This document shows positions 1-64,000 of a stretch of 64,000 bases of DNA, piece by piece; the stretch's first letter is position 1; each line of letters opens with the position of its first letter. The stretch is taken from positions 42,275 through 106,274 of the forward strand of contig NZ_CP045375.1 of assembly GCF_009363555.1 (NCBI RefSeq), read 5' to 3'. Origin of the DNA: Sulfitobacter sp. THAF37. GTDB lineage: Bacteria > Pseudomonadota > Alphaproteobacteria > Rhodobacterales > Rhodobacteraceae. Position numbers and translations under genes: made by a program. Under the pieces are notes generated by a model that saw nothing but the letters and a program-made list of their open reading frames with translations, was not told the DNA's origin and ran no database searches.

Positions 1-291
1 GCTGAGATCGCCGGATGCTTTGTCATCTGGGCATGGTGGCGTCTTGGCGCGTCCCCTCTTTGGCTTGTCCCCGGTGTGGCGGCGCTGGTGGCGTTCGGCT
101 GGCTTCTGGCTCAGGTCGACACTGTGGCTGCGGGACGCGCCTTTGCGGCCTATGGTGGGATCTATATTGCCGCGTCCATTCTCTGGATGTGGCTCGCCGA
201 AGGGCACCGGCCGGACAGGTGGGATCTGCTCGGCACCGCTGTATGCTTGTTGGGTGCCGCTATCATCCTCGCGGCACCCCGCGGAGCGTAA
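1..291 (+). CDS. YnfA family membrane protein, 5' end outside window
   Basis: The reading frame is open from the first base and gives 96 residues ending in a hydrophobic helix, so the gene's beginning lies outside the window; the family is usually about 108 residues. Recognisable YnfA (UPF0060) features are the [12 protein letters not shown] and [17 protein letters not shown] stretches and at least three membrane segments. YnfA proteins are small inner-membrane proteins of the multidrug-resistance superfamily whose exact substrate is unsettled. It sits 78 bases upstream of ccdA and may begin the metal/redox gene block. Family call is firm; function is open. Confidence 0.85.
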
Positions 292-369
292 AAAACGGCA
301 TTGCCCCTACAGTAGCTTTAGCTTTTACAACGGTGCGCGTTTCACAGGCTAAAGCAAGGCAGGAATTGA

Positions 370-1104
370 ATGTTCGAAATCTCAGGTGTTGGAATCGTCG
401 CGGCTTTTCTGGGTGGCGCTATATCCTTTCTGTCGCCTTGCGTCTTGCCTCTTGCACCTGGCTACGTCTCTTACATCGCGGGACAGCCCGCCGCGAAATC
501 CGGGGCGGCGCGCAGCATTGCCGAACGGGCGCGCAGCGTGGTCCTGAGTTTGTGGTTCGTGCTCGGGTTTTCGACAGTCTTCGTGGCGCTCGGGGCCGGG
601 GCAAGTCTTTTGGGCGGGATGCTCTTGCGCTGGAAATACGAACTCGGGCTTGCGGGTGGCTTTTTGATCGTCTTGTTCGGACTTGTCATGATGGGCGCGA
701 TCAAGATCCCCGCCATGATGCGTGACACGAGGCCCGACGTGAAAGTTGACGGCGGCAGCGCCGTCGGAGCCTACCTTTTGGGCCTTGCCTTTGCCTTTGG
801 CTGGACGCCCTGCATAGGCCCTGTACTCGGGTCGATCCTGGCAGTGAGCGCGACATCTGGAGCGGACGGGATGGCCTTGCTGGCAATCTACTCCGCAGGA
901 CTTGGAATGCCGTTTCTGATCATAGCGCTCTTCACCAACGAGATTGCAGGCAGGCTAAAGCGGATCGGTGCGGCTGGTCGATGGCTCTATCGTATATCGG
1001 GCGGTCTGATGGTGCTGATGGGTATCGGCGTGATGACAGGTCAAATCAGCCGCCTTGCCTTCTGGCTGCTCGAAACCTTCCCGGCCCTTGGCACGATCGG
1101 ATAA
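370..1104 (+). CDS. ccdA: CcdA-type thiol:disulfide transporter
   Basis: A 244-residue inner-membrane protein with about six membrane helices. The two family cysteines are visible at C24 (LSPCVLPLAPGY) and C148 (GWTPCIGPVLGS), each in helices 1 and 4 as expected. CcdA/DsbD-like proteins move reducing power from cytoplasmic thioredoxin to periplasmic thiol proteins, for example in cytochrome c maturation. Here it lies between ynfA and a CDF metal pump rather than with cytochrome genes, so a role in metal or redox stress in the envelope is an inference from context. ATG start retained; the frame is intact. Confidence 0.9.
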   Translation: MFEISGVGIVAAFLGGAISFLSPCVLPLAPGYVSYIAGQPAAKSGAARSIAERARSVVLSLWFVLGFSTVFVALGAGASLLGGMLLRWKYELGLAGGFLIVLFGLVMMGAIKIPAMMRDTRPDVKVDGGSAVGAYLLGLAFAFGWTPCIGPVLGSILAVSATSGADGMALLAIYSAGLGMPFLIIALFTNEIAGRLKRIGAAGRWLYRISGGLMVLMGIGVMTGQISRLAFWLLETFPALGTIG

Positions 1105-1197
1105 AATCATGATCGAAAGTGACATTTGAGAAAAGGCTTGTCTCTCTAGTCACTGTAGAGATTAAGACTCCTCGTGAACGATTCGAGGAGAGACCCT

Positions 1198-1959
1198 GTG
1201 GCACCCACCGTTTCCTATTTAACCGCGACAAGACTGCTGGATTTTGACTCGCCCTCAATCTCGAACCTGATACGAGATCGTGGCTGGCATGACCTTGCCC
1301 GTGTCGACCGGATTGGCGCGGTTTATGACTTTGTGCGAAACGAGATTGCGTTCGGCTACAACCGCGTCGACGACATTCCCGCCTCTGCGGTGCTGACCGA
1401 CGGCTACGGGCAGTGCAACACGAAAGGGACGCTTCTCATGGCACTGCTGCGCAGCGTAGGCATCCGCTGCCGACTGCACGGCTTCACCATCCACAAGGCC
1501 CTGCAGCGTGGCGTGGTGCCCGAACTGGTCTACCCCCTCGCACCGTCCGAAATTCTGCACTCGTGGGTCGAAGTCGAAACAGAAGAGGGCTGGATCAATC
1601 TCGAAGGCTTCATTCTGGACGCCCCCTTCCTGCAGTCGCTTCAGAAGGAATTCAGCGAAACAGAAAGCCTTTGCGGCTACGGGGCCGGAACGGATTGCCT
1701 GAGTGCGCCACCAGTCAGTTGGAGCGGCGGCAGCACTTATATTCAGAAAACCGGTATCGTTCGTGATTTTGGAACGTTCGAAACCCCCGACGCCTTCTAT
1801 GCAGAACATGAGCAGAAGTTCGGCCGTTTGCGTGGATGGCTCTACCGCAACATCATCCGTCATTGGATGAACGCCCGCGTTCGGGCCTTCCGCGCGGGCC
1901 GTCTGAAACCCGACGCGTCCGTTGCGCACCTGCACGGGGGAGAGACCCATGCCACATGA
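1198..1959 (+). CDS. Transglutaminase-like (cysteine protease fold) protein
   Basis: 253 residues from a GTG at 1198, chosen because GAGGAG lies at 1185-1190, 7 bases upstream; a GTG at 1174 in the same frame has no such site. The transglutaminase-like core is clear: Cys73 in GQCNTKGTLL, His121 in ILHSWVEVETEEGW, followed by the acidic residue region NLEGFILD. Such domains act as thiol proteases or amide transferases. No signal peptide is seen, so it is probably cytoplasmic. It overlaps the start of the CDF pump gene by 11 bases, which argues for co-translation. A transglutaminase between ccdA and a metal exporter is unusual; its substrate is unknown. Confidence 0.8.
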   Translation: MAPTVSYLTATRLLDFDSPSISNLIRDRGWHDLARVDRIGAVYDFVRNEIAFGYNRVDDIPASAVLTDGYGQCNTKGTLLMALLRSVGIRCRLHGFTIHKALQRGVVPELVYPLAPSEILHSWVEVETEEGWINLEGFILDAPFLQSLQKEFSETESLCGYGAGTDCLSAPPVSWSGGSTYIQKTGIVRDFGTFETPDAFYAEHEQKFGRLRGWLYRNIIRHWMNARVRAFRAGRLKPDASVAHLHGGETHAT

Positions 1960-2887
1960 TCACCACGGTCACAGCCATGCCCATTTGGACCCGTCCAGTG
2001 GGGATCGCCGCGTGGCGATTGCGATTTGGGCCAACGGACTTCTGACCGTCGCCCAGATCGTGGGCGGCATTTTCGCAGGCTCACTCGCGTTGATCGCGGA
2101 TGCGCTTCACAACTTCTCGGACATGGCCGCGCTCGTCATTGCCTTTGCAGCCCGAAAGATTGCACGTCGGCCAGCCGATGAACGGATGACGTTTGGCTAT
2201 GGCCGGATCGAGACGGTGGCAGCCTTGATCAATTACACAACGCTGATCGTGATCGGGCTCTATCTTATCTACGAAGGCGGCATCCGCCTGTTTGAACCGC
2301 CCGAAGTTAAAGGGTGGACTGTCGTTATCATCGCGGGATTGGCGCTGGTCGTCGACGCCCTGACGGCGGCGCTGACCTATTCGATGCAGAAGGGCAGCCA
2401 GAATATCCGCGCCTTGTTCCTGCACAATCTTTCGGACGCGCTGGCCTCGGTCGCCGTGATTGTCGGCGGCACACTGATCATACTTTATGACATGCGTTGG
2501 GTTGATCCCGCAATCACAATCGGGATCGCGATTTACATTCTGTACCTGGCCTTCACTGAGATTGGTGGCCCTGTCCGAACCCTCATGCTCGGTTCTCCGC
2601 CGGATATTGACGGGGAGCAGGTGGTGGCTGCCCTGCGCCAAACAGATGGCGTCAGGGACGTGCACCATGTGCACCTGTGGCAGATGGAAGAAAATGCGCC
2701 GGCGCTCGATGCCCATGTCGTGGTCGAAGACGCCGCATGGGACCGGTTGGAACAGATCAAGGCAGAGCTAAAGACGCAGATTGGTGCAGAATTTGGGATC
2801 AATCACTCCACTCTGGAGTTTGAGCGCACAGGTGCCTGTGATGCCGAGGCTCCACTGTTCGGTCATGACAAGCGCCAGGGTCAATAG
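1949..2887 (+). CDS. Cation diffusion facilitator metal efflux pump (CzcD-like)
   Basis: 312 residues from ATG 1949 (GGGGGAGAG upstream), starting with a His-rich MPHDHHGHSHAH tail. Six membrane helices follow, with metal-site motifs DALHNFSD in helix 2 and HNLSDA in helix 5, and a C-terminal cytoplasmic domain containing DVHHVHLW and a final H-STLEFE strand. These are the marks of CDF Zn/Co/Cd exporters (proton antiport, cytoplasm to periplasm). It overlaps the transglutaminase gene and is 7 bases upstream of the next gene. Metal specificity cannot be told from sequence alone; Zn2+ is the commonest substrate of this subgroup. Confidence 0.92.
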   Translation: MPHDHHGHSHAHLDPSSGDRRVAIAIWANGLLTVAQIVGGIFAGSLALIADALHNFSDMAALVIAFAARKIARRPADERMTFGYGRIETVAALINYTTLIVIGLYLIYEGGIRLFEPPEVKGWTVVIIAGLALVVDALTAALTYSMQKGSQNIRALFLHNLSDALASVAVIVGGTLIILYDMRWVDPAITIGIAIYILYLAFTEIGGPVRTLMLGSPPDIDGEQVVAALRQTDGVRDVHHVHLWQMEENAPALDAHVVVEDAAWDRLEQIKAELKTQIGAEFGINHSTLEFERTGACDAEAPLFGHDKRQGQ

Positions 2888-2894
2888 GTCTTAG

Positions 2895-3443
2895 ATGTCT
2901 GCCGTGCTTGTCATCATCGGTTTTCTGATTGCTGCAGCTACTCTCGGTGCGCTGGTTTGGTCGATTGTTTATCCTGCGAGACGCATATGGCCGCCGAAAA
3001 CCTACAGTGCCTGGACGCCAGTCGTCGTCTGGGTTCCAACCTTTGCGTTGTTCGGGACACTGATCGCACTTGGAGTTATTGGTTGGGGCCAAATGGTGTT
3101 GCCGGCTTGGTTGCGATATGGGTTGGGCATCCCAATCGTCGTCTTGTCGAATGTCGTGGTTTGGAGTGCCGTTAATAGATTCGGGATTGCGCAAACGGGT
3201 GGTGCCGAGGGAACGCTAAAGACAAACGGCCTATATCGCTACTCGCGCAACCCGCAATATGTTGCCGATGCCTTCATGGTTTTTGGGTGGCTGGTTCTTT
3301 CTGCATCACCAATTGCTCTGGTGGTAGGAATACTGGCGATTGCCGTACTGATGATCGCGCCCTTCGCCGAGGAGCACTGGTTGCGCGAGCGCTTTGGGCG
3401 CGAGTTCGATAACTACTGTGCAAAGACGAGACGCTACCTGTAG
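2895..3443 (+). CDS. PEMT/ICMT-like membrane methyltransferase
   Basis: 182 residues with four to five membrane helices and the family signature RYSRNPQYVAD followed by a C-terminal EEHWLRERFG and YCAKTRRYL. This matches the isoprenylcysteine carboxyl methyltransferase/phospholipid methyltransferase family, which uses S-adenosylmethionine at the membrane. It follows the CDF pump by 7 bases and probably shares its transcript. Members are often found beside metal-resistance genes, but the methyl acceptor is not known. Start ATG 2895 is the first in frame. Confidence 0.82.
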   Translation: MSAVLVIIGFLIAAATLGALVWSIVYPARRIWPPKTYSAWTPVVVWVPTFALFGTLIALGVIGWGQMVLPAWLRYGLGIPIVVLSNVVVWSAVNRFGIAQTGGAEGTLKTNGLYRYSRNPQYVADAFMVFGWLVLSASPIALVVGILAIAVLMIAPFAEEHWLRERFGREFDNYCAKTRRYL

Positions 3444-3546
3444 ACAGGTTAACTCACGAAAACGTCAACCTTGCACCTATTGAACCTCTAGCTACTAGAG
3501 GCACTACCAATTCAATTAAAGAGTAATCAGAAAAGAGGCTAAGAGT

Positions 3547-4116
3547 ATGAAGCTCGATGTCCGCTCAAGACGCCAATTTCTATGCACGGCTGCGGCCGGA
3601 ATCCTATCTGTGCCAGGGTTGCTTCGCGCCCAAGAGCCAGAGCCAAATGCCGTGCGAAGAAACATCTCATCGTTCAAAGTCGACTCTTGGCAGGAGCACT
3701 TCGATGATCTTGAACATGGTGCAATCCTTTGCGATATCAATTCGCGGGCGGTTCAATTCTGGTCTGAGGACGAAAGCGTCTATAAGCTCTATCCATCAAG
3801 CGTACCGGCGTCTGAAGAACTAACGCGCCGTGGCTATACTCGCGTTATCCGGAAGGTCGAAGGCCCAAGTTGGCGACCCACGCCGTCCATGAAAGAACGC
3901 AATCCTGAGTGGCCGGACTATTGGCCTCCGGGTCCGGACAATCCCCTCGGGACACACGCTCTTTATCTTTCCTGGCAATACTATCGAGTTCATGGCACCG
4001 GCGACACTCGCAAGATCGGACGCCAGTCTTCCAACGGTTGCATCGGCCTCTATAACGAGCACATTGCGGAGCTTTTTGATTTGGCGGAGGTTGGTACGCA
4101 GGTCAGGATTTTCTAG
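3547..4116 (+). CDS. L,D-transpeptidase (YkuD fold), Tat-exported
   Basis: 189 residues. The N-terminus has a twin-arginine pattern SRRQFLCTAAAGIL and a cleavage region LLRAQ, so export by Tat is likely. The YkuD catalytic region is His149 in RVHGTG and Cys165 in SSNGCIGLYN; the Arg that usually follows the catalytic Cys-Ile is Gly here. L,D-transpeptidases form 3-3 crosslinks in peptidoglycan or attach lipoproteins to it. The gene stands alone, about 100 bases after the metal block. The family is widely multiplied in Rhodobacterales, so no specific role in the element is claimed. Confidence 0.85.
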   Translation: MKLDVRSRRQFLCTAAAGILSVPGLLRAQEPEPNAVRRNISSFKVDSWQEHFDDLEHGAILCDINSRAVQFWSEDESVYKLYPSSVPASEELTRRGYTRVIRKVEGPSWRPTPSMKERNPEWPDYWPPGPDNPLGTHALYLSWQYYRVHGTGDTRKIGRQSSNGCIGLYNEHIAELFDLAEVGTQVRIF

Positions 4117-4251
4117 ATGCCGGCTTCTTATTCAAGCATCGTAGTGCGTCGGTGAATAAATGTCACAAAATACGCTTTCGGAACTCCGAAGAGAAGCGTT
4201 ATTATTTTACATAAACTTCATTATGCGCCGACATACTTAGTGTTGCGATAG

Positions 4252-4257
4252 TATAAT
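4252..4257 (+). promoter_or_regulatory. Possible -10 box (TATAAT)
   Basis: A perfect TATAAT lies 41 bases before the ATG at 4298 in an AT-rich gap. The -35 region around 4229-4235 (CGACATA) is poor. Suggestive only. Confidence 0.3.
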
Positions 4258-4297
4258 ATCGTATGTATGCTGAACTCTATCGCAGAGGGTCCTCAGC

Positions 4298-5044
4298 ATG
4301 CGTCATCTACTCAAGAAACTCCTCCCCTCGGTCGCAGTCGCTTTGACTGTGACAAGTTCTTCGCTGCCGATGCCCGCCCGCGCGCAGACATACCCGATCG
4401 ATTGCGCGATCCTCCTGTGCCTTTCTGGTGGCTGGCCTGCTTCCGTGCCATGCGCCAGAGCCCGCGCCGAATTCATCCGACGCATTACGCCTTGGCCGGT
4501 GGAACCCCCGCTTCAAATCTGGCGCTGTCCCATGGGCGCGTCCTTTGAGACCGCTCCAGCAGCAAACAGTATAGACCGCATCTTTGAAGCGTTCTTCCAG
4601 AACAACAGCACTGGACCGCGCCAATCCTTTCCAGCGCGCGATACCGCTGACCCAATTGCGGCCGCTTGGCGCACCCCAGAAGCCCCAGGCTACCTTGTTC
4701 CCGCCGACCAGGCCCTCCGGCTCGTTCAAGATCGCGCCGACATCGATATCAGCGGACCTGAGTTCAACTTCGTGCGGTCTATCCGGGTCTTTGATGTCCG
4801 GTATGCGCGACAGCACGAATCCGGACGTGACGGCGACTGCAATCGTAGCGCCACCGTGGTCCTCGGCACATACGGAACCCAAGGCGACTTCGCCTGGCAG
4901 AGATCTTCCATCACAGCCCTACCCTCCGTCCATATCGGCCTCGAACGCTGGGGCCAGACTTGCCCCAGCATCTATCACCGTTCCGTCTTCGTCGACTGGC
5001 GTGACTATGAAGGGAACTACGGCTTTGAGCAGGTGAACTATTAG
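4298..5044 (+). CDS. Secreted conserved hypothetical protein, Cys-rich
   Basis: 248 residues with a clear Sec signal peptide: positive MRHLLKK start, hydrophobic stretch, and likely cleavage after PMPARA-Q. The mature part has several cysteines (IDCAILLCLSGGW, VPCARAR, WRCPMG, GDCNRS, QTCPS), fitting a periplasmic protein held by disulfides. I recognise the sequence type from conjugative plasmids and genomic islands of alphaproteobacteria near virB genes but know no function. No enzyme motif is visible. It stands alone between the transpeptidase and the opposing His-rich gene. Confidence 0.7.
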   Translation: MRHLLKKLLPSVAVALTVTSSSLPMPARAQTYPIDCAILLCLSGGWPASVPCARARAEFIRRITPWPVEPPLQIWRCPMGASFETAPAANSIDRIFEAFFQNNSTGPRQSFPARDTADPIAAAWRTPEAPGYLVPADQALRLVQDRADIDISGPEFNFVRSIRVFDVRYARQHESGRDGDCNRSATVVLGTYGTQGDFAWQRSSITALPSVHIGLERWGQTCPSIYHRSVFVDWRDYEGNYGFEQVNY

Positions 5045-5256
5045 CGCCCACAAAGACAGCGTTGGCAATCAGCCGTATTGACCTAAGTGCTCCAAGTCAC
5101 TCGATTACCGGTCGTTCGCTGCTGTAGATGCCAAGGTCTGGAGAGCGGACGAAGCTGCCGTCCAACTCAACGAAGCGAACGTCAGCTTGTCATCGACCTG
5201 CTATCCCTTATGCTACAACATGGAACGCGACTTTGGGCCGGACTTGTCGCATCGCG

Positions 5257-5844
5257 TTAGTGGGCGTGGGCGTTTTCTCCGCGCGCCATCACCATATGAT
5301 GTTCGCGGTGATGGTCTTGGCTTGCCATAAGTCCGAAAAACCCCAGCCCCCTTATTCGAGCCACCACTGACGGGTCGTCACTCGTTACTCGAAGCTCAAC
5401 TCCGTTTTCCGCATCGACTGCCTCGACAGTCCAACGGTCGTCCCGCGCAAGCTGGGCCGCGTGTGCGGGCACCATGCGGCGGATAGTGGCGAGCGTGTCG
5501 GCATCTCCCGTTGCCATCGCGGAAAGACCGTCTGGCAGTTCTGTCTCCTTCACAATCGTGCCCGAGACCAAGCGGTCCATATCGACCAAATGCGCCCGCA
5601 GGCCCGCCAAATCGACTTGGCCCCAGTCTGTGTCAGGATCTGCATCCAGCAAGCGCACGACTTCGGACAGGGCGGCGAAAGCCCCTTGTCCCGGCTCGGT
5701 GAGGATTGTGTTTTGGAGCTGCTGGGCTTGAGTTTGAGTTGCGTGATCCATGCCTTCGCCATGGCCGGAATGCGTTGTCTGGGCTACTGCAAAAGCCGTT
5801 CCACCAAGCAGCGCCGTCACGATTAGAATCATCTTCGTTTTCAT
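5257..5844 (-). CDS. Periplasmic His-rich protein, possible metal binder
   Basis: 195 residues. A signal peptide is seen at the start (KMILIVTALLGGTAFAVAQ). The mature protein opens with HSGHGEGMDHA and ends with DHHREHHMVMARG then HAH, so both ends are rich in His and Met, a pattern common in copper- or zinc-binding envelope proteins. The middle is helical and without known motifs. It is divergent from a Crp/Fnr-type gene starting 55 to 67 bases away, so the two may share control. Metal binding is an inference from composition and from the CDF pump nearby. Confidence 0.65.
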   Translation of the reverse strand: MKTKMILIVTALLGGTAFAVAQTTHSGHGEGMDHATQTQAQQLQNTILTEPGQGAFAALSEVVRLLDADPDTDWGQVDLAGLRAHLVDMDRLVSGTIVKETELPDGLSAMATGDADTLATIRRMVPAHAAQLARDDRWTVEAVDAENGVELRVTSDDPSVVARIRGLGFFGLMASQDHHREHHMVMARGENAHAH

Positions 5845-5910
5845 TCTGTGTCCTCACGTTTATCCAAAAAACCCTATCGGACACTGCAGCCATGCCGTAT
5901 GATTTCTATC

Positions 5911-6429
5911 ATGTCAGACTGGCAGCAGATATTTGATGACGCGCGGATGAAGACCTTCGAGCAGGGGGCCGTTCTCTTTCGCAGGGAGGATCGCGTTCAT
6001 TCGATGTATCTTGTTCGATCCGGCATAGTCGAACTTCTGCGTCCACTTGCTGATGGAACAGCACTTACGCTCAACGTTGCCACGGCTGGAATGGCGCTGG
6101 CCGAAGCGTCGTTGTTCGCCTCTACCTATCATTGCGATGCGATGGCACGCATGAATGCCGAAATAGCGATCATGCCCCGCGCCACCTTTCTGTCTGCGCT
6201 ACGCAAACAGCCAGATGCTGCTTTGGGCCTGATCGAAACCCATGCCAAAGAGGTCCAAGCCCAAAGATCGCGTATCGAGATCTTGCGCCTTCGCCGGGTG
6301 TCCGACAGGCTGGACGCATGGCTGGAGCTACACGGTGAGCCACCGGCAGGTGAATGGATTAGGGTTGCCGATCAGATCGGTGTATCGCCACCCGCGCTTT
6401 ATCGGGAACTTGCACGTAGGCGGAAGTAA
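5911..6429 (+). CDS. Crp/Fnr family transcription regulator
   Basis: 172 residues from ATG 5911 (an ATG at 5899 in frame is possible). A cyclic-nucleotide-binding type beta roll covers roughly residues 8-115 (FEQGAVLFRREDRVHSMYLVRSG is part of it), followed by a long helix and a short C-terminal helix-turn-helix, IRVADQIGVSPPALYRELAR. The N-terminal Cys cluster of FNR is absent, so it is not an iron-sulfur oxygen sensor. It is shorter than classical Crp (about 210). Divergent from the His-rich secreted gene, which is its most likely target. Confidence 0.82.
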   Translation: MSDWQQIFDDARMKTFEQGAVLFRREDRVHSMYLVRSGIVELLRPLADGTALTLNVATAGMALAEASLFASTYHCDAMARMNAEIAIMPRATFLSALRKQPDAALGLIETHAKEVQAQRSRIEILRLRRVSDRLDAWLELHGEPPAGEWIRVADQIGVSPPALYRELARRRK

Positions 6430-6604
6430 GAGAAATCATCGTCCGCACCAGTGATCAAGAAGAGCAGACCTTTGCTGCGCAGTGGCATTTCGGTAAAATG
6501 GGCTCCAGGCCGACCTCGGATGCGACGCAGCATCCTGTGATATGGTGGCATCGTCAACGTCGGGTTGTCGATGTGGGAGGGCATGGCGGATCGGAGGATC
6601 AGTC

Positions 6605-7237
6605 ATGGGAACACCAAACTTACCGGCCATTCGTGCGCTTCGCCCCGCATGGAACAAGGGTCGCATCGTTGGATAGAAGCGGCCTTTGAAACCCAAACAC
6701 GTTTGGGCAATCCGCGTTCGACTTGAACTGGCCAAGAACCATCGCGACCTTGCGCTGTTCAATATGGCCATCGACAGCAAACTGCGCGGCTGCGACCTGG
6801 TGAAGATGAAAGTCGTCGACGTCATGGCGTCCGGTCAGATCAAAGAACGGGCATCGGTCCTTCAAAGCAAAACCCAGAAACCTGTGCGATTTGAGATATC
6901 CGAGGGCACACGCGCCTCTGTCGAAAAGTGGATGGAAGATGAGCTCATGGTCGGCTCGGAGTACCTTTGGTCGGGTCGGTTCCATGAACGTCTGCACATC
7001 TCGACACGCCAGTACGCCCGGATCGTCCGAGATTGGGTCACGTCGATCGGTCTGGAGGCCAGCGCATACGGAACGCATTCGATGAGGCGAACAAAGGTGA
7101 CCCAGATCTACAAGAAAACGGGCAACCTGAGGGCGGTCCAGCTGCTACTTGGGCACACCAAAATGGACAGCACCGTCCGGTATCTCGGCGTGGAACTGGA
7201 AGATGCCCTTGCGATTGCAGAGGCCATTGAAATCTAG
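6605..7237 (+). pseudogene. Small tyrosine recombinase/integrase broken by an in-frame stop
   Basis: The ATG at 6605 has a good GGAGG at 6593-6597. Translation runs 23 codons (MGTPNLPAIRALRPAWNKGR then IVG), meets TAG at 6674-6676 and continues in the same frame to 7237 with all tyrosine recombinase boxes: an Arg near LRGCDLV, THSMRRTK, LLLGHTKM and the Tyr in TVRYLGVE. Homologues of this about 200-residue family, as I remember them, have Gln (CAG) at the stop position, so one C-to-T change explains it. Restart at TTG 6686 could give a 183-residue protein retaining the catalytic part, so residual activity is not excluded. Confidence 0.85.
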
Positions 7238-7241
7238 CAAC

Positions 7242-7267
7242 TTGGGCCGTCTTCGCGGGCGGCCCAA
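7242..7267 (+). terminator. Hairpin after the integrase
   Basis: TTGGGCCG at 7242-7249 pairs with CGGCCCAA at 7260-7267 around a 10-base loop, 4 bases after the stop codon. No T run follows, so termination is uncertain. Confidence 0.35.
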
Positions 7268-7453
7268 AGCGGACATTAGTCTGCAAACTTTGTCCGAGCT
7301 GCTCTCGGCCGATAGTTGCCCTCCGGTGGCGACTGCGGTTTCTCGTGTCGCAGCCCACTTAGTAGTCATTCGGCGCCTTTGCAAAATCTGGAGGTCGTCG
7401 ATTGAGAAACGTGCAGACAAGACCGCAACTCGCTGCGCCTGCGCCTGTATCGG

Positions 7454-7990
7454 TTATCCCTTTGTTTGAAATTTCAGGTATAGCTCGTCAAGGAACGGGG
7501 CTTTGGCGCCTAGATACTCCGCAATCCCGCCTTTGTTGTCTCTTTCAAGGCGCAACTTAAGCTCTGCATATGCTCTACGGTCAGAAGAATTTGCCCGCAA
7601 GTGTTCACGTATTCCGAGCATTCGACTAATCTGTGTGTGACCCAATACGCAGACGTGAAGTTTGTGCGTTCGGATCCTACCTCTATCGCGTTTGAAAAAG
7701 TGATGACCATTCATCAGGTCCCCACCTCGATTATACTTCAAACGAAGCAGTTCCCCCTGCCAATGATGCAGTAGACCTAGTTCGGAAACGACCACCAGCA
7801 TGTCAATTTCGGGTTTCGCCGCAAGACCTTCGACCGCAGTGCTTCCGACGTGGTGGATTTCGACAAACGCGTCTCCGAAGATAGGCCGAAGCCGTTTCGC
7901 CTCAGCTTCATAATGCCGAGGCCAATTCTTGTCGTAGTCGGTGATTGAACTTGTCAGCGGCATTCCACGACCATAACGTGTATCCATCAA
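7454..7990 (-). CDS. GrpB family (UPF0157) nucleotidyltransferase-like protein
   Basis: 178 residues from ATG 7990 (ATG 7987 or 7963 also possible). The family signature VEIHHVGSTAVEGLAAKPEIDMLVVV shows the nucleotidyltransferase-fold GS..D.D-like pattern near residues 43-68. The C-terminus YAELKLRLERDN and FLDELY is typical too. GrpB-domain proteins are common and their substrates are mostly unknown. The gene has no operon partner here; it lies between the broken integrase and the IS-split gene, a region of mobile DNA. Confidence 0.85.
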   Translation of the reverse strand: MMDTRYGRGMPLTSSITDYDKNWPRHYEAEAKRLRPIFGDAFVEIHHVGSTAVEGLAAKPEIDMLVVVSELGLLHHWQGELLRLKYNRGGDLMNGHHFFKRDRGRIRTHKLHVCVLGHTQISRMLGIREHLRANSSDRRAYAELKLRLERDNKGGIAEYLGAKAPFLDELYLKFQTKG

Positions 7991-8322
7991 TTAGTGGAAG
8001 GGGGCGCCCGCTGCTTTGCCGAATGCGGGAGGCATTGGATTGCTGTTGGCGTCGGTGGCAACACAGCAACTTCTTGACAAGGAGCCTCGTGAGGGTCCGT
8101 TCGTCTACACGTTTTTCTTTTTCGCGTTCGACCCCAAATATTTTTCGGATGGGATGATTATGCCTGAAATATGCGCCGCCGATCTGCATCCGAATGAGCC
8201 TGCTATCGTGTGCTCGCAGGTTCCTGATGAGTAGGAAAGACTTTTACTTTCGGGATTGCTAGGGTCTTCCGACCCTACGGTCTTTCAGCTCACCACTGCC
8301 GCCCCCACTTGTCACCGACTAT
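7991..8322. other. Intergenic, no gene supported
   Basis: No convincing reading frame. A small dyad TAGGGTC-TTCC-GACCCTA lies around 8260-8277, a possible weak terminator; it has no T run in either direction. Confidence 0.5.
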
Positions 8323-8686
8323 TCAATCGCGTCCTGAGCCTTCACTGCAGCGGACGAGGTCCACGATGAACACGTCCTTCCAAACAACGTTAAGCCGGTC
8401 AGGCCCCTCCCGCTGAGTGAAGCGGAAATAAGTACGCTCTCGCGAACCAATCTCAGCCTGCCCTTCGATCTGGAGAAAATCGGCTGCGATATAGATAACC
8501 GGCGCTGTTCGGACGATGTCGCGCACAATGGCATCGCCGCCGAAAGTCAAGATCATATCTTCTGCGATTTCGATCTTCGTGATCGAGGTGCCGAGCTTTT
8601 CGCACTGGGATGTAGAAACATCCCAGGTCCCGATGATGCTGTCCGGCAGTACCTCCGCAGATGTGGGCGAGGCGGCAAATGACAGG

Positions 8687-8692
8687 ACTAGG
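8687..8692. repeat. Target-site duplication, left copy (ACTAGG)
   Basis: ACTAGG directly abuts the left end of the IS481 element and is repeated at 9752-9757 beyond the right end, marking transposition rather than ancient rearrangement. Confidence 0.9.
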
Positions 8693-9659
8693 TGTCACAT
8701 CCCGCGTGATTGTAGACGCGCTTCTTGAACATCTCTGGCCTCTGACGTTGCCAGTCCTTGAGCGCCCTGATGGGCGTTTGGCCCTTCAGGGCTGATTGCG
8801 GCAACTGGCTGTTATAGAGGTGGACGTAGCGCAGGATGGTCTGCTCCAAGTCCTCGCCGCTCTGGAAGCGGTGGCTCTGTAGGACATCCTCGATCCGGCC
8901 ATTGAAGCGCTCGACCATGCCGTTGGTCTGCGGGTGCATCGGCGGGGTCAGGCGATGCTCGATGCCAAGTTCGGAGCAGAGCAGGTCGAATTCGTGCTCT
9001 CCGGTGGCGGCGCGCTTGCGCAGGCCGAAGAGGTGGTCGGTGAAAGCCTTGCCGTTGTCGGTCAGCACGCGGGTGATCTTCATCGGTGCCGCGCGCTCCA
9101 GGTCGCGCAGGAAGCGGCGCGCGTTGGCAGCAGTCTGCGCCGGATAGATGCGCACGAAGACCCACCGCGTCGCCCGGTCGATGGCCACGAAGAGGTAGCG
9201 ACGGCGGTCCTCGTCGGCCATCTGGGGTAGATATTTGATGTCGATGTGCAGGTAGCCAGGCTCGTAAGCCTTGAAAGTGCCATGCGCGGGCTTCGGCTCT
9301 TTCGGCTTCAGCGCCTGCAGGTTGCCCACCCCATGGCGGCGCAGGCAGCGGTCGAGGCCAGACCGCGAGACGTGCGGATTGAGGAACTCGCGCACCACCG
9401 CGAGCAGGTCGTCGAGCGGCAGCAGAAGCGCCTTGCGCAACGCCACCGCGACGGCCTCCTGAGGTGGGGTCAAGGTTGTCTGCAACCGGTGCGGAGTGTG
9501 GCTCCGGTCGTGGACGTCGTCTCGGCTCCGCCACTTCCAGACCGTCTGTTCGGAGATCCCGTAGCGCTCGGCCACCAGCCAGGCCGGTTCGCTGCTCGCC
9601 TGGATCGCCGTCCGGATCTTCGGTGTCGTGGTGGCCTGCTTGTGCAGAGAGATCAGCAT
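8688..9659 (-). CDS. IS481 family DDE transposase
   Basis: 323 residues. N-terminal helix-turn-helix: PAWLVAERYGISEQTVWKWR (about residues 27-48). Then the rve/DDE catalytic core: first Asp in YLHIDIKYLP, second Asp in RVLTDNGKAF, Glu in PQTNGMVERFNGRIEDV. This is the arrangement of IS481-type transposases, which cut and move the element by a DDE mechanism. The frame is intact, so the element may be active. The last residue and the TAG stop use bases of the neighbouring target duplication (see findings). Confidence 0.93.
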   Translation of the reverse strand: MLISLHKQATTTPKIRTAIQASSEPAWLVAERYGISEQTVWKWRSRDDVHDRSHTPHRLQTTLTPPQEAVAVALRKALLLPLDDLLAVVREFLNPHVSRSGLDRCLRRHGVGNLQALKPKEPKPAHGTFKAYEPGYLHIDIKYLPQMADEDRRRYLFVAIDRATRWVFVRIYPAQTAANARRFLRDLERAAPMKITRVLTDNGKAFTDHLFGLRKRAATGEHEFDLLCSELGIEHRLTPPMHPQTNGMVERFNGRIEDVLQSHRFQSGEDLEQTILRYVHLYNSQLPQSALKGQTPIRALKDWQRQRPEMFKKRVYNHAGCDT

Positions 9660-9751
9660 GTTCCCACCCCCTCCCGAACCTCGCGCAGCATCGATCTTGC
9701 CATGAACAGGGCTGACCGGCGAGGGTCTATGTGATCATCCGGGATGGAACA
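8693..9751 (-). mobile_element. Complete IS481 family insertion sequence, 1059 bp
   Basis: Ends were set from imperfect terminal inverted repeats: the left end reads TGTCACATCCCG, the right end read on the other strand TGTTCCATCCCG, with TGAT shared two bases further in. Each end is flanked by ACTAGG. TGT at the tips is normal for the family. One transposase fills the element. It is inserted in the signal-peptide coding part of the secreted hypothetical gene on the same strand. Confidence 0.92.
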
Positions 9752-9757
9752 ACTAGG
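9752..9757. repeat. Target-site duplication, right copy (ACTAGG)
   Basis: Second copy of the six-base duplication; see left copy. Confidence 0.9.
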
Positions 9758-9957
9758 ATCGAAAGTTTAAGAAGTGAACGTGGCATGAGGCAGCTCCTAA
9801 AATATCTTAACGCCAAATAGCGATGCCGGTTCACTAACTCCAAGACTACTCGCGTACTAAATTGGCGCAAAGCCGTACTTGGTTTGCCTTGTTTCGTGTG
9901 CTCGCCTCCAATCACCAAAATTTTTTATTTTCTATACACTGCGTCGGCTGAACAACT

Positions 9958-10790
9958 AGGGTCAGAACCCATCGATTTCCGATTAGTGGCATGAATCACG
10001 GGTCGAAAGTTGAGCGGTGACCATGCCTGATCTTTCCTGGTTGAGCGATGCACAGATGGCGCGCCTTGCGCCCTTCTTCCCGAAGCCACAAAGCAAGCCT
10101 CGAGTCGATAATCGGCGCTTGTTGAGCCGGATTATCTTCATCAATCGCAATGGCTTGCAGTGGCGCGATGCCTGAGCGGCCCATGGTCCGCACAAGGCAC
10201 TCTACAACCGCTAGAAGCGGTGGAGCGACAAGGACATCTTTGCCCGAATGAGGGCCGGTCTGGCTGCCGAACATGGAAAAAAATAAACCGTGACGATTGA
10301 TGTCTCCTATCTCAAACCAAACCGTACAGCGACCAGTATGGGCGTCAAAAAGGGGGCGTGGGCGTCTGATTTTTCGCACGAAGGGCGGCATGAACACTAA
10401 ATTGCACGCCATTTGCGACATCCAGGGCCGACCAATCAATCTGATCGTTGCAGCAGGACAAGTCAGCGATTACATCGGCGCACGGGCCTAGCAGAGCAGC
10501 CTGTCGAATGTTTACTAGCTGCTCGGTGACCGTGGTTATGAGGCCAATTGGTTCAGAGAAGCGTTGAAAGACAATGGGATACGCGCCTGTACCCCTGATC
10601 GGACACAACGGAAGAAAACTGTCAGATACAACAAGCGTCGCTATAAGCAACGCAACCGGATGAAACTCGTGTTCGGCAGGCTCACGGAGTAGCGGTGAGC
10701 GACATCATGATCCGACCGATGCCCAAAGGTCTGCCTGTCAGCAATCGTCCTCGCAGCACGCGTCATTTATTGGCTATGAGTCCTGACCCT
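9958..10790 (+). mobile_element. Decayed IS5-family element (IS1031-like)
   Basis: About 833 bp bounded by AGGGTCAGAACCCAT at 9958-9972 and, inverted, AGGGTCAGGACTCAT at 10790-10776 (13 of 15 match). No matching direct repeat is seen at the ends, so the target duplication has been lost or the flanks rearranged. The length suits the IS5/IS1031 group. It contains only a broken transposase. Confidence 0.8.
10023..10773 (+). pseudogene. IS5-family transposase remnant
   Basis: From ATG 10023 the frame gives MPDLSWLSDAQMARLAPFF and NRNGLQWRDA, then meets stops at about 10172 and 10214 and more beyond, with one or more frame changes near 10350. Later parts are still recognisable: TATSMGVKKG, GGMNTKLHAICD, GQVSDYIGARA, LLGDRGYEANWFREALKD and the closing VIYWL. 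These are the usual boxes of the IS5/IS1031 transposase. Many stops make it certainly non-functional. Confidence 0.85.
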
Positions 10791-10894
10791 GGTAGTCGGT
10801 GAATACGGATCGTCGAAGTGATGTATCTAGCCAAATAGGATGCGAACGAGATTGCTCCAGTCATTTGATCGTTGGGCCGACATGTCTTGATGGA

Positions 10895-11617
10895 TCAACC
10901 CTTTCGAAGTTCGTTGTACGGACAGACATCATCTTCGAAGGGAACGTGTCTTCTGCGGAAATTGGTTTCCGCTAGTGCTTCCGGACTGCTGATCCGATCC
11001 ATCCTGAAGTGCCGAAAGCCATGGCGGTCAGGGTCCCAACCGACAAGGTACCATAGTGGCGGCAGGACAAGCATGGCCTGAGGCTCCACTTCCCGCTGGG
11101 TCTCGCGCCCCTGTGCATCGCGATACCGGAACCGGAGGAGCCGTCGAGCAAGGAACGCGGTTTCGAAGGCAGGTAGCAGATCCGGATCCATTCGCCCCAT
11201 ATCCGACAGATCCTGCAGCGGCGACAACTGACCGATGTGCAGGCATGCGAGCATCGCGCGCAAATCTCTGACCTTGTCAGCCGACAGCGACCTCTCGATC
11301 TTGGCCAGGCCAAGGTCCGCAAGATCTGCGAAAGGAAGGTTTCCGGCGGCGCGCATGGCTGCGACGCTGATGAGCAAAGCAAACACTTCCGGGACCAGAA
11401 GCTTGGCCGTTGTGTGCAGCGATTGCGGATCGAGCTGTACTCCGCCGCCTCGCCCCACGTCGGAATGAATCACATATCCTTCATCCCGCAAGGCACCGAT
11501 ATCGCGCAGAATGGTCCGCCGGGAGGCCCCGACCTCCTGCGAAAGCGCCCCAATCGTGGACGTGCCGTTCCGACGCAGCGTGCGGACGATCGCGTCATGT
11601 CTGAGTCTTACGTTCAT
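10895..11617 (-). CDS. YafY/PafC-like HTH-WYL transcription regulator
   Basis: 240 residues from ATG 11617 (an upstream in-frame ATG at 11635 gives six more). An N-terminal DeoR-type winged helix-turn-helix is seen (IGALSQEVGASRRTILRDIG), then a WYL domain with the PPLWYLVGWDPDRHGFRHFRMDRI type core, which binds small ligands or nucleic acid in this family. It is divergent from a RidA-like gene with a near-perfect palindrome between them, so it very probably controls that gene and itself. The effector is unknown. Confidence 0.9.
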   Translation of the reverse strand: MNVRLRHDAIVRTLRRNGTSTIGALSQEVGASRRTILRDIGALRDEGYVIHSDVGRGGGVQLDPQSLHTTAKLLVPEVFALLISVAAMRAAGNLPFADLADLGLAKIERSLSADKVRDLRAMLACLHIGQLSPLQDLSDMGRMDPDLLPAFETAFLARRLLRFRYRDAQGRETQREVEPQAMLVLPPLWYLVGWDPDRHGFRHFRMDRISSPEALAETNFRRRHVPFEDDVCPYNELRKG

Positions 11618-11637
11618 TTGCAAAGGATAGCACAAAA

Positions 11638-11656
11638 GGTGCCAAGATTTGGCACC
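11638..11656. promoter_or_regulatory. Operator palindrome between YafY and RidA-like genes
   Basis: GGTGCCAA-GAT-TTGGCACC: perfect 8-bp arms around 3 bases, 20 bp from the regulator's start and 47 bp from the RidA-like start. Position and symmetry fit the binding site of the HTH-WYL dimer. Confidence 0.65.
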
Positions 11657-11702
11657 GTTTTGTTCTACCCCTTTTCAGCAACTGTAAAAAGGAGATTGCG
11701 AC

Positions 11703-12098
11703 ATGGAACGAACGGCAGTGAACCCGTGGGATTGGTCGATCAAGCTGGGATACAACCAGGCCGAAGCGATCGAGGGCGCAACGCGCCAGCTGATCTGCTC
11801 GGGTCAAACGTCGGTCGACGCGAACGGAAATCCGCAACATGCCGGTGATATGCGGGCACAGATCGACCTCGCCCTGGACAATCTCGAGGCGGTGCTGAAA
11901 GGGGCTGACATGGACTTCGGCAATGTCGTCCGGCTCGGCATCTACGCGACGGACGTGGACGAGGCTTTGAAGAACTTCGACCTGATGGGGATGCGGTTTG
12001 GCCCTCACCAAGTGGCACCACCGATGACCTTGCTTGGGGTCACCCGCCTCGCCATGCCGGGTCTGCTGTTTGAGATCGAAGCGACAGCAGCAGCCTAA
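11703..12098 (+). CDS. RidA/YjgF family enamine deaminase-like protein
   Basis: 131 residues with the trimeric RidA fold signatures: RQLICSGQTSVDANGN, DMRAQIDLALDNLEAVLKGA, VVRLGIYATDVDE and TLLGVTRLAMPGLLFEIEA. RidA proteins hydrolyse reactive enamine/imine intermediates from PLP enzymes; more distant members have other roles. The usual active-site Arg appears as R in GVTRLAMPG. It is divergent from a YafY-like regulator with a shared operator, so it is likely an inducible single gene. A hairpin GGAAGCGG/CCGCTTCC (12108-12115 with 12141-12148) follows and may be a weak terminator. Confidence 0.88.
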   Translation: MERTAVNPWDWSIKLGYNQAEAIEGATRQLICSGQTSVDANGNPQHAGDMRAQIDLALDNLEAVLKGADMDFGNVVRLGIYATDVDEALKNFDLMGMRFGPHQVAPPMTLLGVTRLAMPGLLFEIEATAAA

Positions 12099-12249
12099 GT
12101 GAACGAGGGAAGCGGTCATCGGCCCAAGTATAGCGCGCGGCCGCTTCCTTCTCAGGACAAAAATTAATTGAATTGCAGCGATGTGCCTGATTCACTGAAG
12201 ACCAAAGCAGGGCCATCTTAAACTTGCCTTTTCGTAACTGGACCCTCCA

Positions 12250-12981
12250 ATGACTGCGATCTACGACACAATCGGTTTGAACTACGCCGAATTGCGACGG
12301 GCAGATTCTAGAATTTTCCAGTCGATCCATAAGGCGCTTGGCGACGGCAGAACTGTTCTAAACGTCGGTGCGGGCGCCGGCTCCTATGAACCGATTGATC
12401 GAGACGTCACGGCCCTCGAACCGTCGTCCGAGATGATCGCGCAAAGACTTCCATCCAAGACAAAAGTCGTTCAAGGCAGAGCTGAAAATTTGCCATTTGA
12501 TGACAATAGTTTCGACGCCGTCATGGCCGTGTTAACGGTCCATCACTGGAACGACAAGGAAAACGGCATGGCTGAGATGCGCCGCGTGTCTCGTGGCCCT
12601 ATCGTGATACTCACGTATGATCCCGCCTTCCGTGACTTCTGGCTTCTCGACTACTTCCCGGAACTTGCCGCAGCAGATGAAGGGCTGATGCCTCCATTGA
12701 ACAATTACAGCGACTGGCTTGGCCGCGTGAACATATCACCGGTTCCAATCCCGCACGATTGTTCAGACGGGTTCCTTGCTGCCTACTGGCGACGCCCCGA
12801 AGCATATCTTGATGCTCGCGTCCGCGCGGCAATATCTTCATTCTGGAAGCTGGGCGACACCGCACCAGGTTTACAACGTCTCAAGACAGACCTCGAAAGC
12901 GGCAACTGGCGAAGGAAATATGGGGAGCTTCTTGATCTCGATGAGCTCGACTGTGGGTACAGGCTGGTCGTCGCATCTTGA
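12250..12981 (+). CDS. Class I SAM-dependent methyltransferase
   Basis: 243 residues. Motif I is VLNVGAGAGSYEP (about residues 37-49); the acidic end of strand 2 is VTALEPSSEM; motif II/III covers FDAVMAVLTVHHW. This is the Rossmann-fold methyltransferase of the UbiE/Methyltransf_11 type. The acceptor molecule cannot be told from sequence. It has its own start after a 150-base gap and converges with the next methyltransferase, from which it differs in sequence, so the pair are not recent duplicates. Confidence 0.85.
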   Translation: MTAIYDTIGLNYAELRRADSRIFQSIHKALGDGRTVLNVGAGAGSYEPIDRDVTALEPSSEMIAQRLPSKTKVVQGRAENLPFDDNSFDAVMAVLTVHHWNDKENGMAEMRRVSRGPIVILTYDPAFRDFWLLDYFPELAAADEGLMPPLNNYSDWLGRVNISPVPIPHDCSDGFLAAYWRRPEAYLDARVRAAISSFWKLGDTAPGLQRLKTDLESGNWRRKYGELLDLDELDCGYRLVVAS

Positions 12982-13041
12982 TGTTGCGGTCACTCTCATG
13001 ATCGCGTTGGTTCAGCAGCCAAAGATCCAGGTCACGCCCGT

Positions 13042-13866
13042 TTATGGGTCCGGTTTGCTTGCGACAATAAGTGCGTGCCCGCAGGTAGCTACCACTGCCT
13101 CGTTTAACGAAAGCTTGTCGGCTTGTTTTTGCATGACTTTCGCAAGATCAGGGTCGTTGTGGGCAACTTCCAGATACGCCTTCTCTCTTCCGTAATGAAT
13201 GCTCCGGACAGAAATGGTCTTGTCGACCTGAAACCCTGAAGCGCGGAAGAGATCACCGGCTTCTAGTGGTGTCAGGTAACACCCGGACTGAAAGCCTTCG
13301 GCAGAGGGATTCTCAAATATGCCGTCGGTTGCCGCGTCGGTGAACGCAGAGACATTGACCTGCTCCGGCGATCTAGCCGCTCGATCTATCAGATCCGCAA
13401 CGCCGCTCAGCCTCGGAATGAACGCGGCCAGAATGATACCTCCCGGACGCAAGACACGAAAACAGTCGCGCGCGGCCGCCGTTCGGTCTTCACTCTTCGT
13501 CAGGTGATAAAACGGTCCAAGGGCAAGGACGCAGTCGAAGGAAGCGTCGGCGAAGGCCGAGAGATCGGTCGCATCGCCAACAACCGCGCGCGGCGTTGTG
13601 CTGGCGTGCGGACTGGCGGCAATCCGGGCATTGGCCTCTTCGACAAGGTGCGGCGAGAGATCAACAAGTTGGCACCGATGCCCTCGCTCCGCCATGGCGA
13701 GTGTGTAGCGCCCGGGACCACCACCCAGATCCAGCATATCGCATGCCGCCGGAACGGAGCGATCAATGATCCGCAGCGTCCGGTCCAGTTCGACGATGCC
13801 GGCGGGCGTCTCCAGTCGTGCCCACTCGTCGAAGCTATCGTAGTATTGGAGTATGGAGGCCGTCAT
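13042..13866 (-). CDS. Class I SAM-dependent methyltransferase
   Basis: 274 residues. Motif I is MLDLGGGPGRYTLAMAERG, followed by CQLVDLSPHLVEEA and FDCVLALGPFYHL, then LRPGGIILAAF. All are classic Methyltransf_11/25 motifs. Substrate unknown; the shape is that of small-molecule methyltransferases. It lies 41 bases after the PEP mutase-like gene on the same strand and may be the last gene of an ada-PEPM-methyltransferase transcript, though 41 bases leaves room for doubt. Confidence 0.85.
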   Translation of the reverse strand: MTASILQYYDSFDEWARLETPAGIVELDRTLRIIDRSVPAACDMLDLGGGPGRYTLAMAERGHRCQLVDLSPHLVEEANARIAASPHASTTPRAVVGDATDLSAFADASFDCVLALGPFYHLTKSEDRTAAARDCFRVLRPGGIILAAFIPRLSGVADLIDRAARSPEQVNVSAFTDAATDGIFENPSAEGFQSGCYLTPLEAGDLFRASGFQVDKTISVRSIHYGREKAYLEVAHNDPDLAKVMQKQADKLSLNEAVVATCGHALIVASKPDP

Positions 13867-13907
13867 TGCATCTCTATCGCATCCGGTCGGTCACAGGCTG
13901 CAGCGCA

Positions 13908-14678
13908 TCACGAGGCAAGAGCCTCGGACTGCGCAGCAACCAGGTCTTTCATGGCCATGATGTAAGGTCCGGGCCCGTAGCTGGCACGTGCCACGCCGAG
14001 CGATGCGACCTTGGACACCGATGACAATTCCCCCATCATCATGACGTTGACCGGAAGCGTCGACGCCTCGCAGATGCGCGAGATAAGCGTCGGGTCGGTC
14101 AGCCCGGGGATGAAATAGCCGTCCGCGCCCGCCTCGGCATAGCTGTTCTGGCGCGCGATCGCTTCTTCGACCAGAAGCGCGTGTTGAACGCCCGCTTCGT
14201 TCTTCAGAAACAGGTCCGTCCTCGCGTTGATAAAGAACGGGAGGCCAGCATCGTCTGCTGCCTTCCGTACGGCGCGCAGGCGCGCGACCTGGTCTTCCAC
14301 CGGATGGAGACCCTCCCCGCCGACGATCTGGTCTTCGAAGTTCAATCCGATTGCGCCGCAGTCGATCAGGCGTCTTACATTCGCGGCGATATCATCGGGC
14401 GATTGTGCATAGCCGCCTTCGAAATCGACAGTGACGGGACAATCCACCGCGGCGGTGATCCGCTCGACCAGGGTCAGAACGAGATCTAGCGGGATCGCCT
14501 CGCCGTCCTCGAAGCCGTGCGCTGCGGCCATGGACCAGCTGCCGGTGGCCACCGCCGGTGCGCCAGCCTCGACCAATGCTTTCGCGCCGCCCGCGTCCCA
14601 GATGTTATAAAGGACAAAGGGGGTGCCCGGCTTATGCAACGCGCGGAACGCCTTCGCCTTCTGAGCCTGGTTCGTCAT
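13908..14678 (-). CDS. Isocitrate lyase/PEP mutase family enzyme
   Basis: 256 residues with the TIM-barrel features of the family: FVLYNIWDAGGAKALVEAGAP, VTVDFEGGYAQSP (metal-binding Asp/Glu), GLNFEDQI, FINARTDLFL and GADGYFIPGL. The lyase Cys signature KKCGH is absent, so it belongs with the PEP mutase/2,3-dimethylmalate lyase-like group that handles C-C or P-C bonds in small keto acids. It overlaps the stop of the Ada-like gene by four bases (ATGA), so they are co-translated. A functional link between the two is not obvious; the pairing has been copied in many proteobacteria as I recall. Confidence 0.85.
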   Translation of the reverse strand: MTNQAQKAKAFRALHKPGTPFVLYNIWDAGGAKALVEAGAPAVATGSWSMAAAHGFEDGEAIPLDLVLTLVERITAAVDCPVTVDFEGGYAQSPDDIAANVRRLIDCGAIGLNFEDQIVGGEGLHPVEDQVARLRAVRKAADDAGLPFFINARTDLFLKNEAGVQHALLVEEAIARQNSYAEAGADGYFIPGLTDPTLISRICEASTLPVNVMMMGELSSVSKVASLGVARASYGPGPYIMAMKDLVAAQSEALAS

Positions 14679-15748
14679 TGCAAGTGTTCCTTCTGTTCAA
14701 GTCTGTAACGTGTTTCGATTTCCAGCAGCCGCTGCTTGCGCCACAGCCCGCCCCCGTACCCCGTCAGGCTGCCATCGGCACCGATGACCCGGTGGCACGG
14801 GATCATCAGCGCGATCTGGTTGGCGCCGTTGGCGCGCGCGACCGCGCGCGTCGCGGCGGGGTCGCCGATTGCGATGGCGATGTCGCGATAGCTGCGTGTT
14901 TGACCTGCGGGAATGTCGCGGAGGGCATCCCAGACGATTTTCGAAAAGGCCGTGCCCGGCGGCGCCAACGGTGTTTCAAACTGGCTCGATGTGCCCGCAA
15001 AGAAGGCGTCAAGCTCTGCCGCCGCCTGTTCCGTCGCGGCCGTCTTGCCCAGACCGATCGCATTCCGGCCGTGCATCGCCAGCTTCTTGAGCTCGTTCGG
15101 CAGCGCCTTGCGGTCCACGAATTCGAGAAGATGCAGATGAGACGTGCTGGACACCGCGACCATGTCGCCAAGCGGTGTCGGGATCCAGGACGCGAGCAGA
15201 GTTCCCTCTGTGCCGAGGTCTTTTGGTCGACACCCCAGTAGCCGGGCGAAAGCGGCCCGGAAGGCACTGGGCGAGTCGAACCCCGCCTCCAGTTGCGCCT
15301 CGATGACCTTGCCACCATCGGCAAGCACCTCGAACCCGTCGCGCAGGCGGCGCTGACGCGCCATCTCGAGGAATGTCATACCGAACTGTCGTTTGAAACT
15401 GCGCCGCACCGTGGAAATGTCGTAACCCAGCCGCGCGATGTCCCGTTCGGACCATCTGACCTCAGGCTTTTCGTCCAGAAGCATCAGAAGCTCACCGACA
15501 ACGGGATCGGCGGCGGCGGCTGCTTGCATGGGATGGCACCGTTTGCATGGCCGAAAGCCCGTTTCGATGCATTCCCCGATGGTGGCAACGAAGGTGCAAT
15601 TCTCGGACTTCGGCTTGCGGGCCGGGCAGGTCAACCGGCAGAAAATCCCGGTTGTTCCGACGCAGACGTAGGCTCGTCCGTCATACCCCTCGTCGCGGTC
15701 CAGAAGGGCGCGGTAAAGCGTGTCGTGATCTGGCAGATCGAAAAGCAT
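14675..15748 (-). CDS. ada: Ada-type fusion: metal-binding repair/regulator domain plus O6-methylguanine-DNA methyltransferase
   Basis: 357 residues from ATG 15748; an in-frame ATG at 15913 would add 55 Arg-rich residues overlapping the next gene and is unlikely. Order: zinc-binding Ada domain with four Cys (FCRLTCPARKPKSENC, PCKRCHP), AraC-type helix-turn-helix (DIARLGYDISTVRRSFKRQF), then the methyltransferase domain with active-site Cys in MIPCHRVIGADGSLTGYGGG. The protein removes methyl groups from alkylated DNA and can activate genes when methylated. It begins the pair with the PEP mutase-like gene. Alkylation-induced self-regulation is likely by analogy with Ada. Confidence 0.92.
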   Translation of the reverse strand: MLFDLPDHDTLYRALLDRDEGYDGRAYVCVGTTGIFCRLTCPARKPKSENCTFVATIGECIETGFRPCKRCHPMQAAAAADPVVGELLMLLDEKPEVRWSERDIARLGYDISTVRRSFKRQFGMTFLEMARQRRLRDGFEVLADGGKVIEAQLEAGFDSPSAFRAAFARLLGCRPKDLGTEGTLLASWIPTPLGDMVAVSSTSHLHLLEFVDRKALPNELKKLAMHGRNAIGLGKTAATEQAAAELDAFFAGTSSQFETPLAPPGTAFSKIVWDALRDIPAGQTRSYRDIAIAIGDPAATRAVARANGANQIALMIPCHRVIGADGSLTGYGGGLWRKQRLLEIETRYRLEQKEHLQ

Positions 15749-15851
15749 GTCGTATCCCAAGGGCAGGTGCGGTTGTCCCCGATACCTACGCGCCAAACAG
15801 CGTTTGGTCCGTCGAAAATCGGGCGTGTATTTCACTTCTTTTTCGACGACC

Positions 15852-16463
15852 TCAGATCGGTGAAAGGAAACCGGTGCACTGGTTCGAACGTCCATCCGGC
15901 GTGACGAACACAAGCCGAAACCCCGGTTGTCCTTTCACAAGTTCGATCCTTTCGCACCATTGAAGTAAATGCGCTGCTTCTTGCGGGTTCGGGAGGCTGA
16001 GTTCGCAGAGCGCAAGCGTCGCAAATCGTGGCCTCTGCCGCTCACCGGGCAAACCGTCTGTCCGATCTATCGGCGGCACGCCACCCGGAGTTTGAAAAAC
16101 GAAGGGCAAGGATTGGTTCAGGCTTGCCTGCGCGACCGGAATCGTCACCCCTGCAGGCAGGAACGGCGCCGAATACGCGTCACACGCAACAGGCGCCGCA
16201 CCGCGCCACGACACGCCGATCGGCGAACCGGTACCACGCCCGCGATCTCCAAGACCTACGCGTTCGCTTTCCGAACTGATATCCGACCCGTCCAGCCAGA
16301 GGAATTCTACAAACACGTCGTCCAGACAGGCACAGATGTTCGTTGTCCCCTGCCCCGGATGCTGACGGGAATAATTGGTGACCAGACCAGCCGTCTGCAT
16401 CAGACGTTCGGCGGTGCTTCGGTCCGCGACGAAAAGAAATATGTGATCGAGTTCTGTTTTCAT
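15852..16463 (-). CDS. VOC/glyoxalase-like domain protein
   Basis: 203 residues beginning MKTELDHIFLFVAD, the typical first strand of a vicinal-oxygen-chelate module with its metal-ligand His, followed by VFVEFLWLD. The rest (LPFVFQTPGGVPPIDRTD and a second beta-alpha unit with FRLVFVTPDG) fits the two-module Glyoxalase_3-like type. Such proteins include dioxygenases, lyases and resistance proteins. Substrate unknown. It lies about 100 bases upstream of the ada gene on the same strand, and 48 bases after the LysE gene. Confidence 0.75.
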   Translation of the reverse strand: MKTELDHIFLFVADRSTAERLMQTAGLVTNYSRQHPGQGTTNICACLDDVFVEFLWLDGSDISSESERVGLGDRGRGTGSPIGVSWRGAAPVACDAYSAPFLPAGVTIPVAQASLNQSLPFVFQTPGGVPPIDRTDGLPGERQRPRFATLALCELSLPNPQEAAHLLQWCERIELVKGQPGFRLVFVTPDGRSNQCTGFLSPI

Positions 16464-16511
16464 AGTCTTCTGTCCTGGCCTGAAGCTGAATTCAGCAAAT
16501 TGGATGGCTCG

Positions 16512-17168
16512 TCACGGTGATTGGCGGAGCAACAAAAGGCGGACGGCAAGCAGGGTCAGGGCCACACCCGTCAGCCCTTGGATCGCCTGCCAAAGTCGTG
16601 GGCGTCTGAGCCAGCGCACGAATTGCGATAATGTCAGCACTACAAAGCCATACCACGCAAGGGCAATGGCCGCGTGGACCAATGCCAGCACGAGAGCCTG
16701 AGACCAGAGCGGTGCACCGCCGACCACAAGGAACTGTGGAAACGCTGCAAGATAGAACAATGCCGGCTTTGGGTTGAGGATATTGGTCAGGAATCCCTCG
16801 GCGAAGCGCATCAGATGACGAGGCGCAAGACCTTCGGTTGCCGGGTCAAAGTCTGGAGTCGAAATCGTTCTCGGACCCGCGATGGCAGACCGCAAAGCTT
16901 TCAGCCCGAGCCAGAAAAGATACCCCGCGCCTGCGATCTTCAGAACTGTGAAGGCTGTAGCAGAAGTCGCTAGGATCGCTCCTACACCAATGAACGACAA
17001 AGTGGCGTGGGTCAGGATCGCTGTCGCGAAGCCCAGTGTATTGGCCAAACCGGCAAATCGACCGAATGTCGGCACGGTCCGCAGAAGTAGAAAGAGGTTC
17101 GGGCCAGGCGATGTGACAATGAGCGTCACGATGAATGCAAAAGCCAATAGTACGTCGAGGTCGGCCAT
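16512..17168 (-). CDS. LysE/RhtB family amino-acid exporter
   Basis: 218 residues with about six membrane helices. The family signature is at the start: TLIVTSPGPNLFLLLRTVPTFGR (in part), then GAGYLFWLGLKALR and the NILNPKPALFYLAAFPQF box. These inner-membrane carriers export amino acids or derivatives by proton antiport. It follows the dehydrogenase pseudogene by four bases and so belonged to a DinB-dehydrogenase-LysE transcript. A second LysE gene at 20051-20674 is only distantly similar. Confidence 0.88.
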   Translation of the reverse strand: MADLDVLLAFAFIVTLIVTSPGPNLFLLLRTVPTFGRFAGLANTLGFATAILTHATLSFIGVGAILATSATAFTVLKIAGAGYLFWLGLKALRSAIAGPRTISTPDFDPATEGLAPRHLMRFAEGFLTNILNPKPALFYLAAFPQFLVVGGAPLWSQALVLALVHAAIALAWYGFVVLTLSQFVRWLRRPRLWQAIQGLTGVALTLLAVRLLLLRQSP

Positions 17169-17172
17169 TGTG

Positions 17173-18034
17173 TCACCGCAGCCTTGTCAGCAGACTCGAT
17201 GTATCCAACCGGCCGCCACCGGCGCGCTGCACATCCGCATAAAATTGATCGATAAGAGCACCAACTGGAGCTGTTCCACCAAGGCGAGCGACTTCTTTCA
17301 ATGCAATCGAAAGATCCTTGCGCATCCAGTCTACCGCAAAGCCGAATTCATATTCTCCAGCCTGCATCGTCTTCCAGCGGTTTGACATTTGCCAAGATCC
17401 GGCGGCGCCTTCGGCGATCGCTTCCATGACGGCGGAAAATGTCCAGTCCGGCGCGTTCTGCCAAGGCCATGCCTTCAGCCAGCCCTTGGACAACACCCGC
17501 AATGCAAAGTTGATTGACCATTTTGGCAGTTTGCCCGGACCCGACATCTCCGATCCTCACAACCTTTCTTGCGAACACCTCGAGCACAGGTTGGACGATT
17601 TCAAATGCAGCGATCTCTCCGCCGACCATCACAGACAGCTGGCCGGACTTGGCACCCGCTTGGCCACCGGAAACAGGTGCATCGAGATAGTGGCAGCTTT
17701 TTTCGTTGAGCAGGTGAAAAAGCTCACGGGCTACGTCTGCAGAAGCGGTGGTACAATCAACGAAACACCCACCTTCCGAAAGTTCGGAAAACGCTCCATC
17801 GGGCCCGATTGTGACTTCCCGAAGATCTTCATCTGCGCCGACACAGCTCAGAACGATATCGGCGCCTATCGTCGCTTCCGCCGGGCTCGCAGCCTGCCTG
17901 CCGCCGTATTCTTCGACCCACTCTCTGGCTTTGGAGGGCGTTCGATTGAAAACTGTCACTGAATGACCTGAACGCGCCAAGTGCCCTGCCATCGGATATC
18001 CCATGACACCCAAACCAATCCATCCGATCTTCAT
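17173..18034 (-). pseudogene. 3-hydroxyisobutyrate-type dehydrogenase, frameshifted
   Basis: The first 200 residues are normal: Rossmann motif IGLGVMGYPMAGHL, substrate loop DAPVSGGQAGAKSGQLSVMV and catalytic Lys in GSGQTAKMVNQLC. After AERAGLDI the frame is lost at about 17434-17438 and family sequence resumes in another frame as SAVMEAIAEGAAGSWQM to the end (17173). Total length leaves remainder 1 when divided by 3. One extra T in the run ATTTT would account for it: removing it gives ERAGLDISAVMEAIAEGAAG. Either a real mutation or a read error. These enzymes oxidise beta-hydroxy acids with NAD(P). Confidence 0.85.
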
Positions 18035-18570
18035 GACGATGCATCCGCCCTCAACTCTACGACCATTTCAGGCCACACATCGCGGAGGAAGACGGTCAGG
18101 TCACTCGCTGCAGTCTTAGCCTTGAGCGGATAAAGAAGCGTACTGACAAAGCCTCTATGATACGTCGCATGATTGACTAGGTGGAGCAGGATGTCCTCAC
18201 GGGTCATTGCGCCCTGCCCACCCCCAACAAACGTGAACTCGATCGTTTCGGCCAGATCGCTGGTCGTCCAGTCCCTTGCACAGCGCACGTAGTAGCTGTT
18301 CATGGCGCGCAGCCGCGTTGCCACTTGTGGAAAGTCGAGAACACTGGCCCGATGCCGCGCATCATGGCCATGGGAGCGACCTTCCAGATGCGCCTGAAAG
18401 ATCTCTCCGACGACCAGAGTATGATCGAACGTACCCGCAATCGACTTGAAGAGAGCATCGCGCGGCGCACTTACGGCGTTCTGTGGCAGCCTTTCGGCGG
18501 CGGAGAGCATCACATCGTCGGCCCACTCCATGTAGGCTGTCATGCGGTGACAAAGCGAAAGCGCAGGCAT
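18031..18570 (-). CDS. DinB family (four-helix metalloenzyme) protein
   Basis: 179 residues from ATG 18570, chosen for AAGGAG seven bases upstream. Four-helix-bundle features: YMEWADDVMLSAAERLP, a His in IAGTFDHTLVVGEIF, and HLVNHATYHRGFVSTLL carrying two further His, giving the three-His metal site of DinB/DUF664 proteins (often thiol-dependent transferases such as bacillithiol or mycothiol enzymes). The stop overlaps the dehydrogenase start as ATGA. It is divergent from the MocR regulator, 83 bases apart. Confidence 0.87.
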   Translation of the reverse strand: MPALSLCHRMTAYMEWADDVMLSAAERLPQNAVSAPRDALFKSIAGTFDHTLVVGEIFQAHLEGRSHGHDARHRASVLDFPQVATRLRAMNSYYVRCARDWTTSDLAETIEFTFVGGGQGAMTREDILLHLVNHATYHRGFVSTLLYPLKAKTAASDLTVFLRDVWPEMVVELRADASS

Positions 18571-18653
18571 TGAATATTCTCCTTGATTTTCCATGAAATG
18601 AACTGTCCTAATGTTCCGATCAAGGTAATCATTGTACTCGGAGCAATTTTCGC

Positions 18654-20054
18654 TTGAAGCCCTATACCGAAATCGCGGATCGTATCGCGCTGCGGATCGC
18701 GACCGGAGAGTTGCCCCTGGGTGCGCGCCTGCCCCCGCAGCGTGACTTTGCCCACACCGAAGGCATCGCCGTCTCGACCGCCAGCCGCGTCTACGAAGAG
18801 TTGCGCCGCAGAGGTCTCGTCGTGGGAGAGGTCGGGCGCGGCACCTTTGTCGCAAACCGGTTCCGGCCTCTCGATCCTGCCTTGCAAGAGCCTTCGGGCC
18901 GCGGCATCGATCTGGACATCGTCTTCAGGTTGAGCGCGGAGGGGCGAGACCGTATCGCCGCATCGACAGCGCGCTTTTTCCGCCAAGGATTGGAACAATC
19001 CGCAGTTGCACCATCTTCGGCGTCGGCCGAGCCTTCGGTAGCGTCGGTCTTCGCCGAGACTGTCGGCTCTACCGAGCACCCTGTTTCTCCCAACTCGCTC
19101 GTCCTCGTCGGGAACGGCAAGCAAGCAATCTCGACCTGCCTGGCCGCTCTGGCCCCTCGCGGTGGGCGCATCGGCGTCGAGACGATGACTTATCCTTATG
19201 TGAGGGCTGCCGCCCGCCAACTCGGCATCGATCTCGTCCCCCTTTCAATGGACGCCGAAGGGGTGACGCCAGTCGCCCTGGATCGTGCAGCGCAGACGGG
19301 ACTACAGGGCGTTTATCTCCAGCCGACGTTGCAAAGTCCCCTCGTCCTGACTATGTCGGAGGACCGCAAGCAGTGCATCGCCGACGTGCTGAAACGCCAT
19401 CGGCTCAGTGCGATCGAAGACCGCATCTACAGCTTCCTCAAACCGACCGTGCCGTTGGCCGCCTATGCGCCCAACCATGTCATTCGCATCGACAGCCTTT
19501 CAAAGAGGCTCATGCCGGGTCTTTCCTTGGGTATCATCGCACCACCAGAGCCGATTGCCGACGCGATTAGGCGCGCGGCACGATCCGGCGGTTGGATGGC
19601 GCAGAGCCTTGCCGTTCAACTCGCCCGGCATTGGATTGAGGACGGAACTGTCGCCTCCGTTGAGACGAGCAAGCGGCATGAGGCGCGCCAGATGTTCGAC
19701 GTTGCGGCGAGGACGCTCGCGGGTCTCGACTTCTCCGGCGCACCGGAAGCACTGCACGGATGGCTCACCCTTCCAAAAGGCTGGCGCAGCGAAGCCTTTG
19801 CAGCAGCCTGCGCCGAGATCGGCATCGCCGTAGCACCAGGGAGTGCTTTCGCAGTGGTCCCTGGTGCGGCCCCGTCGGGGGTCAGAATTGCCTTCTCGGC
19901 AAACGACCTGACGATCTGGACCCATGCCCTGAGAGCAGTGGCGCGCATTGCAAAGAGCGCGCCGACAGAACTGGCGCAGTTGGCTTCCACTGACAACGCC
20001 ATGGCCAGCGTAACCGCCGAAGCAAGGCAGCTTTCCAACGGGAGGTCGACATGA
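18654..20054 (+). CDS. MocR-type GntR/aminotransferase-like PLP regulator
   Basis: 466 residues from a TTG at 18654 (GGAG about 10 bases upstream). The N-terminal GntR winged helix is clear (LPLGARLPPQRDFAHTEGIA, VSTASRVYEELRRRGLVVGE, GRGTFVANR), then a fold-type I aminotransferase-like domain with the PLP Lys in IRIDSLSKRLMPGLSLG. MocR regulators sense PLP or amino compounds and often control a neighbouring transport or metabolic gene. It overlaps the following LysE gene by ATGA, and is divergent from DinB; both are likely targets. Confidence 0.9.
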   Translation: MKPYTEIADRIALRIATGELPLGARLPPQRDFAHTEGIAVSTASRVYEELRRRGLVVGEVGRGTFVANRFRPLDPALQEPSGRGIDLDIVFRLSAEGRDRIAASTARFFRQGLEQSAVAPSSASAEPSVASVFAETVGSTEHPVSPNSLVLVGNGKQAISTCLAALAPRGGRIGVETMTYPYVRAAARQLGIDLVPLSMDAEGVTPVALDRAAQTGLQGVYLQPTLQSPLVLTMSEDRKQCIADVLKRHRLSAIEDRIYSFLKPTVPLAAYAPNHVIRIDSLSKRLMPGLSLGIIAPPEPIADAIRRAARSGGWMAQSLAVQLARHWIEDGTVASVETSKRHEARQMFDVAARTLAGLDFSGAPEALHGWLTLPKGWRSEAFAAACAEIGIAVAPGSAFAVVPGAAPSGVRIAFSANDLTIWTHALRAVARIAKSAPTELAQLASTDNAMASVTAEARQLSNGRST

Positions 20055-20674
20055 TCGGAGACATCAACCTTGCTCTGATCCTGCTGGCGCATCTTGCTGC
20101 CAGCGCAAGTCCGGGACCCGCGACACTGGCGATCGCAGGCACCTCGATGGCGCGGGGTCGCCCGTCCGGGCTCCTGCTCGCCTTTGGGATCGTGATCGGG
20201 TCACTTACCTGGTCGCTGGCGGCCGCTTTTGGCCTCGGTGCCATCATGCTGTCGCACGGCTGGGTTCTCGAGGTGATCCGCTATGCCGGGACGGCCTATC
20301 TCTTTTTTCTTGCATGGAAAGCCGCACGTTCCGCGATGGCGCAAAAGTCAATCGCGCCACAGTCTATCGGAGGCCGACCAAGCCGCCTGATCCTTCGGGG
20401 TGCGGCGCTGCATATCACCAATCCGAAATCCATCCTTTTCTTCGGCGCGCTCTACGCACTTGGACTGCCCTCCGACGCGAGCCATGCGCAGCTTGCTCTG
20501 GTCGTGATAGCCGTCGGCGTACAAAGCATGGTCGTGTTTTTCGGTTACGCTCTGATGTTTTCGACATCGTCGATCACACGCGGCTATATTGCGGGCCGCC
20601 GTTGGTTCGAAGGCGCGTTCGCCGTTGGCTTTACGGCGGCTGGCATGAAAATCCTCACCACAAGGCTTCAGTGA
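20051..20674 (+). CDS. LysE/RhtB family exporter, MocR-linked
   Basis: 207 residues, about six membrane helices. Signature LAASASPGPATLAIAGTSMAR near residue 15-35, GTAYLFFLAWKAARS, and HITNPKSILFFGALYALG. It starts within the stop codon of the MocR gene (ATGA) and so is produced with it, suggesting that the regulator's ligand is the exported compound. Amino-acid or amine export is the usual role; exact substrate unknown. Confidence 0.88.
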   Translation: MIGDINLALILLAHLAASASPGPATLAIAGTSMARGRPSGLLLAFGIVIGSLTWSLAAAFGLGAIMLSHGWVLEVIRYAGTAYLFFLAWKAARSAMAQKSIAPQSIGGRPSRLILRGAALHITNPKSILFFGALYALGLPSDASHAQLALVVIAVGVQSMVVFFGYALMFSTSSITRGYIAGRRWFEGAFAVGFTAAGMKILTTRLQ

Positions 20675-20772
20675 GTTCTGCAGCTCGATTGGACGACATG
20701 ATCTCGACACATGGCCCTGCACATGTCTTCGGGAATAGCAAACAGGACATTAGAAATTTAAGCGAACGCCGA

Positions 20773-21240
20773 ATGAGAAACAAAATGAGTGATAGGATTG
20801 TACGTTTTGGGCGCATCCAGCTGGCCGAATACATCGATATCGGTGCGAGACTGCTTATTACATGCTATAGACCGCCGCCTTGGAATGAGGAATGGTCGCC
20901 GAAACTCGCCATTCAACGGCTGAACGAACTAAGTAGCACTCCGAATTATTTGTCAGTCGGTGCCTTCCATGAGAATAGTCTTGTGGGATTTGCGGTCGGC
21001 GTGCCGCATACAGGCGCACATGGAACTTCGATTTATCTATCAGAGATCGTTGTCGAGCCGCAGTTTCAAAAGGCTGGTGTGGGCGCGAGCCTTTTGCAGA
21101 GCTTCGAAAGTTTGGCGAAGGAAGTGGAATACGAATCCATTTGGCTGGTTACGGCTCGGGCTGAGGCGACGACTCGCTTCTATGCAAATCGCCAGTATCA
21201 AGAGCCGGGGACGCTGTTAGTTCTGGCGCGCAAGATTTGA
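20773..21240 (+). CDS. GNAT family N-acetyltransferase
   Basis: 155 residues from ATG 20773 (ATG 20785 equally possible). The acetyl-CoA binding region is visible as ISEIVVEPQFQKAGVGASLL-type motif A (Gln/Gly-x-Gly-x-Gly/Ala pattern QKAGVGASLL), preceded by the FHENSLVGFAVG strand and followed by LVTARAEATTRFYANRQYQE. Substrate cannot be told. It stands about 100 bases after the LysE gene and has its own start signals. Local base use is a little richer in A+T than the preceding genes. Confidence 0.85.
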   Translation: MRNKMSDRIVRFGRIQLAEYIDIGARLLITCYRPPPWNEEWSPKLAIQRLNELSSTPNYLSVGAFHENSLVGFAVGVPHTGAHGTSIYLSEIVVEPQFQKAGVGASLLQSFESLAKEVEYESIWLVTARAEATTRFYANRQYQEPGTLLVLARKI

Positions 21241-21990
21241 TTGCTTCCAGCCAATCGGCGACGCCCGATACCCAGTTCAGGCGTCGGGCAGGCCGCGACA
21301 GAAGGCAACTTTGAGCTTTCCTTGCCAACGTGCTGCGGAGCGTCGGGTGGCTGCGTACTTCAACTGAACCGATTACGCCAAGTTTCGCAGCGTGTTGCAT
21401 CCCGCATGGCATAGGTCGCTACGCGGCATTCGATGAACTGACCCTAAGTGCGGCTGCCGAAGTGTTGAACCGGGTTGTAGGGGAGTTCATGAAAGACCGC
21501 AGCTGAAGTGCTGCCGGATTGCAAAACAGACCTTCATGCGGCCCAACATGAGGCTGGCTTTGTCCGCGAGACGGACTTGACCAAAGCCAACTTTGAACAG
21601 GCACATTCACTTTTGCAAAACGCGTCTAGGGACGAGTCAAAAAAATCGCTGTTCTTCCCGATAAAGATCACGAGCCAATATGGAAGCTGTATCTGTCGGC
21701 GCACCGAATTGACACGTCAAAGTGCGAAATCACGCGATTGCATTTTTAATAAACATTGCACACGAGATCTTGTAATCTATTGAAATAAAGTTAAAATCGC
21801 CAACGTCCACCACTGGACAGCCGCAAAGTACAACGTCTAATGACCGCTTCTCCGGCTTTGCAGACCTCGGTGCATATTGCAGCATCAGTCGGATTGGGCT
21901 CAGAGTCCGCATTCGCCGCCTGCGACCCCAATGTCCGGTATGCCGGCCGGCACCAACTATCAAATATGAACTGGCGGCAAGCTGAGGAGC
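21241..21990. other. 750-bp gap, degraded sequence without supported gene
   Basis: No frame here has family resemblance, a good ribosome site and sensible composition. The dyad GACGCC/GGCGTC around 21259-21286 after the GNAT stop may be a terminator stem. Base composition drifts to AT-rich near 21640-21800. It marks the border between the metabolic cargo and the conjugation locus. Confidence 0.5.
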
Positions 21991-22218
21991 CTACCCGCCT
22001 TCGCCGTTTCCGATCCGTTTCAATTCATCGAAGTCGATTTCCTGCTTCTGTTCTACTGTCAGATCCGGCCGGGTTTCCGATACCGGCTTGGGCCCCTGGA
22101 CGTCCCACATCACCGCATGCGCTCCTGTACTCCAGCGATAAACCCAACCAACCACGCTGCACCCATCGGTCCCGATCAGATTGGCGATCGCGACGCCCTC
22201 ACCTTTGTCATCGTTCAC
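21991..22218 (-). CDS. Small conserved hypothetical protein next to vir locus
   Basis: 75 residues from a GTG at 22218 with GGAAG about 9 bases upstream. Composition is protein-like (VAIANLIGTDGCSVVGWVYR, TRPDLTVEQKQEIDFDELKR) and the reverse frames are poor, so the call is reasonable. No domain is recognised. A central Trp-rich beta-like part and an acidic C-terminal helix are seen. It is 168 bases downstream of the XRE gene on the same strand and may share its transcript. Confidence 0.55.
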   Translation of the reverse strand: MNDDKGEGVAIANLIGTDGCSVVGWVYRWSTGAHAVMWDVQGPKPVSETRPDLTVEQKQEIDFDELKRIGNGEGG

Positions 22219-22386
22219 TGTTTACTGACTTCCTGCACTGTGGCGCTGAATTTGCGGCATGGTGTCATAAGGCGCTCACTCGCGCCGGAGGCCGCACGTG
22301 GTGGATGTGGGCTAACTGCTGTTTCTTCAGGTAGCTGATCTCACGAGGGGACATCCAAAGCGGTACGCCCCAAAATTGCATTGTTT

Positions 22387-22644
22387 TCAAATCTTGTGGT
22401 CGGGTTCCGTGGCGGCTTCGACGATCGCCAGAACTTCGTGTAAGTCGAAGCCAAGCGCCCGGGACAATACGATGAATTCGACAACGTCGATCCGGCGCTG
22501 GCCGCTTTCAATGCGCGCCACGAGAGACTGATGGCAATCGAGCCTGTCCGCCAAGTCTTTCTGCCCCAGACCCGCGTTTTTTCGGGCCTCGACCAAAGAC
22601 TGACAAAGGGCCAGATGCCCGATACTCCAGATTGTTTTCGACAC
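22387..22644 (-). CDS. XRE-type HTH regulator
   Basis: 85 residues from a GTG at 22644 with AAGG about 10 bases upstream. One helix-turn-helix fills most of it: LVEARKNAGLGQKDLADRLD and CHQSLVARIESGQRRIDVVE, followed by VLSRALGFDLHEVL. Such single-domain Cro/C1-type proteins repress their own promoters; many act as controllers of mobile elements or of restriction and toxin genes. A 7-7-7 dyad immediately upstream of its start is a ready-made operator. It lies just before the virB operon on the other strand and could control conjugation genes. Confidence 0.88.
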   Translation of the reverse strand: MSKTIWSIGHLALCQSLVEARKNAGLGQKDLADRLDCHQSLVARIESGQRRIDVVEFIVLSRALGFDLHEVLAIVEAATEPDHKI

Positions 22645-22645
22645 G

Positions 22646-22666
22646 CGTCACATACCTTTTGTGACG
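22646..22666. promoter_or_regulatory. Operator dyad upstream of XRE gene
   Basis: CGTCACA-TACCTTT-TGTGACG: perfect 7-bp arms around 7 bases, beginning two bases before the GTG start of the XRE gene, so binding would block its translation start region and promoter. Consistent with self-repression. Confidence 0.6.
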
Positions 22667-22768
22667 TCGCTAGCGGATGAAATCTGTTATCTAAAAAGTA
22701 GATATTTGAGGGTGTTATTGGCGTCTGGTTTTCATGGGGTGCTAGTCTGATGCATGCCCAATGGCCCA

Positions 22769-23089
22769 TCAATCCCTCACCAGTTTCAGAAACCGACCGT
22801 AGTCATGACTGACCTCACGGGCTTCCTCAAAAGCCCGTGCACGCTCCTGCTCGAGGCAGCGAAAGTAGTCCTGAATGTCCGTGATGTAGACCTCAAAGTC
22901 CCGCCGAATGATGTCTTCATAGTTCCTAGCAGCTTGCGAATCGCTAGGAACAAATGGTCGGACTGGGGCAAGGCAGGATTCAGCGGAACTGGCAGACAAA
23001 ACGAGCAAGTAAACCGCCAATGCTCGCCAAGATAGAAACAACTTCAACCTAGGGTTTGTAAAACCTCTAATGGTCTTGATAGACGTCAT
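22769..23089 (-). CDS. Small secreted or membrane-anchored hypothetical protein
   Basis: 106 residues starting MTSIKTIRGFTNPRLKLFLS with a hydrophobic stretch ending LLVLSASSAES-C, like a signal peptide or lipoprotein leader. The mature part is helical and charged with one Cys (DYFRCLEQERARAFEEAREV). I recognise similar genes beside virB loci of Rhodobacterales but no function. It is divergent from the virB operon by 130 bases. May be an exclusion or assembly factor; that is a guess from place only. Confidence 0.6.
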   Translation of the reverse strand: MTSIKTIRGFTNPRLKLFLSWRALAVYLLVLSASSAESCLAPVRPFVPSDSQAARNYEDIIRRDFEVYITDIQDYFRCLEQERARAFEEAREVSHDYGRFLKLVRD

Positions 23090-23219
23090 TGGGCGTGCCT
23101 AGAAATTGTGTAACCAAGATACACAAGTATCTTCTGCAATATATCTTGCGGTTAACAATATACTATCGTAACTCTGGGCTTCAAGTGGGAATGCCTAGGG
23201 TCGCGCCATTGGAGAAAGC

Positions 23220-23600
23220 GTGAGCCGGGCCATGAACTGGGACTTCGAAGCACCAAATGTGGTTACGGAAGCACGTTTCCGCGAACTCGTGGAAAGCGGC
23301 TATAACGCAGAAATCCTGTGCCAAGAATCGGCACACAAGAAAGGCCCCAGCTACTACGGGGTCTGGATCATGCGTGTGGTCTCCAACGAAGGCGTGGAGA
23401 AGCTGCTGGTCACGGCCCGTACTCGGACGACCTATAACGACATCAAGATCCGCGAGTTCAAGACGATCTCCGGCGTGGTGTCTTTCTTCATTGGCCTTGG
23501 CTTTGCGCATGTCGACCTGCCGCTTGAGGCGGGTACAAGCCGCACGCATATACTCGCCCCGTCAGACAAAGCCCCATCAGACAAGGCCGCTGACAACTAA
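23220..23600 (+). CDS. Conserved hypothetical protein, first gene of the virB row
   Basis: 126 residues from GTG 23220 (GGAG five bases upstream; ATG 23232 is the alternative). No known domain; predicted alpha/beta with GVWIMRVVSNEGVEKLLVTA and YNDIKIREFKTISGVVSFFIGLG. No signal peptide, so likely cytoplasmic. Its 3' end overlaps the likely start of virB1 by about 11 bases, so it is part of the transfer operon. Role unknown; such cytoplasmic leaders may be regulators or substrates. Confidence 0.7.
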   Translation: MSRAMNWDFEAPNVVTEARFRELVESGYNAEILCQESAHKKGPSYYGVWIMRVVSNEGVEKLLVTARTRTTYNDIKIREFKTISGVVSFFIGLGFAHVDLPLEAGTSRTHILAPSDKAPSDKAADN

Positions 23601-24258
23601 CCTCGTCTGCCTCTGGCTGGTCGCAGCACCTGCCTCAGCGCAAATGGTCCTGGTCATGGAGGGCGACGGCTCCCTGATCCCGTCCCACTCCCAAAGCAGC
23701 TTTGCTCGAAACTACAATGACGGGATTGGTCAGGGTTCGGCCTCCGATGGGATCGCGATCTTCGGCGAGGTAGAGGCCGAGCAAGAGGGGGTCCAAGTCG
23801 CGGCCCTTGCCCGCCCGACTCCCCTGCCCCGCGCCGATGTCCTCTCCGGGATTCAGACCACGGCCTTGCGCCATGCCGGCCATCCCGGCCTGCGTCGCGC
23901 GGGGCTTTCCGTGACGGATTGGCTGGCTCTCTATCGAGCCAATATCGAGGTTGAGAGCGCCTACCGGCAGGATGCGATTTCAAGTGCAGGTGCCATTGGC
24001 CTTGGTCAATTGATGCCAGCGACGGCGCGTGATCTGGGCGTCGACCCGCGCGATCCGCTGCAGAACCTCGACGGCTCCGCACGCTACCTCGCGATGATGC
24101 TGGAGACGTTCGGCGATCCGCACCTGGCGCTGGCTGCCTACAACGCCGGACCCGATGCGGTCCGCCAGTATGGCGGCGTTCCCCCCTACCGAGAAACCCA
24201 GAACCACGTAGCCCGCGTCATGGCCGTCGTGGCCCGATTGGAAGGATCAAATTCATGA
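23590..24258 (+). CDS. virB1: VirB1-like lytic transglycosylase
   Basis: About 222 residues. The start is uncertain: no ATG precedes the signal peptide TTNLVCLWLVAAPASAQ in this frame, so a CTG at 23590 (used here) or a TTG at 23524 must serve. The SLT domain is clear: catalytic Glu in ANIEVESAYRQDA, then AGAIGLGQLMPATARDLGV, ARYLAMMLETF and LALAAYNAGPDAVRQYGGV. VirB1 opens peptidoglycan for assembly of the secretion channel. It overlaps virB2 by four bases. A second SLT gene is at 27440-28594. Confidence 0.85.
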   Translation: MTTNLVCLWLVAAPASAQMVLVMEGDGSLIPSHSQSSFARNYNDGIGQGSASDGIAIFGEVEAEQEGVQVAALARPTPLPRADVLSGIQTTALRHAGHPGLRRAGLSVTDWLALYRANIEVESAYRQDAISSAGAIGLGQLMPATARDLGVDPRDPLQNLDGSARYLAMMLETFGDPHLALAAYNAGPDAVRQYGGVPPYRETQNHVARVMAVVARLEGSNS

Positions 24259-24650
24259 TGTCCCAACCTTTTTGGAAATCATTCCTCAAAACACTTATCG
24301 CTAATGTCATGAGAGCGCGCAGCGCGGCAGTGCATTGGCGATACCGCTTTTTCCAAACAAGTTGGATTTCAAACCTCTTTGTCACCTCGCTGGTGCTATT
24401 CCTGCTGATTGCCGAACCCGCCCTTGCACAGAGCATCGATCTCTCCCCGATCCAGAGCTTGTTGCAGGGCATTGTCGATGCGCTGACCGGACCTCTTGGT
24501 GTGGTCATCGCCACACTCGCGGTCCTCGGCGTTTTCTTGAGCTGGTTTTTCAACATCATTGATCTGCGCCAAGCGCTTTGGGTCCTCGTGGGCATCGCCG
24601 GCGTCGCGGCAGCCCCCACGATTGTTGCTGCGGTCTTTGCCGGTGGCTGA
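24255..24650 (+). CDS. virB2: VirB2 pilin (TrbC/VirB2 family)
   Basis: 131 residues. A long signal region ends in LFLLIAEPALAQ-S, followed by the two-helix pilin: IQSLLQGIVDALTGPLGVVI and a hydrophobic second helix ending VAAVFAGG. This is the TrbC/VirB2 layout, the subunit of the conjugative pilus. The leader is longer than usual (about 58 residues from ATG 24255); ATG 24309 would shorten it. It overlaps virB1 and virB3 by short stretches, giving tight co-translation. Confidence 0.88.
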   Translation: MMSQPFWKSFLKTLIANVMRARSAAVHWRYRFFQTSWISNLFVTSLVLFLLIAEPALAQSIDLSPIQSLLQGIVDALTGPLGVVIATLAVLGVFLSWFFNIIDLRQALWVLVGIAGVAAAPTIVAAVFAGG

Positions 24651-24921
24651 ACGCTCACCCCTCTTTCTTGGGCTCGTGCGCCCGCCGAAGCTTCTAGGCC
24701 TGCCCATCATGTACGCGATGGTCTGGCTCTTTGGCTCGGTGCTCCTGTTCGTCTGGCTCCAGCATATCGCGGTGCTGGCTGTCGCGGCCCTGCTCTATCC
24801 CGTGCTCTGGAAGGCCGCCGATTGGGACCCGCGCTTCATCGACGTGATGATGACGGCGCTGCAGGAGACACCGCCCACGCGCAACAGGTCCATTCATGGC
24901 GGGGACAGCTATGCCCCGTGA
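24643..24921 (+). CDS. virB3: VirB3 inner-membrane protein
   Basis: 92 residues from GTG 24643, which overlaps the virB2 stop. It reads VAERSPLFLGLVRPPKLLGL, then two hydrophobic helices (PIMYAMVWLFGSVLLFVWL and IAVLAVAALLYPVLWKAA). The PLFLGLTRPP-like opening is typical of VirB3. The protein helps place VirB4 and pilin at the inner membrane. It overlaps virB4 by 26 bases. Confidence 0.88.
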   Translation: MAERSPLFLGLVRPPKLLGLPIMYAMVWLFGSVLLFVWLQHIAVLAVAALLYPVLWKAADWDPRFIDVMMTALQETPPTRNRSIHGGDSYAP

Positions 24922-27283
24922 TGACGCCCGTGATGCTGCGCTCGATGCCCGCACAATGACGCCAGACTGGTATGCGCGCGAGACCCGGCTTGCACATATG
25001 CTGCCCTACGTGAGCCTCGTCGACGACCAGACCGTGCGGACCCGGGTGAACGAACTCTTCCGCTGCATCCGGCTCGAGGGGACCAACAGCTACACGACGG
25101 ACGATGCCTATCTCGACAAGGTGACGGCACTTTTTGCCCGCATCGTCGCGCAACTCGGGCCGGAGTTCAGCTACTATGTCCACAAGGTCTCCAAGGTCAT
25201 CAAACCAGATCTGGACCCCATTCGTGAGGACAGCTTTGCGGGAGAGGTCGACCGGCGCTGGCGCGCGAAACTTGCAACCAGGGGGCTTCGCGACAAGACC
25301 CTGACGCTCACCATCATTCACCGCCCGCCTCCGAAAAGCCTCCTGCCGCATCTCGGCAGCAGCGCGCCTGACCGGCTGAAAGAGGAGACCCGCAAACGCC
25401 TGCAGCGCCTGGGCGAGGCCGTGAACGTCTTCCTCTCGGGCCTCACCGAGCTCAAGCCGCGCCTGCTGTCAGCTGCATCGGGGGAATTGGTGGGGTTTCT
25501 GGGCGCGCTCAACACAGGAACAGAACTGCCGCTCTACCCGGCAAACACCTACGGCTTTTTATCCTTCAACGTCGCCAATACCCGCGTGACGTTTCACGGC
25601 GATCATTTCGAGCTCTCTGAAGGCGTCGTGGGGCATCGCTACGGCAAGAGTTTCACCATCGGGGAATATGCTGAGGCCACCTCCTGCACCATGTTCGACA
25701 TGCTGAACCTGCCGGTCGACATGATCGTCACCCATTCCTTCACACCGATCAATTCGAACCTCATGGCGGGCCGCATCAAGCGGCAAAAGCGCCAGATGCA
25801 GGCCAGCCAGGATGCGGCCCTCTCGCTCCTGGAAGCGCTCGACATCGCCGCCGATGATCTCGAGGCCAAGCGCCAAAGCTTCGGCGAGCATCACATGGTC
25901 GTGACGCTCTTCTGCGACACGCTCGAAGAGCTGCAAACCCTCAGCGCCGAGATCGTGAATGCCGCCGCGACCGAAGGCGTGAAGATGATCGGTGAGCGGG
26001 TCGCCGCAAAGGCCCATTACCTCAGCCAGCATCCCGGCAACCAGCCCAAGCGCGTGCGTGCCAGCGCCGTCACCAATCGCAACTTCGCGGATTTTGCGGC
26101 CTTTCATCGGACACAGCTCGGCAAACCCGCAGCACTTACCCCTTGGGGCCGGGTCGTCACATATTTGCCTACGCCCGAGCAAAGCGCCTATCGGTTTTCC
26201 TATCACGAGCAAGGCTCGCCCAACAAAGAACCCACCAGCGGCCATACCCTGATCATGGGACGACCCGGGTCGGGCAAATCGGTGCTGTCGGCCTTCCTGA
26301 TGACCCAAGCCCGTCGAGCAGGGGCGCGGATCTTCGTCTTCGATTACCGTCTTGGTATGGAGATGGCGGTCCGCGCGAATGGCGGGCGCTACGCGTCCCT
26401 GAACGCCGGTCAGCCCACGGGCCTCAACCCGCTCTGGACCGAGACCGATGCCCGCGGCACCGCCTGGCTCTCGGACTGGCTTGCCACCCTGCTCTACCGC
26501 GCTGACAAGCCCCTGACGCCAGCACAGACCAACCGCATCCAGGAAGTCGTGCGCCAGAATGCGCAGGCCTCCAATCCGGCCCTGCGGAACTGGCGGGATT
26601 TCGCGTCGCTTTTTGTGTCCACCGATGATGGCGGCGATCTGCACCAGCGCCTGCTCGAGTGGTCTGAGGACGGCCGCTACGGCTGGATCTTCGGACAGAG
26701 CCTTGAGGACACGTTCTCGCTCAAGGGCGATGTCGTGGGCTTCGATCTGACCGGCATTCTCGACAGCGAGGCCGACAAGGAGCGGATGGCAGTTCTCTCC
26801 TATCTTTTCCGCCGGGTCGAGCGCGAGATCGAGGATCGCCGCCCCACCATCATCGTGATCGACGAGGCCTGGAAGGCGCTCGACAACGCGTATTTCGCCG
26901 AGCGGCTGTCGAATTGGCTGGTCACCGCGCGCAAGCAGAACACGGTCGCGGTGATGATGACGCAATACGCAAGCCAGCTTGAGCGCACCCGGACCGGCAA
27001 GACCATCGTCGAGGCGGTTCCGACGCAGATCCTGCTGCCCAATATCCGCGCGCAGCCTGCGGATTACGCCATGCTGAATCTCACAGAGAAGGAGCTCGAC
27101 GTCCTTCTCAACACGGGCAGCAACAGCCGCTTGGCGCTGATCCGCGACGATCAGGGCTCAATCGTCGTCGATGCCGATTTGAGCGCCCTTGGACCCAATC
27201 TCACGATCCTTGGCGGCATGGAAAAGGGCGAAGCGCTTGTCGGCGCCGATTACCGCGACCGCCCAGACTTCTGGAGGCTTTAA
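24896..27283 (+). CDS. virB4: VirB4 conjugation ATPase
   Basis: 795 residues from ATG 24896; ATG 24911 is the alternative. An N-terminal CagE/VirB4 domain covers about residues 180-430 and the ATPase domain begins near 450: Walker A MGRPGSGKSVLSAF (about 455-462), Walker B TIIVIDEAWKAL (about 650-661), and VMMTQYASQLERT. It powers pilus assembly and substrate transfer from the cytoplasmic face. Length is normal. Stop and next start share bases (TAATG). Confidence 0.95.
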   Translation: MAGTAMPRDDARDAALDARTMTPDWYARETRLAHMLPYVSLVDDQTVRTRVNELFRCIRLEGTNSYTTDDAYLDKVTALFARIVAQLGPEFSYYVHKVSKVIKPDLDPIREDSFAGEVDRRWRAKLATRGLRDKTLTLTIIHRPPPKSLLPHLGSSAPDRLKEETRKRLQRLGEAVNVFLSGLTELKPRLLSAASGELVGFLGALNTGTELPLYPANTYGFLSFNVANTRVTFHGDHFELSEGVVGHRYGKSFTIGEYAEATSCTMFDMLNLPVDMIVTHSFTPINSNLMAGRIKRQKRQMQASQDAALSLLEALDIAADDLEAKRQSFGEHHMVVTLFCDTLEELQTLSAEIVNAAATEGVKMIGERVAAKAHYLSQHPGNQPKRVRASAVTNRNFADFAAFHRTQLGKPAALTPWGRVVTYLPTPEQSAYRFSYHEQGSPNKEPTSGHTLIMGRPGSGKSVLSAFLMTQARRAGARIFVFDYRLGMEMAVRANGGRYASLNAGQPTGLNPLWTETDARGTAWLSDWLATLLYRADKPLTPAQTNRIQEVVRQNAQASNPALRNWRDFASLFVSTDDGGDLHQRLLEWSEDGRYGWIFGQSLEDTFSLKGDVVGFDLTGILDSEADKERMAVLSYLFRRVEREIEDRRPTIIVIDEAWKALDNAYFAERLSNWLVTARKQNTVAVMMTQYASQLERTRTGKTIVEAVPTQILLPNIRAQPADYAMLNLTEKELDVLLNTGSNSRLALIRDDQGSIVVDADLSALGPNLTILGGMEKGEALVGADYRDRPDFWRL

Positions 27284-27450
27284 TGATCCGTATTCTTATC
27301 GCTTTGGCTGCGCTCGGCGCGCTGGCCTCCTGCACCCAGTATCGGGAGCCGCAGGCCAATTGCTTTTCCTTTCTCGCATCGACGGCAGCGACAGCCCAGG
27401 ATTGCCACTTCGCACCGCTCGGCGCGCCGGAGGGCGACGTTGAAGTCTAG
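27283..27450 (+). CDS. Small lipoprotein in VirB7 position
   Basis: 55 residues, MIRILIALAALGALASC followed by TQYREPQANCFSF; the LASC lipobox places the lipidated Cys at residue 17, and two further Cys (27 and 41) could form a disulfide. The start overlaps the virB4 stop (TAATG) and its end overlaps the next start, so it belongs to the operon. By size, lipobox and place it is the VirB7-like outer-membrane lipoprotein that stabilises VirB9. Sequence identity to known VirB7 is too low to judge by eye. Confidence 0.75.
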   Translation: MIRILIALAALGALASCTQYREPQANCFSFLASTAATAQDCHFAPLGAPEGDVEV

Positions 27451-28594
27451 CCTGCCTCATATCCTCGCGTTTTGCCTGCTGCCCGGTCTCGCCTTGTCTC
27501 AAGGCGTGCCGACCAATGACAGTGGGCTGACCGCGCGTGACATCGTCGAGACCGGCGATCGCGAGGCAGACTTGGCTGTTCAGGCTGACAAGCTGGCAGT
27601 GCGCGAACTCATCGCCGAGATCGAACGGGAGCAGCTGGAAACCCTGCAACGCATCCTCGATGCCCAGACCAGCTTCGGCGGTCAGGGCTTGCCGGCTATG
27701 GTCTCGGGGCTGGAAAGCGGCAGCGGCGATCCCGACCGCGCCGTGGAAGCCGTCTATGGCAGGGGCGAGATCGACCCCAATCCCGGCGGTGCGCAGATGT
27801 TCGGGGATGCTGCGGAAAACATCGAGCAGCTCATCATCCGCGTTGCCCAGGAGACCAGCGGTTTTGCGGGTGTTGGACGCGCAGGACTCTCCCCCGTCCA
27901 ATGGCGCGCGCTGCTGCAAGCGCTGATCTGGCAGGAAAGCCGGTTTACGATTGGGGCACGGTCTCCCGTCGGCGCCTATGGTCTCACACAGATCATGCCT
28001 GGCACCGCCAGCGATCTCAGCATCAACCCGGAATATTATGACAGCCCCTACCTACAGGTGCATGGCGGCGCGCGCTATCTCGCGACCCAGCTCAACACAT
28101 TCGATGGCAACATCATCAACGCCCTCGCGGCCTATAACGCCGGACCCGGCCGGGTTTTCGAGTATGGCGGCGTGCCACCCTTCCGCGAGACCCAGCACTA
28201 CGTCCAGGTGATCCCCGAACGCTATAACCTTTATTTGACCCGTATCGGCGGGATCGAAGCGCTTGGCACGATCGACCCCGCACTTCTGGCCAATGCCAAC
28301 CTCTCAATCACCGGGCACGGCGCGGCCTTCTATGGCAACAACTCGCCCGCCGCGATCCGGCAGGCCGCCCTGCGCATCGCGGACATCGTCGAGCGGATTT
28401 CCACGACCGAAGATGTGCAGGAAAGCATCGCACTCAACACCTATGCGCGCGCCGAACTCGTGCGTCTCGTCGCGGCCCGTATCCGGCTACAGGCAGCCCG
28501 CACCCGCGTCCTTTCCGCCGAAGAACTGGCCCAGGCCAGCACCCGCATGGCCGAGGGCGCGTTCATGGACTTCACGATCAGGGAGATTGACTGA
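27440..28594 (+). CDS. Lytic transglycosylase flanked by VirB5-like helical parts
   Basis: 384 residues from TTG 27440, with a signal peptide (HILAFCLLPGLALSQG). Residues about 35-80 are helical and VirB5-like; an SLT domain occupies about 155-265 (catalytic Glu in ALIWQESRFTIGA, then GAYGLTQIMPGTASDL, ALAAYNAGPGRVFEYGG). The last 60 residues, VQESIALNTYARAELVRLVA to AEGAFMDFTIREID, mirror the end of the next gene (LKESIDLNTRVTAELAIALV, EEQRFMDFTLPDL). It therefore looks like a VirB5-type protein carrying a cell-wall hydrolase. It overlaps genes on both sides. Confidence 0.85.
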   Translation: MKSSLPHILAFCLLPGLALSQGVPTNDSGLTARDIVETGDREADLAVQADKLAVRELIAEIEREQLETLQRILDAQTSFGGQGLPAMVSGLESGSGDPDRAVEAVYGRGEIDPNPGGAQMFGDAAENIEQLIIRVAQETSGFAGVGRAGLSPVQWRALLQALIWQESRFTIGARSPVGAYGLTQIMPGTASDLSINPEYYDSPYLQVHGGARYLATQLNTFDGNIINALAAYNAGPGRVFEYGGVPPFRETQHYVQVIPERYNLYLTRIGGIEALGTIDPALLANANLSITGHGAAFYGNNSPAAIRQAALRIADIVERISTTEDVQESIALNTYARAELVRLVAARIRLQAARTRVLSAEELAQASTRMAEGAFMDFTIREID

Positions 28595-29403
28595 TGAGAG
28601 ATTTACTTGTGAGGACGGCCTTGGCCACGACGCTTGGGATCGGTCTGCATCTCGGCACCCCGTGCGCCGCCCTGGCACAAGGCGTGCCCGTCGTCGATAC
28701 CCAGAACATCGCACAAAACATCCAGCAGCTCCGGCAGATGATCGAAGACGAGATCCTGCAAAACGAGCAGCTGACGCAGCTCCGCGAACAGCTTGCCACA
28801 CTCACGGACCAACTCGCGGAGCTGCAACGGACATATGAAGCGCTCACCCGCCTCGCAGAGCTTCCAGAAATCATCCGCACCGAGATGGAAGACGAACTCA
28901 ATGGCCTGCTCGATCAGGAGTTCGGAGACATCCTCGCCACCATTGAAGCCATCAAGACCGGAGACTTCTCTGGCCTCTCTGGCTCGGGTGCAGGCGAAAT
29001 CGAAACCCAAATGGACCGGGTCCTGGCCGATCTCGGATTTGACGACGATACGCTTTCGGAAATGGCCACCAGCGGAAATCCCGGGGCCAACCGTGTGGCG
29101 ACGCAAGCCACGACCGGCGCACTCGTCTCGGCCGCTGCCCAGAACAGCTATGAGGATGCCGGCCAGTCGCTGGAACGCGTAGACCGCCTCGTCGGTCTCA
29201 TAGACGACATGGACGAACTCAAGGAAAGCATCGATCTCAACACACGCGTCACGGCGGAACTGGCGATCGCGCTCGTCGCTATGTGGCAGCTCGAAGCGGT
29301 GCAAACCGTGGGTGACGGAACAGGCGGCGTGATCGATGCCGCCACCATCGCCGAGGAGCAGCGCTTCATGGACTTTACGCTGCCGGACCTGCGGGCTGAC
29401 TGA
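28594..29403 (+). CDS. virB5: VirB5/TrbJ-like minor pilin
   Basis: 269 residues with a signal peptide (ATTLGIGLHLGTPCAALAQG). The mature protein opens PVVDTQNIAQNIQQLRQMIE, the usual start of the TrbJ/VirB5 family, then a long coiled-coil-like helix region (residues 45-95) and a helical C-terminal part. VirB5 caps the pilus tip and helps cell contact. Start ATG 28594 overlaps the previous stop (TGATG). Confidence 0.85.
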   Translation: MRDLLVRTALATTLGIGLHLGTPCAALAQGVPVVDTQNIAQNIQQLRQMIEDEILQNEQLTQLREQLATLTDQLAELQRTYEALTRLAELPEIIRTEMEDELNGLLDQEFGDILATIEAIKTGDFSGLSGSGAGEIETQMDRVLADLGFDDDTLSEMATSGNPGANRVATQATTGALVSAAAQNSYEDAGQSLERVDRLVGLIDDMDELKESIDLNTRVTAELAIALVAMWQLEAVQTVGDGTGGVIDAATIAEEQRFMDFTLPDLRAD

Positions 29404-29420
29404 TCGTGAGGGAATGAGGG

Positions 29421-30074
29421 GTGGCTACTGAACAGGACATCATCGAAGAAGAGCTGGTCTATGGTGCCCTGCGCCGCGAACGGCTCTGGCAGCGCCTTGG
29501 GCTCATCGGGCTCATCTTCGGCATTCTCGGATGCCTGAGCGCGGCGGCTGTCGCAATCCTCGATGTCGATCCGCCGCCTGTGGTCGTGCCCTATGATCCC
29601 GCCACCGGCTTTGCCCTGCCCGAGGCTTCGGTGGGCGCGACGTCGGTGACTGCTAATCAGGCCATCATCGAGGCGGAAGTATTCCGCTATGTGACCGACC
29701 GCGAGGTCTATAACCAGCTCGACAACGATCTGCGCATCCGCAGCGTACTGCGCCGCTCTGACGGGGCCGCGGAAAGCGGGTTGCGCCAGATCTGGAACAG
29801 CGCCAACGAGAACTACCCGCCAACGGCTTATGGCCCGAACGCCCGGCTCGAGGTGGAAATCCTCAGCATCAACCGGATCGGCACGAACCGCGCCACGGTC
29901 CGCCTGCGCAAGCGCCTGACCTCGATCAATGGCGTCCAGACCGGGCTTTTCACCGCCACGCTGCTCTTCGAGTTCCGCCCCGAGACCCGCCGCTCCATCG
30001 ATGAGGTCTGGACGAACCCCTTCGGCTTCACCGTGCTCGAATATTCTATCCGCTCCGACAGATTGGAGAATTAG
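29421..30074 (+). CDS. virB8: VirB8 inner-membrane channel protein
   Basis: 217 residues from GTG 29421. A short cytoplasmic start (EEELVYGALRRERLWQRLG), one membrane helix (about 27-47), then the periplasmic VirB8 domain: VVVPYDPATGFALPEASVGA, EAEVFRYVTDREVYN and the closing WTNPFGFTVLEYSIRSDRLEN. VirB8 nucleates the secretion channel. Eighteen bases after virB5, one base before virB9. Confidence 0.92.
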   Translation: MATEQDIIEEELVYGALRRERLWQRLGLIGLIFGILGCLSAAAVAILDVDPPPVVVPYDPATGFALPEASVGATSVTANQAIIEAEVFRYVTDREVYNQLDNDLRIRSVLRRSDGAAESGLRQIWNSANENYPPTAYGPNARLEVEILSINRIGTNRATVRLRKRLTSINGVQTGLFTATLLFEFRPETRRSIDEVWTNPFGFTVLEYSIRSDRLEN

Positions 30075-30075
30075 T

Positions 30076-30771
30076 TTGATCAGTAAGTTCTTTGTTGCTG
30101 GCCTAGTTGCCCTGCTGCCGGTCCTCGCCCATGCCGAAGCGATCCCGCGCGGCGGGCCCAACGACAGCCGCGTACGCCTTGCCACCTACCAGGAGGGCCA
30201 GGTCTATCGCCTCAACGTCTCACTCACACACGTCACCACGATCGAGTTTGGCGAGGGTGAAAGTATCCGATCGATCATCGCCGGCGACACGGAAGGCTTC
30301 GAGATCGACGGCGTTCCGGGTGGCCAGGCCTTCGCGATCAAACCCGTCGCCCGAGGCGTCCATACTAATGTGACCGTCTATACCAACCGCCGCAGCTATT
30401 ATTTCAACGTCCAGGAGACCCGCAGCCCGACCTTCTACGTGGTCCAGTTCCGCTATCCCGAGGACAATGCGCGGCCCACGCGTGCCATCGCGGCCCAAGC
30501 GCCGAACTACAACTACGGTGGCAGCGCGCGCACCGTGTTCACCCCGATCCGCGTCTGGGATGACGGGACCTTCACGTATTTCGAGTTCCCGCGGAACGCG
30601 CCGGTGCCCGCGATCTTCCGCTACGCGAATGGCCGCGAGCGGACGGTCAACACGCAAGCCACCGAGGACGGCGTGATCCGGGTTTCGGGAGTGAACAGGC
30701 AATGGGTGCTGCGGATCGGGGACGAGGTGGTCTGTATCGAGGCCACACCACCTACGGGGGTAGGATCATGA
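30076..30771 (+). CDS. virB9: VirB9 outer-membrane channel protein
   Basis: 231 residues from a TTG at 30076, needed because the next frame start would lose the signal peptide ISKFFVAGLVALLPVLAHAE. Beta-rich VirB9 domain: DSRVRLATYQEGQVYRLNV, TNVTVYTNRRSYYFNVQ, then C-terminal PIRVWDDGTFTYFEFP and RQWVLRIGDEVVCIE. One Cys near the end could bond with the lipoprotein. The stop overlaps the virB10 start (ATGA). Confidence 0.92.
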   Translation: MISKFFVAGLVALLPVLAHAEAIPRGGPNDSRVRLATYQEGQVYRLNVSLTHVTTIEFGEGESIRSIIAGDTEGFEIDGVPGGQAFAIKPVARGVHTNVTVYTNRRSYYFNVQETRSPTFYVVQFRYPEDNARPTRAIAAQAPNYNYGGSARTVFTPIRVWDDGTFTYFEFPRNAPVPAIFRYANGRERTVNTQATEDGVIRVSGVNRQWVLRIGDEVVCIEATPPTGVGS

Positions 30772-32147
30772 GCGACACCGGAAACGCGGACCTCGAGAAA
30801 CGTCTCGCCGCCCTGGAGCAAGGCAAAGGCGCAGGTTCACCCCCTGCCCCACGGCGCTCACCAATGCTTGCTTTGGTCGTTGCCCTCGTGATCGGCGCGG
30901 GCGGGGCACTGCTCTATCTCCTGGGCCAACCCGAGGAGGAAGAAGCCCTGCCTACGGCCACGCCGGACGTATTCCAAAACGAGGGCGACGGCTTTGGCGC
31001 CATCGAAACCCTCCCCCCACCCGAACCCGAAGTGGTACTGGTCGCACCGGAACCGGTGGAACCCAATGCCGAGCTTCTGGCGCAGCTTGCCGCCCTTCAG
31101 GCCCAAATCGAGGAGTTGCGCAATGCGCCTGAAGCGGTCGTCGAAAAAGACACAGCTGCCGCCGAAGCCATCGATGCGCTGACAGCCCAGATCGCGGCGC
31201 TGCAAGCGGCGTCAGAAGCCGCGCAACAGCAGTTTCGCGATGAGCTCACGGCGCGCGATCGCGAGTTGGAGCAGCTCCGCATGGACCTCGAACTTGCGCA
31301 ACTCGAAGCCAATCGCCCTGCCCCCGCGCCCTTAGGCCCATCTGAGGACGAGTTGCGGGCGCGGGAAGAAGAACGGCTCCGCCGCGAGGAGGAAGCAAGA
31401 CGGCTCGCGGAACTTGAACGCCGCGCGGCCGAGGAGCGCGCGTTTCAGGAACGCCGCATCACCTCGCCCACCATCGCCTTTGGTGGCACCTCAGGTGCGA
31501 ATGAAACCGCGCTGACCGAACGGACTTTTGGCGAAGTGACGGATTTCGTGCTGAACGGTGCGCTGCCCACGTCCGTGACGCAAGCCGAGGTCATCGCCAA
31601 CCCGTCCAACACCATCATCCAGGGCACGATGATCCAGGCCGTCATGGAAACCGCCCTCGACAGCTCCCTGACCGGCCAGACCCGGGCCGTTGTCTCTGAA
31701 GATGTGTTCAGTTTCGATGGCGCGCGCCTCCTGATCCCGCGCGGGTCCCGTCTTGTCGGGCGTTATCGCTCCGGCGTCGATATCGCGCAGCGCCGGGTCA
31801 CCATCGCCTGGGACCGGATCATCCTGCCTGACAATCAAACCATCCAGATCAGTTCCTTCGGGGGCGATGAACTGGGCCGTTCCGGCGTGACGGGTTTTGT
31901 CGACACCCGGTTCGATGAGCGCTTCGGCTCGGCAGCGCTGATTTCTCTGATCTCAGCGGCCCCAAGCGCCGCTGCGGCAAATGTGCAGGATGAGACCGCT
32001 GCGGACATGCTCGAAGACGTGGGCGATGATCTGGCCGATGCCACGGACAGTGTTATTGGCGACTATCTCTCCATCGGTCCGGTCATCAATGTCGACCAGG
32101 GCGCGCGCGTCACGGTGATGGTCGACCGCGATCTGGAGATCTTCTAA
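30768..32147 (+). CDS. virB10: VirB10 channel scaffold
   Basis: 459 residues. Cytoplasmic tail, one membrane helix (LALVVALVIGAGGALLYLLG), a Pro/Glu-rich linker, a long coiled coil (about residues 95-225, many AQIEELR and RREEEARR type heptads), and a C-terminal TrbI/VirB10 beta domain: IIQGTMIQAVMETALDSSL, GARLLIPRGSRLVGRYRSG, ARVTVMVDRDLEIF. It spans both membranes and relays ATP energy to the outer pore. Start ATG 30768 overlaps virB9. Confidence 0.94.
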   Translation: MSDTGNADLEKRLAALEQGKGAGSPPAPRRSPMLALVVALVIGAGGALLYLLGQPEEEEALPTATPDVFQNEGDGFGAIETLPPPEPEVVLVAPEPVEPNAELLAQLAALQAQIEELRNAPEAVVEKDTAAAEAIDALTAQIAALQAASEAAQQQFRDELTARDRELEQLRMDLELAQLEANRPAPAPLGPSEDELRAREEERLRREEEARRLAELERRAAEERAFQERRITSPTIAFGGTSGANETALTERTFGEVTDFVLNGALPTSVTQAEVIANPSNTIIQGTMIQAVMETALDSSLTGQTRAVVSEDVFSFDGARLLIPRGSRLVGRYRSGVDIAQRRVTIAWDRIILPDNQTIQISSFGGDELGRSGVTGFVDTRFDERFGSAALISLISAAPSAAAANVQDETAADMLEDVGDDLADATDSVIGDYLSIGPVINVDQGARVTVMVDRDLEIF

Positions 32148-32151
32148 GCAC

Positions 32152-33138
32152 ATGTCGCTGAGCTATCTCCAGACCTCCCTTGATCGGATCGACGCCGCCG
32201 CCCGCGACGATGTCATCGAGATCTGCATCAACCCCGATGGCAGCTGTTGGGGGGAATTCCAGGGCGATCACTCCATGCGAAAGCTGGACCAGACGCTGAC
32301 CGCAACAGAGGTGAAGGACCTCGGCAACCAGATCGCCTCTTCCGCCAACACGACGATGAGCAAGGACCGCCCGATCGTCTCGGTCTCGATTACCTACAAG
32401 GGGCGACCGATCCGGGCGCAGGTCATCACACCGCCCGCCGTGCTCTCGGCCATGTCGATCAGCCTGCGGTTCTTTTCTAGCCTGCCGCTCGACGGGATCG
32501 CGGTGGATTTCCTCTATGGCAAGGAACGCAAGCTTGAGGAACTGCGCCTCGAGAAAACCCGCGAACTCCGCGAGGTGGTGGCCGCAGGCGTGATCGACGA
32601 AGCCCTGGCCTTCTGCGTCGAGAACAAGCTCAACATGATCGTTTCGGGTGGCACCTCCACCGGCAAGACTGTCGCCGCGCGGAAGATACTTTCACACGTG
32701 CCATCCGAGGAACGCATCGTCACCATCGAGGAAGCCGCCGAGCTTCTGCCGACCCAGCCCAATGCTGTGACCCTCATCGCCAATCGTGACGCGGAGTTCC
32801 AGACGGCCGATGTGCTGCTCACTGCCACGCTGCGGATGCGCCCCGACCGGATTATCCTAGGCGAGGTGCGCGGCAAGGAAGCCATGACCTTCCTCGAGGC
32901 GATAAACACCGGCCATGGCGGCTCCATGACCACGCTACACGCCGAAACCCCGCAACTCGCCGTGCAGCGTCTGGCAATCGCCGCGCTCAAGACCGAGATC
33001 CCGATGACCTATGCCGACATGATCCAGTACATCGAGAACTCCATCGATGTGATCATCCAGGCCGGTCGCCACGACGGCAAACGCGGCATTACTGAATTCT
33101 ACCTCCCCGGCACAACCGAGATCGGAGCTTCCCAATGA
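32152..33138 (+). CDS. virB11: VirB11 secretion ATPase
   Basis: 328 residues. Walker A is VSGGTSTGKTVAARK (about residues 164-178), Asp box VTIEEAAELLP, Walker B RIILGEVRGKEAMTFL, and His box NTGHGGSMTTLHA. These four boxes define the VirB11/GspE family of hexameric ATPases that drive pilus assembly and substrate transfer. ATG 32152 is four bases after virB10; the end overlaps the next gene. Confidence 0.95.
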   Translation: MSLSYLQTSLDRIDAAARDDVIEICINPDGSCWGEFQGDHSMRKLDQTLTATEVKDLGNQIASSANTTMSKDRPIVSVSITYKGRPIRAQVITPPAVLSAMSISLRFFSSLPLDGIAVDFLYGKERKLEELRLEKTRELREVVAAGVIDEALAFCVENKLNMIVSGGTSTGKTVAARKILSHVPSEERIVTIEEAAELLPTQPNAVTLIANRDAEFQTADVLLTATLRMRPDRIILGEVRGKEAMTFLEAINTGHGGSMTTLHAETPQLAVQRLAIAALKTEIPMTYADMIQYIENSIDVIIQAGRHDGKRGITEFYLPGTTEIGASQ

Positions 33139-33329
33139 AGACCTTTGAGTACGACATCCTCAGCTTCAACATGACCCGAAAGACCAGCCTTTCCGATATG
33201 AAGAACACCCTGAACGCCAAAGGCGCGGAAGGTTGGGAGGTTGTGTCGATCAGCTCGTCGGAATTCGCGAATGTTGGGCACACGGTCTTTTTGAAGCGTG
33301 AAACTACATCCATCGGAGCCACGGCATGA
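33135..33329 (+). CDS. DUF4177-like small protein
   Basis: 64 residues of the pattern YDILSFNMTRK ... MKNTLNAKGAEGWEVVSISS ... HTVFLKR. This is the short alpha/beta fold of DUF4177, whose function is unknown. ATGA overlap with virB11 and ATGA overlap with the following gene place it within the transfer operon. Too small for an enzyme; perhaps an accessory or regulator. Confidence 0.75.
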   Translation: MKTFEYDILSFNMTRKTSLSDMKNTLNAKGAEGWEVVSISSSEFANVGHTVFLKRETTSIGATA

Positions 33330-33739
33330 GGCTGGCACGGCCAACCCTTGCTTTGACCGGGGTGGCCCTGAGCCTGCTGGCTGTCCCCGCCTTCGCCGAG
33401 CGCAATCTGGTGCCGACCCTCGATCGCAGCTTCAAGGTCTGTCCGGACCGCCCCGCTGAGCCCATGTGGATGCAGGAGATACCACTACGCCAAACCTATC
33501 AGCGCGTGCTGGTCCAGGATATCTACCGCGCCCAGAATCTGGAGCGCATCGTCGAGACCGGTAGCTGCGATTGTGAAATCCGCTTCCCAACTTGGGACGA
33601 GGCCGAAGCTACCTTCCTCGATCACCATGGCAGCGCCGAACGATGGGAAATGCTGCAAGCCTCGGGTGTCTATAACCGGCGCGCCAACGAAGTTCGCCTT
33701 GAGGCCAAAGCCATCTGCGAAGCCGCGGGCAATTGGTAA
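33326..33739 (+). CDS. Secreted conserved hypothetical protein of the vir operon
   Basis: 137 residues with a signal peptide (ALTGVALSLLAVPAFAE). The mature part has four Cys (FKVCPDRP, TGSCDCEIRFPTW, AKAICEAAG) that may form disulfides. No known domain. The same gene type recurs between virB11 and virB6 in related plasmids as I recall. Periplasmic helper of the channel is a fair inference. Confidence 0.7.
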   Translation: MRLARPTLALTGVALSLLAVPAFAERNLVPTLDRSFKVCPDRPAEPMWMQEIPLRQTYQRVLVQDIYRAQNLERIVETGSCDCEIRFPTWDEAEATFLDHHGSAERWEMLQASGVYNRRANEVRLEAKAICEAAGNW

Positions 33740-33751
33740 GGCAGCCCCGTT

Positions 33752-34828
33752 ATGAGCGTCGTCACCTACTTCGTTGAAACCTCCCAGGGCTATCTCGACA
33801 CCGCCGCAGAAACCCAGTTCGGATCGGTCGCGGCAACGGTCGGCACGCTTCTGGTTTTGGGCACGACGCTCGTGGTGATCCTCGTCTTCCTGAACATGAT
33901 CTACCAGTACAAGGCGATGGATGGCCGCACGGCCTTCTGGCTCGCGGTCAAGATCGGACTGATCGGGATATTCTCTACCAACTGGGTACAGTTCAACGCG
34001 CTTTCCGCCGCTATCCTTGCCGGGATCGACAGCATTGCGGGTGCGCTTGTCGCCTCGGTCGGTGGCGGTACCCCGGGGCCCTCTGGCACGTTCGCGGAAG
34101 AATTCGACCGGTTGATCGCCGAGTTGGGGGACTATTTGAACGCCGCTGGTTCCGAGTTGAACTGGATGGCCGGCGCCATGCTCGACATTGTCGGGGTCCT
34201 CTTGCTCTCGATTCTCGGCGGACTCGCAGCCTTCATACTCGTGGCCTCGCGTTTGATGATCGCACTTCTGATCGGGATCGCTCCAGTCATGATTTTCCTG
34301 ACCCTCTTCGAAGTGACCAAGGATTACTTCGCGCGATGGCTTTCAGCACTGGTTTCCTTTGCGCTCTACCCCATCGTTGTCGCCGGCGTGTTCGCCACGA
34401 TCACCGGGGTATCATCAGCCCTGATCGGCGAACTGGGCGATCCGGAAGGCGCTTCCAACATTGGTGCGCTCATTCCGTTCTTCATGATGGTTCTCATGGC
34501 CAAGGGCTTCATCATCGCCACCCCATTCATCGTCCGAGCAATCTCCGGTAACATCATGATGCCCGCCCTCTCTGGTGGCCTAGGCGGCGGCTACAGCTTT
34601 GCCCGCGCCGCAATGGGCAGCCAACAGGCGTACAATCGCTACTTGATCGGCGGGGCAAGTGGGGCGGAATATGCCGCCCTAAGAGCGCGGCAGTTCTTCG
34701 GGGTACAGCAGATGCCAGTGCGGCAAGGCATGGGACAGACAGGTCAGGCAAGCGGCACTGGGTCACCGGGGGCCGGGTCCCAGATGCTTGCGCAACTGGC
34801 TAGGCTTGGAAGGTTGGGGCGACGATGA
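33752..34828 (+). CDS. virB6: VirB6/TrbL polytopic channel protein
   Basis: 358 residues with about six membrane helices after a short periplasmic start: GTLLVLGTTLVVILVFLNMI, LLLSILGGLAAFILVASRLM, LIGIAPVMIFLTLFEVTKDY and IPFFMMVLMAKGFIIATPF. The APVMIFLTLFEVTKDYF region is typical of VirB6. A Gly/Gln-rich tail follows. VirB6 forms part of the inner-membrane pore. It is the last gene of the virB row. Confidence 0.9.
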   Translation: MSVVTYFVETSQGYLDTAAETQFGSVAATVGTLLVLGTTLVVILVFLNMIYQYKAMDGRTAFWLAVKIGLIGIFSTNWVQFNALSAAILAGIDSIAGALVASVGGGTPGPSGTFAEEFDRLIAELGDYLNAAGSELNWMAGAMLDIVGVLLLSILGGLAAFILVASRLMIALLIGIAPVMIFLTLFEVTKDYFARWLSALVSFALYPIVVAGVFATITGVSSALIGELGDPEGASNIGALIPFFMMVLMAKGFIIATPFIVRAISGNIMMPALSGGLGGGYSFARAAMGSQQAYNRYLIGGASGAEYAALRARQFFGVQQMPVRQGMGQTGQASGTGSPGAGSQMLAQLARLGRLGRR

Positions 34829-34852
34829 CGGGCTGATGAGAACAACCCTCCA

Positions 34853-34895
34853 AAAACCGCAAAGGTACTGCTAGTGATCTTCTACGGGCGGTTTT
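34853..34895 (+). terminator. Possible terminator of the virB operon
   Basis: AAAACCGC (34853-34860) pairs with GCGGTTTT (34888-34895), ending in four T, 25 bases after the virB6 stop. The loop is long (27 bases), so strength is uncertain. The sequence is symmetrical enough to serve the opposing operon too. Confidence 0.4.
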
Positions 34896-34965
34896 CATAT
34901 CCAAAGCGTTGATTTTAATAGACCAGGATAGCCGCCAAAAACGACTGTTTGCGACCTGAAGTTTA

Positions 34966-35658
34966 TTAGAATCTTCTACGCCTTCGATAGCCACGCTGGG
35001 TGGGTTCTGCGAACTGAACCACTGGTAGCGGCCTCCCTTCACTAATCAACCTAGCGAACTCCACCTTTGGGAAGTCGAAGAGATAACGGCTTCTGCCTTG
35101 TGCGGCTGTCAGCAAGCAGAGATTTTCGCCGCCAAAGTCAAATCCGACGATCTTGCCCAATGATCCCCATTCTTTGAGAAGCCGTGTTTCCTCGGAATAA
35201 ACGGTGTAGATATCAACGCCGTCGAACCGTTCCGGATAGTTTTCTGACAACATACGTTCATATTGGATCAGATCAGTTGGGCGGCGGGTTCCATCGATAA
35301 TCCAAATTACTTGACCGTAGAAATCTGTGCGCTTTCTTACCTCAGCCGACTTGATAGCAGAGTGCTGGAACTCGATCACAAGGCCATAGGGTGTTTTGAT
35401 ATCCGCAATATGACGCTCGCCAGTTTCATCGCGAGCTAGCACCTCTTGCCAGTCGGTAAGAAACCGGTTCTTCCAGTCGCGATGCCACTCGGTTTCGTTT
35501 TCCCACCAATGATCACAATGACGGCGGCCTTTGTGCGCCCAATGCCAGGCCTTCTTGGTCCCGCATCGAGCTAGCATGGCGGCATCGCAGCCTGGGCAGT
35601 TGCCCAAGGCACCAGGCGTCGCCTCAACTCGTTGACCATTCAAAAGTGCAAAACGCAT
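34966..35658 (-). CDS. CoiA-like PD-(D/E)xK nuclease
   Basis: 230 residues. N-terminal zinc-finger-like part: NCPGCDAAMLARCG and HWAHKGRRHCDHWW. Then the nuclease core: ETEWHRDWKNRF, GERHIADIKTPYGLVIEFQHSAI, where Asp and the Glu-x-Gln pair form the PD-(D/E)xK site. CoiA family proteins are known from competence, but many lie in defence islands. ATG 35658 lies 11 bases after the AAA ATPase gene, so the two are very likely a unit. The C-terminus ends in a basic RRRRRF tail. Confidence 0.85.
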   Translation of the reverse strand: MRFALLNGQRVEATPGALGNCPGCDAAMLARCGTKKAWHWAHKGRRHCDHWWENETEWHRDWKNRFLTDWQEVLARDETGERHIADIKTPYGLVIEFQHSAIKSAEVRKRTDFYGQVIWIIDGTRRPTDLIQYERMLSENYPERFDGVDIYTVYSEETRLLKEWGSLGKIVGFDFGGENLCLLTAAQGRSRYLFDFPKVEFARLISEGRPLPVVQFAEPTQRGYRRRRRF

Positions 35659-35669
35659 TCCGACTACGC

Positions 35670-37877
35670 CTAGTTCAAATCTGACTTTACGTTCTGGTAC
35701 AACGTCACCAATTCTGCCATGCCCATGTCTAAGATTGGCTCATACATAAAGGAATTGAGATGTATATTCGCTGGCGTGATCAGATTAACGCAGCGTAGAA
35801 GGCCTATTTTTTCGGCTTCATTATTGAACAAATCTTTGAATTTTTGAAAAATCTTCCCCGTCTGTTTATTCGAAACATCAAATTCTTCCTGCGCAGAACG
35901 GATCTTCGCAACCATGTATCGCTCGGCTCGCATTCTGATCGCGATTGACAGAGCGATCTTGTGCTCAAGATTGATGCCATCGGCAACTTTTTCACACTCA
36001 TCGGCCGTGGCGAAAAGATGCTCAATAATTGGCTGCGTCAGATCAACATCAGGGAAAGTACACCCGCTCAAATGGCGTTCGAATACGGCCTTGTAGTCCT
36101 CGATGGTGAGGGCTTCAGTTTCATCTTTGAAGTGGAGCATCCTGGTAAGCTGAAGGTAGTCAGCATTAGGATTCCCATCGGCATCTTTTGGGCCAAGCGT
36201 GTACTCGATCAAATTACGTAAAAACGGGATATAAGCAATTAGAACGGACGGTTCCGCCAACCTGGCCTGCCACTTACGAAACGGACTCTGGATGTCCGTC
36301 CGCTCGAATGGCTCAAACTTGATCCCATCATCAGATCGAAACGCCAGCCGACACTGATGTGCTGGACAGATATCTCTGCTTGAAACTGTTCGAAGGAAAT
36401 CAAAGTTGTGAGTCAGGACGATGGCAAGGAAATTGGTGTCTTCGACCTTGGTTACATCCTCCAAGAAGTCGATGATCGCGAACTTGTTCTTGTAGTCAAA
36501 CGAGTCAGAAATGTCGTCAAAGACAAAGAGGGTCTTGGTGCGGTTCTTCCATCGCACGAATACCTCATACATAATATCAAGTATGTACAGCGCGCGGCTT
36601 TCACCTGTGCTTAGCGCTCGGAGCAGTTCTTGCTTTTCGGATGAAGCATAACGCCTCTCTTCACCTGCATCTTTGATGATAAAAGCAATCGAAGGAGCAC
36701 TTCCTTTGAGGATCGCATCGGCCTTGTTCTCAACGGAAAGTTCAAATGGCAGGTAGAGAAAGCGACGATTGAAATCTGCCACTACAGCATCCCAATCACC
36801 TCTGCTGCTGTCCGCGTCTGCGATGATTTCAGCGAGAGCACTTTGACCAGTTCGATACTCGGATACCAGCGCTTTGTACTCATCAAGTGCAGCCCGAAGA
36901 TATTGCATCCAAAGGTCACGTTTCAGGCCTTTCGGTTCGTTTAGCATAGGCAGAAGGTGTTTATTATCTGTGATATAGTCTCGGAAAGCCTGCAGCTCCT
37001 TATTTTTGAGCTTTGAATTGAATGTGTCGAATTTCTTCGCCACCGCCTCATCGTTCAAGACGCGAAGCTTCTCCTCTTCGATGCGCTCGCGAAGAGATTG
37101 GTCCGAGGAAACTTCTTCCTTCTGATCCGTGTTTTCATCCGCCAAGCTGATGCTGTGTCCAGCGTTAAAAAAGTTGTTCGCTTCGAGCTGCTGCTGAACC
37201 TGGGCGACATTATGATACCGAAAATCCCTTCGAAGGATTGGCGATTGTTCGGTTATCTCGTCATACTTTTGCGCAAAGTCCTCGACCGCAGCCGCCACAT
37301 CTTCGCTGGCAAGGAATTGCTGAACTTTTGGGTCGTACAGGATTCTGTAGTCGGCTTTGCCGAGGTCCGATTGATGAAGTTCGTCGAGCTCGTCCTCAAT
37401 CGCAGAAAGTGCCTCATAATAGCTACCGCCAAACACATCCTCGATAATCGGGTCTAAGTTCTCCCGTGATCTTTCTCCAAATCCCGCAGCGTTCCTGAGA
37501 GCTTTGTCCAAAGCCTTTTTTGCTTCGCCAATCGACTGATGGATTCTTTCGTACTTCGTTCTGAGTTCGGCGTTCGCAAGAAGAGTGGACACCTGACTTG
37601 AAGAGAATTTGTCATCGTAGGATTTAACGACGAAAATTTCCTCTTTCTTAATGGCTTCGCCATTCAGGGTGATCTCACAAATAGGTTCGCGATCCGGGAA
37701 GTGCAGGTCCTTCGGCGAATTGCCTTCCGATAGGTCCATCATTGTCTTCGCAAACGATGTTTTCATAACACCGTTCGGAGCGTAGATCGCGTAGCCTTTG
37801 TGCTTAAACTCCAGCTCTACCTCAAGTTTTCCAATTCCATAACAATATCTTAAATTTATGTTCAGCTTATCGGCCAC
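35670..37877 (-). CDS. AAA (AAA_13/SMC-like) ATPase
   Basis: 735 residues from GTG 37877 (GGAG six bases upstream; a TTG at 37889 would add four). Walker A is YAPNGVMKTSFAKT, with Met where Gly is usual; a helical, coiled-coil-like insert spans about residues 90-380; an ABC-type signature ALSTGESRALYILDI, Walker B KTLFVFDDISDSFDYKNK and H-loop VLTHNFDFLRTV follow. The C-terminal 200 residues are helical, ending HLNSFMYEPILDMGMAEL. Related to RloC/PrrC-type and other defence ATPases; no anticodon nuclease motif was seen, the paired CoiA protein may be the effector. Confidence 0.85.
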   Translation of the reverse strand: MADKLNINLRYCYGIGKLEVELEFKHKGYAIYAPNGVMKTSFAKTMMDLSEGNSPKDLHFPDREPICEITLNGEAIKKEEIFVVKSYDDKFSSSQVSTLLANAELRTKYERIHQSIGEAKKALDKALRNAAGFGERSRENLDPIIEDVFGGSYYEALSAIEDELDELHQSDLGKADYRILYDPKVQQFLASEDVAAAVEDFAQKYDEITEQSPILRRDFRYHNVAQVQQQLEANNFFNAGHSISLADENTDQKEEVSSDQSLRERIEEEKLRVLNDEAVAKKFDTFNSKLKNKELQAFRDYITDNKHLLPMLNEPKGLKRDLWMQYLRAALDEYKALVSEYRTGQSALAEIIADADSSRGDWDAVVADFNRRFLYLPFELSVENKADAILKGSAPSIAFIIKDAGEERRYASSEKQELLRALSTGESRALYILDIMYEVFVRWKNRTKTLFVFDDISDSFDYKNKFAIIDFLEDVTKVEDTNFLAIVLTHNFDFLRTVSSRDICPAHQCRLAFRSDDGIKFEPFERTDIQSPFRKWQARLAEPSVLIAYIPFLRNLIEYTLGPKDADGNPNADYLQLTRMLHFKDETEALTIEDYKAVFERHLSGCTFPDVDLTQPIIEHLFATADECEKVADGINLEHKIALSIAIRMRAERYMVAKIRSAQEEFDVSNKQTGKIFQKFKDLFNNEAEKIGLLRCVNLITPANIHLNSFMYEPILDMGMAELVTLYQNVKSDLN

Positions 37878-37972
37878 GACATTCTCCAAATGATCTCTGC
37901 GCCCCCAAAGGTCATTGCATTTGGCACTAGCGGTTCAGAGCATGCAAGGAAACAACCTCTGCTTCCCATCGC

Positions 37973-40144
37973 TCATGCCTGAATGATCCTTTCAACCAAC
38001 GTTGGAAGAATATGAGGAACAAGCTTCGAACTGGCTGCATCCAACTCCAAGAGCGGCTTCGAAAGGTACGGATGAAACTTCTCCGACATAAAGTTCCCTG
38101 CTCCCGCGAACAGATCGACAGGTTCGCCAGATCGAATATGCGTTGGTACTGTTTGAAGATCGGGGGTTTCGTCCCCTGCCTCCACCAGCAGGAACCCGTC
38201 ATGCTGCTCGACTGAAAACCCCTCACTTCTCAGTGCTAGCGCGAGGGTTGATGTCTTCACCGTACCGACCCGCGTCGCAATGACTGATGTATGCTCGCCG
38301 ATGGTGTGTATGTTATTGGCCCTAAACCCCAGCTGTTCATAGTGAGCACGCGCTTCCTCGAGCATCATCAAAGAGACTGTATCCATGTAAGCTGGGCTAG
38401 AATTCCCCTCGAGCACGGCGAACATTCGGTCGATCACTTTGTCATGAATGTCCCCCGCATCGCCGCCGAAGACGGGAGGCACACCAGCCTTCGCAGGTTT
38501 CACGACCATGACCTTTTCACGATCATGGATTTCTTGAACAACCCAACGCCTCCCGGAGAATATCAATAGCATCCCTGGGGCAAGCACATTGTCGATCGGC
38601 AGGGTTCCAAGATCCCGCCCCTCTGCAACCAAACGGAATTCTTCAGGTGTCTGGAACACCGCATAAAAGCTGTAATGCTCAACCAGCTTCTCGCCCGCGG
38701 CTCCCAAAAGTAGCAACCCGCTTCCGGCCTGTTCGATCAAGCCGGTTTCTGGATGGCCGATCGCACGCAACACATCTGCGAATACTTCGCTTGTGACCTT
38801 CCGAAAGGGGCCTTCGCGGCAGAGCACGTTGTAGATCACGCCTGCAGACGCACCGCCGCGCTGCGCTATGACTGACAGTATCTGATGGACGAGCGTCGAG
38901 AGATGAAGCGCCTGCGGTTTTGGCGGTTCGCACCAGCCTTCCAGCAGCAGATCTATCATCGCGATGGACCTGATTAAGCCGAGGCGAAGGCGATCCACGA
39001 AACTGCTCTCCGGCGTCAGTTTGGCTTCGACAGCGTACTGCCTCAGAATGGCCGGTTGTCCTTCACGCCGGCCTGACCGGCCAAGTCGTTGTCGCAACGC
39101 CGCGACGCTGAATGGCGCACCGATTTGAGCCACGCAGGTCACGTCACCGATGTCGATTCCAAGCTCGAGCGTCGACGTGCAAACGGCGGTCGTCGGCTTC
39201 GCAGGATCCTTCAAGCGCCGCTCAACGAAGTCACGGTGTTCTCGGGAGAGGCTCGCGTGGTGGGGATAGAATTCCTGTGGCAGGTGCTCCCGTTCGCAAA
39301 GCTCCCGCAACCGATCTGCGTAGATCTCGACCCGCTGGCGCGCTCCGGCGAAGACCAGGTTGTCGCTGCCTCGAAGATTTTTGAAAAGATGAGCTGCGAT
39401 GGCGTCCGTTGCGGATGGGCTGTTTTCATCTTCATCGCCTGAGAGGTAGCCGCGAAGCTGTAGCCTCAATTCAGCCTCGCCGCCATCTGCTTCGATTAGC
39501 TGGACAGAGCTTGCTGTGTCAGGGCGAAGATAGGCCTTGGCGAGATCCATGTCGCCTAGCGTAGCTGACAGACCTATCCGACGGATTGGGCGCTTTATCG
39601 CGAGCTCGAGCCTTGTGAGTAGTGAACGAAGCTGGACACCGCGTTCGCTATCCAGAACTGTGTGCAGTTCGTCGATCACGACCGCCCGCGTGGCCCCAAA
39701 CAGGCGGGCGATTTCCAAACCACGACGAATGAAAAGCGCCTCAAGGGACTCTGGGGTTATCAGAAGGATCCCTTTTGGAGATTTCAACGCGCGCGTCTTG
39801 ATCGATTGCGAGACATCCCCGTGCCAGGGAACAACCGGAAGCTCTGCTTCCTGGCAGATGCCCTCCAGCCGCATGGCCTGGTCCGTGATCAGAGCTTTCA
39901 GCGGACCGATGTAGAGCAGGTCGAAGCCGGTGCCGCCCGACGGCTCGTCAAGCGCCTGTGAAATCAACGGCAGGAACGCCGCCTCGGTCTTTCCGCCCGC
40001 CGTGGACGCCGCAACGATCAAATCGGCGTTGGTCTCGTAGATCGTCCGGATGGATCGCGCCTGGATGTCGCGAAGTTCGCGCCATCCTTTCTGGCGTATC
40101 CATTTCTGAACAGGCCTCGCCAGTTTGTCGAACGCACTGCTCAT
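37973..40144 (-). CDS. SF2 DEAD/DEAH-type helicase (Shango SngC-like)
   Basis: 723 residues. Helicase motifs: ASTAGGKTEAAFLP (I), TPESLEAL (Ic), VVIDELHTVL (II), GLSATLGDM (III), TSTLELGIDIGDV (V) and QRLGRSGRREGQ (VI), giving an Lhr-like two-domain motor in residues 1-370, then a winged-helix and a C-terminal domain of unknown role. In the Shango anti-phage system a TerB-like protein, a P-loop ATPase and a DEAD/DEAH helicase work together; this gene is five bases after the ATPase gene. Unwinding of foreign DNA is presumed, not shown. Confidence 0.88.
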   Translation of the reverse strand: MSSAFDKLARPVQKWIRQKGWRELRDIQARSIRTIYETNADLIVAASTAGGKTEAAFLPLISQALDEPSGGTGFDLLYIGPLKALITDQAMRLEGICQEAELPVVPWHGDVSQSIKTRALKSPKGILLITPESLEALFIRRGLEIARLFGATRAVVIDELHTVLDSERGVQLRSLLTRLELAIKRPIRRIGLSATLGDMDLAKAYLRPDTASSVQLIEADGGEAELRLQLRGYLSGDEDENSPSATDAIAAHLFKNLRGSDNLVFAGARQRVEIYADRLRELCEREHLPQEFYPHHASLSREHRDFVERRLKDPAKPTTAVCTSTLELGIDIGDVTCVAQIGAPFSVAALRQRLGRSGRREGQPAILRQYAVEAKLTPESSFVDRLRLGLIRSIAMIDLLLEGWCEPPKPQALHLSTLVHQILSVIAQRGGASAGVIYNVLCREGPFRKVTSEVFADVLRAIGHPETGLIEQAGSGLLLLGAAGEKLVEHYSFYAVFQTPEEFRLVAEGRDLGTLPIDNVLAPGMLLIFSGRRWVVQEIHDREKVMVVKPAKAGVPPVFGGDAGDIHDKVIDRMFAVLEGNSSPAYMDTVSLMMLEEARAHYEQLGFRANNIHTIGEHTSVIATRVGTVKTSTLALALRSEGFSVEQHDGFLLVEAGDETPDLQTVPTHIRSGEPVDLFAGAGNFMSEKFHPYLSKPLLELDAASSKLVPHILPTLVERIIQA

Positions 40145-40149
40145 CGGCG

Positions 40150-41457
40150 TCAGAGCTTGAAGCTGATCAGATCATCGTCACCGGGGTCTTGGGCGCCCGT
40201 CGACTCGTCTACCTCGGTCATGTCTTCGCCGAGGTCTTCAGAGACTTCGATCTTTTCGATCAGATCGCTCCACTCGACACCGGGGTTTTGCTCCAGCACG
40301 GAAAGCAGGTTCACGAAGGCCGTCACCGTATTGCGCGGGGTGCGGAAGTAAGCTTCACCGATCCGGTCCGAGCAATGCGCCATGAATGCCTCGAGTGCGG
40401 CGTCCGGCAGAGCACTGGCATCGTCCTGCATGATCCGCCGGACATTGGCCAGAAGTACGAAAAGGTCTTCAGGGGTCAGGCTGGCGAGCCGGACAACTGG
40501 TCCTGAAAGGTCGACCAATCCGTCTCGCGCGAAGGTATTTTCGGCCAAACGCGACTGAAGGGCTTCGTAGCTATAGAGTCCACGACGGGTGTTCATCAGA
40601 AACTCCGGGGTCCCGCCCATGAGAAATCCGAGGTTCTCGGCACTGCCTTGCAGCACATCGTTCAGTATCCGGAGGATCTGCTCGTAGTTTGCATTGCGCG
40701 CCTGCGACGAGGTGAGCTTGTAGAGGTTCACCATCTCGTCGAGACCGACGAGCAAGCCTTTGTAACCGGCCTCGCACACAAATGCCGACATCAGCTTCAG
40801 ATGGTCATAGACACTGGCGTCGTCGATGATCGTTCGCACACCAAGCGCCTTGCGAGCGTCGGTGCGTGTCGCGAACTCGCCGCGCAGCCATCTCAGGGCT
40901 GCGGATTTCAACTCGTCGTCGCCGGTCTCATGGCCTTCCCAATATCGACGGATGACTTCGGCGAACTCAAACCCTCCTGTAAGTTCTTCAAAGTGGCCAA
41001 GGCGTTCACGAATGACGGTCCCCGTGGGCAATTCCCGTTCTTCAGCATCTCGGTGAGCCTGGCTGACAAACCGTTCTACCACGCTGGCCAATGCCCCGCC
41101 ATCGGGCTTTGTCCGCGTCGAGAGGTTTCGGGCCATCTCCGCATACAGCCCCCGAGCTTGTCCGCCGGTCGCGTGAATACGGCGATCCGGCGCCAGATCC
41201 GCGAACATCACGACCAGGCCTTTCTCCAAGGCGACGAGGCGGATCAGGTTCATGAAGAACGTCTTGCCCGATCCGTATTCCCCGATGATGAACCTGATTG
41301 CCGATCCGCCATCGGATATCCGGTCCATGTCCTTAACGAGCTCTTCAATCTCCCGGACGCGACCGACCTGGATATGGCGCAAACCTAGCTTGGGCACGAC
41401 CCCAGCCCGAAGCGCCTGTACGATTGCATCGCGTTCACGTGGTTTCAACTTAGACAT
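40150..41457 (-). CDS. P-loop ATPase, DUF2791/BREX-ATPase-like (Shango SngB-like)
   Basis: 435 residues from ATG 41457, which overlaps the stop of the TerB gene and has GGAGGG upstream. Walker A is FIIGEYGSGKTFFMNLIRL (about residues 57-75), Walker B GYKGLLVGLDEMVNLYKL, and sensor-like NLGFLMGGTPEFL. The GEYGSGKTFF box is shared with the BREX accessory ATPase family. A Glu/Asp-rich tail ends the protein. Its fixed place between TerB-domain and helicase genes fits SngB. No other BREX gene is present. Confidence 0.87.
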   Translation of the reverse strand: MSKLKPRERDAIVQALRAGVVPKLGLRHIQVGRVREIEELVKDMDRISDGGSAIRFIIGEYGSGKTFFMNLIRLVALEKGLVVMFADLAPDRRIHATGGQARGLYAEMARNLSTRTKPDGGALASVVERFVSQAHRDAEERELPTGTVIRERLGHFEELTGGFEFAEVIRRYWEGHETGDDELKSAALRWLRGEFATRTDARKALGVRTIIDDASVYDHLKLMSAFVCEAGYKGLLVGLDEMVNLYKLTSSQARNANYEQILRILNDVLQGSAENLGFLMGGTPEFLMNTRRGLYSYEALQSRLAENTFARDGLVDLSGPVVRLASLTPEDLFVLLANVRRIMQDDASALPDAALEAFMAHCSDRIGEAYFRTPRNTVTAFVNLLSVLEQNPGVEWSDLIEKIEVSEDLGEDMTEVDESTGAQDPGDDDLISFKL

Positions 41458-43978
41458 CCCTGCCCTCCGCACTCATCTTTTCTTTTACCGCCTCCGCAAT
41501 CTCCGGAGACACGTCATATCCATCATACTCGTCGAGAAGCGCTTCATCGTAGGTCTCAAAAGCCCATTCATTCACAACTTCCAGTGCCCCGGACGCCATC
41601 AAGCCATGCGAGGCGCAGATCGTCTCGAACTCTGTGTCAGACCAATGCTCCCGAGTAACTAGGTCGAGGACAAGGGCGCCGTGTTTCGGGTCAAGCCCCG
41701 CCAGCTGGCTTTGGCTGGCGGGCCCAGACGCACCACTTTCTTCCTCTTCGACATCGAAAATCTGACCGAGGACGGACGACACGCGCTCAGTGTCCGAACG
41801 GATTGCTGCGATCCGCGACGCGTCGAGTTTGGGTCCGCTGGCTTTTTCAAGATCGGGTATCGCTTCGCCCGGGCGACCCGGTTGCGAGGCACGAACAGTG
41901 CGAGGACCATCCGCGACTTCGCCAGCATGCAGATCCGAGTAGGCAAGCGCAGGATCGAGGCCCAAAGCCTTGTAGATTTTCTCAATGCTTGCGACTTCGT
42001 CGGAGTGAATAATGCCATCGGCATGTGCTGCACCGACCAGCGCTGCCCGCATAGCGGCCTGGCTGTCTTGGCCCACCTCCTTCAGTTTGCGCCGCAGAAG
42101 CGTCATGTCCGGTGGCACGGCCAGGAACCATTCAAGGTTTGCACGCAGCCTGCGTCGCTCCTGATCGCTGAGTGCCGCGGCAGAAACCTGATTTTCCAGC
42201 GCCCTGCGTTCAGTCTCCGCGATGCAACCATCCGCATGGGCGACGAACGACCCAAGTGCCAATTCGATCAAGGCGCTTCGATAGCTATCGGAAACGTCCT
42301 CGAGTCTTTCGATGGGTTCGCCCAGACGAAACAGCACAACAGGCTCCTCCGCCTTGGGCGACCGGAGCGCAAACCGAGGGTCGGGCGCCAGACCGAAACC
42401 GAGGCGCGCGAGCGCGTCGGCGGCTCCTGTCGTTTGCCGTTTCCCGATCTTCTCGTTCGTTTCTCCCTCCAGACGCCCGATCACCTCTTCAAGCAGCACC
42501 AATCCCCCTCGATCGACGATATCGCTTGCCCAAGATTTCAAGCGGTCCATTTCCTCTGATGGGAAAGCATCCCAAAGTTCAGAGGGCAGCAAGGCATGCG
42601 CTTCCACACTTCCGCGACCGTCAGGGTTTCGGCCCAGGAAGCGACTGAGCTTGTCGAGGTCGTTCATCACCTCGTCAGCCAACTCTTGGGCAATCTCGAC
42701 CGGTTTGCGCAGGCCGGAAATATCGGGGACCGGCTTGCCGCCGACGGTTGGGTTGGCGGACCCCTGAAACTCGCTGGAGGCGGCCCGATAGGATGCAGTG
42801 AGTGATTTCCGTGGTTTTGTCACTTTGAGTCCATCAGGAAAACGCCGATCAAACCGCATACGGAACAGCGCGACGAACTCGTCACGGCACCGCGTCGCGG
42901 GAGTTCTCAGATTTGTTTCCGGATGGCAGATGAACCAACTCAGCAACCAGTCAGCTGTCAGGTTCTCTCCTTTGTCGATACGAGCTCCGATTGCGTATTT
43001 GAGTGAGAACGGAAGTTCCCAGCCCTGCTTCTCGAAAATCGGCTCGATAGCGTCGAGGTCGGTTTCGGCGAGCATCGCGATGTCGAGGAACTCACCCAAA
43101 TACCGCCTGACGGAATGGTTATCAGGGTAAAGTGACTGCAGCCGTCGAACTTCCTGGACGATATCCTTTGCATCTTCGTTCGACTGATCGACGAAGAAGC
43201 GACGCTCCAGCCCGTAGAAGTACAAGAACATGTAGCCGGGGTTATAGGAAGCGTCGCTTCGCCCACTTGCCAACCACTCCAAATAGGTTGCCCGACACTG
43301 GGGTGAGATATCCGAGTATCCGGGCCAATACGGCATGCCATCGCCAGCCTTGTCCCTGCCCGAGCGCGCGACCGACAGGGACGGATCGATATAGGCTCGG
43401 CATTTGTCACGATACCCGTAGGAGTTCAGCAAGGGAGGCGTGCCAACATAGACCATCCCGCCGATGTTGAGACCGGCGACGCTAGCCGTTTCGCTAGAAG
43501 GGACCCACCCGCTTTTCGATGATCGGGCCGATGAGCTCGATGCCACTCGCGAGGGCTGGTTTCGTTCTGCGGCCGCTGCAAGTGCCGGCGCCGCAGACTT
43601 TCCAGCGCGAACGACCTCAGCGTAGTCCTGCTTCGGAGGGGAATAGGCTTGAGTCACAGCCGATCCCGTGGAAACATTGGCTTCACGAGTTCGTTCGCGT
43701 TCACGCTCGACACGTTTTTCATACGCATTTGGAGGCGCTACCAGCGCTAAATTCGGTTTTGTTGTTTCCGAACTCTTTGCGTCGCCATTTGTAGCGGCAA
43801 TTTTTCTAGATCGCCGCCTTTCTTGCCACCAAACCAAAAAGATGGGCGCTCCCAATGCAAAAAGAACTTGGCTGCCGTCCGACCAAGACTGCAATCCAAG
43901 TGTAACAATTACCAAAGCAGCAAAGAAATAAATCGCTAAAAAAAATGTAACTCGAAAAACCTTCCATACAAAACTCAT
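41450..43978 (-). CDS. TerB-domain protein with membrane anchor (Shango SngA-like)
   Basis: 842 residues from ATG 43978 (GGAG nine bases upstream). Two hydrophobic helices at the start (about residues 1-28 and 34-50) suggest membrane attachment, then a low-complexity linker, a TerB-N domain (about 165-400; FYGLERRFFVDQ), a TerB-like helical unit with two acidic metal-type motifs FVAHADGCIAETERRAL and GAAHADGIIHSDEVASIEK (about 590-680), and a TerB-C part to the end. TerB modules bind divalent metal and are linked to membrane-associated stress and phage defence. It overlaps the ATPase gene by eight bases. Confidence 0.87.
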   Translation of the reverse strand: MSFVWKVFRVTFFLAIYFFAALVIVTLGLQSWSDGSQVLFALGAPIFLVWWQERRRSRKIAATNGDAKSSETTKPNLALVAPPNAYEKRVERERERTREANVSTGSAVTQAYSPPKQDYAEVVRAGKSAAPALAAAAERNQPSRVASSSSARSSKSGWVPSSETASVAGLNIGGMVYVGTPPLLNSYGYRDKCRAYIDPSLSVARSGRDKAGDGMPYWPGYSDISPQCRATYLEWLASGRSDASYNPGYMFLYFYGLERRFFVDQSNEDAKDIVQEVRRLQSLYPDNHSVRRYLGEFLDIAMLAETDLDAIEPIFEKQGWELPFSLKYAIGARIDKGENLTADWLLSWFICHPETNLRTPATRCRDEFVALFRMRFDRRFPDGLKVTKPRKSLTASYRAASSEFQGSANPTVGGKPVPDISGLRKPVEIAQELADEVMNDLDKLSRFLGRNPDGRGSVEAHALLPSELWDAFPSEEMDRLKSWASDIVDRGGLVLLEEVIGRLEGETNEKIGKRQTTGAADALARLGFGLAPDPRFALRSPKAEEPVVLFRLGEPIERLEDVSDSYRSALIELALGSFVAHADGCIAETERRALENQVSAAALSDQERRRLRANLEWFLAVPPDMTLLRRKLKEVGQDSQAAMRAALVGAAHADGIIHSDEVASIEKIYKALGLDPALAYSDLHAGEVADGPRTVRASQPGRPGEAIPDLEKASGPKLDASRIAAIRSDTERVSSVLGQIFDVEEEESGASGPASQSQLAGLDPKHGALVLDLVTREHWSDTEFETICASHGLMASGALEVVNEWAFETYDEALLDEYDGYDVSPEIAEAVKEKMSAEGRDV

Positions 43979-44091
43979 CAATAAAATCTCCAAACTGGCC
44001 AGTTCGATCTCAAGAGAACGGCGCCCACATCTCAACCTCTAGGCAATTTTTCTCTGCTAGAACAATCGAATCCCCAGTGGGGGTGCACATT

Positions 44092-44394
44092 TCAGCAGTT
44101 TTCGAAGAGGTCAGGCGTGTTCGTGTCACGCACTCGGCTCAAACCTTCGCCAACATGCAAACATGGGTGCTTTATCCTATACAATCCCTTCGCGCCCTCA
44201 AAATGAGCGCTGCCACCATTGGGCATACGGACCGTGACCACGTCTGCACCGCATATGGGGCACTGATGCCGGAAACTGCGCTGGCGCTTTGCCTTCGAAG
44301 AAGACTGTAAGACCCAGCTTTCTCGAACGTCGGTAGTGCCACCATTTGGCAAGCGCCGCGAATGAGCTCGCCGTCGAAACCAACGAGGATCCAT
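44092..44394 (-). CDS. Small zinc-ribbon protein between SbcC and TerB genes
   Basis: 100 residues; ATG 44394 overlaps the sbcC stop (TGATG). One treble-clef-like ribbon: HQCPICGADVVTVRMPNG, then HFEGAKGLYRIKHPCLHVGEGL gives Cys/His ligands C45, C48 and later His/Cys. The first 40 residues are Arg-rich and could touch nucleic acid. No named family recognised. Its coupling to sbcC and 114-base gap to the TerB gene make it the joint of the operon. Function unknown. Confidence 0.65.
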   Translation of the reverse strand: MDPRWFRRRAHSRRLPNGGTTDVRESWVLQSSSKAKRQRSFRHQCPICGADVVTVRMPNGGSAHFEGAKGLYRIKHPCLHVGEGLSRVRDTNTPDLFENC

Positions 44395-47300
44395 CAGACC
44401 ACCCCCCTTTCCTCTATACTACTCCCAGACATCCCTTTTCTGACATAGAAGCCGTTTGGGATCGCCTCCTGGACGAGCGGTACATGCGAAATCAGACCCA
44501 CCGCACGGTTATGTCGGACGATGGAGTTGAGGACCTGTAGGACCTGGTCGAGCGTGCCGGACCCGTTTTCGGTGTCGAGGCTTCCAAACCCTTCGTCGAT
44601 AAAAATCGTGTCGAGCCGGACTTTGCCACTCGCCGCTTCGACCACGTCGGCAAGACCCAGTGCTAGAGCGAGTGCCGCAATGAACGTCTCGCCGCCTGAG
44701 AGTGTGCTTGTAGCGCGTGATTTCCCAGTGTGCGCGTCAAACACCTGTGTTCCAAGGCCTCGCTTGCCTCTCCCTCCGTTCTCCATCTCACGCTCGAGAC
44801 TATACTGGTAGTTTGTCATCGGACCGAAGCGTAGGTTTGCAGCTTCCAGAATCTGATCGAACATCGCGCCTATTGCGAATGTCTCCAGGGTCAGTCTTTG
44901 CGAGTTCTGCCCGTTCACCAGCGCAGCTAGTCCGCGCAGCGGACCTGATGCCGCTTCGGCTTCGTCAAGCTTGCGCAACGTCTCTTCAATCCCCTTTCTA
45001 AGCCGATCCAAATGATCGACACGGGTCTGGGCGGCGATGCGTTCTTCGGTCACCCTGCCGAGTGCCTCAGCATGGGTCTGGTGCGTTTCCCGCAGCGCTT
45101 CGATGTCAGGCCGGGACATGCCTTCAATCGCAGAGGTAGCATCTGTGACTGCATCAGACGCACTCTTGTGCTCACGCCGGTAGGTCTCGACCGTTTCTCT
45201 ATCTTCATTAAGAGTTTCGATGGCTGGCTTGAGAGACTGAAAGGCCTCTGCTGTGAGGCCAGCTTCAGCCAGTCTCGTCCGGAAAACCCCCGCCGCCTTT
45301 TGATGGCGCGTCTTGCAGCCCGCGAGCGCCTTGTCCGCGCTTTCGAGATCCTTGACTGCGCCGAGTGCCTTTTCGCGCGCGGAGTTCAGCGCTTTTTCTG
45401 CTGCGGTCCGCGCCGCCTGAAGTGACGCCAGCGACCCAGTCACATTCTTAAGTGTGGCCGCGAGCACCGTCACATCGCGCAGGTCCTCCGGCACCTCGGC
45501 AAGCTTGCCATCGCGGGCCGCCTTGGCCTCGGTTGCCTTGTTCCGCCGCTCATCAAAGCGATCACGCAACTCATCGCTTTTCCGCTCCAGTTCCTCGACC
45601 TGCTGTCCCAGTTCCTCAATCCCGGCCTCCGCGGCAAGAATGTCGACCCGGGGACCAAGCGCTGCGAGTGCTGCGTCCTCACGACCGATCTGCGCCGCGA
45701 TGACGGCTGCAAGCTCCTCCGGCGGTTCAAGGGTGGACAAGCGTTTCTTTCGGTCCTCCATGGTTGCACGCAGCCCAGCCAGCGCCTCATTGGCCTTCCG
45801 AGCTTCGCGATCGGCGGCCAGCCATGCTTCTCGTGACTCTCGGAAAGCCTTATCCAGGCCGGCACTGCCGATTTCGCCCGTCGCAGGAGCGGGATGCTCG
45901 GTCGCGCCGCAGACCGGACATGGCAACCCTGCTTCCAGTCTCGTCGCAAGGTGCAGCGCCTGTGCGGCCGCGAGATTTCTTTCGGCTGTCTCAAAACTCT
46001 CTCGTGCCTTCTCGGCCCTTCCTGACGCAGCTTCCGACTTCCGAAGCTGTTCTTCGACAGCGGCCTGAGCCGTCGCAACATCCTGTAAGGCGCCCTCATA
46101 GGACTTGGCTGCCAGATGCCGTTGGTCGAGTTCTGCGCGACGACCCGCGATCTCGGCGCGCTTCGTCTCGGCCTCACGCGCGACTTTCAACTCGGCGTTT
46201 TTCGAGACGCGCTTCTCCTGGAGTTTAGTCAGTTGTGCCTTTGCCGCCTGAAAAGCGTTGTCGGCGTCAAGCTGCTCTTTCAGCGCGGTCTCGACTGCCT
46301 GATTGCTTTCGGCTGCTGCCTCAAGGATTCGACCATACCTCTCCAGCTCATCGCTTCTCCGGCGCAGGGTTTCGACCTCATCGGCACGGTCTTCCTCACG
46401 CCGGAGCGCATCTGCCGCCTTTTCTACTTGTTTCGCGCCAATTTCGGCGCCCTTGTCTGCCTCTTCGCGCTTGGTCTCGGCTTCACTAACCTCGCGTTCG
46501 GCATCCCTCACACGTTCCTCGACATCGATCAGACCCCGCGCGCGCTCGGCTTGTCGGACCTGCTCGGCAAGCGCCTCGATATCGTCCTTCCGCGCCTCAA
46601 GTGCGCGAAGCCGTTCCCTCATCTTTTCGGCCGCCGCGAACTTTTCCTCAATGGCCTCCGCCTGGCGCAGCGCCTTCTCGGCAACTTCCGCCGTCGCCTT
46701 TTTGGTTTCTTCGATCACGCGTAGCTCTGCGCATTTCCCAGTTGCGGCTTCGATGCCCGAAATCAGTGCATCAGTGCTTTCGAACCCTTCTGCCGCGAGT
46801 TGCCTGATGCAGAGCGCACGTTCCTCTCGCACCTGCCGTTCAGCCTCATCGGCTTCTGACTTGAGATCGGCCATGAGCTTCTCGTATAGCGAGACATCGA
46901 AGAGTTCTCGCAGGATTTCAAGGCGCTCTTTCGTCTTGGCCGAAAGGAACTTCTCGAAGCGCCCTTGAGGCAGGAGGACGATCTGGCGAAATTGCTCGGA
47001 GCCATATCCAAGCATCTCGACGACGGCCGCGTCGACGTCGCGCACCTTCTTCTCTGCCACGATCTTGCCCCGCGCCGCGTCTGTAATGTCGTCTAACGAC
47101 ATTCCGGTCGCATCAAACAGGTAAGCTTCGTGTGCGCTCCGCGTCTCGCCTTCACCGCGCGCCTTGGGTCGCATCTGGTCGGGTCGGCGAAGCACAACAT
47201 ATCGCCGCTCACCAATGTCGAACACGAACTCCGCCTCGGTCATTATATCCGGATCGGCGTGATCCGAGCGCAACGAAGGAGCGTCTTGCTCTGCCTTCGC

Positions 47301-47468
47301 CGCTTCTCCAAAGAGCGCAAAGGTCATCGCGCTGAAGATGGTCGATTTACCTGATCCTGTTTGTCCGTAGATGCCGAAAAGACCCACCTCGACGGCATCC
47401 CGAAAGTCGATAACCACCCGACCTGGATAGGGACCGAACGCCTGAAGTGTTAGCCGAACCGGTCTCAT
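44394..47468 (-). CDS. sbcC: SbcC/Rad50-type nuclease ATPase
   Basis: 1024 residues. Walker A is FGIYGQTGSGKSTIFSAMTF, the Rad50 zinc hook GLPCPVCGATEHP sits mid-protein (about residue 515) between two long coiled coils, and the signature TSTLSGGETFIAALALAL and Walker B DTIFIDEGFGSLD close the head. SbcC pairs with SbcD to cut hairpins and DNA ends. ATGA overlap with sbcD. A chromosomal copy surely exists elsewhere in such a host, so this is a cargo version dedicated to the island; the call of dedication is inference. Confidence 0.95.
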   Translation of the reverse strand: MRPVRLTLQAFGPYPGRVVIDFRDAVEVGLFGIYGQTGSGKSTIFSAMTFALFGEAAKAEQDAPSLRSDHADPDIMTEAEFVFDIGERRYVVLRRPDQMRPKARGEGETRSAHEAYLFDATGMSLDDITDAARGKIVAEKKVRDVDAAVVEMLGYGSEQFRQIVLLPQGRFEKFLSAKTKERLEILRELFDVSLYEKLMADLKSEADEAERQVREERALCIRQLAAEGFESTDALISGIEAATGKCAELRVIEETKKATAEVAEKALRQAEAIEEKFAAAEKMRERLRALEARKDDIEALAEQVRQAERARGLIDVEERVRDAEREVSEAETKREEADKGAEIGAKQVEKAADALRREEDRADEVETLRRRSDELERYGRILEAAAESNQAVETALKEQLDADNAFQAAKAQLTKLQEKRVSKNAELKVAREAETKRAEIAGRRAELDQRHLAAKSYEGALQDVATAQAAVEEQLRKSEAASGRAEKARESFETAERNLAAAQALHLATRLEAGLPCPVCGATEHPAPATGEIGSAGLDKAFRESREAWLAADREARKANEALAGLRATMEDRKKRLSTLEPPEELAAVIAAQIGREDAALAALGPRVDILAAEAGIEELGQQVEELERKSDELRDRFDERRNKATEAKAARDGKLAEVPEDLRDVTVLAATLKNVTGSLASLQAARTAAEKALNSAREKALGAVKDLESADKALAGCKTRHQKAAGVFRTRLAEAGLTAEAFQSLKPAIETLNEDRETVETYRREHKSASDAVTDATSAIEGMSRPDIEALRETHQTHAEALGRVTEERIAAQTRVDHLDRLRKGIEETLRKLDEAEAASGPLRGLAALVNGQNSQRLTLETFAIGAMFDQILEAANLRFGPMTNYQYSLEREMENGGRGKRGLGTQVFDAHTGKSRATSTLSGGETFIAALALALGLADVVEAASGKVRLDTIFIDEGFGSLDTENGSGTLDQVLQVLNSIVRHNRAVGLISHVPLVQEAIPNGFYVRKGMSGSSIEERGVV

Positions 47469-48607
47469 TGGACATCCTCCGTCTCACGCAGGCGGCCGAG
47501 TGCCGACGCTACGACCTCCAGTTCGTTCTCTGAGAACCCTTCTTCCCGCACGTGTTCGAGGAAGTCGCCAAGGACTTCGACAGGGTTAGCGACCGCTAGG
47601 GCACGTCCCGTTAAGGACTTTACTTCTGGCGCCCGTTCATCCCGCTCGTAGATAAGTTCACAGGCGTTCGGGAACACGTCGCGGATGCGCTTCATTCCAT
47701 CGATCACAGGCGCATCATCGGTAAGCACGGCTTTGATAAAATCGTCAGATCGGTCTGCGAGGAGAAGTTCTGCGTGACGTCCCTTCAAGACGCGCACTTT
47801 GCGAATGGGTGTGAACGGAATGCTCTCAATCGTGGTTTGCCCGACTGCATCGATCTCTACGAGGCTCATCGACTTCTGGCAGTCAGATTCATCAAATCCG
47901 AAAGCCAGTGGCGATCCCGAATACCGGATATGAGATGCACCGACCGATTGCGGCCGGTGCAGATGCCCGAGCGCCACATAATGAGCACCTTCGAACACGG
48001 ATGAACTGACCGTCTCGACGCCCCCCACTCGAGTGAGAGGCCGCTCACTTTCGCTGCTCGCCGCCCCAGCTACAAATGCATGCGAAACGATGATCCATCG
48101 CGCGCCATCTGGAATGTTACGCCGACTGCAAGCCACCTGAGCCGCGAGAACGTCCTCGGGGGTGTGGAGAGCTTCATCGGCGAAGCATTCGCGGGCGGCA
48201 TAGTCATAAGCGAAGGGCAACCCTGTGAACGCCACGGGTCCGTGTGCGTCACTGAGGACCAGAGGTTTCTCGTCCGCACTGATAGCCCCACGTATCAACG
48301 CGCGTCGTGTGTCTGTCATAATCGCCATGGACGCGATTCGATCACCCGAGTCGTGATTGCCGGCGATCATTACCACGGCCGCCTCGGTCTCCGAGGCAAC
48401 GCGCGCCAAGAACCCATTGAACTGACGCACGGCAGACGTCGGCGGGGCAGCCCGATCAAAAATATCGCCTGCAATTACAAGAACGTCAACGTCGCGGGAG
48501 GTGATCGCCGAAACGATCTGATCGAGTATTGCTGCGTGATCGGCATCGAGAGGAATCCCGTTGAACTGACGCCCGAGATGGAGGTCGGCGGTGTGAAGAA
48601 TCCTCAT
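47465..48607 (-). CDS. sbcD: SbcD/Mre11-type exonuclease subunit
   Basis: 380 residues. Metallophosphoesterase motifs: ILHTADLHLGR (I), VLVIAGDIFDRA (II), VVMIAGNHDSGDR (III), VSHAF (IV), ALGHLHRPQSV (V). These place two metal ions for DNA cleavage. It is the first gene of the eight-gene minus-strand row and starts 11 bases from a pair of direct repeats shared with the divergent WYL regulator. C-terminal capping domain present. Confidence 0.95.
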   Translation of the reverse strand: MRILHTADLHLGRQFNGIPLDADHAAILDQIVSAITSRDVDVLVIAGDIFDRAAPPTSAVRQFNGFLARVASETEAAVVMIAGNHDSGDRIASMAIMTDTRRALIRGAISADEKPLVLSDAHGPVAFTGLPFAYDYAARECFADEALHTPEDVLAAQVACSRRNIPDGARWIIVSHAFVAGAASSESERPLTRVGGVETVSSSVFEGAHYVALGHLHRPQSVGASHIRYSGSPLAFGFDESDCQKSMSLVEIDAVGQTTIESIPFTPIRKVRVLKGRHAELLLADRSDDFIKAVLTDDAPVIDGMKRIRDVFPNACELIYERDERAPEVKSLTGRALAVANPVEVLGDFLEHVREEGFSENELEVVASALGRLRETEDVQ

Positions 48608-48617
48608 GGCAATGACC

Positions 48618-48642
48618 CGTATATTTTTTATTCGTATATTTT
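48618..48642. promoter_or_regulatory. Tandem 10-bp repeats in the sbcD-WYL divergent promoter
   Basis: CGTATATTTT occurs at 48618-48627 and again at 48633-48642, a 15-base period, within an AT-rich 77-base gap between sbcD and the WYL regulator. The repeats include TATATT, which can serve as -10 elements. Candidate operators for the WYL protein. Confidence 0.5.
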
Positions 48643-48684
48643 CTAGATGGACATACAGGCGAGAGTCAAGGTAGGGATGCGCAC

Positions 48685-49479
48685 ATGAAGCTCGACGACC
48701 TCAAACATGCGCAGAGAGAGCGCCTGATCTTTCTGGACCGCTGCCTGACCTGGCGGGGTATGGCAAACCGCAAGGATCTGATCGACCGCTTCGGTATTTC
48801 GACCGCGCAGGCAGCGCTGGACTTTCGTGTCTATCTCGGTCTCGCGCACAGTACACCGCCGACCTATGATCCGGTGCGAAAGACCTATATTGCTTGGATC
48901 GAACACGAGCCTTTAGCACCATCCGGCCTGACCGAAGCCCTCGATATCCTGACGAGCGATGATGACGATGCGCCGCCTTCCGCGTTGCCACGACCGGAAC
49001 GCAAGGCAGATCGGAGGACTATCGCGCTGCTTCACCAGGCAATCAGGTCGGGGAAAGCCCTCCACGTACGGTACACGTCGATGTCGTCCGGTGCCGACGA
49101 AGGGCAGTGGATTGCGCCGACCCGCTTCACGTCCGATGGTGAAAGCGTGCACTTGCGTGCCCACAGTTTCAAGCACGGTGAATATCGGAACTACCTCCCG
49201 ATCCGCATCGATCCTGACAGCTCCTTCGAGGAGAAACCCATAGACAAGCCTCTGCCGGAGGACGTGGATTGGAATACTCGAGCAATCATCTGGCTGCGAC
49301 CAAAGACAGGACTTTCAGATCAGCAAGCAAAGGTCGTCAGACGTGAATTCGGCTTTGAAGGCGAATGGCTTCGAGTCGAAACCAGAAAAGCGCTGGAATT
49401 CTTTTTTGATCGTCGATGGGGATTGGATACCATGGGCGCACGGATTGAGCGCGCGAAAACGGACTACGAACCAATTTGA
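48685..49479 (+). CDS. WYL-domain regulator (CapW/BrxR-like)
   Basis: 264 residues. N-terminal winged helix-turn-helix (FLDRCLTWRGMANRKDLIDR and FGISTAQAALDFRVYLGL), a middle WYL-type domain (GKALHVRYTSMSSGADEGQW, RAHSFKHGEYRNYLPIRI) and a C-terminal dimerisation part. This layout is that of CapW/BrxR repressors, which keep defence operons off until damage or phage products release them. It is divergent from the eight-gene defence row and is its likely master control. Its stop is four bases from the end of virD4. Confidence 0.88.
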   Translation: MKLDDLKHAQRERLIFLDRCLTWRGMANRKDLIDRFGISTAQAALDFRVYLGLAHSTPPTYDPVRKTYIAWIEHEPLAPSGLTEALDILTSDDDDAPPSALPRPERKADRRTIALLHQAIRSGKALHVRYTSMSSGADEGQWIAPTRFTSDGESVHLRAHSFKHGEYRNYLPIRIDPDSSFEEKPIDKPLPEDVDWNTRAIIWLRPKTGLSDQQAKVVRREFGFEGEWLRVETRKALEFFFDRRWGLDTMGARIERAKTDYEPI

Positions 49480-49483
49480 ATAA

Positions 49484-51496
49484 CTAAATCTCTTCGCGTA
49501 CGCCCTTCTTGCTCCGCTCCATAGTTGCCTCCAACATATCGAGACCATCGACAGCAGAGCGCATCTGCGCCTCATCATCCACGCTCACTGCCTCGGCATC
49601 CGTGACTTGGCCCCCAAAATCCATCTCCATCTGGCGCTGTTCCTCGGCGACGACGGCTTGAACTACAGGTGCTGTCTTCTTTGTGGCGATATCGGTTTTC
49701 CCTGAAGGTTGGCCCCCAGCAGCCTCGCCTACCCGCTCCACATCAGCTTCAGAACCACGGGGCCCGCTCGACGGCGGTGTCATCGGCATCGCGCGGACAC
49801 TCAACGGCAGCGTGCCTTGCGATCCCCCTCCCCCCGGTTCCGGAAACGGCAACTCCCCCGTCTGCGCTGCATGGATGGCCTTAAACAGCCGGTCGTCAAA
49901 ATACTGGATCCGCTTTGCCCGGACCGGCATCTGGGCATCGATGACCATGACGATTTCGTCGAGCGGTAGGCGGCGCGCCTCATCCTCGGGCAGGAGAGAG
50001 CTTTCTTCGGTCCGGGTCGACTGGCTGCGCCCTTCAAAGGGGTTCTTGCCGATGGACTGGGATCGCGTGATGACGGTCTTCGTGGTCTTGCCGACCGCCT
50101 TGCTCAGTTCCTCGACGGTTTTTTCATCCGAAGGCGTTAGGTAGAGCTTCACGCCCGCGTTGCCCTGTAGCGCGCGGCGGGTGTTCTCACCGTAGATTTC
50201 ATCGAGGGCGGGGATGGTTTGCGTGACAACGGCCAGGTGACCGCGATAGGTGCGCAGGGTCTCGATACTCTCGACCACGATGGGCATCTTGCCGAGACGA
50301 TTGAACTCGTCGAGCATGATCATCACGGGCCACGGCTCGTCTGGCCCGGGATCCTTTTCCTGCATGGCGGAGAGGAGATCGGAGAAGAATAGGCGGATCA
50401 GCGGTGCGAGGGGTTTCACCATTAGCGGCTGGACCACGAGATAGACCGAAAAGGGCTTTTTCCGGATCGTCCGGAAATCAAAATCCGACACCGCCGTCGC
50501 TTCATCGATGGCCGGGTTCTGCCATTGATCGAGCCCCGAGGTCATCAGGAGCGAAACGTATGAGGTCAGCGTGTCGTTGTTGGTCGAGGCCAGCCGCGTG
50601 AAGATCAGCTTCGCGGCCCTGTTCTCCACCTCATGGCCCCGCGCGAAGTATTCCTTCTGCTTGTTCCCGCCCGAAGCCGCGATGCGATAGATTTCGCCGA
50701 GAGTCGGACGCTTGCGCTGGAAGGCCAGCAGGCCTGCCGCCACAAAAAGATCGATTCCGCCCTTGAGGAGGCCCTGCACCCGGTCGTTGTCGCTTTGCAG
50801 GAACAGCGTCGCCAGGAGTTGCAGTTCCATCTGTTGGCGCGCGGGATCTTTCAGCTGATAGATGCGCAGGAGCGGGTTGTAGCGATGCGTGCGCCTGCCC
50901 TCCCAATCGGTGGGGGCAAAGCGATAGACCTTGTCACCTTGGGCGGCGCGGTGCCGGGCCGTGGCCTCGAAACACTCTCCCTTTACATCGAGCGTCACGG
51001 CGGAGCCTTGCCAGGTCAGCAGGTTTGGAATGACGAAACCCGTGGTCTTGCCGCGGCCCGTGGGCGCCACGATCAGCGCATGCGGGAAGACCTTGGAGCA
51101 AATGTATTTTGCGCGGGAGCCGGGCGCCCCAAGCTTGCCGAGGATGAACCCGGTCCCAGGCGCCCCGAAAAACCCGTTTGCCTTCATCTCGCGCGCGCTC
51201 TGCCAATGAGTCTGACCAAAGCGTGTCAGGGCAGACCCTGAGAGAGCGAGGCTCAGCATCAGGCCGGCGGCGGCGAAGCTGCCGATGATCAGATGGATGA
51301 GTTGCGCGTCCTCGGGGCGGCGGTCCAGGATCGCCATGTAGTTCTGCGCGATATAAGCAAAGTCGATCTCGGCCCCGAAGCCGAGATCCTGGTAGGTCAG
51401 CACCGCCGAGGCGATGGTATAGCCCATGGCGGCGGTCACCAGCGTCACCAACAGGACGCCCGTGGCAATTCGCGCTTTTCCCATGGGCGCGCTCAA
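49484..51496 (-). CDS. virD4: VirD4/TraG coupling protein
   Basis: 670 residues. Two or three membrane helices in the first 95 residues, Walker A ALIVAPTGRGKTTGFVIPN, the TLDVKGECFEAT strand, Walker B PVMIMLDEFNRLGKMP and the late VVTQTIPALDEIYG motif. It brings the relaxase-DNA complex to the channel using ATP. The C-terminal 120 residues are Pro/Gly-rich and variable. ATGA overlap with virD2 upstream. Confidence 0.95.
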   Translation of the reverse strand: MSAPMGKARIATGVLLVTLVTAAMGYTIASAVLTYQDLGFGAEIDFAYIAQNYMAILDRRPEDAQLIHLIIGSFAAAGLMLSLALSGSALTRFGQTHWQSAREMKANGFFGAPGTGFILGKLGAPGSRAKYICSKVFPHALIVAPTGRGKTTGFVIPNLLTWQGSAVTLDVKGECFEATARHRAAQGDKVYRFAPTDWEGRRTHRYNPLLRIYQLKDPARQQMELQLLATLFLQSDNDRVQGLLKGGIDLFVAAGLLAFQRKRPTLGEIYRIAASGGNKQKEYFARGHEVENRAAKLIFTRLASTNNDTLTSYVSLLMTSGLDQWQNPAIDEATAVSDFDFRTIRKKPFSVYLVVQPLMVKPLAPLIRLFFSDLLSAMQEKDPGPDEPWPVMIMLDEFNRLGKMPIVVESIETLRTYRGHLAVVTQTIPALDEIYGENTRRALQGNAGVKLYLTPSDEKTVEELSKAVGKTTKTVITRSQSIGKNPFEGRSQSTRTEESSLLPEDEARRLPLDEIVMVIDAQMPVRAKRIQYFDDRLFKAIHAAQTGELPFPEPGGGGSQGTLPLSVRAMPMTPPSSGPRGSEADVERVGEAAGGQPSGKTDIATKKTAPVVQAVVAEEQRQMEMDFGGQVTDAEAVSVDDEAQMRSAVDGLDMLEATMERSKKGVREEI

Positions 51497-53832
51497 TGGA
51501 CCTGGCCCCGCTCGGTCTCGCCATCCACGTCTGTGGCGCGGTGTTTTTCGTATTCGGCATCGGCCAGATCATCGACCACCTGACGCAAGGCCTCGGTATT
51601 GGCCGTCGCGGCATCAGATTGCAGGTAGACCTTGGCGACATAGAGCCGGTCGAGGCGGTCCTCGAGAACCTGTTCCAGCGCATCAGCATCGCCGGATGTG
51701 AGGCGGCCCAATTGGCGGTCATCCAGCACCCGTGCGATCTCGTTGCGGAAGGCATCCCGTTCCGCTTCGGTCTCGAAGGGCGCGGACAGCTCCCCGGCCC
51801 GTTCATGATCAAGGACACGTGCAATCTCCTCTGGGACACGGTCGGTACGGTCAGACTGCATCGCCGTTTCATCGCGGGTCGCTAGACGTTCGTCGCGCGT
51901 GCCAACCCCAAGCCCCTCGCGCATCTCGGTTTCCCGGCGAACTTGATTGATGGCTTCCGTGTCCCGTATCTCCACAACGGCGGCATAGGTCGCGCCGAGC
52001 CCGCGGGCGAGGTGGGACGGCATGTCCGGGTAGCGCGCGCGCAAGTCATCGGCGACAGCATCTGCAACGGGCGTGCGGAGGTCGCGTCCCTCCATGATCC
52101 GGTCGACTTCGCGGGTGATCTCGCTGGCGCGGGCCGCATCGCTGATGGTCTCCCTGTAGGGCTCGGACCGGTCGATCACATCTCCCGGTCGTGCGAGCAA
52201 GTCCGGGTGTGCCTCGAGATACGCGCGCTGCTCCGCTTCGATCCGGCGCTCCGCCCGCGAGACAACCTCCCAGTCCCGGTCCTCGATCTGCTGCGCTGTC
52301 AGACCGTCTGCGCGCATCTCCTGACGGATTGTCCCTTCCATCGCCCGGACCGCGCCCTCGTGATAGTGGAACCGCTCGCTGACCGCATCCGCTTCCATTA
52401 CACCATCCCGGCGCAGCACGTTCTCCCGTTCCAGAAGCGTGCCAAGCTCGACATGCACGTCATTCAGGATGTCACGCGCCTTTTCCAGGTCGGCGCGGCG
52501 TTCGAGGTTCAGGTCCCGCGCCTCGGCCACCTTGGAGAGATCATCGGCGATCCATTGATGCTCAAGCGCGGCATTCGAGGCGCCGGTTTCGATCCGGGCG
52601 ACCACTTCCGATGTGCTGATCCCGGTGCCGCGCAGCGCGGTGTCGATGCGCGATCTCAAGTCGGGCATTGCCAGACGCGCGAGCTGGCTGTTGTCGATAT
52701 TGGCCTCGGAATAGACCCCGCCCTCCGAGGGGGTCTCCGACAGCGTGGATGATCGCAGCCCCAAGGGCTGCATGTGCTGGACCTGCTTCTGGATCTCGAT
52801 GAGGCGCTTTTCCAGCGCGGGACGTTCCGCATCGGACTTCTCGGCGATCATGCCCTGAACCCGCGCGAGCTTTTCCGCATAGAGGCTTCTCAGATCCTCG
52901 AAACTTTGATCCTCGGCCATATACACATCTCCTGTTCGGTCCACCTGCCCGCCATGCGCCAGCACCTCGCCCGCGCGAAAGAGGGCTGTGGCAATATCCT
53001 CGCGGGCCTCGCGCGAAGCCTCCGCAGCAAGCGAATGGTAGACGGTTCTGGTGTTGGCGATCTCCGCCAGCGTCCGGGTCAGGTCGGCCCCGACGCGTTC
53101 ACGCTCGCGGGGCGCGCGACCCTCTTCCTTCGCGGCATAAACTTCGCTGGTCCGGGCCGGGTAATGGACAACCCCGCGATCGACCCGGCGCGTGGCTTCC
53201 AGGCGCACGCCGTACTTTTCCGCCTCCTCGACCATGGCGAGGCGGAAGTCGTCATAGTTGAAGCGGTGGTTGCGCCCCAGGTAGAAGAACTCGCCTTCTT
53301 GCGAGCGGCGGTTCAGAACCAGATGCGCATGCGGGTGATCGCGGTCCTCATGCACCGCGATGATGTAGTCGAAATGCCCTTCGTCGGTCTGGAAGAACCG
53401 CTCCGCCACATCTGTCGCGATGTCGCGCACATCCTCCCCGCGCGTGCCGACGGGGAAGGACATGAGCATGTGGGTTGTCTGGCCCAGCTTGGGTTTGAAG
53501 CCTGCATCCCACCGCTTGGCAAAGCGCTCGGTCAGATCCTTGATGTCACGCGCCTCGAGCTTCGCCTTGCCATCCAGAAACCCGCTACTGTCCACGATAT
53601 GGGTGGACTTGGTGGTGAGGTACTCGAGCTGGTTTGCGAGCTGTGATTTGGTATGCGTACCGCCGCCCCGGATCGCCTTGAAGACCGCCGGCCGATGCCC
53701 TGCCGCCGCGCGCACAAGCTGGCGCTGCTTGGCGACATGCAGCCCCTGCATCGAGCCCCGGATTCGGCTCCAGCCGTCCCGAAAGACCTCGCCCGTGACA
53801 GCGTCAACAGCATCATTCAGCCGCATGGGCAA
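51493..53832 (-). CDS. virD2: VirD2-type relaxase
   Basis: 779 residues. The N-terminal relaxase domain (about 50-280) shows the Tyr-bearing NQLEYLTTK region, MLMSFPVGT, and the metal-binding three-His motif IIAVHEDRDHPHAHLVLN. It nicks at oriT and stays bound to the 5' end for transfer. The long C-terminal part is helical and charged, with repeated Glu/Arg segments, larger than Ti VirD2 (about 420). It overlaps the MobC-like gene by 20 bases and virD4 by four. Confidence 0.92.
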   Translation of the reverse strand: MPMRLNDAVDAVTGEVFRDGWSRIRGSMQGLHVAKQRQLVRAAAGHRPAVFKAIRGGGTHTKSQLANQLEYLTTKSTHIVDSSGFLDGKAKLEARDIKDLTERFAKRWDAGFKPKLGQTTHMLMSFPVGTRGEDVRDIATDVAERFFQTDEGHFDYIIAVHEDRDHPHAHLVLNRRSQEGEFFYLGRNHRFNYDDFRLAMVEEAEKYGVRLEATRRVDRGVVHYPARTSEVYAAKEEGRAPRERERVGADLTRTLAEIANTRTVYHSLAAEASREAREDIATALFRAGEVLAHGGQVDRTGDVYMAEDQSFEDLRSLYAEKLARVQGMIAEKSDAERPALEKRLIEIQKQVQHMQPLGLRSSTLSETPSEGGVYSEANIDNSQLARLAMPDLRSRIDTALRGTGISTSEVVARIETGASNAALEHQWIADDLSKVAEARDLNLERRADLEKARDILNDVHVELGTLLERENVLRRDGVMEADAVSERFHYHEGAVRAMEGTIRQEMRADGLTAQQIEDRDWEVVSRAERRIEAEQRAYLEAHPDLLARPGDVIDRSEPYRETISDAARASEITREVDRIMEGRDLRTPVADAVADDLRARYPDMPSHLARGLGATYAAVVEIRDTEAINQVRRETEMREGLGVGTRDERLATRDETAMQSDRTDRVPEEIARVLDHERAGELSAPFETEAERDAFRNEIARVLDDRQLGRLTSGDADALEQVLEDRLDRLYVAKVYLQSDAATANTEALRQVVDDLADAEYEKHRATDVDGETERGQVH

Positions 53833-54406
53833 ACTCCCTTAGCGCAGCACTGGCTTCGAGCTGCATCGCGTCACGGCGGCGGCGCAGGAGCAGGTCGATC
53901 TCGTCGGCGGAATCGAGGATGAACCGCGCCAGCCCGCGCATCTGCGCGAGACGCAATTCGGTGAACTCGGCACTCGTGCCGCCCACGGCCACCTGCCCCA
54001 TCCGGTTGGCCCGCGTCATCTGCTTGGCGATCTGCGCGACCCCATTGCCAACCTCATGCAGCGAGGCGCGGTAACGCGCCATCTCAGCCGCCATCTGCGC
54101 GTCCGGAACGAACACCCCGCCTGCCGCCTGAATGAGCCGCCGCAGACCCTCGGCCCGGCTCTCGATCCCCGCCTCGGCCAGCACCTCGTCGAGCGCCGCC
54201 AGCTCCGCAGCCGTGACCTTCACACTGACTGCTAAGACCGGAATAGCGGCATCGGCCTGGCGCTCGGCATCGGCTTTGAGCGTGTACTGGATCGCCCGCG
54301 GCGACACGCCAAACCGCTCCGCCAACACGGATGTCGACACACCTTCCGCAGCCTCGCGAACGATCTCCATGCGGTCCGCATCTGTGAGACGTTTTGAACG
54401 AGACAT
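53813..54406 (-). CDS. MobC-like relaxosome accessory protein
   Basis: 197 residues. A helix-turn-helix near the start (VSTSVLAERFGVSPRAIQYT) is followed by a MobC/VirD1-type region (AEAGIESRAEGLRRLIQAAGG, LHEVGNGVAQIAKQMTRANR). Such proteins open DNA at oriT for the relaxase. It is first in the mobC-virD2-virD4 row and adjoins the structured region at 54461-54953, its likely target. Confidence 0.82.
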   Translation of the reverse strand: MSRSKRLTDADRMEIVREAAEGVSTSVLAERFGVSPRAIQYTLKADAERQADAAIPVLAVSVKVTAAELAALDEVLAEAGIESRAEGLRRLIQAAGGVFVPDAQMAAEMARYRASLHEVGNGVAQIAKQMTRANRMGQVAVGGTSAEFTELRLAQMRGLARFILDSADEIDLLLRRRRDAMQLEASAALREFAHAAE

Positions 54407-54628
54407 GCGAAGAAAGACCCCCTATTTCCTGCCACCTTCCACCAAGGCTGCCCCTACCTTACGATAATATAGTAAACTGTGAATTATATACTTACGTTGC
54501 CTTCAGGCTCAGGCAGCCTTGGTGTCCGCTTCCCCCGCGGCCCGCAGGGACGCGGCTCTGCTGCCCTCACCACCGGGCGACCCACCTGTCCAATGGGTCC
54601 CCTTCCCCAGCACCGCCCGAGGGTCTGG

Positions 54629-54648
54629 CCGAACACGCACGTGTTCGG
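54629..54648. repeat. Perfect palindrome, 9-bp arms
   Basis: CCGAACACG-CA-CGTGTTCGG. A near-gapless dyad, suited to binding a dimeric protein such as a relaxosome factor, or to cruciform extrusion. Confidence 0.7.
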
Positions 54649-54677
54649 ACGGAACCGCGGGCGGGCGCAAACCCCAC

Positions 54678-54808
54678 CGACAGGGCGGACAGGCAGGGTC
54701 AAGGAGGGCCAGATTTGGCTCCGCCAAATCTCTGCCGCAAAAACCGGGAGGCCCTGGCCGATAGGTTTTTGTGGATGGCCCCCTTGAGGCTGACTGTCCG
54801 CCCTGTCG
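54678..54808. repeat. 131-bp nested inverted repeat (Y-shaped)
   Basis: Outer arms CGACAGGGCGGACAG (54678-54692) and CTGTCCGCCCTGTCG (54794-54808) match over 15 of 15. Inside, TCAAGG-A-GGGCC (54699-54710) pairs with GGCCCCCTTGA (54777-54787) with one bulged A. Inside that lie two hairpins: AGATTTGGC-TCC-GCCAAATCT (54711-54731) and CAAAAACC/GGTTTTTG (54738-54745 with 54764-54771). The order implies selection for the fold, in DNA or RNA. Confidence 0.75.
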
Positions 54809-54904
54809 CGGCCTGATCATTCCGGGCGGCGATCGTCCTTTGAGCGCGCGGCTACCGGAAGCAAAGTCAGGTTGCTGGCGGCGATCACACGCGCCGGTGA
54901 CGGC

Positions 54905-54953
54905 ATCCCTGGAACAGGGATCGGGCCGCCCCAAGATCGTCCTGGGGCGGCCC
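54905..54953. terminator. Two tandem strong hairpins
   Basis: ATCCCTG-GAA-CAGGGAT (54905-54921) is followed by GGGCCGCCCCA/TGGGGCGGCCC (54923-54933 with 54943-54953). They lie just past the stop of the 54970-55176 gene and could end its transcript, though no T run follows on either strand; they may also be part of oriT. Confidence 0.5.
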
Positions 54954-54969
54954 ATACTCGTCAGAGGAT

Positions 54970-55176
54970 TCAGTCCTGGGGATCCTTCGCGCTCGGCGGG
55001 AACATCACCAGCTCAGAGACCGCGACCGGGAAGTCGAGCTTGAGGCTGAAGAACTCCGAACCGTCCCCGTTGCGGGTGTTGCGGAACATCGCACCCACTC
55101 GCTGAAAACGGGTGCGCTCCTGGCCATCGGTGTCGGTGAACTTGACGGGGACGGTGGCGACGTAGTGGTTGGTCAT
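54970..55176 (-). CDS. Small conserved plasmid protein
   Basis: 68 residues, MTNHYVATVPVKFTDTDGQE and RFQRVGAMFRNTRNGDGSEF, then FFSLKLDFPVAVSELVMFPP. Beta-rich, resembling the strand layout of the DUF736 type proteins found on these elements (compare 63383-64000, which has the same RIGSAW/NPYISM style of strands), though I cannot assign it. ATG 55176 has AAGGAG about 7 bases upstream. It lies between two structured segments. Confidence 0.65.
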   Translation of the reverse strand: MTNHYVATVPVKFTDTDGQERTRFQRVGAMFRNTRNGDGSEFFSLKLDFPVAVSELVMFPPSAKDPQD

Positions 55177-55195
55177 TTGGGTTACTCCTTGTTGC

Positions 55196-55339
55196 GATGG
55201 GGATCACCCAGCACGGGGCAAGAGGCCCGGTCGCAAGCGCAAATGCGGAGGGTCCGCGGCTCCGCCGTGGAAGCCGTATTTGTGCTTGCCGAAGCGTGAG
55301 CTGAGGGCACGGACGGGCCGACCCCGTGCGATCCACATC
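55196..55339 (+). ncRNA. Candidate structured RNA, 144 nt nested hairpin
   Basis: Five stems nest concentrically: 55196-55205 with 55330-55339 (9 of 10 pairs); GCACGGGG (55211-55218) with CCCCGTGC (55322-55329); GGCCCG (55224-55229) with CGGGCC (55314-55319); a 16-bp stem 55233-55248 with 55274-55289; and TCCGCGG (55253-55259) with CCGTGGA (55265-55271). In the two inner stems all three non-Watson-Crick pairs are G-U when read on this strand and A-C on the other, which favours an RNA made from the plus strand. No known RNA family is recognised. Confidence 0.6.
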
Positions 55340-55363
55340 AATGAGCAAAAAGGAGTGATCCGG

Positions 55364-55432
55364 ATGACCCTTGCCATCACGCTGCCGCCACCATCCGCGT
55401 CCTCGTCCCGCCAAGCCTGGCCGGGGAGCTAA
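55364..55432 (+). CDS. Possible 22-residue ORF after the structured RNA
   Basis: AAGGAG at 55350-55355 stands eight bases before ATG 55364, which opens MTLAITLPPPSASSSRQAW-PGS. A still smaller ORF, ATG 55341 to TGA 55358 (MSKKE), overlaps that ribosome site. The pairing of a structured leader with good start signals is suggestive, but 22 codons cannot be confirmed by eye. The following 278 bases to 55710 hold nothing else supported. Confidence 0.3.
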   Translation: MTLAITLPPPSASSSRQAWPGS

Positions 55433-55710
55433 CGGAGCCCGATCGCTTAGGTGCGATGTCCCGAAACGCCACCCGAGGGTTGTGCAGGTCTTCAGCCTCA
55501 TGTGCGACGTCTCGACCCCTCGGTCTTGCGCTGCTGACGATGTGCGAGGTGCGCACCATCCCCAGCCCGTACCGATGCGGATGGGCCGAACTCTGACGGG
55601 CTGGGTAGAGGGATGACGGTGCTGGACGCCGTGAGCTGCCGATCAAGTGTGACCGATCGCACGCGCCATGAGACATGACGAAAGGGCCGCCCGAAGGCGA
55701 CCCTCTCAAT

Positions 55711-56640
55711 TCACTCCTGCGACGCCGTCTTCGCCGGGTCAGCAACCCGCATGACCGTCAGGCCTTTCGCTTCCGCCTTCTGCCCGAGGTTCAGAGCGAC
55801 CCCGTTGCCGCCGAAGAGTACAACCCCCGTCGCCGCGAACTTGTCGTCCAGCATCTCGTCGTTGCACTTGAACGGTGCCGCCCGCCCGTGTGCGGACCAG
55901 CGCGGATCGAAGCGCGCCTGCGCGACCCCGCGGGCGCGCGCCCACCGGGCCGCAATCATCTCCGCCCCGTGCTTGCCTCCCTTGTGGCAGAGGAAGATCT
56001 CCTGGTTGCGGTTCTGCTTGATCCGTTCGCGAACTTTGTCGAGCGTATTGAAGATCACATCGACATCGGTCCAGTCGGTGGCGCCCGAGACGATCAGGGG
56101 CACCCCCTCGACTTTCGACTTCTCGGCGGTTTCGCGGTCGTGCTGCTCCAGCAGCTGCCGCGCCTCGAAGACCGCCCCGGTCTCTTGCGCCCGGACGCTT
56201 GCGCGCGACCCGGCGGCCGGGATGAAGGCGTGACCGGTCTCGATCTCGTAGCATTCCGCCGCTGCCTCGCTCATCACCTCGATGGCGCTGACGATCTCGC
56301 GCAGCTGCAGGAAGCGTACCTGCGCTTCTTCCAGCGCGGTCTCGGCGATCTCCGATCCGTCATGGGATTTTGCCAGCGCCCCGATCTTGTCGGCGGTGCG
56401 GTCCACCTCCTTGCCAAGTGCCACCTTGCGGCGCTGCAGGATCGTCGCGAGCCCATGGGCCAGCGGTTCGATTTCTGCCTCGAGCCCGGTCCCGCGCAGC
56501 TGACCGAGAAGAGCCTCGAAGCTCTCGCGGATGATGCGGTCGGTCAGGATGTGGTCGTCCGGGATCGGCAGCTGTGCGTCTTTTTCCGTCAGCCCGAAAA
56601 GCTCGATGGTCTCGTAAGTGTTCGCTTGATCGTACGCCAT
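55711..56640 (-). CDS. DUF2493 (SLOG-fold) plasmid-associated protein
   Basis: 309 residues from ATG 56640 with GGAG six bases upstream; ATG 56691 is less likely. The N-terminal two thirds are helical (residues 20-165). A C-terminal DUF2493 domain of the SLOG nucleotide-binding superfamily is seen: GVPLIVSGATDWTDVDVIFN, IFLCHKGGKHGAEMIAARWA, DPRWSAHGRAAPFKCNDEML and GVVLFGGNGVALNLGQKAEA. SLOG proteins bind nucleotide-like ligands. It is a common companion of these conjugative elements, role unknown. Confidence 0.85.
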   Translation of the reverse strand: MAYDQANTYETIELFGLTEKDAQLPIPDDHILTDRIIRESFEALLGQLRGTGLEAEIEPLAHGLATILQRRKVALGKEVDRTADKIGALAKSHDGSEIAETALEEAQVRFLQLREIVSAIEVMSEAAAECYEIETGHAFIPAAGSRASVRAQETGAVFEARQLLEQHDRETAEKSKVEGVPLIVSGATDWTDVDVIFNTLDKVRERIKQNRNQEIFLCHKGGKHGAEMIAARWARARGVAQARFDPRWSAHGRAAPFKCNDEMLDDKFAATGVVLFGGNGVALNLGQKAEAKGLTVMRVADPAKTASQE

Positions 56641-57480
56641 GTCTGGTCTCCAGTATTCGGTTGTAGAGCCACCACGGGAGTGTGGGGGCATGGCCGAATG
56701 CCTGGTTTCCGAATCTGTCCGGGTCAGGGACGGCGCAGCCGCCGGCTTGCCGGGCGCAAAAGTTTTCCGAGCGCAGCACCCGACACAGGCCCGCGCTCAC
56801 GCACGGGACCGCCCCGCGCCAAAGGCCCTGCCCTCGCCGAAAAGTTTTGCGATCCTTGAGGCGGGCTGATTTGGGGGCCATCCGGAGGATATGCTTCCAC
56901 GCTCATGTGTGTGTGTTTTGACGGTAGGTTTGCCCGACCCGAGCAGGCAAACGGCCCAACCGGACGCGGGAGACGGATGAAGCGGCGGGATCGTTTTGGC
57001 CTCGGCCAAAACAGACCAGAGCGCAATCCGGCGGAGCGGCCAGGGAGAGACGTGCTCGCGAGGCGGGCAAACCGGGACGCCAAGCGCGACGCCGCGGTGA
57101 GGCCGCATGGCCGAATGCGCGACGGACCGAAGGGCCGTTCTCCCCTGCGACACGCGAAGCCGAGCTGGGGAGGCCGCAAGGCTTAGCCCAAGGTTGATGT
57201 GCTGGCGACGCTGCTGCCGACTATAGTGATTGCTTTTCCGGGCATTGGACGTGATGGGCGGGAGCCAGTCATTCGCTGCGCCTTGGACGAACGGCAGCGA
57301 TGCGTAGGAAGTGGACTTCGCAAAGTTGCGGGTTTTGGCGGCGGGTGGAGATACATATGCTGCGTGCGCATCTGGATAAACCGTCTTTTGCCGTAGGGGC
57401 AGCCGCCATACATCATCCAACGGAAGGGATTCGGGGCAAAACTGCTCTCGCGGTAAGGATATCGGCGTCGGTACTAACCA
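56641..57480. other. 840-bp gap with strong dyads, no supported gene
   Basis: Long GC-rich frames here lack starts and family resemblance. Two clean hairpins are present: GTTTGCC/GGCAAAC (56928-56934 with 56946-56952) and GTTTTGGCC-TC-GGCCAAAAC (56993-57012). GCAAAAGTTTT-type tracts occur near 56758 and 56840. The gap may hold the leader of the DUF2493 gene or replication/transfer sites. Confidence 0.5.
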
Positions 57481-57906
57481 TTACTTGCCGCTTAGCCACC
57501 GCCGGAAACGTTGCCAAAGACCTTGTGGCACATCCGCATTCGCCATTGATGCGGGGGCTTCCGGCGCATCGTAATACCGACCTTTGGCGCGACGGTCGTG
57601 CGCCCGTCCAGCGGCAATCTGTTCATCACTCATATCACCTGCCCACCGGATATTGCTGTGCTTGATCCAGTAATGCGACCGGCAAGGAAAGCTCCAGTTC
57701 CCGATGGACGGCGAGAGCGAGATCGACACACCGTCATAGCCCATCTTCCAGTCCGTCGGGCTTAAGGGCGTGACGACTTCCCTGCCACAGCCGCAGGCGC
57801 ATTTGTGAACGGCCGTTGCGTAATCCATGGCGAGGTACAGAACGCCCTCCTCGGTCTGCTCGGGGATCGCATCTACAAATTTGTGGGTAATCTTCTTAAT
57901 CGTCAT
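57481..57906 (-). CDS. DUF6527 family protein, ubiquitin-like cassette
   Basis: 141 residues. Likely zinc ligands: HKCACGCGREVVTPLSP and WSFPCRSHYWIKHSN. The layout (EEGVLYLAMDYATAVHKCAC, ISLSPSIGNWSFPCRSHYWI) is that of DUF6527, which travels with bacterial ubiquitin-like and E1-like genes. Role is undetermined; a metal-dependent processing enzyme or adaptor is possible. It overlaps the E1-like gene by 11 bases and is last of the three-gene cassette. Confidence 0.82.
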   Translation of the reverse strand: MTIKKITHKFVDAIPEQTEEGVLYLAMDYATAVHKCACGCGREVVTPLSPTDWKMGYDGVSISLSPSIGNWSFPCRSHYWIKHSNIRWAGDMSDEQIAAGRAHDRRAKGRYYDAPEAPASMANADVPQGLWQRFRRWLSGK

Positions 57907-59080
57907 CGCGCCCGTCCATGTTGTTTATCGTGTTGCCATCAATCGTGTAGTTGCTGGAATGCTCGCCCTCAAAATCGGCGTAAAACCCTACAAGCTTCTT
58001 CCACCGGATCACCGCGAGCGTCGCGTTCAGGGCGTTCAGGTCAGCCACCTGGATGTTGGTGGCGTAAGCATCATCTACGTCCGCCTCGCCCATGCCGACG
58101 CGGCGACGAAGCGGCTCTCGCTGTTCGGCGGTGCTCAGCGTCACCCGCAGCACACCCACCAGGGCATCGTCGCCCATCTCGATCCCCATACCAACATCAA
58201 TGAAGGGGGTGCCCTGTTCTTCGAGGTGTTCGACAGCCGGGCGTTTGGCGGCGCCGGAGTCAACGCACACAAAGACGAAATCCATCTCGTTCAGCAGGTC
58301 CACGTTGGATTCGTCGAGATAGACTGGATGCGGGACGATCCCTTTACGTATAGGCGCATAAAGCGCTGCGAAGTAATCGACCTTCTTGTTCCGTTCCCGC
58401 AGTGTTTCAATGCTGGGTGCGCCCGGGCTACGGAACGCGTTGTGCTGCAGGAAATCATCACCGTCGATAAGATGCAGCTCGCGGATCGGCGTCTTAGCGA
58501 GCAGATCGAGCACATAAGAGCCTGTTCCGCCGAGGCCAACAATGGCGACCTTGTTCATCGCCAGCTTTTCGGAAAAACCGCCGATCCCGGCCCGTGTCGA
58601 GGCTGTGTCCTGGTAGTTGAATACCGGATCAGGTTCATCGGAGTCTGCGACGACGTAGGTGCGCGCATCGGCCGTCGGATCGATTTTCCGCGCGGGCGAT
58701 GCGATCATCTCCACATAGGTGGTCATTTTGTGTTCGTAGTCGCGGTAGCCCTCTTTTGGCTTGGCCGAAAACATGTGGTCTACCGTGATGTCTTTGCCGA
58801 GGCTCTGGCGTTTGCTGGAGTGCCTGATGCCTTCGAGTGTCTTGCCATTGTGATCGCAAGGATGCTCGCCCACGAAGTACGCCTTATGGTCGCTCGGCGC
58901 CATCGTCTCGCCACCGTTCGTCTGCAGAACAGAAACGAGCGTGCCAAGCTTTACCTCGCGATTGGCCTTCACGTAGGGCACGTTGGAGATCACGAGGTGG
59001 CCACTTTTCACAGCCACCTCGTATCCGCCTTCTTCGAGGGCCTTGAGATCGGCGTTACGACTTATCAGTTGCCGTGACAT
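57896..59080 (-). CDS. ThiF/E1-like adenylyltransferase
   Basis: 394 residues. The C-terminal E1 domain (about 175-390) shows VAIVGLGGTGSYVLDLL (nucleotide loop 182-188), LHLIDGDDFLQHNAFRSPGA with the Arg finger at 217, and VFVCVDSGAAKRPAVEHLEE, a candidate thiol site. The first 160 residues form a separate domain containing VGEHPCDHNGKTLEG, which could be a degenerate E2-like module. E1 enzymes activate the C-terminus of a ubiquitin-like protein by adenylation. It overlaps the ubiquitin-like gene by 26 bases. Confidence 0.87.
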   Translation of the reverse strand: MSRQLISRNADLKALEEGGYEVAVKSGHLVISNVPYVKANREVKLGTLVSVLQTNGGETMAPSDHKAYFVGEHPCDHNGKTLEGIRHSSKRQSLGKDITVDHMFSAKPKEGYRDYEHKMTTYVEMIASPARKIDPTADARTYVVADSDEPDPVFNYQDTASTRAGIGGFSEKLAMNKVAIVGLGGTGSYVLDLLAKTPIRELHLIDGDDFLQHNAFRSPGAPSIETLRERNKKVDYFAALYAPIRKGIVPHPVYLDESNVDLLNEMDFVFVCVDSGAAKRPAVEHLEEQGTPFIDVGMGIEMGDDALVGVLRVTLSTAEQREPLRRRVGMGEADVDDAYATNIQVADLNALNATLAVIRWKKLVGFYADFEGEHSSNYTIDGNTINNMDGRDDD

Positions 59081-59321
59081 TGAAGATCATGCCCTCCTTC
59101 AGCTTCACGGTATCGCCCTCATCCAGCGTGCCCTCGGGCTTGTTGCCCTGGCCGCGCCGGTAGGTAATGGTGAAGCAGATCAACTCGCCCGTGGGCGGGT
59201 TTTCGTAAGCAAGCGCGACCAGATCGTCCTCGCCAAGTTCTGTCGCCGTCACCGTCTTCTCGCGGCCGTTCACAACAATCGTGTACTCTTTTTCCGGTTT
59301 GCCTTTTTCGTCCTTCGGCAT
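59055..59321 (-). CDS. Ubiquitin-like protein (multiubiquitin family)
   Basis: 88 residues with one beta-grasp unit: KEYTIVVNGREKTVTATELG, DDLVALAYENPPTGE, CFTITYRRGQGNKPEGTLDE and GDTVKLKEGMIFNVTATDKS. This matches the bacterial multiubiquitin (Multi_ubiq) family, here with a single copy. The C-terminus is Lys-Ser without the Gly-Gly used by ubiquitin for conjugation. It heads the UBL-E1-DUF6527 row and overlaps the E1 gene. Start ATG 59321. Confidence 0.87.
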   Translation of the reverse strand: MPKDEKGKPEKEYTIVVNGREKTVTATELGEDDLVALAYENPPTGELICFTITYRRGQGNKPEGTLDEGDTVKLKEGMIFNVTATDKS

Positions 59322-59338
59322 GGCCAGGTCCTTTCTTT

Positions 59339-59572
59339 TTAGCCTTTCGGCGGGAACGGGTCGCCACCGTGGCTGTCACTGCTGGCGATCCGTCCGTCGC
59401 GGTTGTGGATACGCAGTTCGCTTTGCTGGTTGCGGCTGATTTCACGTCCGCGATCAACGGCGTCCTGCTTGGTTTCATGGTGGCTGCTGGCGCGGGATGC
59501 GCCGCCACGCTTCACATCCCATCCGCCTGCCGGGTTCGGCACGACGTGATGGGTCTTCGGTCCCTTACTCAT
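59339..59572 (-). CDS. DUF2188 family protein
   Basis: 77 residues from ATG 59572 (ATG 59581 adds three). Pattern HHVVPNPAGGWDVKRGGASR, ASSHHETKQDAVDRGREISR and LRIHNRDGRIASSDSHGGDP is diagnostic of DUF2188, a small basic/acidic repeat-like protein of unknown role frequent beside conjugative and stress genes. It is 17 bases upstream of the ubiquitin-like gene on the same strand, so likely co-transcribed, and divergent from the XRE gene. Confidence 0.83.
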   Translation of the reverse strand: MSKGPKTHHVVPNPAGGWDVKRGGASRASSHHETKQDAVDRGREISRNQQSELRIHNRDGRIASSDSHGGDPFPPKG

Positions 59573-59587
59573 GGTTTCCATACCTCC

Positions 59588-59683
59588 TGTTCGTTAGGGT
59601 TGCAGGCATAAAAAGTATGCCTACTCCGAACATCATATATTTGTTGAAAGTCAGAAGTCAAGCACGTAAAGTACGCCTTTACC
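59588..59683. promoter_or_regulatory. Repeated operator-like dyads between DUF2188 and XRE genes
   Basis: AGGCATA-AAAAG-TATGCCT (59604-59622) is extended on both sides by TGTTCG and CCGAACA. Half of the pattern recurs 56 bases on (AAAGTACGCC at 59668, followed by TTTACCGAACA). Two sites covering both divergent promoters fit control by the XRE protein. Confidence 0.55.
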
Positions 59684-59713
59684 GAACAATAAGATCGACG
59701 GGGAGGCCGCCAC

Positions 59714-60037
59714 ATGACCAACAGCCTGGGAGAGAAGATTCGCCGCTTACGGAAGGAGCAAAAGCTCACGCTTGACAAACTTGCCGAGCTCACCGGCTCC
59801 AGCAAAAGCTACATATGGGAACTGGAGAACAAGAACCCGCCGCGTCCATCGGCGGAGAAGCTGGCCAAGATTGCAGAAGTACTTGGTGTCACGATTGAAT
59901 ACCTGCTCGATGAAAAGCAGGCGATAACCGAGGAAGACGCCGTCGATGCGCAGTTCTATCGTGAATACAAACACATGGACCCTGATACCAAAGAAAAAAT
60001 CCGCGAGATGGTAAAGCTGTGGGGGAAACCCGGATGA
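59714..60037 (+). CDS. XRE-type HTH regulator paired with ImmA-like peptidase
   Basis: 107 residues. A Cro/C1-type helix-turn-helix opens the protein (LGEKIRRLRKEQKLTLDKLA, ELTGSSKSYIWELENKNPPR), followed by AEVLGVTIEYLLD and an acidic tail EEDAVDAQFYREYKHMD. A good GGGGAGG site precedes ATG 59714. ATGA overlap with the peptidase. Such pairs behave as repressor plus anti-repressor protease in mobile elements. Its likely targets are its own promoter and the divergent DUF2188/ubiquitin-like row. Confidence 0.9.
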   Translation: MTNSLGEKIRRLRKEQKLTLDKLAELTGSSKSYIWELENKNPPRPSAEKLAKIAEVLGVTIEYLLDEKQAITEEDAVDAQFYREYKHMDPDTKEKIREMVKLWGKPG

Positions 60038-60945
60038 CCAAGCCGAAGTCGCCGCAACGATGGGCATACGACCTGACCATCATCCTGAACACCTTGGGTG
60101 GCGACGACCGCTTTCCGGTCAATGTTGAAGCGCTTGCCTACGATTTTTCAAAGCAGCGCTTTCCTGACGATCCGATAAGTCTTGTGCAGGGTGCCCCGCT
60201 GAAGGGATTCGAGGGCGCCTTGATGAAGGCCCCGCCTGGCGAAATGGGCTGGGGCATCTTCTACAATTCGGACACAGCATCGCCGGGGCGCATCAACTTT
60301 ACCCTCGCCCACGAGTTCGGGCACTACCTCTTGCACAGGCAGGATCATCCTGACGGTATCCAGTGCAGCACCGAGGACATGGAACGCTGGGACAGCAAAT
60401 ATCGGCAGATCGAGAAAGAAGCGAACGAGTTCGCCGCAAATCTCCTCATGCCACTGGATGACTTCCGTGCGCAGATCGCTCCGAAGTCTCAGCCTGAACT
60501 AGAGGCCTTGGGCGCATGCGCGGACCGCTACGGCGTTTCCCTGATCGCGGCGACGCTGCGCTGGCTGCAGTACACCGAGCGCCGGGCAGTTCTTGTGAAA
60601 TCTATTGATGGCTTCATTCATTGGGCGCGGTCGAGTGATCGCGCCTTGCGCACTGGCGCCTACTTCAAGACGGCTGGCCGACCGCCAATCGAGATACCGG
60701 CGACCGCGATACCGGCAACGGAAACTGAACTGGTTCGGCGAAAAGCAACGAGAGAGCATGAGTCAGGAAGCTGGTTCAAAGAGCCCTGCACCGAACATGC
60801 TCTGGTCTCCGAAGTCCACGACTTTGCGCTTTCCCTAATCCATCTTGGGGACGCGCCGTCACGCTTCGAGCCTGCCGAAGAGGCTGAAGAGGATACATAC
60901 GACCGTATGGTGAGCCGCACGCCGGGTTCATCGTGGTTGGGCTAG
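60034..60945 (+). CDS. ImmA/IrrE family metallopeptidase
   Basis: 303 residues from ATG 60034. Zinc site HEFGH at residues 93-97 in FTLAHEFGHYLLH, and the second metal-ligand Glu region EKEANEFAANLLMP (about 128-141). ImmA-type proteases cut XRE repressors such as ImmR or DdrO when damage or partner signals appear. The C-terminal third is extra and without known motif. Co-translated with the XRE gene. Confidence 0.9.
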   Translation: MTKPKSPQRWAYDLTIILNTLGGDDRFPVNVEALAYDFSKQRFPDDPISLVQGAPLKGFEGALMKAPPGEMGWGIFYNSDTASPGRINFTLAHEFGHYLLHRQDHPDGIQCSTEDMERWDSKYRQIEKEANEFAANLLMPLDDFRAQIAPKSQPELEALGACADRYGVSLIAATLRWLQYTERRAVLVKSIDGFIHWARSSDRALRTGAYFKTAGRPPIEIPATAIPATETELVRRKATREHESGSWFKEPCTEHALVSEVHDFALSLIHLGDAPSRFEPAEEAEEDTYDRMVSRTPGSSWLG

Positions 60946-60967
60946 CAATGCCCCATGGTTCGATCTA

Positions 60968-60986
60968 TAGAAATAGATCGTTTCTA
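60968..60986. promoter_or_regulatory. Dyad upstream of hipB
   Basis: TAGAAA-TAGATCG-TTTCTA, about 85 bases before hipB in an AT-rich gap; also near several TAGATC copies. Possible HipB operator. Confidence 0.4.
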
Positions 60987-61051
60987 GATTACGATATGTC
61001 AAACTAGATCACGTCTTGAAAATTCAGGCTTCATATGATACATTAAAGTAG

Positions 61052-61070
61052 ATCAAGCGCTTTGCTTGAT
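61052..61070. promoter_or_regulatory. Dyad touching the hipB start
   Basis: ATCAAGC-GCTTT-GCTTGAT, perfect 7-bp arms, ends on the base before ATG 61071. A natural site for autoregulation by the antitoxin. Confidence 0.5.
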
Positions 61071-61679
61071 ATGCAGGATTATATCAAAATGAGCTATGAG
61101 AGCGAGAAACTGGCGGCGACACTGAAAGCTGCCCGCGAAAAGAAGGGGCTGAGCCAGCGCGCGCTGAGCGCCCATGCAGGCGTGCCGCAGTCGCATATCT
61201 CCAAGATCGAGAGCGGCGCTGTGAACCTCACCGTCTCAAGTCTGACCGCCATCGCCAACGCCCTTGATCTGGAACTGGCGCTTGTTCCGCGCAAGGCCGC
61301 GCCTGCCGTAAGAACGATCACCCGTAGCATAAACGACGTGCCGAAGGCCACGCCGGAGGCGCGTAAAGAGATTGCCCGGCTCGCCAAGCAGCTTGAGCAC
61401 ATCCAGTCGCTCAAGATCGATAGTCCCGTCTTCGAAAACCTGCAGCGGCAGTTTCGCGAGATGCGACAGTTCGAGAACCTGATCCGGAATACCGACACAT
61501 TGCGCAGCATACGTGAAGCGCTCAAAGCCGTGGAGAACGCGGGTGGCGTTGCCGCGCTGCAGGAAGCGTCAAAGCAGATGAACAGTTTCCGCAACGCACT
61601 CGCCCATGGCATAGCCGATGAGGAACGGACGCGCTTGCCGCGTCCTGCCTATCGCCTTGATGGAGACAACGATGAGTAA
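61071..61679 (+). CDS. HipB-like XRE antitoxin
   Basis: 202 residues from ATG 61071; ATG 61089 is also possible. Helix-turn-helix: TLKAAREKKGLSQRALSAHA and GVPQSHISKIESGAVNLTVS, then a long helical C-terminal part not found in short HipB. The gene overlaps hipA by eight bases, the usual antitoxin-toxin arrangement. It binds the operators upstream and, with HipA, represses the pair. Confidence 0.88.
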   Translation: MQDYIKMSYESEKLAATLKAAREKKGLSQRALSAHAGVPQSHISKIESGAVNLTVSSLTAIANALDLELALVPRKAAPAVRTITRSINDVPKATPEARKEIARLAKQLEHIQSLKIDSPVFENLQRQFREMRQFENLIRNTDTLRSIREALKAVENAGGVAALQEASKQMNSFRNALAHGIADEERTRLPRPAYRLDGDNDE

Positions 61680-62904
61680 TGTCTCCGTGCTGAACGTAAA
61701 CCTGTATGGCGAGCCCATTGGCACGCTCACCAATCTTGGCGGCGATCGCACCATCTTTGCCTTCACCGACGAGTACATCGAAAATCCTGACAGGCCGACC
61801 CTCGGGCTCGCCTTCAAGGATGAATTCGGGGAACTCTATACGGATTTTCGGCCCTATCAGAAGCGCGTCATGCCCTTCTTCTCAAACCTTCTTCCCGAAG
61901 GCCATCTGCGCAAATACCTGGCCGAACAGGCGGGCGTGAATCCCGAACGAGAATTCTATCTGCTTTGGGCGCTTGGCCATGACCTGCCCGGCGCGATCAC
62001 GATCACCCCTGCTGACGGTGAAGCCTGGCCGCCGGATGCGGCCGATGGCGCCGATGATCATGGCGATGATCAGCGAGAGAATGCTTTGCGGTTTTCGCTG
62101 GCAGGCGTTCAGCTCAAGTTTTCCGCCGTGATGGAAGCTAGTGGCGGGCTGACCATTCCCGCCTCTGGTGTCGGGGGCTCCTGGATCGTGAAGCTACCCT
62201 CGCGTGAATTCGCAGGCGTCCCTGAAAATGAATTCTCGATGATGAAGCTGGCCGGCCTTATCGGGATGAACGTCCCTGCCATCGATCTGGTCAGTATCGA
62301 TGCGATCAAGAACCTGCCCGAGGGTATCGATAAGATCGGCAACCATGCCTTTGTGATCGAGCGGTTTGATCGCCTTTCCGACGGGTCGCGCGTGCATATC
62401 GAGGATTTTGCGCAGGTCTATGGGCTCTATCCCGAAGACAAATACGGCAATGGCACATTCCGCAACATCGCCCAGGTGATCGCCGCCGAAGGTAATGATG
62501 CCGACATCATCGAATATGTCCGGCGCCTGACCTTCAACATGCTGATCGGCAATGCTGATATGCACATGAAGAACTGGTCACTGATCTATCCGGACAGGCG
62601 GTATGTCTCGCTGGCACCAGCTTATGATTTTGTGGCGACTGTGCCCTACATTCCGGGTGATGCGACCAACATGAAGATCAGCCGTGCCAAGGTGTTTTCG
62701 GCATTCTCGGTTGATGAGCTAGAGCACCTTGCCGTCAAAGCATCGATCCCGAGGAAGATGGCGATCGACGCGGCCCAAGAGACGGTTCAGGCTTTTCGGG
62801 AGCATTGGGGCACAGAAGCGGCAAACCTGCCGATGAGTGATGAGGTCAGGTCTGCCGTTGAGGATCACATGAAGACAGTGCCCATCCTGGAAGAACTTTC
62901 ATAG
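61672..62904 (+). CDS. HipA-like kinase toxin
   Basis: 410 residues from ATG 61672. N-terminal sub-domain LNVNLYGEPIGTLTNLGGDR with FFSNLLPEGHLRKYLAEQ, then the kinase: SLAGVQLKFSAVM (ATP region), GSWIVKLPS, ENEFSMMKLA, catalytic FNMLIGNADMHMKNWSL and metal-binding Asp in SLAPAYDFVAT. HipA phosphorylates glutamyl-tRNA synthetase (or a relative of it) and stops growth. All kinase motifs are present, so it may be active. Maintenance of the element is a likely role. Confidence 0.92.
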   Translation: MSNVSVLNVNLYGEPIGTLTNLGGDRTIFAFTDEYIENPDRPTLGLAFKDEFGELYTDFRPYQKRVMPFFSNLLPEGHLRKYLAEQAGVNPEREFYLLWALGHDLPGAITITPADGEAWPPDAADGADDHGDDQRENALRFSLAGVQLKFSAVMEASGGLTIPASGVGGSWIVKLPSREFAGVPENEFSMMKLAGLIGMNVPAIDLVSIDAIKNLPEGIDKIGNHAFVIERFDRLSDGSRVHIEDFAQVYGLYPEDKYGNGTFRNIAQVIAAEGNDADIIEYVRRLTFNMLIGNADMHMKNWSLIYPDRRYVSLAPAYDFVATVPYIPGDATNMKISRAKVFSAFSVDELEHLAVKASIPRKMAIDAAQETVQAFREHWGTEAANLPMSDEVRSAVEDHMKTVPILEELS

Positions 62905-63315
62905 GGCAAGAGGTTCCTGACTCACTAGCAGAGCAGGGCGGAGGCGGGTGCCCTGATCTTCTGCGCCGCCGCACCCCCATCAGCAAGTGAGGGGTGACGG
63001 ACGGCTCCGGCGAAGCAGGGCGATAGATGTTAGCTTGCGACGTTTGGCAGGTTCCAGAATTTCTTGGCGCTCTCGAACAAGTCGCCCGATCGTCCGCTGA
63101 TCTTTGCCTCGTTCCAGCTGTCATGTTAGCAAAGGCGCTTGTTGAGATAGAGAAAGGCTGAGTTTCCAAAGATCGCTAACTGCGCTTCGCTGCCCTTGGT
63201 GCTTGCTGCAGCATCAGCCGGGGTCGCCACCGACTGCAGAATGGCGGCTCTAGGCCTACTTCGACACCTGACCTAAGCATAGTTTACTTCGCGCCATCTC
63301 CAAACCACACCAGCA
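62905..63315. other. Intergenic, no gene supported
   Basis: No reading frame with family resemblance. GC-rich at first, more balanced later. Nothing further seen. Confidence 0.5.
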
Positions 63316-63320
63316 CAGAA

Positions 63321-63352
63321 AAAGGGGAACCGTGATCCCACGGCTCCCCTTT
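63321..63352 (-). terminator. Rho-independent terminator of the DUF736 gene
   Basis: AAAGGGGAACCGTG (63321-63334) and CACGGCTCCCCTTT (63339-63352) form a 14-bp stem with one G-U pair on the minus strand, loop of four, followed on that strand by five T. It lies 31 bases past the stop. Confidence 0.85.
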
Positions 63353-63382
63353 CGGTTCAGATCGTCTCACCTCGCGCGCTGT

Positions 63383-64000
63383 TCAGGCAACCAGCGACAG
63401 CCCCGCGCCCGCGTCTTGCGCCTGATCACCGCTGTCGATGAACGGAATGATCGAGAAAGTCTGGCCACCGCGCTGTTCTTCGTTCTGGACGGCGTTGACA
63501 CGCAGGTCGCCATCGGGCGTGTTGATCAGCAGCGACAGGTAGTCATTGCCCGTGCGGCTGCTCTTGGCCATCCACGCCGAGCCAACGCGGATCGGCGTGC
63601 CCCGGGGCGAGCTGACCTCGATGCGGTAGTCAGGGTGGGTCTCCTCGGTCTTGTAGCTGTTCTCGATCAGCATGAACTCCAGATCGAACATCATATTGGC
63701 GATGTAGCCGGTGAAGGCGTTGTCAGCGTCCATGGCGGTGAGCTCGCCCGAGATCGAGCCGGATTTCATCAGGCCGTTCGAGACCAACGGGATGATCTCG
63801 AATTCGCCGCTCTGGGCCGCGCGCGCCTCTTTCGTCTGCACCGCGTTGACCCGGAACGGGCCGAGGCCCACATCGATCTGCATCGAGATATAGGGGTTTC
63901 CGCTGGTATTGCCCGTCTCGTTCCAGGCCGTGCCGATGCGGACCTTGCGGCCCGATTTGTTGACTGCTGTCACGTCGTAATCCGGGCTGCGCGTGGACAT
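63383..64000 (-). CDS. Double DUF736 protein
   Basis: 205 residues with the ATG at the last three bases of the window, so the coding part is complete but its promoter is outside. Two DUF736 units: KVRIGTAWNETGNTSGNPYI with DVGLGPFRVNAVQT (about 18-60), and PIRVGSAWMAKSSRTGNDYL with NTPDGDLRVNAVQ (about 135-175). DUF736 proteins are found on rhizobial and rhodobacterial plasmids; role unknown. Most family members have one unit, so this is an internal duplication or fusion. Confidence 0.85.
   Translation of the reverse strand: MSTRSPDYDVTAVNKSGRKVRIGTAWNETGNTSGNPYISMQIDVGLGPFRVNAVQTKEARAAQSGEFEIIPLVSNGLMKSGSISGELTAMDADNAFTGYIANMMFDLEFMLIENSYKTEETHPDYRIEVSSPRGTPIRVGSAWMAKSSRTGNDYLSLLINTPDGDLRVNAVQNEEQRGGQTFSIIPFIDSGDQAQDAGAGLSLVA

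Follow-up and report, generated by a model that had tools for sequence, protein, structure and literature searches.

Bacterial SbcCD (Mre11-Rad50) has been studied chiefly as a housekeeping repair complex, and the intact enzyme is known best in that role; on the chromosome, a nuclease and an ATPase with a zinc hook are encoded by an sbcD-sbcC operon. Among defence systems, Shango (SngABC) is a known three-gene system, with anti-phage activity known for the P. aeruginosa version (available part of PMC10250203). CapW and BrxR, which regulate CBASS and BREX systems, repress by binding palindromes over or just after the −10 region (available text of PMC9122588 and PMC9122601), and single-stranded DNA is the cue for another WYL regulator, one that acts in the response to DNA damage (available text of PMC11804915). 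Lamassu (LmuABC) combines a Rad50-like ATPase with a nuclease and a small third protein.

The locus described here lies in a window of 64,000 nucleotides (the whole stretch of DNA that was analysed) from Sulfitobacter sp. THAF37 and resembles each of these systems in part. It shares the nuclease and ATPase/zinc-hook motifs and the sbcD-sbcC operon with chromosomal SbcCD; unlike the latter, it is often plasmid-borne, faces a WYL gene, is followed by a gene for a small zinc-binding protein (ZnR) or another gene, and occurs in a host family in which a full-scoring SbcD is rare. As in CapW-regulated CBASS and BrxR-regulated BREX, a regulator of this family heads a defence-type operon behind a conserved intergenic element, whereas the payload is SbcCD, and the term 'SbcC' does not occur in the main text of PMC9122588 or PMC9122601. 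The Lamassu-like combination of Rad50-like ATPase, nuclease and small third protein differs from Lamassu in its full-length SbcC and SbcD, its Walker B glutamate and the lack of LmuA among the matches listed. The adjoining trio matches Shango in gene content and gene order; nothing distinguishing was seen in it, and it counts as an ordinary Shango with a different module as its neighbour. Titles and abstract openings among the matches listed in a literature search (most subscription journals and bioRxiv lay outside its scope) described no defence in which SbcCD is dedicated to that role, controlled by a WYL protein or linked to Shango. Shango is a known system, and for the adjoining WYL-SbcCD-ZnR plasmid cassette no description was found. 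The features of the locus are as follows.

34966–35658, minus strand: CoiA-like nuclease gene, 230 aa (CoiA_N 27.7 and CoiA_nuc 20.7 bits, barely above cut-off)
35670–37889, minus strand: PDC-S46-like P-loop protein (S46), 739 aa (PADLOC PDC-S46 795 bits; phrog_38705 483 bits)
37973–40144, minus strand: sngC, DEAD/DEAH helicase of Shango (PADLOC SngC 896 bits)
40150–41457, minus strand: sngB, BrxC/BrxD-like ATPase of Shango (PADLOC SngB 585 bits; BrxC_BrxD)
41450–43978, minus strand: sngA, TerB-domain Shango subunit, 842 aa from its likely start (PADLOC SngA 342 bits; TerB_N/TerB/TerB_C)
44092–44394, minus strand: ZnR, small zinc-binding protein, 100 aa; its start overlaps the sbcC stop
44104–44118, minus strand: C-terminal motif T-x-[DE]-L-F of ZnR (here TPDLF)
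44394–47468, minus strand: sbcC, Rad50-like ATPase, 1024 aa (AAA_23, SbcC_Walker_B)
47465–48607, minus strand: sbcD, Mre11-like nuclease subunit, 380 aa (TIGR00619 152 bits, above its cut-off)
48608–48684, no strand assigned: 77-bp divergent intergenic region, likely promoter/operator; conserved element TTGACTC-N-GTCCAT at 48669–48647, minus strand
48685–49479, plus strand: WYL regulator of CapW/BrxR type, 264 aa (Pfam WYL), divergent from sbcD
49484–53832, minus strand: TraG-type coupling protein and VirD2-like relaxase adjoining the cassette, a plasmid context (VirD2 model match below cut-off)

An earlier note on this DNA had described eight minus-strand genes, mostly overlapping or closely spaced and divergent from one regulator. 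All nine genes are present at the positions it gave, and the coordinates confirm its junctions: an ATGA overlap between sbcD and sbcC (47465/47468), a TGATG overlap between sbcC and the ZnR gene at 44394, an 8-base overlap of SngA and SngB provided that SngB begins at ATG 41457, and spacings of 5 bases between SngB and SngC and 11 bases between S46 and CoiA. The longest SngA frame (TTG 44035) probably begins 19 codons too early; the likely start is ATG 43978, because close relatives align from residue 20. With this start, the ZnR-SngA gap is 113 bp, and the SngC-S46 gap is 83 bp; these two widest gaps coincide with module borders. The gene identities proposed earlier also hold: SbcD and SbcC match their families and have intact motifs, the TerB-domain protein, BrxC/D-like ATPase and SF2 helicase are contiguous and match the Shango models, and the CoiA-like gene stands just over its cut-offs.

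SbcD matches the PDB SbcD structures 7dog (E 1e-43) and 6s6v, and its translation contains DxH, GDxxD, GNHD and GHLH, which we take to be the metallophosphoesterase motifs of SbcD. SbcC carries Walker A together with CPVC, LSGGE and FIDEG, presumably its hook, signature and Walker B, respectively. It scores 359 bits against sbcc_Staph, under the cut-off of 920, and all NCBIfam SbcC models are below cut-off; it is the sole SbcC match in the source genome at E ≤ 0.001. A full-scoring SbcD is rare in the host family (8 of 149 score above the TIGR00619 cut-off), and four of these eight are ZnR carriers. By analogy with SbcCD biochemistry, the cassette enzyme would cut hairpins and DNA ends. These genes could also be read as abortive defence in the manner of Lamassu, where SbcC does the sensing and the effector is SbcD or the third gene, given that SbcC matches an LmuB model weakly, at 66 bits, and that ZnR, HNH or another gene can take the third place; we consider this very unlikely, as SbcD is full length, SbcC has a Walker B glutamate where LmuB generally has Gln (available text of PMC10586767), and PADLOC gave no LmuA match among the matches listed for ten proteins (for one protein, the best 25 of 55).

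A scan of alphaproteobacterial loci yielded 80 ZnR loci, 48 of them with all four cassette genes. The order and orientation WYL-SbcD-SbcC-ZnR are identical in all 48 (21 clusters). The WYL gene is divergent from sbcD in these 48 full blocks, and all 21 plasmid stretches with an SbcD show the same divergence. Residues 3–251 of the 264 in the WYL protein align to solved CapW (7qfz, 7tb5, 7tb6, 9c5g) and BrxR (7t8k) chains with E values of 1e-13 to 1e-23, a homology over nearly the full length that bears out its earlier description as CapW/BrxR-like. The element TTGAC-N9-15-TCCAT is conserved in 46 of the 48 blocks and in 20 of the 21 plasmid stretches; with both strands scanned, the window has a single copy. 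Regulation of the cassette by the WYL protein is suggested by these CapW/BrxR relatives, by the conserved element and by the known repression by CapW and BrxR. Several results weigh against the cassette reading. A generic sigma70 promoter scan did not call the element, and its 6 promoter-like sites (5.7 in shuffles) are no excess; the terminator-like sites of the same scan numbered 9 (16.2 in shuffles). Of 21 representatives in a palindrome scan, 3 have a clear palindrome 3′ of the element and a fourth has a weaker one, whereas the window has none after the element. WYL protein distances do not track those of ZnR (rho 0.06, 235/1000 permutations); they follow SbcC (0.21, 25/1000) and SbcD (0.25, 14/1000) weakly.

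In each of the 48 blocks, the start of the ZnR match overlaps the stop of a long frame upstream of it or lies no more than 9 bases away. C45, C48, H76 and C78 are invariant in 70 of 70 aligned rows, and the C-terminal motif is present in 69 of 70, the single exception (L116) being a gene inside which the contig ends. A chance frame is ruled out by dN/dS values of 0.08–0.32 in 12 of 12 pairs, which indicate purifying selection. ZnR has no match at E ≤ 0.01 in Pfam, PADLOC, NCBIfam or PHROGs and none at E ≤ 0.001 in the PDB and viral collections; with an AlphaFold model of mean pLDDT 80 and pTM 0.46, we rejected its assignment to a known fold. ZnR is mostly absent from gene tables; a protein search with it gave 11 relatives, for 7 of which the longest contig is under 10 kb, and 2 ZnR loci turned up in the viral collection. 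Distances of ZnR correlate with those of SbcD (0.77) and SbcC (0.68), each with 0 of 1000 permutations. Together with the start/stop overlap and the purifying selection, these correlations point to ZnR as a partner of SbcCD. It is not universal, a further point against the cassette reading: in distant cassettes, an HNH gene or some other gene takes the third place, or the place has no gene on the same strand. SbcC goes unmatched in 23 of the 80 ZnR loci, some of which lie at contig ends. One speculative extension is a repressor-gated Mre11-Rad50 immune cassette of alphaproteobacterial plasmids with a swappable third subunit (ZnR, HNH or others), in which ZnR would be a dedicated third subunit of bacterial SbcCD whose T-x-D-L-F tail anchors the nuclease on the sliding clamp, letting it inspect replicating invader DNA at the fork. 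We regard it as doubtful. The tail has Thr and never Gln in the first position, as compared to the QL(S/D)LF-like clamp motif, and in a beta-clamp peptide the replacement of Gln with Glu, Ala or Gly strongly cuts affinity (available text of PMC11139829).

The earlier note had further proposed that all eight genes form one system under the single WYL regulator, with the Shango helicase making the substrate for SbcCD. The genes are indeed colinear in the window, in 9 genome contigs and in 2 plasmids, and the generic scan placed no promoter-like match on the minus strand of the 113-bp ZnR-SngA gap. Of the 80 ZnR loci, 11 have Shango no more than 10 kb away; 9 of these, the colinear genome copies, are one plasmid-family cluster (SngA-SngC identity 93–99%), and 2 are convergent rather than co-oriented. 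Cassette and Shango are convergent neighbours in L003, L096 and L106, and one colinear locus (L057) is without S46-CoiA, relatives of S46 occurring elsewhere with no Shango gene annotated beside them. Fifteen Shango stretches without ZnR, including a second copy in the source genome, have no SbcCD, WYL, S46 or CoiA gene, and the DNA common to the two Shango copies of the source genome stops inside the trio. Elsewhere, the neighbours of Shango are different systems; in E. coli islands, for example, ApsAB and AbiE stand beside it (available text of PMC11096173). In Sagittula P11, insertion sequences break sbcC and all three Shango genes are still annotated, and Salipiger profundus retains the cassette, with ZnR cut at residue 32, in a 33-kb stretch that lacks Shango genes. 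The expected co-occurrence stood in one respect: strong matches for both overlap in 3 of 394 family genomes against 0.6 expected by chance (Fisher p 0.017; p 0.09 when that plasmid family is counted only once), and at least 8 of 32 ZnR-bearing plasmid records also have SngA; the two are colinear in 2 of the 8, convergent at a distance of some 4 kb in 3, and separated by tens of kb in 3. A Roseobacter denitrificans plasmid carries both Shango and an HNH-type cassette. The single unit did not stand. Given the fixed order in 48 of 48 loci, the 11 of 80, the 0 of 15 Shango stretches with a cassette gene, and the Sagittula and Salipiger cases, the cassette and Shango are separate modules, each mostly found alone; we rejected one eight-gene system on the genome co-occurrence counts, the linkage and the Shango stretches, and hold it to be highly improbable. 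Frequent neighbours in defence-rich plasmid regions fit better.

The surroundings bear out the defence context noted earlier. At E ≤ 1e-15, 119 cassette-flanking proteins match 191 PADLOC families and 128 distal proteins match 18, the counts being of overlapping models rather than proteins, the distal control being stretches of ZnR-bearing contigs, and the flank set being not plasmid-only and partly sharing contigs with the control. Among 20 annotated, hand-picked SbcD plasmid stretches, 12 show BREX, CBASS-type, TIR, SIR2, R-M, Shango, AbiE or AbiH genes, 8 show no named defence gene, and at least 11 have relaxase, TraG, T4SS or repABC genes. Those conjugation and replication genes would suit a plasmid-upkeep module, in which SbcCD clears hairpins, collapsed forks and protein-blocked ends arising from conjugation or replication, WYL switches it on at DNA damage, and the defence neighbours are incidental. 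Since intact SbcCD is familiar above all from repair, upkeep fits as well, and both the scarcity of full-scoring SbcD in the hosts and the WYL regulator that senses single-stranded DNA favour it. The excess of defence models in the flanks, the CapW/BrxR matches of the regulator and the HNH gene that can occupy third place speak against it, and we judge it possible, though unlikely.

Taken together, we lean slightly towards reading the locus as three separately mobile modules, WYL-SbcD-SbcC-ZnR, the Shango trio and an optional S46-CoiA pair, set head to tail on a conjugative-type plasmid, with the WYL-gated SbcCD cassette policing abnormal DNA ends and hairpins. The CapW/BrxR-like protein would bind the conserved element in the divergent intergenic region, holding SbcCD low; a signal from phage or plasmid invasion or from DNA damage, perhaps single-stranded DNA as in its family, may free the repressor. 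SbcCD, in hosts mostly without a full-scoring SbcD of their own, would then cut hairpins and blocked or abnormal ends on invader or damaged plasmid DNA, and ZnR may be an accessory subunit that loads or targets it. Shango would act independently, and read-through from the sbcD promoter could reach it in the source's plasmid family only. As a caution, adjacency within one plasmid family can masquerade as one system. If the reading is true, a mobile SbcCD with a defence-type repressor and a small partner would tie Mre11-Rad50 directly to bacterial immunity, and the cassette would be a tractable system for how Mre11-Rad50 complexes tell foreign from own DNA.

The cargo (window 34966..49479) comprises eight minus-strand genes and a divergent WYL gene, an observation of the earlier note that database comparison confirmed: the Shango trio was recognised by PADLOC, SbcCD by models and motifs, and the regulator by its kinship to CapW and BrxR. 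The genes are as follows:

48685..49479 (+), WYL protein, resembling the solved CapW and BrxR chains along most of its length
47465..48607 (−), SbcD, above the TIGR00619 cut-off
44394..47468 (−), SbcC, matching SbcC models with scores under those models' cut-offs
44092..44394 (−), ZnR, a small zinc-binding protein
37973..43978 (−), Shango trio (SngA from its likely start), PADLOC matches: SngA, 342 bits; SngB, 585 bits; SngC, 896 bits
34966..37889 (−), the pair behind the trio: a PDC-S46 match (PADLOC, 795 bits), and the last cargo gene, CoiA-like with scores just over Pfam cut-offs

The SbcD and SbcC translations contain motifs that we take to be the nuclease, ATPase, signature and zinc-hook motifs. 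ZnR (100 aa) had no match at E ≤ 0.01 in Pfam, PADLOC, NCBIfam or PHROGs. The proposal that all eight genes form one composite system was not borne out: the order of the WYL-SbcD-SbcC-ZnR cassette is constant, Shango lies near few ZnR loci, and Shango is found elsewhere without cassette genes.

The genome contigs of 84,980 species were searched with an alignment of ZnR, and the best 80 of 86 relatives were retained. An SbcC match was present in 57 of these 80 loci, and matches to WYL, SbcD, SbcC and ZnR occurred together in 48, with identical order and orientation in all 48; the remaining 32 include loci that stop at a contig end and loci without SbcC. The four-gene loci fall into 21 clusters at 90% DNA identity, and in them the ZnR match begins on, or at most 9 bases from, the stop codon of the long frame that precedes it. 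Among the 21 representatives, pairwise distances were correlated for SbcD-SbcC (0.86), SbcD-ZnR (0.77) and SbcC-ZnR (0.68; 0 of 1000 permutations in each case), indicating a common history of the three genes. WYL distances tracked those of SbcD and SbcC weakly (0.25 and 0.21; 14 and 25 of 1000 permutations) and did not track those of ZnR (0.06; 235 of 1000). The dN/dS of ZnR was 0.08-0.32 in all 12 pairs, which indicates purifying selection. ZnR appears as a gene in one of the 14 annotated plasmid stretches with a near-full match, in a gene table that is incomplete by design.

An element, TTGAC-N9-15-TCCAT, lies between WYL and sbcD (within 48608..48684) and has no second copy on either strand of the window. 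It was found upstream of sbcD in 46 of the 48 four-gene loci and in 20 of 21 SbcD-bearing plasmid stretches, cassettes without ZnR among them; WYL is divergent from sbcD in all 21. Few genomes of the host family have a full-scoring SbcD (8 of 149 above the cut-off, four of them ZnR carriers). The gene after sbcC varies. It is annotated as HNH in two Roseobacter-group plasmids (Pfam checked for one):

L182:10218-10508, Roseobacter denitrificans plasmid stretch, HNH-annotated gene in the place of ZnR behind sbcC
L186:8317-8469, Roseovarius W115 plasmid stretch, HNH-annotated gene in the same place

The third gene of a Caulobacter cassette is a frame of 222 aa that matches no Pfam family, a Sphingopyxis cassette has a small frame more than 100 bp downstream of sbcC, and two other sphingomonads have their next listed gene on the opposite strand. 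Since the third position varies while WYL, the element and SbcDC recur, the constant core consists of WYL, the promoter element and SbcDC, with ZnR as the partner within one large branch. No SbcC match was present in 23 of the 80 ZnR loci, one of them beside CBASS-type genes, which argues against strict dependence of ZnR on SbcCD.

In three Rhizobium loci (L129, L132 and L134), a stand-alone ZnR gene lies upstream of 437-aa and 191-aa genes; those of L129 form a CBASS-type pair (matches to SMODS/AGS_C and SLATT_4), and the other two loci are likened to it by gene lengths alone. Sagittula MA-2 (L154:9858-10294) has a near-full ZnR match with a short SbcC remnant beside it and a recombinase gene just upstream. 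On the WYL side, an approximately 84-aa gene follows immediately on the same strand in 11 loci (e.g., L079, L088 and L096), and plasmid records label such a gene as WGR-domain. The gene directly after WYL in three sphingomonad cassettes (L181, L184 and L185) is annotated as DUF6035 in two and as CoiA family in one; a CoiA-like gene also closes the window's cargo.

Shango lies within 10 kb in 11 of the 80 ZnR loci, nine colinear and two convergent, and the nine colinear loci belong to a single one of the 21 clusters. We surveyed 394 family genomes for strong ZnR (E < 1e-10, a limit that removed three genomes with weaker matches) and strong SngA (E < 1e-50, removing seven), and found them in 13 and 18 genomes, respectively, with both in 3 against 0.59 expected (Fisher p 0.017; 0.09 without the second genome carrying the same plasmid family). 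SngA at ≥70% identity was present on at least 8 of 32 ZnR plasmid records (two colinear, three convergent at a spacing of approximately 4 kb, and three separated by tens of kb), and in Roseobacter denitrificans Shango and the HNH-type cassette share a plasmid. The cassette and Shango thus occur on common plasmids above chance, as expected of neighbours in defence-rich regions; in E. coli islands, too, Shango is located next to ApsAB or AbiE (PMC11096173). The co-occurrence survey suggested by the earlier note therefore upheld an association above chance but not a single unit. SbcC, SbcD, WYL, ZnR, S46 and CoiA were absent at E ≤ 1e-6 from all 15 other Shango stretches, some of them short, which represent 14 of the 15 other SngA genomes and the window genome's second Shango copy (a contig of 3.1 kb and an additional, partial SngA match in one genome were omitted). 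That second copy (L138, G000:C2:155001-175000) is 91% (SngA), 99% (SngB) and 95% (SngC) identical, and its 20 kb stretch contains no cassette gene. DNA identity between the two copies is limited to window 38036-43732, inside the trio. The S46-CoiA pair is missing from one colinear locus (L057), and S46 relatives occur on one Pseudomonas and one Vibrio plasmid whose gene lists show no Shango gene within 4 kb of them.

The window (G000:C4:42275-106274) extends to the right-hand end of its contig, which is 106,274 bp long and carries VirB4- and TrbI-type genes; the cargo is adjoined by genes for a TraG coupling protein and a VirD2-like relaxase. Rhodobacterales records dominate the matches to the cargo in the plasmid collection, and a Roseovarius indicus plasmid is 94.3% identical across all 14.6 kb. 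Near the contig end (60019-62904), one gene encodes an M78 peptidase domain and another a HipA-type toxin. Proteins of ≥150 aa within 6 kb were collected from 20 representatives, excluding the window's own cluster, and a random 119 of 125 matched 191 PADLOC models at E ≤ 1e-15, led by GajA of Gabija (4 proteins); a random 128 of the 198 proteins taken from nine ZnR-bearing contigs (14 distal stretches) matched 18, a contrast rather than a rate in view of the overlap among models, the one Shango locus in the flank set and the merely partial sharing of contigs. BREX, CBASS-type, TIR, SIR2, R-M, Shango, AbiE or AbiH genes were present in 12 of 20 hand-picked annotated SbcD plasmid stretches, and none of these in the other 8.

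The genes, their order, the conserved element, the kinship of the regulator and the motifs are established, and a mechanism can be proposed. WYL would bind the element and repress sbcD until an invasion or damage signal frees it, SbcCD would cut hairpin or blocked DNA ends, and ZnR may act as an accessory subunit. According to a review (PMC10586767), Lamassu likely recognises abnormal DNA, and the eukaryotic Mre11-Rad50 complex has a third subunit. The tail of ZnR reads T-x-[DE]-L-F in 69 of 70 aligned rows and resembles the clamp motif QL(S/D)LF (PMC11139829) but lacks its Gln, so that tethering of ZnR to the clamp through its C-terminal tail counts only as a lead. What gives the locus its interest is the WYL-SbcDC cassette, together with the small protein that accompanies it.
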